From Acarospora socialis (taxonomy: Eukaryota; Ascomycota; Lecanoromycetes; Acarosporales; Acarosporaceae): DNA of 64,000 bases. The translations under genes and the position numbers were made by a program. Shown in pieces: positions 1 through 64,000 of this stretch. The DNA lies in assembly GCA_025617375.2 (NCBI GenBank), contig JAMYGW020000002.1:1426001-1490000 (forward strand), written 5' to 3'. Within the stretch, counting starts at the first letter, position 1. Every line of letters begins with the position of its first letter. The notes beneath the pieces were generated by a model that was given only the letters and a program-made list of their open reading frames with translations, ran no database searches and was not told where the DNA came from.

Positions 1-2762
1 GAAGGGGTCAAGGGTGAATGACTTGTTCTGATCGAATTCGATCAGAAGCATAGGGTACTTGTAATGCTGGAGCATCGTCTCCGCTTGATTAAAAAGACGC
101 CCGTTTTTGAAGGAAGATATCAGATCTCGTACGGATTTACGCTCGATACATATGTTAGGGCTGAGGACGTAGTCGCCTACGGTCAGCATGCACGGTACGA
201 CAACCATGTTGCGGCCGTGGAGCAGAGACGGAAGGGAGCTTCTGAATTCTCTGACGTCCACCACAACCCGGGGTGGTTCTGCTGTGGCGGCGAGTCGACC
301 ACCACCTGCTATGCGTGTGTTAACGGTACGCAAAAACTGCTCTTGCGGATCATCCGGTCCTCTCCCATCCATGGTAAGGGTCACCGCCATGCTCTGTTGA
401 GCGGTCAGCTTGCATCGCTCCTCGTCTCAGGTTGGAAAATGACATACCCCTTTTTCTTTAATCAGCCGTGTGAAAGCATCTTTCTCCTTCCTTACGGCAC
501 TAAGATACCTTTGCTCCTCGACAGAGCCACCATAATACATGAAGTATACTCTTACATTCCTATCATTGTGCGAGCTCCTATAGACCTCAACTCGCCGGAT
601 GAAAGCGGCGTCAGGCTCGTACATGACGATGTACCTTGGTTTCAGTTCTTCCAAAACGTGCTCGTCCATATCTCCTTCGAACGGATGAACGATGACTAGA
701 TTGTTCATTTCATAGAGCTCAAAGAAATCCTCCATGTCGTCCAAGGGGTCGACCGCGAGTTCCTGGTTTTCCATTCCGTTTGCCTCATTTGTTTGTACAT
801 CGGCCAGAAGACTTGCGACATGAGATGCCTTTTCCTCAGTTGAACCGAAGCTGGTGTTTGACGCTCTCGACGAAGCCGTGGCTGCAAAAGAGCCACCTCT
901 GACCCGGCGTCTTTTATTGGGAGGCGCCTTCCCCTTGTATCCATTGGTGCCTCTTTGACCAGGAACTCCATTTAGGGCCTTTTGATTTTCCGCGAAAAGG
1001 GATTCGCTAACCTTAGCAAAATCTCTCTTCCAGTTTAAATAGCTCCGCAGTTTTCTCCGCATCATAAAAGAAGCTGACCGTGCTGACTGCGAGTCGTCGA
1101 CTTCTTCGGAGTTCTCGCTCAAGTCTCCCATTTGTGTGGTCATCGTCTGAAGATACTCACGGATCTGGCGACAGGTACCTTGATCGCTGCACATTATGAG
1201 AGTGGTTCCATAGGAGTCGTCGCGGGTGACTGGGTTGAAATAAACGTCACGTTCGATCTCATCAAGGATCTCAGCTAGTAGCTTCCATTTAGGCTGCTCT
1301 TCCAGTACAGGTCTGAGTGTACTAGATGATGCATCATCCATCCCGCCAGGACCATTTGCCGTCCCGGTGTATACTCGTCTCTTCGCTGTTTGGAAAATGA
1401 TATTTGCAGCGTCTAAGAACAGCCACGGCGATTGATTCTGTCTCGTAGATCCTGGCGGTGGTGAGTGCGCAGCAAGGATCGTGTCCAGATATCGATTGAA
1501 AGAAACGGCATCGTACGTCAGCAAGGAGCTTAGGCGGATATTAGCATCCGTTCCTATACTAGGTGAGGTCGCTGAACACACTGAAGGACACTTCGCAAGA
1601 CACTCAAGTCATTGACGATCTGCCTTGTCCGATAGCTTACTCGATGCCAGACAGGGTCAAGCTGTCGCTTGATGATAGCGTCAAAGCTTTTGTGAAGCAC
1701 GCTGTCTGTGCTCCAATCATCCATCTCGATACCTGTGTTGGCTTTCTTTAACTCTCCGATACTGACTTCTACACATTCAAGAATCGCATTCTGAACGTCC
1801 TTCATGTTGTCCGTCATTGGGACTTCCAGTTCGATCACTTCAGCCTTCCTACGACCCTCCAACGATTTGGCGACCGTGACATGAAAGCGCGGCCACAACG
1901 ATGATTTCCGTAGGAAGAGGTTCCGCAGCATAGAAGCTAACGGTGCAAAACCGGTAGTGAAAGGCTCGGGGTTGTCCGAGAAGGCTTTTAAGAACCCAAC
2001 TTTGTTCATTTGCCGGTATATCCGTATGATGAACGCTTCAAGAGAAGTCGCAATGACTCTATCCAACTGTCAAAACCAAAGAATCGCCAACCTTGATGTT
2101 GTTGCTTACCTTTCCGAATGCAACACCACCAGGCCAGTGACAGTCTCCGGATTGAGGAGCCCTGCCATACCTCAGGATCCACTGTTAAGCAAGTCTTGCA
2201 AATGACGTACTTGACAAAAGGTCGACGACCAGGATTTGGGAGGTGATGCTAAAGACGCCACCTTGCAGGTACATCTTCTCCCTTTTCAGATACTCAATTA
2301 GCGTGCTCTTGAACATGAAGCCCGATTCAGCGAACCTCGTCCCTACACTCATAACGTCTGTCTTCACAACACTCAACCCCCTCGCCATGGGCGACTGGCT
2401 GACGGCGGCATGCTCAGCCAAAGCTGTTTGAGGTCATCCGAATTGTGCACACAACGGTCTCCGCATGTGGCACCAACCTTCTCCAATCCATCCGGTTTCA
2501 TTCTCATCCGCGCCAACGACAACAATCAGATTGTTGCCCGTAACATCGTATGCGTGGAGGAAATTTGTAACGATCCGCAGTAGCCCAAGGCCGCGGGCTA
2601 GAATTACGAGTTCATCGTCTGAGCGGAGCTCATTGAAAAGGTCTTGTTGGTATTCCTAGCAGCGGTGGCATTCAGCACTCCTGCACCAAGCTTACCAAGA
2701 GGGATAGTACTGACAAGGGGTAGTGACAGCTTCACGGACTGCTTCTCACTTTCCGCAGGCAT
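1..2762 (-). CDS. rad1: RAD1/XPF structure-specific DNA repair endonuclease, 3' end outside window
   Basis: Catalytic subunit of the Rad1-Rad10 (XPF-ERCC1) nuclease, which cuts 5' of bulky lesions in nucleotide excision repair and trims flaps in recombination in the nucleus. Eight exons fit: 2762-2715, 2655-2478, 2423-2336, 2281-2211, 2161-2110, 2058-1582, 1528-448 and 393-1. They keep one frame and give 796 residues inside the window. The start MPAESEKQSVKLSLPL runs into EYQQDLF, as in other fungal Rad1 proteins. The helicase-like half includes SLEAFIIRIYRQ and LWPRFHV. The nuclease domain starts near residue 560 with YIVMYEPDAAFIRRVEVYR and YYGGSVEEQRYL. The metal-binding motif GDYVLSP...CIERKS lies near residue 740-750. 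The C-terminal helix-hairpin-helix pair, which binds Rad10, would follow beyond position 1. Introns are 49-59 bp. The short in-frame intron at 2282-2335 is inferred from family alignment. Identity is very secure; the exact splice sites less so. Confidence 0.95.
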
Positions 2763-3281
2763 TAGGGTTTCTTCAATGGATCAAATGCGTTACTGTACGG
2801 TAGGCTGAGGCAGTGACTTTGTGTTTGACATGTGGATGCTTATGTAAGATAACCATAACCCACGTCACATGCGCATTCAGGCCCCTCTAAGAAGGTGGCA
2901 GATCAATATTTGTTCATAGGATTGCCACCGACAGCTAAAGGAAACGGCATCAACCATCATAAACTGGTGTGGTCTCAGTTGGGCGCTCGAGTGTCGACAG
3001 GCATCATTACACATATCAAGCATGGACATTCTAGCTTCTCCTGCCACTTGGCGATATTGAATTCTTATCGGACATTCTTGCTAAGATCCCCATTTGACGC
3101 CTAGATCCTAATGACTACGCTCAGGCTGAGCCACCTTCTGGTCCCAAACTCCACATATGTGCCGGAGACCAGTGTGAACTGCTAAGAGAACCGCGGCGTT
3201 CACGACCTGGGTGACAGAAGTAAGACAGCTGGTAGTGATTGAAGCAACAGCCCCGTATTGCATACCAACGAGAGTGCCATC
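2763..3281. other. Intergenic spacer upstream of rad1
   Basis: About 520 bp between the rad1 start and the stop codon of the upstream gene on the same strand. It should hold the rad1 promoter. I see no gene, repeat or RNA in it. Confidence 0.5.
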
Positions 3282-3600
3282 TTACTTGTTCAACTCCTCC
3301 GAGCGAGCTTTCAACTCTTCTTTCGACGCTTTCGGGGGCATGTCTTGACTTTGTCAGTATGGGCAGAAACTACCTTGAAATCTTACAAACGCTGCTTCGG
3401 TGCCACTTACCGTCCATACTCTGGGGGATAGCTGGACCCTTGGATTGAAAATCCTGCGCAGAAGCCTTGCCGTTCTCTGCCTTGTCGCCTTGGTGGAGTG
3501 GATGATCGCTCGCAGTAGACTCAGAAGCGTGGGCAGGGTCTTTGGCTATCTGGTCGTAGATGCCAGATTGAGCTTCTTCTTCCGAAGGGTGCACGGGCAT
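3282..3600 (-). CDS. Small conserved fungal protein, 83 aa, function unknown
   Basis: Two exons, 3600-3411 and 3343-3282, with a 67-bp intron (donor GTAAGT, acceptor GTCAAG) give 83 residues. The N-terminal part, starting MPVHPSEEEAQSGIYDQI, is hydrophilic and probably disordered, with DPAHASES in its middle. The second exon encodes PPKASKEELKARSEELNK, a short charged helix ending at the stop. I recall short fungal proteins of this general layout (acidic SEEEA start, Lys/Glu-rich end) but no assigned function. I chose the ATG at 3600 because the upstream in-frame stretch to 3735 has none of the same charged composition. There is no signal peptide or membrane segment. The product could be a stress-related or chaperone-like small protein, but nothing in the sequence proves that. 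Confidence 0.65.
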
Positions 3601-5590
3601 GATGGCGACTGTATTGGCGATGACGATTGGGAAGGTGGAAGTATCAGAATATGAGTCGACGTAAATATGCTGAGGAATGTGGAGGTGGGTGTTGTCGTGA
3701 TGTAGAGTGGCGAACCTTGGTCGGGTGAGTAGCAATCAGCGAGGGCTGGCTACCTTATTCGTGTAGGTAAGGCAGGCACAGTTACCTCTGTGCGACCAAT
3801 GACGTCGATCCGTGTAATTCCCTCGGCCTCTCTGATATACTTCGCAAGGTATCGAATTGCTACGATCGAATGATAGCAGCATGGTTTGCCAACATTTGAC
3901 CAGTTGACCGTCGATAGCCTGAACTTTGTCTGGCTAAACCGCATCTGATATAAGATCAATATATCGTGAAAGCAATACAAACAGCTCGCTCTGTATACAG
4001 AAGTTGTAACATGACCAACGCTCATCCCCTGCTCCCGTCCCTTCATGCCCGTACACCTCCTCTGTCAATCGGGACCTCTCTACGTTTTGTGGCGCTCTTC
4101 GGCCCAACTCCGTAAAGCATCCCCTTCTTCTAAGGCTCTACGACTTAGGCTGTCAAGAACACCGACTAAGTCAGACAAAGTTCGACCAAAGCGTTTTCCC
4201 GGAGGGCACATAAGATGATTTGGTGCCTGTGGACGGGATTGCGTCTATCCTGACTATGGCCAACCAGTTCGGTAGGGTCTCCCAACGGATTTCCCTTCAC
4301 CGTTTTATCTTTCAGACCAGTAATAGAACAACGAAATGCACATAGGTCTAATCTGCACCGAGGAAGAGCGTCTGACTTGGCCGCCAAAAATCCGTCATCT
4401 TAGTCTACGTACCGTTCGGCTACCTCTGATGTTGAGGTTATCGTCGGCTGAATACGAACGGTTTCCAAGTACTCGACATGTGTGGTATTATTGGAGCCAC
4501 TGTGCGGTTGCTTGACGTCGCAGAATGTGTGCCAGCGTTGAGGCGTTGGTCCACAGGTCGAACCTTGGCTATCCTGTGGACTGTGATGATTGCTCCTGAA
4601 TTGGCCGGTAGACGTGGAAAGTATGAGTCCAGGACGTCAAAGTACCCTAGGCTGTAGTCCTGTAGGGTTGTCAATCGATTCATCCTTTAAGTAGAGGGCA
4701 TCCGAAGGGAGTTTTCCCTGCCACTGGGACTGATTGAGGCTTGAGAGGCCAATCTGCCACTGTGAGAAGTATCCTTGAGTCACGCAGCTCTCAAATCTTC
4801 CCCCGATAGACGTAGAAGACAAGTACGGGCGGTTTGCTACCTCGCCCCATGAGCAGTCTTAGGAGATAGTTGTGTCAGATTCGAGGTAGTGCATGAGGCT
4901 AATCTAAGGACTCCAACGACAAGGTGGAAAGCATCGTAACATGAGGGCGCTCAGGCTCAATCCAAGGCGAACTTCCGGATGTTACGCCTTCATCGATCAA
5001 GTTTTTGGGAGTGGTCCGATGACATCCCTATAAGGACAACAAAATCTCTGTCCTTAACGCTTTAAGATACCGCAAAGAAACTCAAGAAGAGCATATTATA
5101 GAATCACTTAAGCAACCCCAAAGAAACCATAGTTGAGTGAAAGGCAAAGAAGTATTGAATATTCGGTCCAAAACATGATAACACATGGTTACCTGTCAAG
5201 TGGTTGTATGAGTCTTCAAAAATCACATGTCGGTAGCGGTCTAAATGTTTGTTCATAAATCCACGGAAACCCAGCCACAGAGGTGTGGCGTTATGTAATG
5301 CGTGGCTTCAAGCTGTTCGTCTAAGGGAGTCGCTAGAGTACGCCATATAACTGTTGGCAGATGCCTTTGAGGTACTGTGAATTCTCCCGAAGGGTGTGAC
5401 AGAGCCATCACTTTGTTCTTGTTCCCTTGGAGCAGGTTGCGTTCTATATCGTGATCTCCTTTTTCGCATATTTGCGTTTCACAGCGTTTCTACCTAACGG
5501 CTTAACTGCACGACACTGGTTGTAAGCTCTCAGCATAACTTACTATACGCAGACAGTGCGCCATACACTTTCGTACTCATTCCTTTTGTC
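3601..5590. other. Two-kilobase intergenic region, no supported gene
   Basis: This divergent spacer separates the 83-aa gene (-) from the WASP gene (+). Short open frames exist, for example 98 codons at 3750-4046 on the - strand, but none shows family motifs, plausible introns or protein-like composition. I found no tRNA-like A/B box pair. The last few hundred bases should contain the WASP promoter. Confidence 0.5.
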
Positions 5591-7628
5591 ATGCCCTCAA
5601 TCCTGTCAGACGATGACAAGGAGACGGTGAGGAGGACGGTTCCAAAAGCAGCCAACAAGATACATGCCGTCGCAGTTGCGAGGTTGTATATTGCATACCC
5701 CAACAGGCAGCGATGGACCTACACAGGCATACAGGGTGCTGCAGTACTAGCCAATGACTTGGTGGGAAACACTTTCTGGATCAAAATGGTCGATATATCA
5801 GTACGTACGCCTCAAAGACTTGCGACAATGTCCCCTTTTGCGGAGACCATGGCGGTTCTCTGCGTTCTGTTGTTGCAGGCTGATAATTTGCAGCCTTCCA
5901 ATCGGGGAGTCTTATGGGATCAAGAAATCTACGACACATTCTCTTACAATCAGGACCGGACGTTTTTTCATTCCTTTGAGCTCGAGAGCTGTGCTGCTGG
6001 CCTGTCTTTCGTGGATGATAAGGAGGCGAAACAGTTCAGGAGGAAGATGGATGAGCGGGAAAGGAATGCCAGTAAAAGTACCAAAGCAACAATGTTCGGA
6101 TCTGGTAGCCGTCCACCAGTGGGTACTGGTGCGAACGTGAAGAGCCATGGCCTTCTGGGGGGTATCGGGAATCTCCTACATGGTCATAGGTCCTCGTCCG
6201 CGCCGAGTATACCTATGCCACAACCCATCGTTCCATCTCCAGAAGCTGTCCCGCTAGCGACACCAACCTCTGCGAAGAGCAGCAATTCGTCTTCAGCTAG
6301 GGTGGACCCCTCGTTACTCGAGGAACTCCGGCAAATGGGCATTACGAAAGACCAGATTGAGCAAAATTGGGATTTTATCAAGACATATATCGAGCAGAAA
6401 CAGGCATCCGAGAATCGCAACAGTCTGGACGACAGCACTATTGGCGGAGGTAACGACCGTAAGGCCAGTGCTCCACCACCGCCGCCACCTCCGAGTGCCC
6501 CACCTGGAAGGCAGAGCGCTATTAGTCCTCAAAACACCGGGAGCACAACTTCTTCGAGGAGAGGGCCTCCTCCAGCTCCGCCACCTTCTCGAAGAAGTCG
6601 TCCTGATAGTCACACCGGTCACTCGTCGTCACCACAGCTTGACACTCCTCCTGATTCGCCCGCGCGAGATCCTTCGCCGCCGCATGGTCCGCCACCGTCA
6701 AGATTCAGGGCGCCTCCGCCCCTCGCCGACGCTGGGAAGTTCGCGAACACCAATAGCGCGGCAACCATTCCGCGACCACGCGTACTGTCACACACCGGTC
6801 CAGCTCCGCCTCCCCGGCCACCGAAAACCCCGATGGATGAGACAGTGGATAATGGGCCGAAGTTCAGTGTACCGCCGCCGTTTCTTGGTGATCGGATACC
6901 GTCCACAATACCTCCCCCACCGCCGAGCCGGGGATCGGTGCCGACTGCGCCATCTTCGGGGGCCAATTCTAACACCCATGCCCTGCCGTATAACAGTTCC
7001 GCTCCTCCGCCTCTTCCACCGAAAACGCCGAACGCACCTACCGCATCCCCGCTACCGCCGCCTCCACCTCCAATGCCGAACCGGAACAACGCCCCGTCAG
7101 CACCTCCTCCGCCACCTCTCCCAGCCCTTTCGAGACCAATTCCACCTGCACCATCTGTGCTACCTGCATCGGATGGCCACCAGCCTCCATCACCTCCGCC
7201 AATGCCATCTGCTAGCGGTCCGCCACCTCCACCGTTACCTCCTGGACGCGAACTAATGGGCAAGCCGTCTGTGCCAAGCCCTGCTGGAGGGAAAGAAGAC
7301 GTCCTAGCATCAATTCGAGCATCTGGTGGTATCGGAGGAGGGCGACTGAAGAAAGTAAGCGACTCTGAGAGGCGGGACAGAAGCGCTGCATTGGTGCCAG
7401 GGGCAATGGATGGCGGAGCAGGGGCACGAGGAAGTTCTCCTGCCCCAAACACAAGCGTGGAGGGCGGCTTAGCCGGGGCCCTAGCTGCAGCCCTGGAAAA
7501 GCGCAAGGCGAAAGTTAGTGCGAGTGGTATGTTCCCTCACTATTTATATCAGCTCCCAGCTGACGTGAAGCTCTTCAGATGATGAAGATGATGATGACGA
7601 CTGGGATGAAACACCCAAAAGAAAGTAA
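5591..7628 (+). CDS. las17: WASP/Las17-type Arp2/3 activator
   Basis: Nucleation-promoting factor that activates Arp2/3 for actin patches and endocytosis at the cell cortex. Exons 5591-5800, 5894-7526 and 7579-7628 give 630 aa. Intron 1 (93 bp, 5801-5893) is open in frame but interrupts the WH1 domain: removing it joins WIKMVDIS to PSNRGVLWDQEIYDTF as in other fungal WASPs. Intron 2 (52 bp) is followed by the acidic tail. Domain order: WH1 about 1-120; the fungal motif LLEELRQMGITKDQIEQN about 210-230; a long proline-rich SH3/profilin-binding region about 255-540; a WH2 motif with VLASIRASGGIGGGRLKKV; a connector helix ALAAALEKRKAKV; and an acidic end DDEDDDDDWDETPKRK whose Trp contacts Arp2/3. 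There is no CRIB domain, as expected for fungi. Local GC is high because of the Pro codons, which also creates spurious long frames in other phases. Confidence 0.96.
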
Positions 7629-8070
7629 GAGCGGACCTTCGACCTGTCCTCTTGTAGTAAACTATGCTGTTGGCGATGTCCTGATTCCGGCGGATGCTCT
7701 CATGGCGCTGTTGTAAACATCTTGAAATTCTCGCACTTGTAGAGGGATTGAATCTTCACACCTACGGCTTTGTGTTACGATTTAGCCTGTTATCCTTCAC
7801 AGATTGCCGGAGTTGGAGTTGCAGCGGACTTGTAGAAAAGTCCAGATGATACACTTTAGTCTTCCTCTGCACTGAGCATGATGGTCTTCAAACATAATCA
7901 TACTTATATGTCATGAAGGTCATAGGAGGACTGCTCAAGAGCTATGGACGACTATACTCGTAACAAGAATGCCGGAACTTCCCGTAACCATTGTGAGACT
8001 TGATCGGGCATTGCAAACTTGCTCCGACAGCTGCTTGAAGATTGCAATTGCTTCCCTGTTATAGAATAGG
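7629..8070. other. Intergenic spacer between the WASP and MRS2 genes
   Basis: About 440 bp between two genes on the + strand, holding the end of one transcription unit and the promoter of the next. Nothing else is recognisable. Confidence 0.5.
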
Positions 8071-9889
8071 ATGCATCTTTTGCATCTTAAGACGTCCGCG
8101 CCATCATCCACACTGCTGAGATTTTTGAGATCGCAGTCTGAAAATCTCTGCTTGCCTCCTGCTAACGCAAAGCCAAGTCTATGCCAACGTCCTCCCTTTC
8201 GAGCGCTCACAGTCCATTTCGGCAGCAGACGAACCAGAGATCACGCATCATCTAAATTGACTAATCCAGAAGTTCAGCGACCGAAACCGTTTGAAGCATC
8301 TGTCCCAAGAGCTGACCTCTTCCGGCCTCGCGTTAAGCTTAGAAAACTCACAGCCCTACCTTCTACGGTTGTCACCCGATCATCTCTTTACGATCGCTGC
8401 GCAGTGTGGAAACACCAGTCACGCCATGCGTCAACCAGTAGTCATCCTTGGCTGCGTCGCCTCTGGGACTTCAGGAGCAGGACTGGTCAGACCGGGCTGA
8501 AGCCGGACGACCTGCCCCCACTGACGAGCTTTCTGGACGGGGGCGCGGAGACTTCGATGTTCAATCTGGGTCGCAGTCTAGCTGGGAAGGCATCGAATGA
8601 GTTGAAACTGCGATGTACTGAGTTTGACGAAAACGGGAACGTCACCCTGGTTAATGGCGAGTTTAAGAAGAGCGAACTGATTGCAAAGGTATCTATTGCC
8701 TGGTTTCATCCTATACTACTCGCATATGTGCTCATGCCGACGTAACCATAGTATGGCCTTCTCCCACGAGACCTACGTAAGATCGATTCATCCCTCCTAC
8801 CTCACATTCTTGTACGGCCATCGGCCATTCTCATCAATCTCCTCCACCTCCGCGTCCTCATCAAACATAACCGGGTTCTCGTACTCGATGCCTATGGTTC
8901 GACAGATTCTTACACCCAGTCCGTCTTCATGTACGACCTCGAAGGAAAGTTGAGGCAGAAGGAAGGCTCGAGGCAAGCGGGTGGATTACCGTACGAGTTC
9001 CGTGCGCTGGAAGCCGTCCTGATCAGTGTCACAAGTGGCTTGGAGGGAGAGTTCGAAGGTGTGCGAGAGCCAGTAGTCAGAGTCTTGAGAGAGCTGGAAG
9101 AGGATATCGACCGGGAGAAGCTGCGGCATCTTCTGATCTTTTCGAAGAAACTTGGAACGTTTGAGCAGAAAGCGCGACTGGTTCGCGATGCGATTGATGA
9201 CTTACTAGACGCGGATGATGACCTGGCGGCAATGTATCTCACCGAGAGGGCTAGAGACATAACGCGAGAAGAAGAAGATCATACTGAGGTGGAGATGCTG
9301 CTCGAATCATACCACAAGGTATGCGACGAAATTGTGCAAGTGAGCGGGAATCTGGTCAGCAATATCCGCAACACGGAAGAGATGTGAGCAAAATCCTTTC
9401 TTCTCCGCAACATCGCCAGTTCAAGCTGACTTCGAGAACAGAGTGAAAGCCATCTTAGATGCGAACCGCAATTCCCTGATGCTCTTGGACCTCAAATTTA
9501 GCATCGGTACCTTAGGCATTGGTTCAGGTGCATTCATCGCCGCGCTCTACGGGATGAACCTGAAGAACTTCATTGAGGAATCCGATTACGGGTTTATCGG
9601 CGTGAGCGCGTGGTCTTTTATCTTTGCGGCGATAGTCTGTTCTTACGGGTTGACAAAGTTAAGGAAAGTCCAGCGAGTCAGCATGTGGGGTGAACAAGGG
9701 AGGAGGAGTCGGGGTAGCTGGAGAGATCTCGATCCGATGCCAGCATTACCGGGCGAGAGTCGAATGGACAGGTTGCGGGGGTTGAAAGAAACGCGAATGG
9801 AGGCAAGGGTGGGCGCCTTGAGAGACGGGAGAGGGTTTGGAGCGGACGCTGTGGAAGCACTGCCGCCAGTCCCAAAGAACCAAAGGTGA
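8071..9889 (+). CDS. mrs2: Mitochondrial inner-membrane Mg2+ channel, MRS2/CorA family
   Basis: Carries Mg2+ into the mitochondrial matrix, needed for group II intron splicing and general Mg2+ supply. Exons 8071-8688, 8752-9383 and 9442-9889 (introns 63 and 58 bp) encode 565 aa. The N-terminus is rich in Arg, Ser and Leu without acidic residues, which fits a mitochondrial targeting peptide. The matrix domain contains YGLLPRDLRKID, then LPYEFRALEAVLISVTSGLE, and a long helical stretch ending in ESYHKVCDEIVQVSGNLVSN. Two membrane helices lie at the C-terminus. The first ends in the diagnostic YGMN motif (near residue 450) and the second is WSFIFAAIVCSYGL. The last 90 residues are a charged matrix tail, as in Mrs2. 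The gene is convergent with the dehydrogenase gene, only 158 bp from its stop. Confidence 0.95.
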
Positions 9890-10047
9890 TCCGATTATGC
9901 GCTGAAAATAGACAGTCATATTCGTTTTGGACCGGGCTCTCTGCATATCTTCTCCAGGGCATGGCGGGCGGCGTTCTATGCTTCTTAGCGACTTTCAGGG
10001 GTATCACCACGCTCATCAATACATGCTTCACACCTCGAATAAGATTT

Positions 10048-10923
10048 CTACGGCGGTATCTCCTTTCCCTGCCAATCCCAACATTTCCCTCTACCCTTCA
10101 CAGTCACCCCTTTGACCACATCAATCAACCTCTCCGCGCTAAATCCCGGACTGAACAGTTTCTCGCTTGGGGTGCTCTCCCAGAAATTGCGACTCAGACC
10201 GGTCTGGACCGTTCCCGGGTGCAGCGCGATAGCCATGGCCTTTTCGCCGGCGCTGCCACGCAGGTGAATGTCCAGAGACTTGACGACCTGGTTGACGGCA
10301 GCCTTGGATGACCGATACGAGTACCAGCCGCCGGCCCTGTTATCCGTGATACTTCCCACCCGAGCAGACATGACGGTGAAGACGGCGTTCCCCGGGACGC
10401 CGTCCTCCGCCGCCAACTCGGTCGTCTTTCTCGGGAGGAAAGGGGAAAAGTGTTTCATCAGAAGCATCGGACCCAGCGTGTTGACCTTGAACGTCTCCAG
10501 CGCTCTGTCGTAGTCGATCTGCGCGGGTGATCGTTCGGGGTGAAGGATGCCCGGTATGGCGAAGGCGAGACGGAGGTGGGAGCCTCCGAAACGGTCTCTG
10601 CAGCGGGCAGCGGCGTCTGCCACCGTTCCCTCATCTGCACCAGTTAGCTGCTGGTCAACATGCAACCCTCTTATGCCCTTGTGCTATCAAACCCTGCGGA
10701 TTCGACGTTGGAAAAAGACGGTACCGGTAACGTCAACCGTCAACACTTCGAGCCTGTCCTCCGTCACATCCAGTCCGTCCAGCATCTGCTCCTTCGCACG
10801 CTGTTGGTCGCTCCTCGTGGTCGCGACAATCGGAAGTCGCGTCGTTTTGAGCAAGCGTCGGGTCAATGCGAGGCCAATCCCCTGAGACGAGGGTGAGACG
10901 AGGATCCATGGCTGCGGGCTCAT
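10048..10923 (-). CDS. Short-chain dehydrogenase/reductase, 261 aa
   Basis: Classical-type SDR with a Rossmann fold, an NAD(P)H-dependent oxidoreductase of unknown substrate. Exons 10923-10725 and 10634-10048 with a 90-bp intron give 261 aa. The N-terminal nucleotide-binding motif reads SPSSQGIG in place of the usual TGxxxGIG, so the first glycine is a serine. The NAG-like position is FAIPG. The catalytic serine is in FTVMSARVGSI and the YxxxK pair in GGWYSYRSSKAAVNQ, followed by ALHPGTVQTGL. This spacing matches the CsgA/sniffer-like group of small cytosolic SDRs. No membrane segment or signal peptide is seen. There is no gene-cluster context pointing to a pathway. Confidence 0.92.
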
Positions 10924-13651
10924 TCTTCATCCAAATCTTGATGGCACCGTACAAGCGGAAGGCCAGATTGCCTGAGAAGAGGAATTGGGGGACAGTGTAT
11001 TTCCCGATATCAAGGTGGCAATTCACTGGTGACATTACTCGTGTAACCACGTGATATCCAGACGAGGTATTTCCCGAAGCAATTCCAAGGTATGTACTAC
11101 CTATGTAGCATAGTAAGGGTGTATGCATCAGTGACTCGGTAGCGAGTCTCGCTTATCTGGGAACTAAAGTAAGCTAAGGTAGGGCTGGTTAGGCCGAAGA
11201 CCGAAGACAGCCCGTACTAAGTTTAATACTGGTAATATCAAGTAATTGTAGAGTAAGGCGAGGCACGAGTACTCGTATGAGTAGGAGAAGGGGGAGTCGT
11301 TCTTACCAACCAACGTTACCTTGACTGTGATGCCCATATGATGCTCATGATTCCCCGTGATGTAAATGAGGGGGCTGCCAGAAGCTGCATGAATGCTGCT
11401 TTTGCATTTGCCTTCTCCACCGGCACAATCTGAAAGCGGCGCGTTTTTCTCTTGTGCAGATCCGGACAAGTTCCTTCAATTCATTTCTTGCAGCTCGTTA
11501 TGGATGTGAGCGCAGGGCGTATATTACTTGGTATTCGTTGCAACATGGTCTCTGTGTTTGTGTCCTCCACTCCGGTCCTGGTAGGTCTTTGCCATATAGT
11601 TGACTATACAGTACTATAGGTTGAACGTTTGCGTGTCTTGCTGATCCCTCAGCATGGGTTAAGTTAAGGGTTTGAGCTAATCAAATCTCTCTTTTCCTTT
11701 CCAGAAGTGATGGACTAGTTTCCTTCTTAGATGTGTTCAGCTACTTAGTGTTCGTCAACTGGTGACACCAGTGATGGCTTGACGGAGTACATTTGCTTAT
11801 AGGCTTAGTCGAGGTGACCCTTTACCGCCGCAGCTTCGTTTCAACGCCAGTCCGGAACTGCTCTTCAACACTTGCTCCGTACACAGCAGTGTGGGTGCTT
11901 CTCGCTCGTTCTTTCGCCTGCCCCTCGAAATGATATCCTGCTTTGAGGTGGGGCGTGAGTTCCCCATGATTCTTGCCTTGTTGTGTCTGTCTCATATCTG
12001 CCTTCTGTGGTGCACAAGAGATCTCAGTACAGCCTGTTTCTGTGGCGACGCCAGTTGCCATGTGTGTCTCATCTTGGCAAGACTGCGTGGTAGACTGAAT
12101 GGAACCCTGGCTGGATGAGCATCACATGAGGCATCTCTCAAAAGACAATTGACAGCCAGGTGACCCACAGGTTGCTTCCGAGACAGTACACATAGAACCG
12201 AAGGCTCGGACGGTACAAGAGTGTCAAAACCAATCAGAACTGGGAGCGAATGTCTTTGGTATTCACAGTCTTTGGTACTTGCAAAGTCCTGCCTTTCCTT
12301 ACAACCCTAAGGACATGGACAATGGCGCCTGCGCAATCAGTCCCATTAGCGATCATGCTGTCTCGGAGCGCATTTTTCTGGTCCACCTTACCCACTACAC
12401 AATCAAGCTTCTGGTTGGTGTCACTCTGAAGACACGTTACTCTGTATGTCGCTGCCATGAGCGTGTCATTGCCAATCCGGAGAGGACAGTCCAACCGTTC
12501 GTCCGCTGACATGAGAACTCTATGCTACACATCATGCTTCTAGGAAGATCATTAACAAAATCAATGGTAGTGAAGTTGACTATGATTTTAGGCGTCATCC
12601 CTTCTAATTCTAATACCAACATTCTTTGAGTGGGTTTTTTGGTCCATGTTCGGCAATTCAACTCACTGAAAAAGCATCGAAAACTGGGGATTGGAAGGTA
12701 ATGCGCTTTGCAAAGTATTTTAGGCCGCCTCGTGTCCGCCCCACTCCACCAAATGGTGTGCAATGCTGTACGAAGTCCTTCTGATACGAATGTCGTCCTG
12801 CCGTTGTAACTTCATGGTAGTCCAGCACGCCGCTTGAAAACCTCACCGACAGGTCTTTCTGACTAAGGGGAGTACTCACTAAGTATCCAGGTAGATTTGA
12901 ATCTTGCAGTGTCCGACATATGGTCAGGTAGCGGTGCATAATATAGTCCCATCCCTAATGCTTTCAGCTGGGCGGGACGGGGAGGGTTTCGAGTAGCTCC
13001 AGCAAAATGCCTTTAGACTTGTCCGTCCTCAGTGCCTGATACCTGAGGTCGGGACTTGGCGTGTAGGTGTATGCCATCTTGCTTTTTGGGCTGATGCCAC
13101 CCCAGCTCCTTCGGCCGCAGCGCCTCCAGGGGTGTCTGTTGAGGTCAAACTACCCAACATCCTATACAGAAGCTGCAGTTGGGTACAGTCTGGCCATCCG
13201 CAAATACGATTCAGCGGTACAACAAGAAGAGCTGATTGCCCCAACCCACTCGCCATCGGGATTCGTCGAGGGAAAAGCAAAGCTTGACAAGAAGCAGTCA
13301 AAGCGAGAATACTGGCAACTGCGAGCCTCCATCGTTTTAGAGACAGATTCTGTATCCTCATGACTAAACGGCGTCACCACGCAATGAAGCATCAAGCGAG
13401 CGAACGGATCAAAGATCCTTTCGTACGTCACTACGCATGCAACCTCTATATCGCTACATGCAATTTTGAACAAATGCTTATTACCCCCTCAAATGCAGCT
13501 CTAGAAATACTAATGCTGGTGACTGTAGAGCAATACGCTGCAAAGCATCTGAAGGCATCGTAACTACCAAACCCAGAGAAATGCCTATCAGGTGTCTAGT
13601 ATTGAGTAAACTGGGCAGAGGAAAAGAAAACGGTCGGCGACATATGACCAT
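10924..13651. other. 2.7-kb region without a convincing gene
   Basis: Only short open frames are present: about 101 codons at 11164-11469 (-), 92 at 12234-12512 (-) and 108 at 12437-12763 (-). None has recognisable motifs, and neighbouring frames do not join through plausible introns. The stretch around 11050-11230 is rich in AAGGTA/TACCT words like other spacers here. One weak candidate small secreted protein at 13029-13361 is listed separately. A decayed gene or a long non-coding transcript cannot be excluded. Confidence 0.45.
13029..13361 (-). CDS. Weak candidate small secreted protein, 110 aa
   Basis: A single open frame of 110 codons. Its start is basic and then hydrophobic (KRWRLAVASILALTASCQA), which would pass as a signal peptide with cleavage after Ala. 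The rest is unremarkable, with three cysteines (including WPDC) and a Gly/Ala-rich piece AAAEGAGVASA. The opposite strand is also open over the same span (13067-13363), so coding is far from certain. I do not recognise a family. It may simply be chance open sequence. Confidence 0.2.
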   Translation of the reverse strand: MRIQNLSLKRWRLAVASILALTASCQALLFPRRIPMASGLGQSALLVVPLNRICGWPDCTQLQLLYRMLGSLTSTDTPGGAAAEGAGVASAQKARWHTPTRQVPTSGIRH

Positions 13652-16600
13652 TCAAGGCCTCGGTTTCCTGCGTTTTGGTCGGATGAAGGGGTCTACGTCC
13701 CTGCTTTTCCTTTGCGTCGGAGGGCGTATGAGGTTAGGTCCAGGATTCCCTGGCCGCTTCTCATGCGACCCGTTGCTAGCTGATCCCAGCTGGTTCGACC
13801 CACTAGAAACAGGTGAGGAAGTTTCACTGGGGGTCAGTGTCGAGTTTGGTAATGACGATCGGTCTGTCATCTGCATAGCGCTGGAGAGACCTTGCTTTGG
13901 ATCCCCTATTCGCGAATTCCCTTTCGAAAGCGGGACCAGATCTTCGGAAGGAACAACCAAAATACCAGTGGAGGACAGTCGGTCAGGGTGCTTTGGTGTG
14001 GTGCCCGATCTTCCCGTGATAATCGCCATAGGCACCCCAGATATACCCAGTGGAGGCGATGGCTCGCGTTTGCGCTTGGCACTGGATGTATCGCGAGGTT
14101 TGAAATCAATCCTCGTAGTGATAGGTTCGAGCGGCGGCGTCTTCCGGGTCGTCCGAATGATAGGGACCGTAGCGTCGTGCTCACCCAGTTGCCTCTTTCG
14201 CTGCCTTTCAGATGTGTTCTGCAGTGAGAATTGATGTTTTGCTTCCGCTCTCTTGATCCCTTCACGTTCCCAATTCGAAAGTGGCATACTGGTTGTACAA
14301 CACTTTGATGTATGCCCGAACCGCCCACAGTCTAGGCAACGATCAGCATAGCAATGCATTTTCTGGTGGGTAGGATCTCCGCAACGATAGCACGCTGTAG
14401 AGCTTGCTGCCTGTGCCTGTTTATGATCACATTGCCAGGTTTGGTGGGCAAAACTTCCGCACATGTTGCAAGTTTTATTGGGGTCAAGTCCATTTCTTCC
14501 GCCGGAAGGATGAGCCACCCCTGAAGCTTGAGTATGCATGATCCTATCCGGAGGCAGCTTAGAGCTCACAAGCTCCGCCGGCCCGGTCTTCGGCAACCGC
14601 TTCCCCCGGGTTGATGCCGAGTCGCGCGTTGTTAGGATCGTTGACGTGCCGGCGTCTGTCATTTCTACATCTTGATCAGTGTGTAATCTGACAGGTGCGT
14701 GTTGGATCGCTGATCTTGACGCTTCTATTGAACGCTGTTTATCCGACTGCACCAACGGCTGGCGAAGCATAGCCAGTACATCTCCATTCGTGTAGCATTC
14801 CCTGGCCCTCGCATCGTGAATCAACCTGGCCCAAAATTCGCCCCCTAGCAATGACTGGGAGTTTCCAAGTACCCATAGCGAAGATTTTGCGCGTGTGAGA
14901 CCAACATTCATACGACGGATATCCGCCAAGAACCCAATGCCTTTCGTCGACGATGCTCTGACACAGGAGAAGATGATGATCTCGCTTTCGCGACCCTGGA
15001 AAGCGTCCGTGGTATTAAACTCGATGGTGGAGAAGATTGTGTCGCCATATTTCCGGGCGAAACGTGCGCGCAACTCCCGAAGCTGACTCTTGTATGGAGT
15101 AATAACACCTACTTTGTCTCTGAATTCAAAACTTCCATAATCGGTTTTCAGACGATCAAACAATTGAAGTGCCACTTCGACCTCTGCAACGTTGATGAGC
15201 GAATGCCCCTTGGGTGCGCTTTGATGTGCACCTTGCACATCAAAGAATCGATAGGGCCCGAGAATGTTACATTCATGCCACGGTTGATTCCGAATTTTAG
15301 CCATGTCTGGCCCATCCAAGAGCTTCCCATCGTAGAACGTTCTGCTCGGGAACTGACTAATCTCTGGATGCATGCGGTATTGTGTGTTTAGGAGGTGGAC
15401 GTCATCTGGATGGTTGTTCTGCATGCGAACGAACAAACTTTGCTCGTACTGGAAACGAGCAGCTTCCCTGGATAGCACGGTTGGTGGTAGCTGCTTCGGA
15501 TCACCAACCATGATACATTTCGAACATCCATATTTCAGAGGTATCAAGGCGCTTAACTCGATTGACTGTGCCGCTTCATCAATGACAACAGTCTCAAATT
15601 CGATACTGAGGTTTTGAAACATCTCGTGGCCACTCCCGCTAAGCGTTGCACATATGACATTGGCATCATTGAGGATGTCCTGTTGGACTCGTCGGCGGTT
15701 GATATCGGCATCTCGGGCTGCAGTGTTCCCTTTATCGCGAGCCACGTCTATTTTCAGACTGAGCTGGTTCTTTTTCCGTTTGAGCAGATCAAAGTCACGC
15801 TCCAGCTCAGGGGCAATTGGCTTGCCTTGGGCTCTGCATTCGTCCAGCCTTGTACGGAGTGTAAGAAGTTCAGCAGATGTAGACTTGTGCTCCATCATTA
15901 TCTTGTGGACATCGTCACCCTGATCTGTCTTTCGCTGGAGTGAAGGGTTCAGCCTTGCATTGACCAGCTCGTCAAGAGTAACATCCAGTACACTAGAGCT
16001 GATGGCGTCGCTGCGACCCAGCCTAACAATAGAGAGTGTCTGAAGTTCGCCTTTTAGGGTTTTGACGCCTGTCTTCAACCTAATCACCAGCTCATCAACA
16101 GCTGCATTACTTGGCGCGCAGACGAGAAGCTTTTTTGAAGTTGATAGGCGGACAGATGGCTGTTCCGACCTGGGTTTGACTTGAGGATGCGTGATTGGAA
16201 CGCCTTTGTCACGGAACGTGTCTGTAAGAATAGCGCCGACGATGGCCACAATGGTCTTTGTTTTGCCTGAACCAGGAGGGCTACTCAAAGGTTAGTATGC
16301 GGTTCACGTCATGTACTTTTCGTTAGACTTACCCTTGGATCAATGTGAAGGCGTCGTTATCCATTGCTGATCTTAAGGCCTTTGCTTGTGCATGATTGAG
16401 TTGGTAATTGCTGATAATGGGGTCAATTTGCTTCTCGGAATACCCGAGTAAGGGCGATGGTTTGGCCTTAATGATCTCGTCACAAAGGTCATAATATTTC
16501 AACCCCACAAGAGCACCGTATTCACGTTCTAGAGGAGTTATCGACGTGAGTTTGACACCAAATAGGCTAGCGTTTGGAACCATGGCTGGGACAAGTTCGT

Positions 16601-19600
16601 TCCTGACATTGACTCGATACGAGATCTCAAAGGTATTCTTCTTGCGAGTGATGTTACTGACTCGTGCAAGACAATGAGGCTGTTTTGCGTCCATCGCGGG
16701 ACTGTGTGACTTTGAAATCAAGATGATGTCCGCTTCTCCGATCCCAAGTTCCTTGCCGTCAACAGTACTCATGGTAGTGCTGACTTCAATGAAAGAATCT
16801 ACTGTCAGACGATTTGCGACTTTGATCTCAAATGTTTTGAAGTTTCCTTCCTCTTTAGCTTTCATGAAACCCTGCCAGGCTTCGAGAATCAGAAGAGGTT
16901 CGAAGGTGCTTTGGTACTCCACGGGGTTGTCAAAGGTACTTGATACCAAGGAGTAATCGTCGCGCTCCGAACTTGGCGGGAAGTCTCCCTCGTAAAAGAA
17001 GTCCCAGCCAAGAATTGTCTTGTGAAGGGATTGAAGATCAGGCGCTAACCGTGCTCGCATGTCTTTAGCGGACCTGATCTGCCTACTCTTTTTGATGGGT
17101 CCCTGCTGCTGGACTTGGCGCAGCGACTGTGCCTTGCTTTCTTGGTAGGCTATAAACGCATCCGATGGTTTCGGCCCTTTGTTCACACCGCCAAATAGTT
17201 CGCGGTCAAGGTCATCTTCGCTGTCAGTATCAGAATCCGACGAGATCATCATGCTTGAACCTTTGGGAGCGTGATCTTTGCCTTTCACGCCAATGCCATT
17301 AAGACCAGAACCCTCTTCGGCAGTCTGCTCGGCCACACCTCGCAATGGAGCTAATTTTTTTTTCAAACGCGCAAGCTCCTGAGCGTCTCGCAGTCTCTTC
17401 GCTTCCTTCTCTTTTTCGCGTTTTTCGCGGAACGATCTACGCTCTGCCTCAGACCCCGGGGCTTTGGGAGCGTGCGCAGCCTTAGACATCTTCGCAGTCG
17501 CAGCGTTAGACTTAGGCGGAAATGATCGGTCCGGAGCTATTGATGTAGAAAGAGGATGGTTCTTGAAGATTTGTGCAGTCGGAGTAAGTGAGAGGAAGTC
17601 TTCATCAGCAATGTCTGGATCCGTGCATTCATTCTCGTCGGGTATCTCGATTATCTCGTGCGGGGTCTTAGATTTCGAATTCTGAACTTTTGTATCGATA
17701 CTTCGGGGTTTCTTAACAAGATTTGGTTCGACTAGTCCCGAGGAATGAGTGTCTCCGGGCGTCTTGGTCCAGGCGGTGATCATGCTCTGCTTGCCGCCAT
17801 ACTGGACTTGTCCTTGACCGCTGCTCAGCGACATACCATTCTGGCCTTGGTTCTCGTGCACAGCCCTGCCCAGCTCCGCCTTCTCTTGAGGGGTGAGCAT
17901 GGTCCGAATGGGATCCTTGGCAGCGACCACTCCTGTGATGAACTTATAGGCATCTTCATTAATCGTCATCTGCCATTCGCCAAGGCGCCGAAGTATCATC
18001 GTAATGAGTTTAACAGACGTGCTTGCCAGATACTCGTCACGAAGCCGAAGCCACTTGACCATAGCATTCATTGTTGTAGTGGGATGCTTCAGCAGAGCCT
18101 TACCAGCTTCCCCGACGTTGGGCGCCCGGACTCCGCTCTCTTGCTTGATACCAGCGGCAGAGTCTATTGCGGCAGAAAAGATACCGTATTGCTCGAAAAG
18201 CCTCTCAGCAAACTGCATAGTGTCACGGCAGAACTCCATCATAGTTTCTTTATCATTTCCCCGGTTATTCCAGACTTCCGTCATTTCGAATATTACCGTC
18301 AAAGCTCTCCATTGGTTTTCCCACCATTTCTCAACCAGGATAATTTCAGCAGGGCCGGACAAATCCCTTGACCTGAGGATCCCATCCTGCATGTTGCAGA
18401 GAATGTCAAGGACGTCCGTGCAGGTTCTTAGCAAGCGTGGTGTGGAGGCAAAGGTTCTGTCGTTCGAGATCCGACGGACTGACCATGATAATCCACGCAA
18501 GGTAGTAATGAAGAATGATCTCAGCAGGTGGGCCATCGCCTCCTTCCTTCCTGACTCTGCACTGACATTCTTGATGAGATTGATGGCAGCCTGATATGCA
18601 TTCGCATCGGCTGAGAAGAGGGACGCGATAAGCGCGTCTGCCGTCTCGTAACGAGTGAAAAGCATATCAATATCCTCAGGTGCAAAGTCTCCGAGTCTTT
18701 CGAGCACCTGAGTAATCGCGTAAGTGAGATGGTTGTATGTGAAGTTGAATTGGTTCCGCTCCTTGAGATACTCTTGTTTGCCTTTGGTGCTGACTTTTTC
18801 CAAGCCTACTAGCCCAGTAATTCCCAATAACGTCGCCCTGGCGAGAGTCATGTTTCCTGGATCAAGGTTGTAGACTATCTCATCCCATATCGACGGAGAA
18901 TATGAGCTAGCTCCATGCGTCAATGGCTTTCGTTTCTCGAGAGACTCATAGTCCGCTCGCAGAGATTTACACTCGATTGCCAGGGAGTTCCGAATGATGT
19001 CGCTGCACGCCTCAGACAGATGCTGGCTGAAAGCATGATCAGCCGGGAGCTTAATTACATGCATGATTCCCTTGATGTGACTACCGACAACCTCGAGAGT
19101 GTCATACAGTACCACTCGACCCACAGAGCCAATGGTGAAGCTGTCGTCAACGAAACTTTGCAGGGTGAATTTAAGTACACCGAGCCCTTGGCGATAACAT
19201 TCAACTCTGACATGCTCAGCAAACCGATCGGCTTGCAACCGGTCGATCAGCTGGAAGACGAGCGACCGGCAAGCCGGTGGTCGGTGCGCTGTTTTCAGAG
19301 AGTACATGAAAGGTTCGATCCAGGACAGGAGGCTCTCAATGTTCGACTCTTTGCCATCGGCGTTAGGCCCCATTTCGATCAGGGTGCTTTCATACCGGGG
19401 GTTGTTAAAGATCTGTTCTATGACGGTGGTCGGTGATACAGCACCCATCGCATCCCAGAAGTCGTCTGGCGATTTTTCCAGTAAGACACGGATGGTCTGG
19501 AGAAGATTTGTGAAACCAGGAGTATCCAGTTGCAGATGCTCTAGGGCAAGTCGGCAGACATCAATGTCCATAGCTCGTAACGAATGAGTGATCAGGTCCT

Positions 19601-20586
19601 TATCTAGTTTATCAACAATGACTTTTACTCCGTGCCACAGCCTCTCGACATGGCTCGTGTCCACTCCAGGTGTTGCGGCCAGCCTAAGATTATGTAACAA
19701 GGGATCTCGTATTGTCCATTCGAAATCCTCAGCTGTGGGACCCTGGGGGAAACGGGCCCAGTTGTGGCGGGCCCACCGGCGCCGGAATTCGTCACTGTCA
19801 AACAGAAAGAGGGTAGTGGCAGGTACGTATCCTGCGGGACGGAATAACTTCTTCTTCTGAATCAGTCGAAAGAAGTTGTCAAAAGAGCTGCGCAGCAGAC
19901 TCTCGTCTTGGAGAAACGTTTCGCAGCTGAGCGCCTCGAAAAGAGCGTATGTCGCGGGAAAGCCCAGTGCGTTTACATTGTGCTCTTCAGCTGGCAGAGC
20001 GCTTATTGTCTTTATCCCCATAAGGAGACCGTGTTTGATACGTCTGATGTCCCTGTCGTCGAGTATCTTAGAGAAGGTGACAACCTCTGCTTCCTCGTAG
20101 TCACTTGTCATATCAGCATATTGCCTTTGCCTTGAACGCTCTCATAGCACAGCGTACTTATTCAATCTCTGCATAAGCTCTCTCTTGCCTCTGTAATAGC
20201 CCCGGATGCAGGCATCGCATCGCCCAAGATCCTTGTCGAGCCGTCTCTTCAAGTATTCCTGATGTTGGGCCACATCTTCCCCATCGTAAGCTAGTATCAA
20301 AAGACAGTCTAGGACCAATTCTCGCCGCCGATCTGCCTCCTCCATCCTCTTGTGATCCTCCAAGCCGGGCTTGGTATCTCCATCTTCTCCATGAGCCGTA
20401 CCCTGGATTCCTGGATCAGAATACGTTTCCAAATTGTCGTCAACTTGTCGAGGGCAGAACCAGTGTACGCTTTCTGTGGATTGCTCTAAGACCCTCGAGA
20501 ACGCAAGGATGTCAGTTCACGTCGAGCTGGCACGGGAAAGATTAATAGTAGGAGCCATACTGTAGTTTGGCTAGTAGTTCCGCCAT
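13652..20586 (-). CDS. sen1: SEN1/senataxin superfamily 1B RNA/DNA helicase with C-terminal zinc knuckles
   Basis: 5'-3' helicase that terminates non-coding RNA polymerase II transcription and resolves R-loops in the nucleus. Exons 20586-20561, 20493-20158, 20103-16333 and 16280-13652 sum to 2,253 codons plus stop. The first exon is only 26 bp (MAELLAKLQ) and is followed by WFCPRQVDDN, typical of fungal Sen1. The long helical N-terminal domain covers about 40-1000, then a Lys/Glu-rich linker. The helicase core starts near 1350. Walker A, LIQGPPGSGKTKTIV, is split by the 52-bp intron 16281-16332. Further motifs are VVIDEAAQSIE, VGDPKQLPPTV, LNTQYRMHP, TTDAFQGRESEII and RRMNVGLTRAKSSLWVLG. After the core, near residues 1980-2045, come three CX2CX4HX4C zinc knuckles (CNMCGSFAHQTWQC, CYRCGDPTHQKMHC, CLDCGRFGHTSKCC). 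The basic end DPFIRPKRRKPRP looks like a nuclear localisation signal. Confidence 0.96.
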
Positions 20587-21678
20587 CAATGCTTAGATGA
20601 TGATACTAATCCGCCGCCGGGAAACGTAGATGGCCCGGCAGGTCCTTCGTATCTTGGTATTCTAGTGACTTGCGGCCTGGGTGCGTTCATCTTTTGCTAC
20701 CTACTACTTGTTACAATGACATGGAGCTGAAATGAAGTCGAATGCTCGTAAGGTGCTGCTAGAATGTATGGATCAACCTGCATTATTTAGACAAGGCGAG
20801 CCGATCTCGATCGAGTTGGGTTTTCATAAGTGTGAAGTGAGGTCCCGAGAAGTTGTGATTGACATTGAATATAGTTGCACTAAGGTACAGTAAGGCACAA
20901 TGGAAGTGTTGAAGTGTTGTGACCGAATCAGACGAGACAATCTTCGCGTGAATAATGAAGTTTGACGACCTTACTCGTAAGGTAAGTCAGGTACTCACCT
21001 AAGATCTACCTTATTGATTGAGTCGCATGCTTACCCAATTTTAGGTTATGCAATGAAGGTATATATCCGGAGTATGGCTAGGTAGTAGCCTTTTCACCAA
21101 TGTGCTGCCTTTTGCAAGGCTTTCTGGCCAACAACACGAAAGTGAACAGTTCTTGTTCTTGGTGTGGATTTTTACCCTCCTTCCCGATCTCAACCTAGGG
21201 CCAAGTCACCTCGTTGGCTACCGTATAGCCGCTACGCCAAAGGATCGGACAAGCGTGGGACGCACCCAGAGCACCCTACACCTTAGCAGCCAAAGCCTGG
21301 CATAAGGTACAACATGATATCGCACGTCGACAGGAATGGTCTAAGAACTATGTACATAAGCAGTAGACAACTTCCCTTCGGTGAGAGCATCGCACAAGGT
21401 CTGGAACCGATCACTCGCGTCAGACTAACAAATACGAAAGAGACGTAGATAGAATCAGCAATGCTTGCTCCGTGACGCCCCAGGATTCAGTCCCTGACCA
21501 TATCTAAGCATCCGCTTCCAGGCACGCCTTCACTGCTGAACACCACCAGTGCAACCACGAGACAAAACCAATAAATCGCTCAGGTATATGACCAAAACAG
21601 ATGTGGCGTAGGACTCAAGGAGACAGTTATGTGTAGGGCACACGTCATGTAGAGTAACGAGTTGTCGAAGAAGCGCGT
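20587..21678. other. Intergenic spacer between sen1 and the flippase gene
   Basis: About 1.1 kb between two genes on the - strand. The section 20860-21070 is rich in AAGGTA/TACCTTA words. It holds the sen1 promoter on the left and flippase 3' sequence on the right. No gene or RNA is recognised; the short + frame at 21102-21305 has no family features. Confidence 0.45.
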
Positions 21679-24600
21679 TTACCGGAGAGGGGAGCTGGTG
21701 GCCTCCGCTTGCCGACAGTGAGCTTGTGAGTGGCTCGATTCCACTCTTGTGAGTAAGGCTGCCGTAGTAAAATCTTTGGATGCTTCGTAGCTTGGTCTGA
21801 TCCTATCGGTAGAAGCTCGCATCCTGTCGAAGGAAGGTCGAGGTCGGTCAAAAGATGGTCGCGTCGGCTGCTCCAAAGATGTTCGATTGCCCGTGTATTC
21901 CGTCCCGTCACTCCCGCTCTGACTTCTAGGATTGTGTGTGGTCGCAGTTGCTGTGACTGAGGGTGGGTAGAGAGGTCTTTCGTCGTCCGCCATACTGACA
22001 GCATGCTTTGCGACAGGCTCAATCGACTTGGACAGATCTGAAGAAGCTGTAGATGAGACCTTGGAGGGAGGAATGTTAGCGACGGAACTGTCCAGATACT
22101 TGAACCTCCCCTGCCGGATTTGTTCTCGAATGATGTCAACATCGCGGGGCAAATAAATCTTCTGAATTGCTTTGGCGGTGAATCGTGGCAGCAGACAGAT
22201 CGCGACGGTCAGCAGCGAAAGCGCCCAAAAGGTCAGCTGCCCATACACTTCAGGTGCAGCTTTGTAAAACCATTCGGACGAAGCGAAAGCCGTGTACACT
22301 CCCGTCCAAAACCAGATCAACAGTATGCTAAATGCCACGAGGAGTAGCATCAACCAATCCCAGCGATAGGTGTTCAAAAGAACGTACACGTTAACGACAA
22401 CGATAGTCGCACATGCTACGTAGACACCCATCCGCTCACGGTCGTTCAGGTTTAACCCGCCACTCGTGACGAACGTCGCCGGCTTAAAGAGCAGGTAGGC
22501 CATGAAAAAGCAGATGAGCGACTGATAGAGACCATCCAGCATGTAGATCCTATCACTAATCAGCAAGAAATCTCAGAGAGGGCAGACGCGCACCCACCAG
22601 AACTTATGCTGCGTCCACTCTTTACGCTCGATGCCTCTTCGATAAAGCTGTGGGACAGCTAAGGAGACCTTATCACTGACGTCTTGGTCCAGGATCCCCA
22701 TAAAGATGATTGGCAACGACGTGAAGGCCAGGTTGTAGAGTAGTATATAGGTATAGTCAAATAAGTAGGAACCGTCGAAGTTGTTGTATAACTGATACCA
22801 GAACAACGTGAATGTCCAGACAATGTTCTACAAGCGCCAATCAGCATCTAGGCTCGGCTCCAACACCGCGTAAAGCGTACCTTGTAGAAGAAATTGGCGA
22901 TGGTCTCGCCAACTCGTCTGTATGACCACCGCCCATGCACAAGTACCAACCTTTGTAGAAATCGAAACTGTCCTATGGCATAATCGGAGGACATGACAGC
23001 TTGCCTACCTTCTTCTCCCGCGATACCGACGCCAACATTGGCTTCCTGAATCATGGCCACGTCGTTGGCGCCATCACCCACGGAAAGTGTCATGACATCC
23101 AGCCCATTCTTGACCATCTGCACCACAGCTGCCTTTTGGCTGGGACTGACCCTGCAACACAAGACAGACTTACATTGCTTGCAAAGTAGGAGAAACTTCT
23201 GCCTAAGTTCGTCCTCTAGGACTAATTTGAGGGAGTCGCCATCAATGACAATCGCATGTGTTGGATTGGGAGGTTCGTGGTTCTTCCGTGCGACTGTAAG
23301 CTCTTCATCCGATCCTGTGAGATGGAAAGTAGCCAGATGTTTGTCCAGCTCGGCCTCGGCGGTTTCTTGCTTTTCGTCATCAACTTTGAATACTATAAGA
23401 TCCATGTCGTTATCTAAGAGATTGCATGAGAACCCGATATTGATGGCGGTCTCCACCTTGTCACCGGTCAAGACCCATAGCTTGATGCCCGCGTCACCGA
23501 GTAATGCAATTGTGTCCGGTACCCCATCTTGCAGCCGATCTTCAATGGCGGTCCCGCCCAAAAGTATCAAGTCTCGCTCGATGGCATCGGAGACTTTTTC
23601 AAGCTTTTCTTCTCGGTCCTGAACCGCTGCTGCCGCCAGATCATGGTCTTTATTCCAACTCTGATATTCTTCCTCGCCTAAGACACGCTCAGCTATGCAA
23701 AGTGTCCGAAGCCCTTCTCGTGCGAACATCTCGAGATGTTCAGCCGTAGTCTTTCGCAACTGTGACTGTTCGCCTCGTCTCAGACGAGAGTAAATGACAC
23801 TATCTGCGCCCTTGCAGAACAATACGATTTTCCCACTTGGCATTCTAACGATAGCAGACATTCGTTTCCGTGAAGAATTGAACTCGAGGGTGTTGAGTAC
23901 CTGATATTCGCGCTCCTGGCCTAGCACGTTCAGAATGATTCCATCGTTTGATCGACCAAGCACTGTGAAGCCACAGTCGCGAGCCGTCGCAACGAGAGCA
24001 GCTTCGTCCGGTGATTGAGCTTTAAACTCAATCCTGGGCGGATCGCCCGGAGTTCGTTCAGTAATGACAGTATGGCAGAGCGCGAGGGCGAGCATGAAGT
24101 GCTCGTTTGCTGCACTCTGCTCATGGCCGGAATCGCCAGCAAGATCAGAGATAAAGTCTGGGGCGACAAAAGTGACTTCGTCGTCATGAAGATAGGGATT
24201 CGAATGCATTCTACGGATGCTTTCCAGCATCTTGATTTTGTCGCGGGCAATCTGTTGATGAGCCTTGGCACTTTCTTCGTCAACATTGATGCCTTGCCGT
24301 CGCTGCATCCCTGCCTGAGCTTCGGTGTAAGCCTCTCCATAAGGGACCCCGTTGATCGTACATTTCTTGTACTCCATCACATTCTGAGTCAACGTCCCAG
24401 TCTTGTCCGAGAAGATATACTCGATTTGGCCCAGATCATCCGATATGTTCCAGGATTTGGGCGTGCAAGGGTAGTCGAGTTTATCATAATACATGTATGT
24501 ATCGCTGTAGATGAAAAAAGCTTGGGCCGTTTTGATGATTTCGAGGGAGATGTAGAGTGAAATCGGTACCAGATTCTGGAAAAGGATGACGGCGGTCCAA

Positions 24601-26417
24601 AACGTGATAAAACCATCCAATGATGGCTTGTTACCAATGGAACCAAATTCGAAGTAGTCCAACGAATTGTGCCCCTGAGCCCAGGTCACTCCCTGCACGA
24701 TCCCGGAGACGACACACATAAGGAGGAGGATAACGAAGTTGTAGATGACGTTCCAATTGAGTTCCCGGGATATTCTAGACATTTTGCTCGGCGTAAACCC
24801 AGAATTCAGCATGATCTTCGTTTCTCGTCCAGTGAAGACTACCACCGCAAGCACCCATTCCGTGTTTCGGAGACTACATCCGCGGAGTAAGAGATTGTTG
24901 ATTGAGATAGGTTCAGCCATGTCGTTGACCGGGAGTTCCGCATTCCTCACATCACGTTGTTTCCACCTCACGACCCCGCTATACTGATACAAGTTGGCGT
25001 GTGGGGGCTCGCTTTCTATGACGAACGCCGTCCTTTCACAGTCTCGGGCATGCTTGACTTTTCTCCCGCTGTGCAACGCTTGACGAACTTTCAAATTCGT
25101 CTCCCCATCAAGATTCTTAGTTTCTACATAACAGGCACCATCCGGATCTGAGGTTGACAGGATGACGACATCAGCTGGAATCTGGTCTTCGTTATATATG
25201 CGAACGAAATCCCCAACCTGGACATTCTTCCAATAGTCTTTCTTGAACCCTGCTTTCTGCATCACTGGTTTGGTTGGGTCAATCAAACTGCCGTAGAATC
25301 TTGTCGACGAATATACAGGCTGCTGCCTCGAGTTCGATGCTACAGCATCTTCGCTCAGCGGCAGTGCACCTCCACCCTGCTCGGAGTTAGAAAGGTCTAT
25401 CCCCGGTTCTTGGAAGGCGCCGGCCGAGGTATCTTTTAAACTGCGCTCTCTTCCAGGTACTGGCAAAGGGACCGGAGTCATCTGGATCGCATCGCCACCA
25501 CCCATCTGACTGCGAGTCGTATGGAATGAGACTCGTGAGGAGTAGGAGGAGATGCGTCTCGTCTGCATGGTATCTGTAGAGCGACGAGGTTCGTCGAGAG
25601 CACGTTCTGCGTAGCCTTTTCCTTTTCCCGTCTTGCGTTGCCTTCGGTCTTGCCATTTCTTGAAAAGCCACTGAATGCCCCGGGAGGAGGACTTCTTAAT
25701 CTTCCGCCATAACGATATCTGATCGTCTGCAGTGTTCACATTGTTCCAATTAACGAGCCTATAGACCGGAGAGTTGTTTAGTTCGTTGTCCAGGACCGTT
25801 CTTCGCCAATCCTCTATTGCATCTTTCACCGCCGTAACGAAAAGGATGAAGATCAAAGGGACTGCACTGAGGCCAGGATTTGATGCACCAAATATGGGGA
25901 AAATCTAGGTCAATCAAGTCCGTCAGCAACATAAAGCTCCAGCTAGTGCCCCAGACCAGCTTACCGTAAGTATGATTAGGAACAAGAAGTATATGTTTGC
26001 AATGGTGTGAAACTGAAACCACAAGTTCTTCGGAACAAAACTTAGTGGCGTATACTTGGCGGTGCGAATCTTATTCCTGCCAAAGTTGGCGATCGGATGA
26101 CCTTCCTCATCCTTGGCATCGTCCGGTAGATCGATGTTGAAGAAGATCCTGCGCTGAACGGCCTCAGCACTCTCCACACTACCATCTTCGGAAACACGGT
26201 CGCCTTGGTGCTCGTCGGCCGTATGCGGTCTGTTCCCGAAGGAGCCTCCTCCTGAGTCTCGTTTCTTTTCATTCAGAGGTGGCCCCTTGTGAAGGCGCTC
26301 CATGATGGAGTGACGTTTGCGCCGACCGCTTTGTGCCGAAACCCTTTGCGTTGCCCATCTTATTCGCTTAACGGGCAATGAGATGTTGCCCTCTTTGTGG
26401 TGCGGCGGTGTCGCCAT
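21679..26417 (-). CDS. dnf1: P4-type ATPase, Dnf1/Dnf2-class phospholipid flippase
   Basis: Flips phosphatidylcholine/ethanolamine-type lipids from the outer to the cytosolic leaflet at plasma membrane and endosomes, normally with a Cdc50/Lem3 subunit. Exons 26417-25965, 25904-22881, 22827-22598 and 22549-21679 (introns 60, 53 and 48 bp) encode 1,525 aa. The N-terminus PVKRIRWATQRVS is typical of the Dnf1 subgroup. Landmarks: membrane helix 1-2 IANIYFLFLIILT; the P4 signature PISLYI in helix 4; the phosphorylation motif FSDKTGTLTQN near residue 650; KGADSVIYSRL in the nucleotide domain; TGDKVETAINIGFSCNLL; and GDGANDVAMIQEANVGVGI before the last helices. The C-tail is Ser/Pro/Arg-rich with repeats such as PSFDRPRPSFDR, likely regulatory phosphorylation sites. 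An ATG 48 bp upstream at 26465 is in frame; I prefer 26417 (MATPPHHKEG) because the extension is not family-like. Confidence 0.96.
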
Positions 26418-28137
26418 CATAGTGCTACGAGCGGTGGAGAGAAGCACAGCCACCGTCGGCTCCAAAGCCCCACCCGCAGGCGCAAGCTCGCTGACGAGAA
26501 GAAGTTCAGCAATCGTAAGTCATCAGGGACGTGACCAGTGTTGAAAGTGGAGGATGCGTGAACTCATGCATGCCATCTGTCCAAGGCCTGATATGATGGC
26601 GGTCAAAGTAGTCTAAAGGGGCCCAGAGTACATTAAACCGATTGAAGGTGGGAATTGACTATTCGACAAGTAGCGGGTTCCTAGATAGGAAGCACGGCAC
26701 CGTTCGCCGATGAAAGACTGCCGACAGAGCGAATCGTGATTTTTGGCCAAGAACGAAAGGTTGCGAAAGTTCCGGGCCCGGCGACGTACAGATCTTAGAG
26801 AGGCAACCAGAAAGGGCAAAGGAAAGGTCAAGACCAAGCGATGCAGCTGGAATCAGATGAAAATGTGGGTAGCTGGAAGACTCGATACTGTCGGGTTAAT
26901 AGGAAGGAAGTCGAAATGGAATCTGAAGTTGCAGGTATAAGGTATGAGAGCGACGTTCTCTCCGGTCTGGTCGGTTCTTTAGGTACGAGCGGCGTACGAA
27001 AACTACCTAGATAAGTAAGGTAGGTACCTCTATGGGCGATACCTACGAGTACCTATCTTGGTATTGAAATACTGATACCTCCGAGGTACCTGTACCTTCT
27101 ACTCGATTGTCAGAAGGACAAGTATGAATCCATCTACAGCTGTGATTCGCATAAGGTAAGGTACCTTACTTAGTATACTCTTACCAAGTCGGAAACTCAC
27201 TTACCCGAGGCCCTTGCTGTTCAATAATTCAACTCTAGTACTAACCTAACTATTACCTACCTTCTAATCAATGCTGACAAAACAATCAGCTTACTATAGC
27301 CACCATTAGGTACGGTGTAGCTCAGCCTGCTCCGAAAGCCGAAGGGACTGCAAAAACTGTCCCGCTTCCGGTGACGTACTAGTAGGTAGCTCAGCCTGCC
27401 GTAAGGTGAGAGTATGGTAAGGTAAGCATAGGTGAGATTAATGTGCAGCTCTCCGATTACTCGTACTCCGAGTAGGTAGGAGGCAGTAGTGAGCACATTC
27501 CACAGGATTTGTGGCCAGGCCAGTGGGGCTAAAAATAATAAACCATAGGTATATCAGGTACTGTACTGTACATCCGCACTACCTAAGGTATCTAGGTATA
27601 GTACGAGTCAAGTACTCGTACCTTACGGAGGTGTGGCCCACTACCTTACTAGGTAGTTATGCCGCAGTCACGGTCTCTGACTAAGCAATCTGAGAATTTC
27701 ATCACCTGTAATAAATCTGATTTGAGTGATACAACTTTTGTGACTGTACAGTTAATCATTCTCTTTTATGAAATATATTAAATCTATGAGTTATCAAATG
27801 AGCCAACATCAAAAGAAAAGATTTGTTTGACTGGAAGTCAAGTTAAATGCTTGCCCATAAAGAATGGAAAACTGAGAGATCTTAGTCAGCATTTTAGCGC
27901 TGCGGCACTACTAGTGGGCAAGGCCTCCGTACCCAGAAGGCTTAGGTACTACCTTAAGGTATCACGGATATCGAATGGATCTTACCTAACTTACGTAAGG
28001 TGGCACGAGTACCTTCGTACCGCGCTCCCGCTTGATGCTGTATGTGATAGCGCGTTTGCTGAGCACCATGCTGAAGCGCGTCCGTCGGCCTCTTCGAGTG
28101 CTAATATCTTCATGAACATGCACGAATTCAATCTGCA
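26418..28137. other. Divergent promoter region rich in AAGGTA/TACCT words
   Basis: This 1.7-kb spacer lies between the divergent flippase (-) and 705-aa protein (+) genes. From about 26940 to 28020 it is crowded with overlapping words such as GGTAAGGTA, TACCTAGGTA, TACCTTAC and AGTACTCGTACC, often forming small palindromes. Between 27690 and 27830 there is a 140-bp AT-rich patch. No open frame with protein-like composition is seen. The words also occur near 11050-11230 and 20880-21050, so they are a dispersed intergenic feature of this genome rather than a single promoter element. Confidence 0.5.
26940..27660. repeat. Low-complexity cluster of AAGGTA / TACCTT words
   Basis: Over some 700 bp the sequence repeats short words built from AGGTA and its complement TACCT, in both orientations and without a fixed period. 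Examples are AAGTAAGGTAGGTACCTC near 27010, TAAGGTAAGGTACCTTACTT near 27155 and TACCTAAGGTATCTAGGTA near 27580. The pattern is not a clean microsatellite. It could reflect transcription factor sites, slippage products or the remains of a small palindromic repeat. Which one cannot be told from one window. Confidence 0.55.
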
Positions 28138-30571
28138 ATGTCAAAGAACCGCAAACTCACTGACTTCTTCAAACCTTTTGCTTCCCAAAAGCGTCCTCTA
28201 CCAGTGGACGAAGATCAGTCCTCCATAACCGTTGTTCACTCGAACCGAGCCAGTTCAGGTCCACTAAACGTAGCCATCACTGCCGATGTCACCACTCCAG
28301 AACATCCTGCCGCGCCAGTCCGGCCAAGCGCAATCAAAGATCACGCGCCTCCAGGCCTTGTTTCTCCTGCCCTGGTGAAAAGCGAGCCGGAAGCGCAGCC
28401 TCGTCCTCGTCCGGGTTGTGGAGAGAGCGCATCACCGGACGAGTCGTGGGGTGCACCATCTGGCGTGACCTCGTGCAACAGGAACCAACAGCGCCTAAAG
28501 AATGGCCAGCTTGTAATCAAGAGTTCGGATGATGAGGACTCTACTTCTGATTCGTCACTGGATGATTTGAAAGATCTGCTCACGGCTCGAAAGCCCAGGA
28601 TGGAGACCACTCCCATATCCGCTACTGGAGATATGATTCCTCGTCTTGACCGTGGCACAGTCCACACAAGGGCGCAGACAAAGGTAAGCCGCTTGGATGC
28701 CCGCGGTAATACATCATCTACCTCACGATTGCCGGTGGTACCCCGATATAAGTTCTCGCTCGACTCTCTGGTGAGACAGGCGGAGAGAGATACTGCTTCT
28801 GAGTCTGATGTGGCCAAGGCACGGTCTCTGTTCGGAGCATCAGAGGGCGCGGTAGAGGCGCAGGAAGTGCTCGTACGGAACCAGGAAGCATCCACAGCGT
28901 ATACGGTAGAGCAAGCCGACGAAAATCTGCTGGCGTCGGTGATAAGCGGTTCAGGCGAAGGTACATCTCTCGATAAGGTACTGAATACCATGAGGAGAAC
29001 AGAAGCTTTACATCGGGCCAGATCGTGGCTCTTCTTCCAGGACGGACGTCCTCAACCAGAGTGCGAAACGCCACCTTTTCCAACCATTGCTCTTACTTTA
29101 CCGTGCTGGCACGTCTTCACAAAAGGTTAGATGTAATCGTTGTCATTGTCGTTACAGACATTGTGCTAAGCGCTTGCTTTTCCAGGCTTGCCATCACGGC
29201 GGCAGCTTCTTCTTTCTGGGCATCTTGAGGAAGTGATGATGAAGAAGAAGATGACCTTACCGGATGAGGTCTACCTCTGGATCTTATATTCAGGTTGGTC
29301 AACTCTCACGGAACGATGCAGCCATCCACTCACTGGATATCAGCGTGTGTAGAACCGAGCGAAGATCTGAGAGGTGCATATAACAAATCACTCAGGGTAC
29401 GTCGGCTCAATCAAGCCCCTTCTTGTCGATATTGACCGAGCATGAAGGATGCGGAGAGTCACACACACCGCCTCGTGCAGCCGTCTACTGTCAACGAACT
29501 TTTTGGTCGTCTCGGTGCAAACCCAGAGGCTGTCAACGTTGGCAAGCCAGCTGTCCCCGAGCCCACGCAGGTTAGATGTAAGTGGATCGGGCCTTCAATC
29601 CGCACCCCGACCATACTGACGCGTGTAGTGGCGGACGATGGAGATTGGGCAGGAGTACTTCCAGTGTTGGACGCACTTGCGAACATCTCAGCAGGGTTCG
29701 CCGTGTTATCCTATCAAAGACCAATGTCAGAGCTGATTTCACTTGGCATAGCCTGTCGACTGAGACCCGGGAGCATGCAATATGCCTTGTGGCTCGCTTG
29801 ACGCTAGACGCTGCCGCCACCACGTATTGTGTCGTCTCGGCAGCAGTTGAAGACGTGCTCACATCTCTTGTTTGCAGTATCCCGGAAGCCAACCGGGAGG
29901 CGTCCGTTAGTACGACGGAATCCACTCTTTGTCAAGACCCTCTGACACCATAGCAGCTCCTCCGGATTGGTATGGCAATGTTCAATTCTACCGTGGACAG
30001 CCAGCTTCGTCTTCAACTGATTAGTAACCTGCCTGCCTATACACCCATTTTAGGGCTCCTACGCCGTCGCTTGGCACTGGCTTTTTTTTTCGAAAATCCT
30101 TCGTACCTCAGCAAAGCTCCACCGGATCTTCTTGATCTTCGCGCCGTTACAGATCAACTTCTGCGACCCGCTTTCGACAACAAGGTGGACGCGGATTACG
30201 CGCAACTTGCAGCGCGAATAGCTATTCTAGACATCGCAATTGATCAGGGTACATCATCCGTCGACATGTGTGACCTTCACGGTGAAGTCTCCTTCAACCG
30301 GGAGATCGACTCTCTAGCAAAGAGAATCAAGGCGATGTTCACAGGCCTGCTAGATTCAGGCGCCTCACATATGTCGAGAACGGAGGCAAAAGAGGTTCTA
30401 CGAATCGTGCATTATCGGCTGGTTTATGCGGTCAGAACGAAGCAAGAACCGAAATCGACCCTGTTTGGATCTGTTACTGCGAGCGGACAGGGCGAAAGTC
30501 AACACAATACAAAGGCGATTACAACATTTCTCTCACATAACAGACCTACCAATGAGTTAGCACATATGTAG
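28138..30571 (+). CDS. Conserved fungal nuclear-type protein, 705 aa, with PCNA-box-like N-terminus
   Basis: Function unknown. Seven exons (28138-29125, 29186-29293, 29344-29396, 29448-29577, 29629-29695, 29752-29905, 29954-30571) with introns of 48-60 bp give 2,118 bp, exactly 706 codons. The N-terminus NRKLTDFFKPF fits the PCNA-interacting motif Qxx(L)xxFF with Asn for Gln. Residues 15 to about 310 are disordered, with acidic serine clusters such as SSDDEDSTSDSSLDD. From about 310 the chain becomes a helical repeat-like domain, including RRTEALHRARSWLFFQD, LADDGDWAGVLPVLDALAN and TREHAICLVARLTLDAAA. Near the end comes FNREIDSLAKRIKAMFTG and GASHMSRTEAKEVL. Low-complexity acidic start plus all-helical end resembles Nse6/SLF2-like or other genome-maintenance scaffolds, but that is only an analogy. 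It is convergent with VMA4, whose stop lies 310 bp away. Confidence 0.8.
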
Positions 30572-30881
30572 CATGCACCTTTCGTTCAAAACGAACAACG
30601 GCGTTACTATAGGAGATGTGATAAAGTGGCCCGCCAGCGTTGTGCACAGCCTGCGCGTGGGCCGAGGAGATCAGTATTACGTTTTCTCGATAATGGAACA
30701 AAAATCTGTTGATTATGTACGAAGTCGCTATAGTGCAGCGAAAGCTCATTTGTCGAAGCAAACGGCGTCCCATGCCGTCATCAAGTCAGAGCAGGTCGGG
30801 TCCTTAATCTTGTCAAAGACAGCGTCGAAGGGAATTTTCGGAGAGGCTAGGGGCGACGTTGCCCAGGTCTGACAGATAGCC

Positions 30882-31676
30882 TTAGTCGTAGAATTTGCGG
30901 TTCTCGTTATGACCAAACAACGTCGTCCTGACCATTGGAAGAGCGTCACTCTCGAGCAGCTTCAGACGCTCATCCAAAGTATTGTTGATATCGATCTTCC
31001 CCTTCCCTCCGACGATAGAAACCCCTCCCGACCTGCGACGGTCAGATGGTGAGATGACATGAAACTAGCTTCCTCGGCAAACTTACGATCCTTCCGGCAG
31101 AGGATTGTTTTCGTCAAGATTCACGTCAACACCGTGCCCATATTCTTCTCTCGCGTCCGATATTGATTTCTTTACCACATCATAGTCTGCCTTCCGCGCT
31201 CGCACCTGAACTTGCTCCTCGCTCAAAGCATACAATCCCTCAAGGATCAAGTTCTTGCAGATCTCCTGATAACTCCGTGCCCCCTCCGTGTAGCTCTTTA
31301 GCCTTCCACTGGACTGTTCGAATATATCATCAAGTAGCTCTTGTCTCGCACTAAGCACCTTCAGCCGGGTGCGATTTGCGAGAGTCGAGCGTGTAATCTG
31401 CTGTGACATCGAAGCTTGCTTGAACTTCTTCTCGTATTGCGAATCGATAGCAGCCGTTTCTTGGCGGACGAGCTTCGATTTTTCAATAGCAAATTCTTCG
31501 TCGGCTTTGATTTGTATCTCTTTGGCTTTCTCTAGAGCTTCTTGGCGGATGAAGGCGGTCATCTTCTTCAGTTCCCCAGCTACCTGTACTCGTAATACGA
31601 TCAGCGGCTGTACTTTCTTCCATCCAACAAAGCGCCTCTAGACGAAGGGATACATTTTTACCTGATCGTCCGACAT
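30882..31676 (-). CDS. vma4: V-type H+-ATPase subunit E
   Basis: Peripheral stalk subunit of the V1 sector, joining the catalytic head to the membrane part on vacuoles and acidic organelles. Exons 31676-31662 (only MSDDQ), 31583-31087 and 31032-30882 with introns of 78 and 54 bp encode 220 aa, close to the usual 225-235. After the tiny first exon comes VAGELKKMTAFIRQEALEKA, then a long charged coiled coil (EEFAIEKSKLVRQETAAID) and LSARQELLDDIFEQ. The C-terminal globular part contains GGVSIVGGKGKIDINNTLDE and ends RTTLFGHNENRKFYD. All are hallmarks of subunit E. The start is fixed by the short first exon, a common arrangement for this gene in filamentous ascomycetes. Confidence 0.96.
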
Positions 31677-32284
31677 TGCGTGAGCTTGTGACATATCGAC
31701 CCGAATCGGCTTGTCGCAGAATACGAGAAGGGTACTGCGGAGGAGCAGCTAGAGAGGGTCGGTGTCTTCGACAGGTGCAGTTTCTATTCTCGAAGCGAAG
31801 GATAGGTGATATAAAACTGCGCGGGAGATACGATGACTATGATAGACTGAGGGAACTCGTAATCATGTGTACTTGTACCACCTCAGGTGATTCCTCGGGA
31901 GTGTATAATCACATCCAAATCGATTGACCTTGAACGCACCCTTCGTATGGCGTAGACCGGGTACCTTGTCTAACAAACCTGATACATTGAGCACTGAGCC
32001 GCTTATATAAGATGCCAAGTCTTCCTCTGACGTTCTTGATGCCGTAGCGAATACCGAGTGTCCGCTATGAGTATACTAACATTACCTACTTCTTCTGGAC
32101 GTCGTTAGAGCAAGGCGGTAAGGCACATAGGTAATTTACAAGTGAGTATTGAGGTGGGCAAAGCGGCGGACTTCAAAAGCAAGAATCATAGGAGCGACAA
32201 GAAGGTTGCGTGACCTATTCAGGAGGGTGTAATGATGCGGCTGCACATACACCTCACTCTTACTTGAACGAACGTGAGCTGGAG
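31677..32284. other. Divergent promoter region of vma4 and the NIPA-type gene
   Basis: About 610 bp separates two divergently transcribed genes, so both core promoters should lie here. The sequence is unremarkable and contains no supported open frame. Confidence 0.45.
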
Positions 32285-34028
32285 ATGCGACAACTACGAG
32301 GCTTCTCGGCACTTGAAAGCATTGCTGTAAGCTAAATGGAGACAAACTATCACTATCGCGCGGTACTTGTGATGCCAAGCAACGCACTGATACATACATT
32401 CGGCACAGATTGGGATCGCAGTCGGGCTGCTGTCGACGAGTGTCCAAAGTGTGGGCCTGACATTGCAGCGCAAGTCCCATATCCTGGAAGATGACAAAAG
32501 CCCGCACGATGCGCGCCGGCCGCCGCACAGACGGCGAAGGTGGCAGGTATGGCGTCGAGACCAGTCGTGCATCGGGGTAAACCTGGCTGATACCTCACAG
32601 CTCGGAATGCTGATGTTCATCGTCTCAAATCTACTCGGAAGCACTATCCAGATTACGACTCTTCCGTTGCCGGTGCTCTCCACACTGCAGGCTGTACGTC
32701 TACTTCAATCTTTCCCACCTGAGTGGCTGATGGAGTGCTGAGGCATGCACAGTCCGGCCTCGTCTTCAACTCAATATGTGCCACGCTGATCCTCGGAGAA
32801 CCTTTCACACGGTGGTCTCTCGGAGGAACGATACTTGTCTGTGGAGGGGCTGTGCTTATCGCTGTGTTTGGGGCGATTGGAGAGCCTGCGCATACCCTTG
32901 ACCAGCTACTCACACTTTTAGAAAGGCGGCAGTTTGTGTTGTGGATGGCTGGACAAGCAATGCTAGTTTTCGCTATCATGGTCGGAACCAGGGTCTTCAA
33001 GTTGCTGAATCCGAGAACGACGCATACCCCAAGGATGAAGTTGGCTCGAGGCTTGGCTTATGGGTGCATCAGTGGGATTCTTTCGGCACATTCACTCTTG
33101 GTTGCTAAGTCAGCAGTCGAGCTTCTTGTTCGGACAATCATCGATGGGGTCAATCAATTCAATCGATGGCAGTCCTGGATGGTCCTTCTTGGTCTTGTTG
33201 CTCTTGCATTCTCTCAGCTTTATTATCTTCATCGGGGCCTCAAGCTCTGCTCGACGAGTGTTTTGTATCCGTTCATTTTCTGTGTCTACAATATCATCGC
33301 AATTCTAGATGGGTTGATATACTTCAAACAGACGTCTAAGCTGTCGGCTACGAGTGCGCTCTTAGTAAGTCTCCTTCCGCTGGGAGATGGCTGAATTTTT
33401 AACGTTGGGATAGATTGGAGTTGGCACGGCGGTCCTACTTCTCGGTGTGCTTGCGTTGTCCTGGCGTCTTCATGAAGAGCCTGCAGCTAAGCCTCCGGTT
33501 GTCCAGACTGGCTCCGAGCGCGGTATGGCCGTGGCCAACAGTGATGATGGTTCGCGCGATGACCGTATAGTGGATGATGAATCATTAGCTAGTCACGAGC
33601 GGCAAAGTCTTCTGCCTCACTCCAACGGCGACATACGCACCCTTCGCAGAAGACAAGACCAAACCGGCAGCGCGACATGTGCCAGGATCCCCAGTGTGAC
33701 CGAAACAGAGGAGATCTGGGGGGAACTAGAAGACGACGCCAGCGCTTTTGTTCCGCCTTCAGCGCTCCGACTTGCGAGTCCTATCTGCACAATCGAGGCA
33801 GGCCACTCCGATGGCAATGGTGGGTTTGGTAACAGCGCCCCTATCTTGAGAGCCAAGAGGGGTAACTTCCAAGTCGACCAAAGGAAGTTGTCCATGCCAT
33901 CGCCTCATCTGACAGGGCCCGAGAGTTCCGGTCAATCTAGGCTCAAAAGTCAAGGGAGTCAGGAGTCTCCTCTAGGTTGGTGGAGATGGCAGTGGTGGCG
34001 ACGACGGTCAAGAAACGAGGCATTCTGA
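32285..34028 (+). CDS. NIPA/DUF803-family membrane transporter
   Basis: Predicted multi-pass protein of the NIPA family (drug/metabolite transporter superfamily), members of which move Mg2+ in animals. Exons 32285-32326, 32409-32546, 32601-32693, 32753-33364 and 33414-34028 (introns 82, 54, 59 and 49 bp) encode 499 aa. Spliced landmarks: GIAVGLLSTSVQSVGLTLQ, then RRPPHRRRRWQ joined to LGMLMFIVSNLLGS, LPLPVLSTLQA joined to SGLVFNSICATLILGEP, and later SGILSAHSLLVAKSAVELL and LYYLHRGLKLCSTSVLYP. Eight or nine hydrophobic segments fill residues 15 to about 310. The remaining 190 residues are a hydrophilic tail with acidic and serine clusters, probably cytosolic. The start at 32285 lies in a 42-bp first exon and is the least certain part. 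Substrate is not provable from sequence. Confidence 0.88.
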
Positions 34029-34829
34029 TCAGACAGTACGATATATGTGATCTTGTGTGTACCCGGGTCATCGAAGGCGTTCCTATTTTATAGAGTACAC
34101 GCGGGCGCATTAAGCATGGGGCTGCATTGCGAGTGAGGTGGTTGGGATGGGTGATCTGACTGCTTGACCAGTTGTATCGATATGAGACTTATATAACGGT
34201 ACAAAGCACCAGTGTATTGACAGTCAGAGGGTTGCCCACGGTTCAATGTTGAAGCATTGCACATATACCTGGGTCAAGTGTTGCACAGTTACGACTAACT
34301 TTCAGATGATACGGAAATGGATATGGTACAAACCCCAAGCAAACAGATGCGCTAGCCCATGCTGGACAAAGGGCAACATGGATGCCAAAAAGAAACACCT
34401 CATGGGCCACACGAAACTCGCGCCTGCAGATCGCCTGGCAGCCGAGTGGCGGTGAGCTAGCTAGATCTACAGAGATATTCGTCCATGTGTGAAGACTCAA
34501 GCATGAATCATCCTTCCGGCAGCTCCGTTGCCTCCCGCCTTGGCCCTCACCACCGACACGAACCTACCTGTGCCGGAGACAAAAATGCTCCATGTGATGA
34601 CCTCATTAGGTGAGCAGAGTAAGAACAGCAATGAAACCCGGTAACGCACGAAGAAATAGTGGTCCGTAACGCACTTAACACCCAGCTGTACGGCTGTGCC
34701 GTGCATCCAAATAACACAAAGCCAACCTGTAAAGGAATCATCGTTTCAAACCACGCATCACAACACGGTGGAGATCCTGTTTCGGTAGCCTGTCCACCAG
34801 AGTAACGGCAAATCTCAGCCTCAATAAAC
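34029..34829. other. Convergent intergenic region, no supported gene
   Basis: This 800-bp spacer between the 3' ends of the NIPA-type gene and mcm1 probably holds both terminators and 3' UTRs. The short open frames (for example 34547-34930 on the - strand) overlap the mcm1 3' end in the wrong phase and show no family features. Confidence 0.45.
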
Positions 34830-35665
34830 TTATGCGGAAGGCTGATGTTGTTGAGGCATTCTGGCTTGTGGTGGTAGCGGGTATTGTCCTCCAACCCCCT
34901 GCTGCTGCTGCATATATTGCTGATATGCAATCTGCTGTTGCTGATCGGGGGTCATGTAGGCCGACGATGGGTGTACTCCGCCACGCATCCCCGCCTGTTG
35001 TGCCGGGACTTGGGAATGATTCACGTCTTCGGGCGAATCGATCGCAGATTCACCATCAACTCCATTCTCATGGCCAGATGCCGGCTCTGGCGCATTTAAA
35101 CAAGCCTGTCATCGCTTCAGCCGGACGGAAGGTAAGTAGAGATGTGCACGACCTACCTGTATCAGATTCTTGCCTTCGGCTTTGGTGACGAGTGGTTGAA
35201 GTTTTGGTGTCGTGAAGGTATAGACAAGGCCCGTCTCGGACACAACCAGCAGTAGCACTTGCGTGCCAGTGAGTACGGACAGCTCGTACGCCTATAGGTG
35301 GACTCGCCATTCAGCAATGGGATTCACGAATCACGGTGGTTTGCATCGCTGCGGCGAGTCATGTCGCCTGTGGAATGGACCTCGGGGATGAAGGTCTGAT
35401 GCCGGCTCACCTTCTTCATGATGCCCGCCTTTCGTTTCGAAAAAGTGATATGACGGCGAGACTTGTCCTGGATGAACTTAATCTCGATCTTTCTCCTCTC
35501 GCGACCGGGCTTGTCGTCATCGTCATCATCATCGTCGGCGGGTGCGCTGACACGAGAACGCTTGAGGCCGCGATTCTCCGTGGCAGATGCACCATTGCCG
35601 GTCGCAAGCGCGTCATCCTGAGCGGAAGGTGATTGCTGAGGGTCATGTTCGGTGATGTCGGCCAT
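34830..35665 (-). CDS. mcm1: MADS-box transcription factor Mcm1 (SRF type)
   Basis: DNA-binding regulator of cell-cycle, mating and developmental genes, acting as a dimer with partner factors. Exons 35665-35411, 35291-35157 and 35105-34830 (introns 119 and 51 bp) give 221 aa. Residues 1-50 are polar and end in a run of eight aspartates. The MADS box follows: GRERRKIEIKFIQDKSRRHI, TFSKRKAGIMKK, then across the intron AYELSVLTGTQVLLLVVSE. The SAM-type extension reads TGLVYTFTTPKLQPLVTKAE. The C-terminal part is Gln/Pro-rich (PDQQQQIAYQQYMQQQQ), a likely activation domain. The 119-bp first intron splits the MADS box between helix and strand, as in other filamentous fungi. Length and order match the single SRF-type Mcm1 of ascomycetes. 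Confidence 0.96.
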
Positions 35666-36559
35666 TGCGAGTGTGGTGGATGCGATCGACCGACAGTTCC
35701 GGAAGAGGTATCTTGTTGATTCTGGAGATTAGAGTAAATCAGGATGGACCTGACTGTTTTGGGTATCGCGAAATGACCTCTTCGAGGATAGGTGGTATTT
35801 GTACTTGGGTGGTCGGTGAGCGTAGACGAAGCGAAAGCGGCCTTGGTCCTCGGTAGATAAAGTACAACGATTAGTCAGATGTATTGTTAGTAACCTATGT
35901 TTCGTATGTGACAGTATGTTAACATATACAAAGTATATAAGGTAGAGTCCACCCTTGATCAGTGGTGGTTTCCGACTTTCATGTCTAAACTCCCACCTAA
36001 GTTCTTGTCTGAAAGTTCATGATCTCTCAATCTAATAACTAGAAAGGAAATGCAACAAGACTACAAGGAACAAAGTCATTACTGATACAAACACTGTGTT
36101 TCTAGATTTGAAACCCTGAGAAGTTGTAGAAACCCTATATAGTTCCATACAAATGTGAGCTCAGGTGTGATTTTAGACATTGATTTAGACACACCATTGA
36201 TTTAGACACCACGTTGATTTAGGTGTGCGTTTAGAAATGAGTCTAGGCATGAAAGCACTGGAATCACTACCTGATTAGGGGTGGTCTAGGATTAGTAGTT
36301 AAGATTACAGTCTATGAGTATTGAGTTGTGGTCTACCGGAATCATGAACCCTTACCTTCTTAGAAACACAATTTTGTTGAATCCTTAGCCCTACACTGCG
36401 TTTTCCGGTTTTCCAGTTTTCCCCTGACATGTTTCTTTGATGCGAAAGTGATAAACCTATGAATTTCACCCACTCCTCCACCCATCCCTCTCCCCTCTCC
36501 GTCCCCTTCCCCTTTCCCTTCCCCTACTCGGCCCAATCAAAATCCGAACAGCTAGACAC
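35666..36559. other. Spacer upstream of mcm1, increasingly AT-rich to the right
   Basis: About 900 bp with the mcm1 promoter on the left. At 36177-36235 an approximately 18-bp unit (core CATTGATTTAGACAC) is repeated three times imperfectly. At 36470-36530 there is a C/T-rich tract. No gene is supported. Confidence 0.45.
36177..36235. repeat. Short imperfect tandem repeat, three units
   Basis: The word TTGATTTAGACAC recurs about every 18 bp, with a third, diverged unit TTGATTTAGGTGTG. It lies in the mcm1 upstream spacer and is too short to assign to a known element. Confidence 0.5.
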
Positions 36560-37486
36560 CCAAATCTTACGATCGACAACAACAGCGTCGGAGCGCCGAC
36601 TTGCCAGAAATCGAACAGCTCAGGGCTCCCTGGTCGTCGCCGTCGCCGTTAGCGCCAGTGCCACCGCCGCAGTTGTTGTTGTAGTTGCTATTGAAAGACG
36701 TCGGGAACTCGCAGACGTTCATGCCGTAAAAGCTGGTCAGCAGGTTCATAGGCTTGATGATGGCGGCCGCGCCGGCGACGAAGAGGCTGGCTTTGGTGAA
36801 GCGGTCGGCGAGGCCGCGGCCTTCCCAGGCGCTGGATTATGAGGGCTGTACAATGGGAGATGAGCTAGATGGCCGGAGTCAATGAATGAGGCGGGTTTTT
36901 TGCGGTGTAGTCCTTTGGGGATTGGCGCGGTGTGGGGGTGAAAATGCACCCTAGTTCTTTTTGGACGGGTGGAAAGGGTTTAAACCCTTCCTTACTTACC
37001 AATTGAGTGTATGTTTCAAAGTGCTTAATGTAAGTCCGGCATGAGCGCTGTTCGCAGAGGATCTTGTACTGTGTTCTTGACGCCTCCAGCCTCGCGTACC
37101 GTTCTGTTCGATGCCAGCGGAATAGGGCGTCACTGTGGTGCTAATAGCGCGCAGATCCCCGTCTGCAGCTCTGTGGCCTTGGCCAATTTGCTGAACAGAT
37201 ACGAAGAAGATGCGAATTTCTCCCAGCACGAGAGATATCTGTCGACTCGTGTGAGATTTGTTGGCCTTTTCCCGGTTGAAAGGCAGCTGGTCCAGCCCTG
37301 AACTTCCTGGAAGCTAGCATAAGGTATGCCAGGTTAGAGATATGACCGCTAGTGGGTGCTCACTTTTACAGCTATGCATGGGTCAATTGAATCGAACAGT
37401 TCAAACGCGAAGTCCATTTGCTCAACCAAGGTTTGCGGGATGGCGAACAAGAGGTTGCAGACGCATCCCAGGGTACTTGGGAATTT
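36560..37486 (-). pseudogene. Broken CorA-like Mg2+ transporter gene at the edge of the AT-rich block
   Basis: Remains of a fungal CorA-family membrane transporter. Exon-like pieces 37486-37370, 37306-37203 and 37132-37000 join in one frame (118 codons) through GT...AG introns of 63 and 70 bp. They read FAIPQTLVEQMDFAFELFD, WEKFASSSDALFRWHRTERY and CEQRSCRTYIKHFETYTQL. A fourth piece from 36845 encodes RFTKASLFVAGAAAIIKP and then MNLLTSFYGMNV, the membrane helix with the family's GMN motif. It carries an in-frame TAA at 36839-36837. Downstream of a Gly/Asp-rich stretch the match continues in another frame as LFDFWQVGAPTLLLSIV, so there is also a frameshift near 36630-36650. Nothing recognisable precedes 37486, where the AT-rich block begins. 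The gene has therefore lost its 5' part. A misread GC-rich stretch could explain the frameshift but not the missing start. Confidence 0.7.
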
Positions 37487-37616
37487 CTATTCTGCATAGA
37501 CACTGGTAATTCTTTACAACGGCAATCCTGATCTTAGTAAGCTGTGATTTTGATGTTTAGTAAGCAATGTTTATATCTAAAAATGTATATCAACTGATGT
37601 GCAGTTTCTCTGAATC

Positions 37617-38025
37617 TGTTATGTCCTGACCTGAGATTCCTCAGGTATTAGGACTAAGAATTTGTGCTTGTTGATATAAAATTTGTATGATATAATAGAA
37701 TCTGAATTTAACTCTTAGATGATAACTGAAGTTAAACACAATTCTTTTCATAAGAGAAACAATCATGACTATATACTGAGTTCACTCATCATCAAGTCTA
37801 TCAAGCTTGCTCACTCATTATTAGAATCTATATGAGTTCATGAAAGATGTCATTGCTAAAGAGCTACCTATGGAAAAACTCTGCATATATGTCCCTCATG
37901 AGTACCTTCCATATCTAGCAATTAGTTCTCATAAATTCATGATGACAGCAAGGTTGCTAAGTGACTCAGTGAGCCACATTCAAAGATCAAAGTCAAAACA
38001 GCAAGACTATGTCCTATCTGTAACA
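37617..38025 (-). repeat. Probable LTR of the chromovirus relic
   Basis: About 409 bp bounded by TGTTATGTCC and CTGTAACA, that is by TG...CA with the short inverted ends TGTTA/TAACA usual for LTRs. It lies just beyond the chromodomain end of the relic, at the expected place for a 3' LTR on the - strand. No second copy is in the window, so the assignment rests on the ends and position. Confidence 0.5.
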
Positions 38026-38029
38026 ATCT

Positions 38030-38538
38030 TGTAATGGATCTTCACCACTAAGGCAAAAGGCCCGCCTGACTGCGAGGTCAGGTTCTAAGTGAATGTATAA
38101 GTGAATGTGCAGGTTGCGCGGCGCGCGACCGTAACAACTGCCCCGCCTTCGCGAAAAGGCGCTCGCCCTCGAGCGAAAACACTATGTAATGGGCCCCAAT
38201 CCAGGCTCGAACGCGCGCACATTCTCGCGGATTTGAGTCACAAATGGGCGCAAATTGCGGGCACAACCACGGGCTCAGGCACACACTTTCCAGTTGTGAA
38301 TCCAGTGTACAGCTGCCTCCAGTGCAGTTTCCAGTGCAATTTCCAGCATTTGTGACCTGGTCAGGCTGCCATTTCTTGGTGTGCCACACTTAGAAATTTG
38401 GCGCTGGTAGTGGCCAGTTGGTGCTACCATTTGTAATGAATCTTGACCACTAAGGCAAAAGGCCCACCTGACTGCAAGGTCAGGTTCTAAGTGAATGTAT
38501 AAGTGAATGTGCAGGTTGTGTGGCACATGACTGTAACA
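38030..38538 (-). mobile_element. TRIM-like miniature LTR element, 509 bp, with 5-bp target duplication
   Basis: Two direct repeats of exactly 107 bp (38030-38136 and 38432-38538), each beginning TGTAATG and ending GTAACA, flank 295 bp of GC-rich non-coding sequence. The 5-bp word AATCT sits on both sides (38025-38029 and 38539-38543). Read on the - strand, a TGG-starting primer-site-like word (TGGTAGCACC) lies two bases inside the first repeat, and a purine-rich tract ends just before the second. It has no coding capacity, so movement would need enzymes from another element. The structure looks whole. The repeats differ at about nine sites, most of them CpG transitions, so it is younger than the surrounding relics. 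Confidence 0.8.
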
Positions 38539-40074
38539 AATCTGTCCCAAAACAAACAAAAGATGATGATCTCATTGATGAAGTAATAATACTGACAGTT
38601 TTGCTGAAACAGTTGTAACAAGTAAATGATGATGTAAGATAATTTAAGAACAAGAAGCTCAGAGCTTTATCTATTTTGATGACATCTAAATGACATTCTT
38701 CTCTTATATCATTGATGAAGTCTTCAACAGCTAGATGATATGTCATTGTTCATAATTCAGTATTAAGTTCTTCACATTCTTCAAGTTCTTGATCTCATAT
38801 TATACAGTGTGACTATGATTATATTCTTTTCATTTGACTAAATATTTCATCATTGATCAATCACATTCATGATGTCTGATGTACTTATTCAGTAAATACT
38901 CAATTTTGTAAAAAGATATTATGTCAACATCATTGATATCACTCTTGTTTTCAATGAAAGAAAAATTAATATTAGACTGACAATCATATGAGTTGTCTTC
39001 TGACACAGTTGTCAGTTCTAACTGCACAATCAACATGATAGAGTGAATTTGCATGATAAATAATAAGTTAAAGCAATATACTAATTAATCAACATGTTCA
39101 ATGATGTGAAACAGATCAACTTACTGATTCAAAAGTTTTCAATTAATAAGATCAGAAATAATATAGCTGTAAAAAAGACACAGATAGATCAGTGATCTTA
39201 TTTTAAAACTGATGAATTTATATAAGATGTTATAGTATGTCTTGAAGATCACATTTGCAAAGACAATAGTCTGTTTGACTTTTTCACAGTTAATTTGTCA
39301 TAGAAGAATGTAATTCTCAGATAATAAGTTCATCAATAATAGTGTATTGAGAGTATTGTTTACACAGAATTCATAGATAAGTTCATTTAAAACATAATCA
39401 GTCAAGATCTTAAAGTTGTTCAGATAGTCTTAAAAATACAATAATATTGTAATAAAGACTTCATCATCTCTGTCTGAATCAGATAGATAGTAATATAAGA
39501 TAATTTTCATAATCTGATTTGTATACTTGAACTGATTATCAGTTTGTGAATAATAAACAGTGAAAGTGAGAAACTTAGTGTCTAAACACTCAAAAATGAT
39601 ATGTCAGAATGATAACAAGAACTTTTTATTGTAATCACTGATTATTTGTTGAGATATACTTAAGTCATAATCTATAAATTTTGATAATAAAATGTTTATT
39701 CAGTCTGAAGTCATATAAATAGATCTATCAGGCAGAAGAAGCACTTATTTGATAAACTTATTGATAATTGTAAGAAGATTATTGTGACTTTTATGATTAG
39801 ACAGTAATGTCAGAATAAAATTCATAGTTATTGTATAAAATGAAATTGACAGCATCAATATAAATTGTAAGACATCATATAGAGCATGTTGTTTTGTCTA
39901 ATTTAGCTGACTTTGTGAGCAATGAAGTATATATGTCTTTAGTTTTTTGAACAATCATCTCAGAAACAGAGAAATTAATATGCAGTTGTAGATTTGATGA
40001 AAATCACTGTGATGTTGTTAATCATGTACTAATTCAAAAATCTCTTTTTTTTAAAGCATTTTAATATACATAGA

Positions 40075-43000
40075 TTTTTTTTTTTTTTTTATTTATTTAT
40101 TTATTTATTTATTCTTCATTCTATGCATGCAGCTATAAAAGCTATGGCAGTTAATAGACATATAGTGAAAGATGTAGACATCAAACAAAATTCAAATCTT
40201 GTACATGTGAATAATCAATCTAATTGCTTTTTAATCACTTCTGTTCAGTAAGCACTACAGTTTATTTCTTCAACAGCAGATTCACTATCTATGAAAATAT
40301 CATGAATAACACAACAAATTCATCACAAATCACCATTCTACAACACAACTGCACAAGATCTATGAATGTCATGTACTCATGTCTGAATTCAGCTACAAAA
40401 ACTGCAGATATAGTTCTTCTTCAAGAACCATGAGTTGCAAGAGACAACAAAATCACTATTTCACATTCATTCTTTACTAGTTTGATACCCACATCTAATC
40501 TAGATATTAGACCTAGAACTATGGCATTTGTGTCTAAAACTAAACAAGATTTAGTGTGTATACCAAGACCTGACTTGTCAAAAGACTCAGATTTGCAAAT
40601 ACTCAGTATTTCAGCAAATGGAATTTCTAGTATACTGTTACTTAACATATACAATGAAAAGTCACAGCAAATCAACAATGATCAATGAATCATAGACAGA
40701 TGTTTAACAGCAATTCAACTACCACAAAGAGCTATTATCTGTGGAAATTTTAATGCACATCATGCATGATGAAATTCATCAATAGAAAACTCTATAAGAG
40801 CTACTTCTTTAATAAAGTGGTTGAAAATTCACAACTGTGAGCTATTAAATACACTAGACATAAACACCTATACACATCACTCAGAAAATGCCACATCAGT
40901 GATTGATTTGACTTTTGCAACACTCTTACTTTGCAATTTCATCAGAAATTGACAAGTAAATCAAGACATGGAGTCTGAATCAGATCATGAAGTTATTCAG
41001 TTTCAAATAACTGCAAATGAGTCTGAATGGGTTGAAAGTTCACTGAGTGCATCATACAATATAGACAAAGCAGACTGGGTTAAATTTGCAGAAACTCTGC
41101 AAATAAACTCAGTACAAACCAGTGTTCAAATTCAAAGCTTAATGCAACATCTATCAGATCAAAATCTAGAAGAAATGACTATTTCTCTCAGAAATCTGAT
41201 AGTAAATGCAGCAGATCAGCATATATCAAAGAGAAAATCTTGTTCAAAAGTCAAAGTATGATGGTCTGAATTATTATCAGTACTTAAAACTGAAATGAGT
41301 GGTTTTAGAAGATACTGAAAACATCACAAATCACAAGAAAACTGAAATCAATTCAGAAATGCAAGAAATAGATACTTTCACGCAATTCAGAAAGCCAAAC
41401 ATACCTTATGGACTACTTTTCTGCAAGGTGCAGCTGGAAAAGATGTTTTTACAGCATATCATTACACTAAACCACAAAAAATAGAGAAAACACCTTCTAT
41501 AAAGCATGAAAACAAAGTGGGACTCATATTTAAAGACAAATGTGACTTGTTTCTTGAAGCTATGTTTCCAAAACCACCTCAAACAAGTCCAGTTGAGCTA
41601 GAATGTGATAATAGTCTCACAAAACCATGGTTTTCAGTCATTTCTAAGGAAATAAAACAAGCTATTATGACTTCATCAACAAAGAAAGCACCTGGGCCAG
41701 ATGGATTGTCCTTTTTGATAATTCAACATGCATATCAAGCTATATCTGAGTTATTTCACACTGTTTATTCAGTTTTAATAAATCAAGACTATCATTCAGT
41801 ATGCTGGCGTCAAGAAACTGGTGCAATTCTAAGAAAAGAAGACAAAGCAGACTATTCAATACTTAAAGCATATAGACCAATCACTCTACTAAATTGCTTG
41901 GGCAAAATATCTGAAAAGATAATGGCAACAAGACTTTCCTATTGGGCTGAAATCACAGACTTGCTATATCATGAGCAAATGAGTGGTAGAAAGCAAAGAT
42001 CAGCTGTGGATGCAGCTATGTGTTTAACACATGACATTCAACAAGCAATCAACAACAACAAAGTCTTGACAGCTTTATTCTTGGATGTTAAGGGTGCATT
42101 TAACTATGTGTCTTTAAATCAACTGCTAAAAGTCATGAAAAGACTACATTTATCACAAACTGTACTAAAATGGGTGCAATGCTTTCTTACAAATAGAACA
42201 ATTGCTCTAGCTTTTGATGGTGAAAAAAATCACTCACAAAGTGTCAATTCTGGAATTCCACAAGGATCATCTATATCACCAATGCTATTTTTGATCTATA
42301 TGTGATTTCTATTCACAAAAATCAACAATAAACACACTCAACTAAAGCTACCAAGCTATATTGATGATGTGACTATTATTGTGAAAGAAAAAACAGCTGC
42401 AGACAACAGCAAAACACTAGAATCAGTCACAAAAACTGCATTTCAATGGGCTGAAGAAAATGCAGTTATATTTGATGACAGCAAGTCAGAACTCATCCAT
42501 TTTCAGAAAGGAAATCAAGCTATATCAACAGTAAAACTATCAAATAACACTGTTATACATTCTTCTAAAGTTGTACGCTGACTAGGTGTTTGGTTTGACA
42601 CTAAAATGTCTTTTAAGACACATGTGCAAAAGAAAATAGCTTCTGCAACTAGAACATTGCATTTACTGCATAGACTGATGAATTCTGAATGGGGTTTATC
42701 AACATCAGCTGGAAAACAGCTGTACACAGTCTGCATCACATCTATAAGTGACTATGAAAGCCCAGTATGGTGGAAACAACAAAAGAATTTTGAAAAGCTG
42801 TTTCAAAAACTTCAAAATTCAGCAACTAGAAAAATTCTAGATGCATTTAGGTCTTCATCATCAGCTGCTATGGAGCTAGAATCAGCTATATTATCACTCA
42901 GATTTAGACTTGATCAAAAAACAGAGCTATATGCTTTAAGAATAGCTACTTTGTCAGAAAATCATCCAATTAGACAAAGAACTCCATACACCTACCCATC

Positions 43001-44273
43001 AGGACTTGAAACTGAATGTGATATTGATGAAAATCATTATCTTGACTGAAATCAACATCCAAACTCTCTCATTAAGAAGAAACACCCAACTCAGTTGATT
43101 AAAGTGCTATATAGCATTTGCAAATATCTATCAGAAACACTAAATTTGGAGATTTCAACTCAAAATGAGTTATGCTGTGCACCTTGAAGTGTTTCATCAA
43201 ACATAGACATTCAAATCAGCAAATCTGACAAGAAACTAGCTACTTTGAAACATCTAAAGAAATTAGAAACACTTGTTTCTAAAGAAACTAGAGCAAGAAA
43301 TGCTATTCTATACACAGATGAGTCAAAACTAGATGAAAATCTAGGTGCAGATCTTTGCTACATGTATAAAGACATTATACATCAACAATCTTGAAATCTA
43401 GAAACTATCATGAAAGTCTATGATGCTGAATTGTTTGGAATCTCACAGTCTTTGAAGTTAAGTCTCAAAGAAATCATGAAATATCAAAGAATCAAAGATG
43501 TTTGAATCTTTTCAGACAATCAAGCAACTATACAGAGAATTCAAATCACAAATCAAGAATCTGAACAGCATCTAGTCATTAAATGTCAAGAAACTCTTCA
43601 GAAACTCATAGAAAATAAGATTACATCACATATTCATTGAATTTCTGAACATGAAGACATTAAAGGCAATGAAATAGCAGATAAAGCTGCAAAATTAAGT
43701 GCAAAACAATCAAATTCAGCTGAATCTGAAAGATTTACATCTATTAGCTATATCAGATGGAAAATCAAGGTCAAATTACTAAAAAACTGAATTGCTCACT
43801 GAAAAAAGATCAATCAAGAAAGATACTACTCACAGTTTGATCAAACATCAAGTTTTCAAATCAAAGAAGATCTGAAACAAGCTACAAGACTTTCATTTGC
43901 TACATTTACACAAATGAAATTAGATCATGACTATTTCAAAGCATATCTGCATAGATTACCAGACTACAACAGCAAGAAATACAATGATGCATACAACAAA
44001 GATCAAACTTCAGAGCATTTGTTGACAGTCTGTCAATACTTCAAGAAACAACAAACTGAGCTGAAAAATCAGCTTAGAAACATCAATCTGTCATATACAG
44101 CAAAGATGCTGTTTATCATCAAGAAAGAAATCAAAGCTACTTTATTGTTTTTGAAGAAAACAAAAGTAGCTACTAGAAAGTAATTGCTAGAAGAAGTTAA
44201 GCATGAAGATGAAGATTAAAAAAGAAAGAGAAGATATTAATTAACAATCAGCATCAGATTGACTGAACAGAAG
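40075..44273 (+). mobile_element. LINE A (Tad1-like), 5'-truncated, body inverted relative to its own 3' tail
   Basis: A non-LTR retrotransposon of the same family as LINE B. The 4-kb body 40250-44273 reads on the + strand from the start of ORF2 to its 3' UTR. The left part 40075-40249 is the family's 3'-terminal 175 bp in the opposite orientation, ending in a T-run and (ATTT)n that correspond to the tail. A 12-bp inverted repeat, CTTCTGTTCAGT at 40238-40249 and ACTGAACAGAAG at 44262-44273, marks the two sides. This is the layout expected from twin priming of a - strand insertion. The right edge abuts the tail of LINE B directly. ORF1 and the 5' leader are absent. Confidence 0.8.
40250..44220 (+). 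pseudogene. LINE A ORF2: endonuclease, reverse transcriptase, RNase H
   Basis: Domains in order: APE-type endonuclease from about 40300 (ITILQHNCTRSMNVM, later ESDHEVIQF); reverse transcriptase about 41600-42600, with KKAPGPDGLSFLIIQHAYQ, GIPQGSSISPM and the catalytic-box-like SYIDDVTII; RNase H about 43250-43720 with YTDES, YDAELFGI, SDNQATIQRI and EHEDIKGNEIADKAAKL; and a C-terminal zinc-binding relic near 44000. The frame is interrupted by about 17 in-frame stops. All but one are TGA at places where LINE B or the family pattern has tryptophan (for example 40431, 40686, 40767, 41326, 42302, 43638); the exception is TAA at 44181. There are no obvious frameshifts, which points to base substitution alone. 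Confidence 0.85.
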
Positions 44274-44468
44274 TTTATTTATTTATTTATTCTTCATTCT
44301 ATGCATGCAGCTATAAAAGCTATGGCAGTTAATAGACATATAGTGAAAGATGTAGACACAAAACAAAACTCAAAATCTTGTACATGTGAATAATCAATCT
44401 GAATGCTTTTTGATCACTTCTGTTCAGTCAACCTGATGCTGATTGTCAACCAATATCTTTTTTCTTTT

Positions 44469-47400
44469 CTAAATCTCATCTTCACCCTCAACTTCTCCTA
44501 ATAACCATTTTCTAGTAGCTACTTTGGTTTTCTTCAAAAACAGCAAAGTAGCTTTGATTCCTTCCTTGGTAGTAAACAGCACCTTTGCTGTATATGGCAA
44601 ATTGATGTTTCTGAGCTGATTTTTCAGCTCAGTTTGCTCCTTTTTGTTATATTGACAGGCTGTCAACAAATGCTCTGGGGTTTGATCTTTGTTGCATGCA
44701 CCATTGCATTTCTTGCTGTTATAGTCTGGTAATCTATGCAGATATGCTTTGAAATAGTCATGATCTAATTTCATTTGTGTAAATGTAGCAAATAAAAGTC
44801 TTGTAGCTTGTTTCAGGTCTTCTTTGATTTGAAAACTTGATGTTTGATCAAACTGTGAGTAGTATCTTTCTTGATTGATCTTTTTCCAGTGAGCAATTCA
44901 GTTTTTCAGTGATTTGACCTTGATTTTCCATCTGATATAGCTAATAGATGTAAATCTTTCAGATTCAGCTGAATTTGATTGTTTTGCACTTAATTTTGCA
45001 GCTTTATCTGCTATTTCATTGCCTTTAATGTCTTCATGTTCAGAAATTCAATGAATATGTGATGTAATCTTATTTTCTATGAGTTTCTGAAGAGTTTCTT
45101 GACATTTAATGACTAGATGCTGTTCAGATTCTTGATTTGTGATTTGAATTCTCTGTATAGTTGCTTGATTGTCTGAAAAGATTCAAACATCTTTGATTCT
45201 TTGATATTTCATGATTTCTTTGAGACTTAACTTCAAAGACTGTGAGATTCCAAACAATTCAGCATCATAGACTTTCATGATAGTTTCTAGATTTCAAGAT
45301 TGTTGATGTATAATGTCTTTATACATGTAGCAAAGATCTGCACCTAGATTTTCATCTAGTTTTGACTCATCTGTGTATAGAATAGCATTTCTTGCTCTAG
45401 TTTCTTTAGAAACAAGTGTTTCTAATTTCTTTAGATGTTTCAAAGTAGCTAGTTTCTTGTCAGATTTGCTGATTTGAATGTCTATGTTTGATGAAACACT
45501 TCAAGGTGCACAGCATAACTCATTTTGAGTTGAAATCTCCAAATTTAGTGTTTCTGATAGATATTTGCAAATGCTATATAGCACTTTAATCAACTGAGTT
45601 GGGTGTTTCTTCTTAATGAGAGAGTTTGAATGTTGATTTCAGTCAAGATAATGATTTTCATCAATATCACATTCAGTTTCAAGTCCTGATGGGTAGGTGT
45701 ATGGAGTTCTTTGTCTAATTGGATGATTTTCTGACAAAGTAGCTATTCTTAAAGCATATAGCTCTGTTTTTTGATCAAGTCTAAATCTGAGTGATAATAT
45801 AGCTGATTCTAGCTCCATAGCAGCTGATGATGAAGACCTAAATGCATCTAGAATTTTTCTAGTTGCTGAATTTTGAAGTTTTTGAAACAGCTTTTCAAAA
45901 TTCTTTTGTTGTTTCCACCATACTGGGCTTTCATAGTCACTTATAGATGTGATGCAGACTGTGTACAGCTGTTTTCCAGCTGATGTTGATAAACCCCATT
46001 CAGAATTCATCAGTCTATGCAGTAAATGCAATGTTCTAGTTGCAGAAGCTATTTTCTTTTGCACATGTGTCTTAAAAGACATTTTAATGTCAAACCAAAC
46101 ATCTAGTCAGTGTACAACTTTAGAAGAATGTATAACAGTGTTATTTAATAGTTTTACTGTTGATATAGCTTGATTTTCTTTCTGAAAATGAATGAGTTCT
46201 AACTTGCTGTCATCAAATATAACTGCATTTGCTTCAGTTCATTGAAATGCAGTTTTTGTGACTGATTCTAGTGTTTTGCTGTTGTCTGCAGCTGTTTTTT
46301 CTTTCACAATAATAGTCACATCATCAATATAGCTTGGTAGCTTTAGTTGAGTGTATTTATTGTTGATTTTTGTGAATAGAAATCACATATAGATTAAAAA
46401 TAGCATTGATGATATAGATGATTCTTGTGGAATTTCAGAATTGACACTTTGTGAGTGATTTTTTTCATCATCAAAAGCTAAAGCAATTGTTCTATTTGTA
46501 AGAAAGCATTGCACTCATTTTAGTACAGTTTGTGATAAATGTAGTCTTTTCATGACTTTTAGCAGTTGATTTAAAGACACATAGTTAAATGCACCCTTAA
46601 CATTCAAGAATAAAGCTGTCAAGACTTTGTTGTTGTTGATTGCTTGTTGAATGTCATGTGTTAAACACATAGCTGCATCCACAGCTGATCTTTGCTTTCT
46701 ACCACTCATTTGCTCATGATATAGCAAGTCTGTGGTTTCAGCTCAATAGAAAAGTCTTGTTGTCATTATCTTTTCAGATATTTTGTTCAAGCAGTTTAGT
46801 AGTGTGATTGATCTATATGCTTTGGGTACTGAATAGTCTGATTTGTCTTCTTTTCTTAGAATTGCACCAGTTTCTTGACGCCAACATACTGGGTGATAGC
46901 CTTGATTTATTAAAACTGAATACACAGTATGAAATAACTCAGATATAGCTTGATATGCATGTTGAATTATCAGAAAAGACAATTCATCTGGCTCAGGTGC
47001 TTTCTTTGTTGATGAAGTCATAATAGCTTGCTTTATTTTCTTAGAAATGACTGAAAATCATGGTTTTGTCAAGCTATTATTGCATTCTAGCTCAACTGAA
47101 CTAGTTTGTGATGATTTTGGAAACATAGCTTCAAGAAATAGATCACATTTGTCTTTAAATGTGAATCCTACTTTGTCTTCATGCTTTATAGGTGGTGTTT
47201 TCTCTATTTTTTGTGGTTTGATGTAATGATATGCTGTAAATATGTCTTTTCCAGCTGCACCTTGCAGAAAAGTAGTCCATGAAGTATGTTTAGCTTTTTG
47301 AATTGCATGAAAATATCTATTTCTTGCATGTGTGAATTGATTTCAGTTTTCTTGTGATTTGTGATGTTTCCAAAACCTTTTGAAGTCACTCATCTCAGTT

Positions 47401-48386
47401 CTAAGTACTGATAATAATTCAGACCACCATACTTTAGCTTTTGCAGAAGGTTTCTTTTTGAGTATATGCTGATCTGCTGCATTTACTATCAGATTTCTGA
47501 GTGAAATAGCTATATCTTCTAGATTTTGATCTGATGGTGTTTGCTGTAGACTTTGAACAAGTGTAGTGATTTGTGTTGAGTTTATTTGCAGTGTTTGTGC
47601 AAATTTATCCCAGTCTGCTTTGACAATGTTGTATGATGCATTTAGTGGACTTTCAACTCATTCAGACTCATTTGCAGTTAATTCAAACTGAATAACTTCA
47701 TGATCTGATTCTGACTTCATGTCTTGATTGACTTGCCAATTTTCTATGAAATTGCAAAGTAAGAGTGTTGCAAATGTTAAATCAATCACTAAAGTTGAAT
47801 TTTCTGAGTAATGAGTGTAGATATTGATGTCTGGTGTGTTTAACAGTTCACAGTTGTGAATTTCTAGTCAGTTTATCAAAGAAGTAGCTCTTATAGAGTT
47901 TTCTATTGATGAATTTCACCATGCATGATGTGCATTGAAGTCTTCACAGACAATTGCTCTTTGTGATAGTTGAATTGCTGTCAAACATCTGTCTATGATC
48001 CATTGATCATTGTTGATTTGCTGTGACTTTTCATTGTATATATTAAGTAACAATATACTAGAAATTTCATTTGCTGAAATACTAAGTATTTGCAAATCTG
48101 AGTCTTTTGACAAGTCAGGTCTTGGTGTACACACTAAATCTTGTCTAGTTTTAGACACAAAGATCATAGTTCTAGGTCTAAAATCTTGATTTGATGTGGG
48201 TATCAAACTAGTAAAAGATGAATGTGAAATAGTGGTTTTGTTGTCTCTTGCAACTCATGATTCTTGAAAAAGAACTATGTCTGCAGTTTTTGTAGCTGAA
48301 TTCAGACATGAGTGCATGACATTCATAGATCTTGCACAGTTGTGTTGTAGAATGGTGATTTGTGATGAATTTGTTGTGTTATTCAT
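44469..48386 (-). pseudogene. LINE B ORF2: endonuclease, reverse transcriptase, RNase H
   Basis: The domain order is as in LINE A. It starts MNNTTNSSQITILQHNCARS and ends ATRKWLLGEVEGEDEI. The C-terminal zinc-binding motif CNGACNKDQTPEHLLTAC (CX3CX7HX4C) is intact here. Compared with LINE A it has gained GGA>GAA and CCA>TCA changes in the reverse transcriptase: KKAPGPDGL in A is KKAPEPDEL here, and GIPQGSSISPM is EIPQESSISSM. It keeps Trp at some codons that are TGA in A, and the reverse is also true. In-frame stops are essentially all TGA. It is broken and not expected to be active. Confidence 0.85.
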
Positions 48387-49972
48387 GACATTTTCATAGA
48401 TAGTGAATCTGCTGTTGAAGAAATAGGCTGTAGTGCTTTGAAAACACTGCATTCTGCACTATTTGCTTGATGTTTCTCACCACAATTGCTGCATTTATAG
48501 ACTATATGTGCACAAGTGGTTCCTTTTGACTGTGTGAGACAAAGAAAACAGTCATGTTCTCTAGTATTGTGGTTTCCTGCACAGAATTGACAAGTGTCTT
48601 TGTTTTTGCATACAGTTTGCAAATGTTCAAATTTCTGACACTTTCTGCATTGATCTGTTCACTTGTATGTGTTGTAAACTGCAGTTCTGACTGATGTTTC
48701 AGCTATTATCAGTCTGTTTCTGAGTAGTTTCTGAATTTCTTGTTCTGATTTGACAGTCAAAACAATAGAATCATGCAGTTTTTCTTGTCTGACTTCTTCT
48801 GAGATAAGTCAGCGTGGTAGAACAGCTAGTTTAATGTCTTTATTGAAGGTTTCTACTTCATCTTTGACTAGTTGCATGTCTTCTTTGCTGTTGAAAATAG
48901 CTGTGGGAATTTCATGTGCTACTATTTTGTATCACTTTTCATCCTTTTTGATTTCTATGAATTCAGATGATGAATTCCAGATTTGTTGATGTTTTAGCAG
49001 GTCTTCTGCTGTGCCTTCACTGGTTGTGAGCACTATACTAGCTTTGAATTGTGAAATAGCAACTGTGGAAATCAGCAAATTGTCTATTTTTGCTGTTTTA
49101 AGTGCGTTGTTGATTTTGTTGCGCATGTCTATGGCATTGATAGTAGTTGTGAGTGTTTTTGACTTTATAACTAGACATCTTTCTCTGAAAGTAATGGGTT
49201 TATTCACTACTTTTGACTTTGGTGCTTTTTTTTGAACAGTTGTCCATGAGTTTTGAGCATTTTGATCTTTGCTGCTTGCAATTGATGCATATGTTGCTGA
49301 TTTCACTGTTTTTGTTGATGTTGACTGTCCAAAGCTGATTTTGTTTGTCTGTACAAAGTTAATAGAGTTTGTTTTGTTTGTCTGAAAGACAAATGCTGAT
49401 TTCTCTGTGGTTTCTGACTTTGTTTTAGACATTGTGTGAAGAATTTTGTCTAGTTTGATGTTGACTTCATCTTTGAAGCTGTCTAGTTGTTGTTGAACAT
49501 CTAGTTTCTGATGAAATGCTTCATCTGACTGTTTGAGTGAGTTTAGATTTGCATTTTGTCTTGCTTGATTCAGTGTCTTGATGCTAGTTTCTAGTTCTTG
49601 TTGAACTATGGGGTTTGTGAATTGCTGAATAGCTTGCTTGAGGTAGTTTCTGGCTTGTTGAAGTAGTTTGTCACCATTTTGACTTTTTGGGTGTAGGTTT
49701 GTGCAGTTTGCATGATGAGTTTCATGCTGATTTGGTTCTTCATCAGAAGAAATAGCTTCTAGCACTGAACTGGCAATGGCTCTTCTCTTTTTAGACTTTA
49801 GAATAGTCTTTTGAGAAGGTTTCATGGTGATTTGTGATTTCAACAGATCTGGTGAACTCATAAAGAGTTGTGAAAGTGCTGTTTTTGATGATTTTTGTTG
49901 TTTTGTAGATGTTTTTGGGTTTTCTAGGTTGAAATCTTGCATGAAGTTGCTGGAATCCAGTGCAAAAGTCAT
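48383..49972 (-). pseudogene. LINE B ORF1: gag-like nucleic-acid-binding protein
   Basis: The first 346 codons (49972-48932) are uninterrupted, starting MTFALDSSNFMQDF. They are rich in Gln, Lys, Ser and Thr, with a probable coiled coil (LLQQARNYLKQAIQQF) and then an RRM-like or transposase-22-like part (RERCLVIKSKTLTTTINAID). In-frame TGA codons follow where tryptophan is expected. The end, 48622-48383, carries zinc knuckles (CQFCAGNHNTREHDC and CSNCGEKHQANSAEC), which are typical of LINE ORF1 proteins that coat their RNA. The stop codon TGA overlaps the presumed ORF2 start as ATGA at 48386-48383. Confidence 0.8.
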
Positions 49973-51339
49973 GATATGAGGTGTTTTTGGGGTCCATTCT
50001 GTTCAAATTCAAAATCCTATCCAAATTCAGGTCCAGAAGGTCTATGTCTAGCAGTATTTATCTAGTTTTTGAAGGTAAAAACTAGATTTTCCTGAGATTC
50101 TAGATTATAGAAGCTTTGAATTCTTATTTCATCTAGAATAGACTGTACCCAATTGCCTAATTCAGATGTTGCTTAATATCCCAATTCACCTAGAGTAGAT
50201 AAACTCTACAATAGACTTTTACCAGCTCTACTATAAGCAAGACTATACTATAAGTCACTCAATCACTAGATCTTGGGGCAGATGCATCTAGGGCAAGATT
50301 TTCACGTGAAGCCTCATATTTATATCCCAACTACTATGACAACGTTGTTTGCCAGTCTGAGCTTTTATCAGCAGGTAGAGCTAGAAAATAGCTATCTGCT
50401 TATACTCTTCACTAGGTCTTTGTGAGATGCTTTTAGTGTAGGGTATGTCTTCACTGGTAGGTTCTTTCTGCATGCAAAACGCTAATCAATTGACAGAAGA
50501 AATGCTCAAATTCCAGCTAAATCCGTCAAGAAATAGCTATTTTGCGGCTAGTTTTTGCGGAAACTGCGTGCAGTTGCTGGAATTGAGCAATTTGGTGTAA
50601 TTCAGCCTGTAACGCTTAGAAATTTGACCTGAAACGCTGGTTTTTGAGCGAAAATAGCTGAAAGGTAGTTGATTTTGTTGATAAAATAGCTTGTTTTGAT
50701 GGTAGAGCTATGTAGGTATGTTGTATGATGTGTGAATTGATGTGGCTTGGTGTGTATAGGCTGAAATTGCTGCGTAGTTGGCGTAAAAGTGGTGTTTTTG
50801 GTGTTTTCTTGGTTGTTTTGGTGTTTTTGGTGTTTTGGTGTGAGTGAGGCTTAGTTGAGGTATCTGGTGATGCTTGGTGCGCAGAAATTCTGTCAAGCAA
50901 GCTAGGAAAATTAAGCGAAAATTTGCGAACTTCAAAAACTAGGTACTAAGGGGTACAACTAAACAGTTCAACAACTTTGTGAGCAATAAAGATATCAAAA
51001 AGCAGTAATAGTATGAATTTTAGAAGAGATCAAGATGAAGAAAACTGTTGGTTCAGAATTTTCAAAGACACATTGATTGTGACAATGTTGATGTCCAAAA
51101 TGTTGTTTTGGTTTTTGGCAGGAGGTATGCGAAAAATTTTGGGAGAATAGTAATTGAGGTTTCTCACCACCAGTATTGATGATGAAGATAAGCTGTTTTA
51201 AGGATTTATGAAAGTGAATGAGACAAAGAATTTGCTCTATTCAGAATTTTGATAGCTGGTTTGGTTGTGGTTCTGTGGTTTTTTCGTGAAATTTTGTCCA
51301 TCCTGATTTGATTGTGATTCTGTGGTTTTTTTTGTATTG

Positions 51340-53500
51340 ATCACAATACTAGAGAACATTTTGAATCACTATAATATATACTGATTATTTTGTTGCTGTT
51401 ATCATAGTTTGTCAATTGAGTCTCAACACTGTTGACATCAAAAAGCTGAACTTGTGTCTTGTATGTGTCTTCAAATATTTGCAACAATTTCATCTCAATG
51501 TTCACTACAAGCTCAATAAAATCAACATTGTGCTCAACATTCTTTCTCACTTAATCAGTTGTGAATATCAGTCTGAATTGAATAAATTTAGTCTTAATGT
51601 CTTGCTCATCTCAGCATCTATCTATGCAAATAGTCTGATCAAAATGTTGTCTTAATTTCATCAATGTCTTCTTGACAACTACATCAAGTCACACTGACAA
51701 CAAGTCATTAACATGATCAAGCAAAATGATGTTCTCAATATCAACATTACAATACTACTGTACACACAGATATGAGATCTTCTTTACTATAAAGCTATCA
51801 AAAAGAACTATCATTTATGTATACTCACATACTTGTATGAAAAGATGTTCATCTTGACTTATGACTTTCTGAATCACTCAGATTATGTATATACACATGA
51901 ATATCTTATTGATAGTTTATATCTTTCAGATTTATTGAAGCATCTATATGAATATATACATCATTGCTTTCAATGTCAGCTTATGCAAACATCTCAACAT
52001 AAACTCTACAGATTCATGCAGTCTATTCTTACATCTTCACAATCATTTCACATTATAACTGTTAACTTTATACTGACTTTACTCATGTCACCATCATCTA
52101 ATCATTATGACACAATTTTGTCAGTCACAAATAAATTCAGTAAAACAGTGATCTTCATATCAGAATAAAAGATCATGATGACTGAGAACTGAGCTATACT
52201 CTTGATGAATTGTCTCATCTTACTAAACTGAGATTTATCACAAACTATTCTATTCAATCAGAACAGAAAGTTTACAGTTATCTTGTAAAAAGTACTTTTT
52301 CATCAGCTATGTGTCAATCTTCTATTTTCATTGATCTATTATTCACAGACTGATGACAGTTTCAAAGTAATTAATTAAGTTACTGAAATCACTTTACAGC
52401 ATTGACTTATCATCTTGAAACAGTCAGACAACTGATCAAGCATGTTGTCACACTTATAAGCAACATTAAATAATTCAACTAAGTACAGCTTCACAAATCT
52501 GAGTTCAAATGAGATTCTCTTTGAATTTCAAACACATGAAATTCTCAATCTACTGTGAGTTAATGAACCTGATGTCATCAAATTTTTTACTGACAACACT
52601 GACTCAGTGAAGCATTCAGTGAAACATGTCAAACTCATCATTATAGATCAATACAAATCAGCTCACATCAACACAAAAGATGCTATTGTTTTTGCTATCA
52701 TATGTATGAAGAAATACTATGATAAGACTCACTTATCATGATTTTTTCAGTCTGATAATATAATCAATCTATGACTACACTGCAGCTATACTCTATCTAG
52801 TCTTGTTGATTAAAATAAGAAGTTAAAACAGCAATTCATCAGTTCACTATGCATCATCAAACAAATAAAACAACTAGTCTACCATCTTAACTTATCTGTC
52901 ACATGAAAAATTCATGATATTATATCAATTGCTCATTTAGAATCTGTCTTGCAATCTGAAGACAACTTATATTAACATTTTCAATCTGATCATTCAAACA
53001 TCATTATTATGTTGTTCAACATTTCTGAATGAAAACTTGAGCATCTTTTACAAAAATAAATGTATCAAAGAGATCATGAATTTATCACAGAATATCTAGC
53101 TCAATGAGTAGAATACAGATCTAAATATGACAGTTGAATCAACATTAAGAATCTTGACAATGCAAGAAAGTTAGTGAAGAACTTTGAATGTGATAACAGA
53201 GTAAATATGAAAGCAGCTTTGCTGTAGAATGTGTGAGAAGATTATATCAGTATGAATTTGACAGTGAAACATTATCTTATTTGCTTTGCAGACAAACTGT
53301 TACAGATTTACCTAACACATCTATTTTATCTTGCTGTCACTCTTATTCTGTCTGACTGCTGACATCATAACATGATTTATCTTGCTATCAAGTCTATCTC
53401 TCATCTGTATATCTAGCTGATTCTATAGCTTAGAAAATATCATTCTTCTTTAACTTTACACAATGTTCATAGCAAACTATTTTCAAAATATATGAACAAT
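51340..53500 (+). mobile_element. Ty3/gypsy chromovirus relic, RNase H to chromodomain
   Basis: A fossil LTR retrotransposon on the + strand. Recognisable parts are the end of RNase H (about 51416-51600), the integrase zinc-binding domain (about 51890-52020, with HH and CFQC), the integrase core (about 52040 onward, NKFSK) and a chromodomain (about 53080-53190). A possible 3' LTR starts near 53306. The left part is missing, cut at LINE B's 5' side. It is heavily broken, with dozens of breaks, and old. It faces the opposite way from the relic at 37.6-40.1 kb, so the two are separate insertions. Confidence 0.7.
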
Positions 53501-54190
53501 ATTGCTGAAGCAATGCAATAATGCTTCACAGAAACTGTAAGAGTGACAATTAAAGACTGAGCTTCAGATTGATGCAAGAGTGCTTATTGTATGAAGTAAC
53601 AATGTTATAAAGTTAAAATCAACTCTGAATGACTGATACAAATTCTTTAACATTACATTGCAGTACACTGTGCTCTATATGTCTATTCAGAATGATATTA
53701 CTGAAAGAGTTATTTATATCATTGAGAATTCAGTGCACATCATAATCAAAAAGACAGAACTTTCAATAGAGTTCTAAATGAAAACAGTGCAAATAAATAT
53801 TTATCTTTACAATTAAACAATAATCAATTTTTTGATCAACAACAGACAAACAACTCTGAAGAAGATCTTCACTGATGTACAGTTATTCATTAATTATATT
53901 TGTGTCTGAGACTGCAAGTGCTACTTCTATGTTGACTTTAAGTTGTTGTCAAAAAACAGACAAAATAAGTTCATAAATTAAGAATGAGTGAAAGTCTTCA
54001 TAAATTATATAAATAAAATCACAAAGCAGTATCTGCTTTGAGCTTCAGATCTTAAGTGAATTATCAAAAATTATATTGTAAAGTTTGTTGAGAATGAGAA
54101 GAAAAACAGTGTTGATCTCAAACTGCAAAAACAAATACTGAACATTCTGTTTGAACAGAAGTCAGTTAAGTAATTATGAAAAAATGTAGT
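53500..54190. other. AT-rich spacer without recognisable parts
   Basis: About 700 bp between the chromovirus and copia relics. It may be LTR or flanking sequence of either, but I cannot assign it. Confidence 0.4.
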
Positions 54191-56453
54191 TATTATGAAT
54201 TTTACAGCATCTACAACTCTGTCTATTATCTTTAAGCAAATTTACAGATTCAGATTCATGAATTCAGACAATAAAGAAGAATTTAAGTTGATTGTAAACA
54301 ATTTTGACACATTCTCATCAAATATTCATATAATGAATAAATCAATCACAGTCAACTTAAACAAATTACAGACAAATAAACAAAATGAAATCAAGCAGTT
54401 TTCACATATTGAAGTTTTCATCAGCAAAGCACTGAATATTTTAACTGAAAAAGTTAAAACATTCTTGTGTGTTGAGATTCTGAAGAAAAAATAAAATGAT
54501 GATGATAAAGACTTTAATGAGTTCATAATTAAGATATCATGAACTATACTGATATTCATAGTGTTCATCACAGATAATAAAAAAAATACTGAAAATATTA
54601 AATCTAACATTTTCATATCTGTTATTTACAGAAGCAGTGAAAGATTCAGTTTGAGAAAAGATATAAAAGAATGTTATTGATGCAGATTTAATAATTTTGA
54701 TAGTCAATGAAACATAAGAAGAAATTGTATCATCAAAGAATGTAAATATAGTGATCAGCAAATGAATATTTAAATTTAAACTAAACACTGATGAATCTCT
54801 GAACAAATTTAAAATAAAAATTATGATGAGAGATTTCTTACAGATGTATAACATTAATTATAAGAACATTTTTACATTTACAGTTAAGTTTGACACTCTT
54901 TGAGTCTTTCTTATCATTGTTGTTCTTAAGAATCTTGAATATCATCAGATAAATGTCAACAATGTTTTCACAGAATTCTTTTTTAAAAAAATCATCTACA
55001 TAACAGTTTTTTCTGAAATTCAAGTTGCATTTAACTGTGCACTGTATATACTGTGTAGTCTTTATAATCTGAAGTAAACTGTGCAAAACTGACATAAATG
55101 ATGCATTACTAATCTGTGCAAGCTAAACTTTCATTAAAGTAATATTGATTTATGTTTTCTCATTAACAGCATCAAAAGAATCATGCTGCTTCTTTATGTA
55201 AATGATATAATTGTAGTTTCAGTAAGTCTGACACATGTTTTTTAATTTAAAAAAGCTTTTGTGAAGATATTCAAAGTTAAGAACTTGAGAAAGACACAGA
55301 AAATTCTTAACATATAAGTTACACATAACTGTAAAAGAAGAATTCTATATTTAAATCAGACTCATTATATGAACAAGATGCTGAAAGATCTTTATATGCA
55401 GTTCAATAAGCACAAGATCACAACAATTTCACTCAATAAATATGATGTTTTTTGTCTCACTGATTCAGCTGATCAAAGAATAAATTAAAGACAATATTAA
55501 CATGCAATTGAAAGTCTGATGTATGTGATGATTCATATTTAATTAAACATCATCTTTACTTTAAATCAACTAAATCAGTATTTTAGTGATTCTGTAGAAC
55601 ATCATGAACATGTGTTCAAGAAACTGCTGTAATATGTGAGATTAATCATCAATTTTAACATTGTGTACAAGCTTAGTGAGAGTTAAGTTATACTTAAATA
55701 TTTTGATTTTGACTATATATCAGACAAATAAGATTGAAATTAATTCTGAAACATATGTATATATTTGAAGACAAATCAGTATTATGAACAAGTTAAAAAC
55801 AGAAGTCTATTATTATTTTAATTACAGAGACTGAATACATAATTATATCAATATGTGCAAAGACTGAAGTCTGACTTACACAAATGTTGCAAGACATAAA
55901 TATGAATAAGTATTTTGAAGACAATTTATACTTTGTGAACATCAAGAAAAATGAAATTCATTGAGCAGTCTCATCTCTTTAACTCAAGAAAGACAATCAA
56001 ACTGTTTTGATTCTGATCAAAAATGTATATGTGCATGAATGATTAAAATACATTAACATTGTCTATCATTATATTTGTGATCTGCACAAGCAAAATCATA
56101 TTGATGTGAACTTTGTGCTCAGTTAAGACATAATGATTAATGAATTAATTAAGTTTTTATTTAAATAAATCTTTAAGTGTTTTGTTGAATAACTGAGACT
56201 TACTGTTAATGAAAATCAATAGATGCAACATCATTAAGTGAAAGTGTTGAGAAGTGCAGTGTTCTAGTTGCTTTCATAATCTTAATTGAAACTAACATCA
56301 GAAATTACTCATTACTCATATAGTCTGCATAACAGAGTATGTGAATTGACAATCTTTACAACTTACATCAATCATGATTAAGTCAACAATGTACATTTCA
56401 TTAAATAGACAGTTAGTCAGCAGTATAGCACAAGTATTCTTTATATCTTTCAA
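54190..56453 (+). mobile_element. Ty1/copia relic 1 with 3' LTR
   Basis: A fossil copia-type element on the + strand. A gag-like region lies at 54190-54850, the reverse transcriptase at about 54850-55650 (with LLLYVNDIIVVS near 55190), RNase H to about 56150, and a 3' LTR at 56260-56453. The internal region is shorter than a complete copia element, so integrase and other parts are missing or unrecognisable. It is broken by many changes and old. The LTR belongs to the same family as the one at 61080. Confidence 0.7.
56260..56453 (+). repeat. Copia-family LTR, copy 1
   Basis: About 195 bp beginning TGTTCTAG and strongly similar over its whole length to 61080-61274. Shared words include ATCAGAAATTACTCATTACT and AGACAGTTAGTCAGCAGTAT. 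A purine-leaning tract precedes it, as expected for a 3' LTR of relic 1. Confidence 0.75.
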
Positions 56454-59400
56454 TAAATTTAATATGTTTAAACAAGAACTTAATTAGTTCATCAATTATT
56501 ATGTTGCAACTGAACACAAAATCTATCTAAATTTAATTTCTTTTTTGCAGATTGCAGACATGATAATAGACAATATTAATATGTTTTAATTATTTATATA
56601 CATGTGTGTTCTTAATTGAAGTCAAAACAATTTAATTGTCTTCTTTATACTGAAGAGATAAAGCTATCTGATGAGTTTTATTTTCTTTAATGTTTATACA
56701 GTATGAATTATTTTCAAGTTACTTACTCATATTTATGTTTCTCAGTATCTGAGTGAATCAGATTTCAGTCTTTGTATACATTAACATAATTATGTACTCA
56801 GTTTCAGTAATTAATATGATGACAGATTTCTGTTTTTGACTTATTTACAACATTAATTTATTTTTAAACATATAAACATATTTCAAAATGAACTTTCAGT
56901 CTTATTTGTCTGATGTATAGTTTGAGTCAGAGTATTTAAGTATGAATTGACTTTCATTAAATTCAGACATTATATTAAAATTGATAGTTAATTTAACATA
57001 CTGTAATAACTCTTTAAATGTATATCTATAATGTTTTGCAGAATTATTGAGATATTAATTTAATTAATTTAAAGTAAAGATGAAATCTGATTGAATATGA
57101 ATTGCTGTATATATTATTATTATTATTCTTACTTTTACACTAAACTAGCTATGCTAAGCAGAACTTCTCTTCAGTTCATATTTTAGAAAATTTTACAAGA
57201 ATGAAAATCTAAACTCATAATGTTCTTTGTATGAAAGTAAATTAGATGTAAAAGTTGAGTGAATAAGACATAAGATGAGTGATTTCACTTTTAATTATAA
57301 AGAACACTGATCATAAACTGAAACTGACTTAAATGACTGTTACACATAATTCATTTGACAGTTTCATAAGTCAACTCTTTGATAAACAAAAGTTATATAA
57401 AAATTTTTTTTCTTTCTTTCTGAATAATAAGCAGCTGTGAACTTCTTCTGATTTCATATATCAGTAATATATGTTGTGAAATTTTTACTCTCTTATTACA
57501 CAAGCAGTTAACAGAGAAAATTTCAGAAATCTTAATTTTGTGAAGAAAGTAATTATAATCAATGCATCTTATATAAAACTGAATTAATTCTAAACTTTAA
57601 ATCTTTCTCAGTTTCTGATGAAGCTGAAAAACTCTTTTAAAAAATAATTTAATAACTTAATTTTATCTTCTGATCTTCTTTTTCTGATTAGTGTTATATT
57701 ATTTTTTAGTTTATATATTTTGTATAATCTTCTTCAAGCTGATCTTCTCTGTCAGTTTTATTGAGAAATAAATAACTATTATAATCATCATGAATTGACA
57801 GACTTTCTGCTTGATTCTTTTTCTGATGAGACTGTAAATTTTGTTTTTTATTTCTGTAAAGACTGTGCTTTTTGTATAAGCAGCATAGATTTGCACTTTA
57901 TCATTTAAATATAGATCAAGAGAAAAAATATAAATCTTAATTTTCAAAGTGCTGATTGAAGTAATCTGATAAGTGTCAGCAATTATACAAAGATATTTGA
58001 ATTGAATGATCTTAATTGCACTGATGATTTTTTTTATGTGATGATTCTTGATAAATGTGTGTTAAATATATATTTTATAAATCATTGCTAATCAAATGAC
58101 TGTTGTGTAGATCTGTTAAGATCATACAAAAAAAGTCTTTCAAATAAATACTGCTATTCTGATTAATGCTTCTGTTTGTTTGATTATTTTGTTTTGAAGA
58201 ATTTTGACATGAGTAATTCATTTGAACTTAAAATCAAATCAAATTTCTAAGATTCTTACACTTGAAAAAGAAATTAATTCATTATTTTAAATTTGTACAA
58301 CTGTTTACATATTGAATCTGATTCTGACTTTGAAGAAGTGAATTATTTTATATTTATGAGAGACAAATTTAGCTTCTTGTTGTGTGACTTAGCTTTTATA
58401 TTTTTTATGAAATTTTTTCAATTTGATGTAGTTAATCTCAATGAACAGTTTATACAAAAGAATGTTGACATTATCAGTGAAGTTAATTGTTAAAATTTTC
58501 TCTTTTAATTAATTACATCACTTCAGCAGATCTGCATTGTAAAATAGAAAGAAAATAAATAATAAAAAAAAATCTTATAAAACTTCAGTCTTCACAGAAA
58601 AGCAGCTTGTCTTCTGTTTTTATATAATCAGTAAAATAGTTTAATTGTGAAGAAAGTTCTGAATTCATTATATAATTCAATAAAATATTTATTTTTTCTG
58701 CAAGCTGTTCAGAAGTCAAGTTGAATTCATTGTGTTAAAAATTTTCACTATGTTCATTGATAAAAGAATGACAACATACTTTTTACTGTTTCAGATTGTA
58801 CAAATCTGACTTATTAACTGATTCAGTACAGTTTCTGTAAATTATTCTGTTTTACATTTCATTTAACTTTCAAAAAGAAAATTGTTATTTTCTGCAGTCT
58901 GTTTAATTTATATAATTAACAAAGTTTTTATAATTTTCTTCACTGTATTCAGCAGAGTGATTAATTTTTATGATTTAATTTCTTTGTAGAATTGCTTTTC
59001 TGACTTACATAACATTATTGTATAAACTTTCTTGTATCTCTCAGAAAGAAAGTTTAACTTTCAGTTTATATTGATGAAATTGATTATTGTTTGAGCAAGT
59101 TTGAGTTTCATTACTTTAAAAAAGCAATATAAAATGCTGTCTAACTCTGAAGCATTGTAAAATGCTTTTGTATAAAGAATTACAGAAATTTTCTTGACAT
59201 TAGTTGAGTCAGAGATGAATATAAATTGAATAAAGATATTTAAATTAATAAATTTGTTCTTCTATGAAGATCAAAGCACTTTGATATTTAAAATATTCTG
59301 AAGATTGATTGTCATTTTGAAATAAAAATTTTTTTTAAAGATCTCAGCTTTTTCATTTAGAATGTAAACTTCTTTATGTATTGTATGAATTAAGAAAACT

Positions 59401-61079
59401 GTTGTTGCAGAATTTGAATTTTTTTTTTTCATTTTGATTAAAATTTAAAGTTTATTTTTCTCTATCATCTTGCTGATCACATTACAAAAATATATAATTT
59501 TTGCTTTTACAATCAGATCTCTCTTAACCTTATCTTTCATCTTAATTAACTTTCATGCTTTTTCTGTACAAATTATTCTTACTTATTGTTTTTTTTTTTC
59601 TTATTTAACTGTCTTATCAATTGTATCTATTCATCAGACTTTTTCTTAATTCAAGAACTTGTATATAGAAACTGAGTTACTGATTAATATCTCAATAAAG
59701 TTAATAAAATACTCTGTGTATTGTATAATCTCAGTTTTTGTTGATAAATCTTAATTTATCTGAAAATATTGAGTTTCAGTCAGTATAATTTCTTGATTCA
59801 TTTTCTTTCAGTATTTCATCTTGCTTTAAGTGATTTGTACAATCTTAAGATTGAGAATTACTGAGATTGAAAAATGATCTGAGTCATAATTTATATTTTT
59901 TTTAATAAAGTATTTTTTCAATTGATCTGTAAAAATCTGACTGATAAAGATTAAATTTATTGTGCTGAAATTTTTTTAAATATATTAAGTAGAGATTTTT
60001 GATGTAATCAATAAAGAAAGATTGTACAATGTGATTGTCTCAGCAAGAACTTCTTTCATATTATAAATACTTAAGTTAAAAAGTTCACTTCATACTACTG
60101 AATAATGTAAATTGAAGTTTTTTAAAATTATGTGTTTATTCTTTCTTTGTACAAATGTCAACAGAAGAAAAATAAAAAAAAAGTAATCAGTGTTTGTGTA
60201 ACTTTCTGAAGACTGCAAATAAATGTTGTATATTTAGAGAGTTTTGTCATTTGTACAAAGATAAAATATACATAAGTTGAAAATAAGAAAATTCACTGAC
60301 CAGATGCTGAAATCAAGTTTTTTGTTAATTAGAAAGTAACTTTATCATGAAATCAAATTATGCTGTAAAATAAAAGAAGTGATCTTGAAGTTGTAAAATG
60401 TTGATGTAAAAAAATGTTGTTAAAATTTTTAAATTATCAAAATTATTGTATAATCAGATTGTCTTGTCAGTCAGAAAAGAAATCATTATCTTGTTTTTGT
60501 TTTTCTGCATATTATATTGCAAAATGAACAGCTTATTCATTAACTTGTGACTGAGAGAGTATTTCTATAATTGTAAAATTTGTATAATTAGCTGTTAATA
60601 TCTTAAATAATCTTTTTCTTTTTTTTTTAGAATTAAAAGAAAGTCATTATTACTGACTGTTATAACTGAGTTTAAGAACTGAAAAGTGAAACTAACATTT
60701 TCATGAGAAAATGTTTTGAATAAAATGTTCAGTGAAACTCTGAGAAAAAGATTTTTGATTGAAATCTAAAAGCATGTAAATTGTATAAAATAGATTTGTT
60801 TTACTTTCTTCACTTTCTTTACTCTTTTTAAACAATATTTAATTCATACAGAATGATTTTTGTTTTTTTTTCTGCATAATGCACATTAAATCTTCAGAGA
60901 ATTCTTTTTATTGATGTAATTCTCAATTATATAACTTGATGCTGTACAGAAGTCACATTATATGATTTTTTTGCAGTACTTAACTATGTAATTCTTGTAC
61001 TGCTGATATTTAAAGCATTAAATGACAATACAGTTTTCAGAGAAGATCTTACAATTATAAAACTTGTTAAGAAGTATGA
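56454..61079. other. 4.6 kb of AT-rich sequence, unassigned
   Basis: I could not recognise any gene or transposon protein here. CC, GG and CG are almost absent, and T- and A-runs are common. Short frames such as 57711-57947 (-) and 58293-58493 (+) are vaguely protein-like but match no family I know. It is probably one or more older transposons decayed past recognition. Confidence 0.5.
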
Positions 61080-61274
61080 TGTTCTAGCTGCTTTCATAGT
61101 CTTAGTTGAAACTAGCATCAGAAATTACTCATTACTCATATAGTCTGTGTGACAGAGTATGTGAATAGATAATCTCTACAACTCATGTTGATCATAGTTA
61201 AGTTAACAGTGTATGTTTCACTAAATAGACAGTTAGTCAGCAGTATAACACAAGTATTCTTTTATTTCTCAACA
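61080..61274 (+). repeat. Copia-family LTR, copy 2 (5' LTR of relic 2)
   Basis: About 195 bp bounded by TGTTCTAG and CTCAACA, similar to 56260-56453. It is followed by a leader containing three diverged copies of a roughly 80-bp unit (61310-61600) with the word GATACAGAGCT, which resembles a tRNA primer-site word. Confidence 0.75.
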
Positions 61275-62631
61275 GATTATAAACTCAGATTAGCAAGAAG
61301 CTTCTTAAAGAAAGTGCATACTGTTTTAGTGTCTTGACAGCTTAATATGAGAACTCAAAAATTAAACAAAATAAACATTACTGATCATTGATACAGAGCT
61401 TTAAGATTGAACAAAATAATACTTTTAACAGCTTAATACAAGATTAAAACAAATATTCTTGATCATCAATACAGAGCTCAAAGATTGAGTAAAATGACAT
61501 TCTCAGCACTCAATATGAAGCTTTAAGATTGAGTAAAACAAAACTTACTGACAATTTGATACAGTGCTCAACAGTTAAGCAAATAAGCACACACACTTCT
61601 TCTTTTTCTTATTTACATTGTTTTTTTCTGTATATTTTAATACTTCATTTTATTTATTTCTTATATTATGTGCTGACTGTCATCAAAAGCTACATTATGA
61701 ATTGTGACAACTTTTTCACAAAACAACAATCTATTTCAATTCTCAGTTACAAGAACTGCAATCAACAATTTACTTTTATGAGAAGATGACTGATAAATGA
61801 AGATCTGTAATACATCATTGAGATTTCAGTAATTAGTATTTCTGTCAATAACTTCTTCTTTTTACTCAGCAATTTTAACTTTGAAAGTCAGAAGTCTGAT
61901 GCAAAAACTTTATACTAACTTATCATTTATATCAATACAGATGATCAGAAGTACATTATAGACAATATTAATGCAAAGAATGCTTGAAATATCTTGAAGT
62001 TCAAATACAAGAAGAAGCTGCAGATCACTGAAAAACAATATTTAATGAAGTTTATTGAATATAAAATGTTGATAAATGTATTTATTAATGAAGCATAAGT
62101 ACATTTTAGCAAGCTGAACAGAAAAATTGCTGCAACTCAGTCTAATATAACTGATCTATTTAAGTCTGAGCAACAATTTCAGACATTTCTTTAAGCATTA
62201 TCTGAGAATTATACAGTGATTCACAACACAATCAATACTCAAAACATTTCAAATATCAAGAGAAGTCTGCAGAAGCTTTAAGAGAAAAAGACACAATTAA
62301 AAATTGTTGAGACTGTCTTGTAAACAGATTAATATAAAGAGAAAAACTCAATACACTTATATCAACATGATGTGAAATATCATTATTGAAGATTGTTAAA
62401 CTTCAGCAATGATCATTCTTCTCAATATAAATCAGTTAAATATCTTTTCTGCTGTGATTCTCATCACATTTAAGACTGTGAATATCTTTCTGCTGCTTGC
62501 AAAAATATTGAGTTAAAAAAATTATCTGTTTTAATTGCAGTTAAGTCAGTCAGAAAGTTGAACAAGTTGTTTGCAGACAATTCACATCATAAAAATAAAA
62601 TAAAATTTAAGCACAGAAACAGAAAACATAG

Positions 62632-62644
62632 AGTTTTTGATGCT
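62632..62644. repeat. SINE target-site duplication, left copy
   Basis: AGTTTTTGATGCT, identical to 63128-63140 on the far side of the SINE. It belongs to the interrupted copia relic. Confidence 0.9.
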
Positions 62645-63127
62645 TATTTATATTTATTTATACTTCATTTTATAGTTCATATGCAGCAAACATGCACTAT
62701 GATGAACTTGTGATAAGGTATTTGTTGAATATGCAGATTTATTCTGACAATTCATATGTATAATATATGAATTACAGATTTATTCTGATAATTCTAATTG
62801 CTTATTGATCACTTCTGAGCAGTTAACCTGATTGTGAGCCTCAACAGCCAATAGTTAAGGAAATTTGGGGTTTGATGTCTAAATAATAGATAAATGATTG
62901 TGTATATAGTGTCTTTTATAGACAACTAAGACCTGTAGAATTTTCATCACTTGTTTTTCTTATACAACTAGATGACTCAGTGATTGATTTGGTGGGTGGT
63001 GCAGAATTTGAACTCACAATCTTTGAAATTAAGCAATATACTAGTGGGGTCACTACTTCTCTAGTTTTTCACTTAATTTCTTAGATCACTCAAGCAGTAT
63101 ACATTCACTATACCACTTAATCACCCA
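62645..63127 (-). mobile_element. tRNA-derived SINE, 483 bp, structurally complete
   Basis: Flanked by a perfect 13-bp duplication AGTTTTTGATGCT (62632-62644 and 63128-63140). On the - strand the tRNA-like head begins exactly at the duplication (63127), is followed by a body of about 110-120 bp, and ends in a 3' tail of A/T-rich short repeats at 62645. The inner part of the tail (about 62800-62860, with GATCACTTCTG and CAACAGCCAATA) matches the LINE A/B 3' end (GATCACTTCTG, CAACCAATA). The SINE could thus have been mobilised by that LINE family's reverse transcriptase. It keeps CC and GG pairs that its copia host has lost, so it is younger or escaped mutation. It has no coding capacity. Confidence 0.82.
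62990..63127 (-). other. tRNA-like head of the SINE with internal promoter boxes
   Basis: The 5' end TGGGTGA and the 3' end CCACCCA can pair as a seven-base acceptor stem with one mismatch, and CCA follows directly. The A box TGGTATAGTGA fits TRGYNNARNNG except for the last base. The B box AGTTCAAATTC fits GGTTCRANNCC with two transitions. The boxes are about 90-100 bp apart, too far for an ordinary tRNA unless a long intron is assumed, and I see no standard anticodon arm. It is best read as a SINE promoter head rather than a working tRNA gene. Confidence 0.7.
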
Positions 63128-63140
63128 AGTTTTTGATGCT
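63128..63140. repeat. SINE target-site duplication, right copy
   Basis: AGTTTTTGATGCT, identical to 62632-62644. It abuts the first base of the tRNA-like head. Confidence 0.9.
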
Positions 63141-64000
63141 GAGACTGAGAAAAACAATGATTCATTTTTATCTGAGTCTGATGCAAAGAAAGATAATGAG
63201 ATTGTTACTCTGTTTAAGAAAGCTGTCAGTAAAATATTTAGTTTTAAATGAGTTGTGAATTCTGAATATTTCATATACATAATTGATCAATGTTAACTCT
63301 TCAATGACTTTTTAATATGCATATGATGTTGAAGAATTAAAGTTGAAAGAAAACACTTATACTCTCATTACTATGAAGTAATTATGATACAGAATAAATT
63401 CAGAAACTTTATGAATCTGAGTTCAATACTTTATGTGTTTAAATTAAAAGTTAATCTTCTATCAAAAAAGCAAATATACAAAATGAAATTGCAGAAAAGC
63501 TTTGATCAGTACAGTTTATATATGCAAAATAAACATAACAATGTCATGAAAAAAGTGTCTGAGCAGAATAGTGTCTATATAATTAAATATATTGTAAAAA
63601 AACTGAATGAGTTCATTCTGTTATCTGTCATACACATGTTATTCAATTCAGAGATGACTCTTTTAGTTACAGTATTAAATGTGAATTCTCAGATGTAAAT
63701 TGACTCATCAAGCTCTGCTGACACTTCATTCTCTGTTGATACTTCATTTTTAAGTGAAAAGATCAAGATTTACAAGCTGTAACATCAACAGTTTGTTCAT
63801 CTTAACTCTGCAAAACTTTACAATCTTTATAAAAAGAACATATATAAAGTTTGTGTCATCATTAAGTTTATCAATCAGCATAAGCACACTGTAAGTGAGC
63901 AGAAGATCAACATTTTTGCTTTGATTTTCATTAATATATGTAATTTTTCATCTCTATCATTTATTGAACATCAGTACTTTCTGAAGATTGTGAACAACTA

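Follow-up and report, generated by a model that had tools for sequence, protein, structure and literature searches.

C-to-T mutation of repeats at CpG and CpC instead of CpA in Acarospora socialis: a probable variant of RIP

Introduction

RIP, as known from Neurospora crassa and most Pezizomycotina, depends on RID, acts in the sexual cycle ahead of meiosis, recognises duplicates above a threshold of similarity and length, and prefers cytosines in CpA. According to the accessible parts of the sources cited in this article, a kingdom-wide screen of 1,239 species found CpA preference to be common to RIP-like defences and mentions undescribed RIP mechanisms in ascomycete clades (PMC12543289), and a large survey of Ascomycota used indices that rest on CpA and TpA (PMC7882544). 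Mixed signatures have been described in Ascomycota, with CpG joining CpA in Aspergillus and Tuber, and CpT joining CpA in Botrytis, Sclerotinia, and Magnaporthe (PMC4352252, PMC2621366), and Microbotryum and other basidiomycetes show hypermutation at TpCpG/CpG (PMC4352252).

In this article, we describe an AT-rich repeat block of Acarospora socialis that resembles the RIP of N. crassa and the Pezizomycotina in its repeat-confined C>T/G>A changes, sharp borders, graded damage, broken transposon frames, and the presence of a RID-like gene in the genome. Unlike in that system, CpG and CpC are exhausted and CpA is kept, stops arise by TGG to TGA instead of CAA/CAG to TAA/TAG, and the standard indices are negative. 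The mixed Ascomycota signatures are likewise repeat-linked C>T but add one context beside CpA, whereas here CpA is not preferred and CpC is; the accessible parts of those two reports name no CpC signature. CpG is a chief target here as in basidiomycete hypermutation, but CpC is equally exhausted, a 5′ T preference is absent at CpG, and the genome carries a RID-like gene. MIP of Ascobolus immersus (Masc1) is also repeat-directed and belongs to the Masc1/RID family, which the gene found here resembles in its motif layout, but MIP methylates without mutating (PMC13297926), and here the bases are mutated. The Dim2-linked mitotic C>T process in transposons of Zymoseptoria tritici, methyltransferase-linked as the process here would be, hits CA and spares CG, unlike the CpG/CpC loss reported here (PMC8016269).

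Materials and methods

The window is the whole 64,000-nt stretch JAMYGW020000002.1:1,426,001-1,490,000 (forward strand) of the 31.1-Mb A. socialis assembly GCA_025617375.2. Dinucleotide counts were compared with 200 shuffles per stretch. The LINE alignment comprised 13 copies (10 fetched and 3 within or near the window), drawn from 44 listed matches to LINE A plus copy C, and the old copia alignment comprised 11 (10 fetched and the window's own, out of 93 matches). Direction of change was polarized by comparing a GC-normal copia reference (L037) with 3 of its 39 listed relatives. In simulations, the best 4 of 250 rate sets were kept for each of 3 blocks, giving 12 listed fits; the context proportions of the Neurospora-like preset are general background knowledge. 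Gapped positions were left out of the counts, as were N-containing stretches in bin counts; private changes were counted at biallelic columns, and LINE A/B difference sites with a varying neighbour were tabulated separately. Here, RID-like refers to the layout of motifs in the protein.

Depletion of CpG and CpC in the AT-rich block

The features of the window are collected in Table 1.

Table 1. Features in and around the AT-rich repeat block (window positions).
Feature	Position	Strand	Remarks
Short mutated AT-rich repeat patch	37501..38000	.	precedes the block; 1 CG, 16 CC/GG, GC 0.33
Unmutated island	38001..38500	.	flanked by mutated stretches; 25 CG, 62 CC/GG, GC 0.52
AT-rich repeat block	38601..64000	.	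extends past the window to ~C2:1515900; CpG near zero, CpC half-depleted to absent
LINE A, non-LTR retrotransposon ORF2 part	40250..44274	+	partly mutated; CpC 89/203 changed vs L036; 17 TGA in ORF2 frame
LINE B	44416..51301	-	inverted vs LINE A; 75 transversions vs L036, above other copies
356-aa open frame within LINE B (5′ part)	48932..50002	-	
Old copia-like element, part	53475..56457	+	0 CG, 0 CC/GG
CpG/CpC-void core	54001..62000	.	8 kb; 0 CG, 2 CC/GG
Dispersed-relative stretch	54001..57116	.	93 matches to 54001-58000, self included
Dispersed-relative stretch	58003..62000	.	52 matches to 58001-62000, self included

An earlier reading made from the sequence alone (the sequence-only reading) had described CG, CC, and GG as nearly absent from the block, with none around 57000-57500, and the counts show a depletion stronger than it reported: positions 57001-57500 hold 0 CG and 0 CC/GG (shuffle means 7.1 and 13.4), and the counts of the void core stand against shuffle means of 119.2 CG and 237.5 CC/GG, the lowest shuffled sum of CG and CC/GG being 313. 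Across 40075-62640 there are 24 CG (mean 493) and 326 CC/GG (mean 989); all 24 CG and 318 of the CC/GG lie in the LINE part (40075-51300), where CpC is only partly depleted. The abundance of CA/TG and CT/AG that the same reading had noticed is borne out over the whole of 40075-62640 (3518 against a mean of 2348, and 2782 against 2350), where TA lies below its shuffle mean (1829 against 2798); the void core likewise has an excess of CpA and CpT. The pattern recurs on further contigs of the assembly, in several repeat families. C:G to T:A transitions are concentrated in repeats. Unique neighbouring DNA is spared at the 4 borders examined, where the passage from repeat to gene DNA is sharp; in L037 and L017, CpT and CpA are level across it. 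Dispersed relatives are numerous for 54001-57116 and for 58003-62000; 57117-58000 is CpG/CpC-depleted and has no relative among the matches listed, and is therefore left unclassified.

CpG is exhausted ahead of CpC, and CpT and CpA are lost slowly and about equally. In 83 of 488 half-kilobase bins CpG has vanished with CpC remaining, and the reverse never occurs; 60 of these 83 bins lie outside LINE copies.

That ordinary CpA-type RIP or plain AT-rich composition has been misread is scarcely credible. AT-rich repeat blocks are products of RIP too, but none of the 96 CpG/CpC-void windows is flagged by the standard RIP indices (mean TpA/ApT 0.72, (CpA+TpG)/(ApC+GpT) 1.56), and the only flagged window among 469 overall falls in a mitochondrial-looking stretch (L015). 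In simulation the Neurospora-like preset was poorer than the best-fitting rate sets by a factor of 73-181, and the context-free preset also fitted far worse; both were rejected, as was a CpG-only preset. AT-rich DNA as such is not depleted either: C1:1-2500, AT-rich and mitochondrial-looking, retains CpC, with CC odds of 1.14.

Target preference in copia and LINE copies

None of the 11 old copia copies contains a CpG or more than 1 CC/GG, and their transitions outnumber transversions 37-fold; the window's own copy differs from L007 (C2:1489996-1492980) by 452 transitions and 11 transversions. In the polarized test, 0 of 311 CpG and 0 of 713 CC/GG were retained, against 567 of 783 CpT and 616 of 861 CpA (72% each), and C>T/G>A changes were about 12 times as frequent as T>C/A>G. 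CpA>TpA dominance, which would have spoken against the sequence-only reading, is thus absent. Basidiomycete-type hypermutation would be confined to CpG and favour a 5′ T; here the damage extends beyond CpG, and at CpG there is no preference for a 5′ T (TCG 107/210, ACG 99/175, CCG 68/108, GCG 71/135). A single GC-normal copia copy is unmutated; its listed relatives are 69-78% identical, which fits expectation if duplicate recognition requires high similarity.

LINE A and LINE B differ at 192 C/T positions, of which 158 have a constant 3′ neighbour (CpC 59, CpA 53, CpT 44, CpG 2). The context preference shows in the per-site rate, not in raw counts: CpC 59/113 (.52), CpG 2/4, CpT 44/530 (.083), and CpA 53/680 (.078). 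The earlier count by eye, made on short stretches, understated CpA and CpT, which jointly exceed CpC. Relative to L036, which carries the fewest mutations among the 13 aligned LINE copies, LINE A has changed, beside the CpC sites given in Table 1, at 4 of 14 CpG, 29 of 531 CpT, and 31 of 682 CpA, and the CpC rate exceeds those of CpT and CpA in 12 of 12 LINE comparisons. About 17 Trp-to-TGA changes had been seen in ORF2 of LINE A with CAA and CAG spared, and the frame (a 4025-base stretch) carries 17 TGA, with 3 TAA and 0 TAG; the stops gained since L036 are TGG>TGA (14), CGA>TGA (1), and TGG>TAA (1), with 0 from CAA/CAG; L036 has 64 CAA, 14 CAG, and 29 TGG codons in this frame.

Candidate enzymes and origin of the pattern

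The RID- and DIM-2-type candidates to which the sequence-only reading had pointed were both recovered by gene search, along with a DNMT5-like gene. The RID-like protein matches PF00145 at 132 bits and has a PPCQ motif, a short spacing from motif VIII to motif IX (82 residues), and ENT at motif VI, aligned with ENV of DNMT1. Motif VI of the Masc1/RID family is described as EQT or EET (PMC6709928), from which ENT departs; the ENT reading depends on a single gene model and a single comparison in the literature, a point that weighs against the explanation preferred below. RID chemistry has its own puzzle, methyltransferase activity having not been detected in vitro, as far as the accessible text goes (PMC13297926).

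We regard RID-type RIP with a CpG/CpC preference as the probable explanation. A RIP-like defence acting on repeats would convert C to T (G to A on the other strand) at C before G or C until no CpG or CpC is left, and CpT and CpA would be converted far more slowly, at roughly equal rates. The catalyst would be the RID-type enzyme with the ENT motif VI, duplicated DNA would be recognised by homology, and the action would fall, like RIP, in the sexual cycle; the slow CpT/CpA phase may be due to the same enzyme or to a second, methylation-linked process. Against this explanation count that the roles of RID and of the sexual cycle are ones we infer, that canonical RIP acts at CpA, and that L036 is already CpG-poor (CpG o/e 0.06, CC/GG 0.79), as slow decay would also leave it.

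Such decay is the main competitor, unlikely but to be taken seriously: DIM-2-/DNMT5-like enzymes, of which the genome has both types, would put methyl groups on the CpG and CpC sites of silenced repeats, and slow deamination of 5-methylcytosine would do the rest without an active mutator. The CpG scarcity of L036 agrees with this, as does the methylation of Z. tritici repeats, mostly at CG, then CA and CC; in the same fungus, however, CC is methylated less than CA and CG is hardly mutated, as the accessible text has it (PMC8016269). The total CC/GG loss in the polarized test would moreover demand CpC methylation as complete as that of CpG, and the per-site excess of CpG/CpC transitions over transversions, 24- to 234-fold across 12 LINE copies, reaches its maximum in young ones, its low end (24-fold) being compatible with decay.

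Removal of CpG by methylation decay and of CpC by a separate RIP-like mutator seems improbable. The one-sided bins, mostly outside LINEs, and the retention of CpC by L036 after its CpG was lost would suit it, but CpG offers a target on each strand, so that earlier exhaustion is expected even with equal rates. Separate rates have left no sign: CpG exceeds CpC in just 4 of the 12 listed fits and falls below it in 6 of 12 LINE comparisons (14 CpG sites).

C>T change with a neighbour preference is typical of deaminases, and a cytosine deaminase of the AID/APOBEC kind in place of a methyltransferase might produce it; the general deaminase model PF00383, however, gives just 7 matches in the genome, in our judgement a small number such as housekeeping enzymes would give, and we consider this origin very improbable.

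The earlier proposal of a repeat-directed mutator or methylation-driven deamination at C before C or G is supported, neither of the outcomes that would contradict it having appeared: CpA>TpA is not dominant, and the AT-rich stretch C1:1-2500 does not share the CC/GG depletion; its two sub-hypotheses are inseparable by sequence alone, and of them we favour the active RIP-like mutator. Its description as an undescribed system holds for the target preference, the system itself being RIP-like; no earlier report of such CpG/CpC-type RIP was found in the literature searched, which was mostly open-access.

More tentatively, the target of the RID-type enzyme in this lineage may have shifted from CpA to CpG and CpC, via the motif VI Asn (ENT) or the recognition region. 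If so, this is a RIP that nearly ignores its usual CpA sites and escapes the standard indices, and in the face of which a surviving LINE family has by now become nearly CpG-free, its 957-residue ORF2 frame still open. The A. socialis genome is a clean counterexample to the shared CpA preference, and since it is negative on CpA/TpA indices, RIP may be under-called in other genomes, where an agnostic k-mer screen might catch such cases. The RID-like gene is a candidate natural specificity variant of RID, which opens the question of how RIP chooses its target base to direct test.

Strand patterns and minor observations

Same-strand clustering of CpG/CpC changes was not found in 12 LINE comparisons (p.36-1.0). 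Private changes clustered by strand in LINE A (p=.003), one of 5 copies with at least 12 changes (p.30-.86 in the other 4). The lack of strand tracts, like the void at 57117-58000 without a listed relative, was also counted against RID-type RIP. Private changes number 49 at CpG/CpC and 93 at CpA/CpT, CpC being under-represented because its sites mutate in many copies; with transversions as a clock they were uninformative (CpG/CpC rho.17, p.59; CpA/CpT rho.54, p.055).

The 356-aa frame in LINE B has no match in Pfam. A second 5.8S locus (L026), considered as mutated rDNA for a polarized test, was rejected: with 3 mismatches and 23 gap openings against L025 over 2190 aligned columns, it appears to be an assembly copy full of errors.

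Dinucleotide depletion in AT-rich DNA

In this assembly of 31,147,409 bases in 38 contigs (C plus a number denotes a contig; bare positions refer to the window, C2:1426001-1490000), GC is 0.507 and CpG and CpC are near normal at 1-36000. Within the AT-rich repeat block, the near absence of CG, CC and GG with abundance of CA/TG and CT/AG, noticed in the sequence-only reading, is confirmed against shuffled sequence at 54001-62000: CpG occurs 0 times (shuffle mean 119) and CC/GG twice (238), whereas CA/TG (1068 vs 739) and CT/AG (882 vs 737) are in excess and TA is below the shuffle (805 vs 1142). Among 10 arbitrarily picked 10-kb stretches of C1-C7 (100 one-kb windows), 29 windows held at most 2 CpC/GpG/CpG; GC was below 0.33 in 37, eight of which were not void in this sense, all eight in L015, the left end of C1.

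Between the bins of GC >0.50 and those of GC <0.31 (488 half-kb bins overall), mean CpG drops (67 to 0.2-1.1), as does CpC (66 to 0.8-2.1), while the corresponding means are 65 and 53-63 for CpT, and 68 and 62-81 for CpA. CpG was zero with CpC remaining in 83 of these bins (60 outside LINE copies), and none had lost CpC with CpG remaining; because CpG is a target on both strands, this order is no proof that each of its cytosines mutates faster. At the ends of C3, C2 and C4 (L022, L023, L024), intermediate bins at GC 0.34-0.39 have lost almost all CpG and retain CpC in part.

Mutational context in LINE copies

Thirteen LINE copies were aligned, and the least mutated, L036 (C14:62715-66737), served as reference for 12 comparisons. 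From L036 to LINE A, changes affected 89/203 CpC, 4/14 CpG, 29/531 CpT and 31/682 CpA sites; both CpT and CpA were less affected than CpC in 12/12 comparisons, and CpG (14 sites) lay above CpC in six and below it in six. The earlier count by eye between LINE A and LINE B needs correcting: raw differences at CpA (53) and CpT (44) are close to those at CpC (59), and the preference shows per site (CpC.52 vs about.08 for CpA/CpT). The described conversion of about 17 Trp codons to TGA in LINE A ORF2, with CAA and CAG spared, was recovered: the frame contains 17 TGA, and stops gained relative to L036 comprise 14 TGG>TGA, one CGA>TGA and one TGG>TAA, with 0 from 78 CAA/CAG codons.

L036 is itself CpG-poor (o/e 0.06) but not CpC-poor (0.79), as if its lineage had adapted to CpG loss. 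Chiefly because of this low CpG with CpC kept, decay of methylated cytosines by way of the DIM-2- and DNMT5-like enzymes is still a live alternative. Relative to L036, CpG/CpC transitions exceed transversions 24 to 234 fold per site in the 12 copies, which argues against passive decay, although the low values (LINE A, LINE B and four other copies) leave room for it.

L036 retains an open ORF2 stretch of 957 residues with RT and RNase H by Pfam. LINE B (44416-48438) shows 75 transversions from L036 (most copies 3-19, LINE A 35) and may derive in part from a different subfamily. The matches listed for LINE A number 44, itself included; on several contigs they bunch in one region, which could be a centromere. 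At several places two LINE copies lie in inverted orientation, tail to tail and about 140 bp apart, suggesting a composite unit copied whole.

Coordinates of the features discussed
Feature	Location	Remark
RID-like gene	C2:1418256 to about 1421160	4.8 kb upstream of window
AT-rich repeat block	about 38.6 kb in window to about C2:1515900	
Inverted LINE pairs	window 40250-51301; C7:1321170-1327220; C7:1357102-1363152; C11:925379-933231	
LINE match clusters	C1:2653-2801 kb; C8:203-242 kb; C10:184-267 kb; C14:9-92 kb	

Polarized comparison of copia copies

Eleven old copia copies each contain 0 CpG and at most one CC/GG, and their pairwise divergence (55 pairs) is 0.149 transitions and 0.0040 transversions per site. 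A GC-normal copy in L037, a stretch of C2, has 106 CpG and 242 CC+GG in 2 kb and 39 further listed matches, 69-78% identical to it, three of which were used to polarize changes. CpG became TG (149), CA (113), TA (40) or other (9), with 0/311 kept; CC became TC (430), TT (166), CT (102) or other (15), with 0/713 kept; CpT was kept at 567/783 and CpA at 616/861 sites. Per copy, C>T/G>A numbered 441-462 against 36-38 T>C/A>G, about 12:1, with 31-33 transversions. The LINE, old-copia and polarized tests agree on direction and context. The unmutated copy (L037 704-4450; C2:444704-448450) ends near a sharp border at about 5000, where a CpG/CpC-void block begins.

Repeat-directed or regional action

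In L037 and L017, another border stretch, no more than 100-200 bp at the borders separate normal CpG and CpC from their complete absence, with CpT and CpA level. The patch at 37501-38000 is mutated, the island right after it (38001-38500) is not. Dispersed relatives exist for 54001-57116 and 58003-62000; 57117-58000 is void yet has no listed relative, which counts against repeat-directed action. C1:1-2500 is AT-rich yet has CC odds of 1.14, and looks mitochondrial because its frames read through with TGA as Trp. AT-rich sequence with frames open only under this code spans L015 1-3900, at the end of a chromosome-size contig; it resembles a mitochondrial plasmid, or else mitochondrial DNA that became attached to the contig.

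Simulation and RIP indices

In simulations starting from gene DNA of the window and fitted to three saturated blocks, the best rates relative to CpA were 11-92x for CpC, 8-72x for CpG and 0.6-1.6x for CpT. The CpG rate exceeded the CpC rate in four of 12 fits (best 4 of 250 rate sets per block), giving no higher CpG rate per cytosine. A Neurospora-like preset fitted 73-181 times worse than the best fits.

Ninety-six windows carry no more than 2 CpC/GpG/CpG per kb; neither strict nor loose RIP indices, the strict rule including TpA/ApT >1.1, flagged any of them (means: TpA/ApT 0.72, (CpA+TpG)/(ApC+GpT) 1.56); overall, 1/469 windows was flagged (L015 at 2501).

Candidate mutator and relation to known systems

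The damage, selective, saturating, on both strands, mainly C>T and in repeats, works like RIP. The initial proposal, a repeat-directed mutator or methylation-driven deamination acting on C before C or G, is borne out and extended to a RIP-like process preferring CpG and CpC. Published signatures include CpA, CpA+CpT, CpA+CpG, and CpG or TpCpG (PMC4352252, PMC2621366, PMC10998396, PMC5148876); in the literature searched, with most subscription journals outside its scope, no report of CpC+CpG as preferred target was found.

The search for RID/Dim-2-type methyltransferases that the sequence-only reading had proposed yielded candidates of both types, among three C5-methyltransferase genes: RID/Masc1-like, DIM-2-like (our label; nearest solved chain 9bap_A, 642 bits) and DNMT5-like, fused with an SNF2 domain. 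A general deaminase model had seven matches in the genome. The putative catalyst would be a RID-type enzyme with altered target, presumably acting in the sexual cycle, as in RIP. In the RID-like protein, motif IV reads PCQ, 82 residues separate motifs VIII and IX, and motif VI reads ENT, where DNMT1 has ENV in the alignment; one published comparison gives EQT or EET at motif VI for the RID/Masc1 family (PMC6709928). We would guess that the motif VI Asn is relevant to the target change.

The rDNA (L025) is presumably that of a filamentous ascomycete. A second copy on C28 (L026) differs from it by many single-base gaps, suggesting an uncorrected long-read contig.
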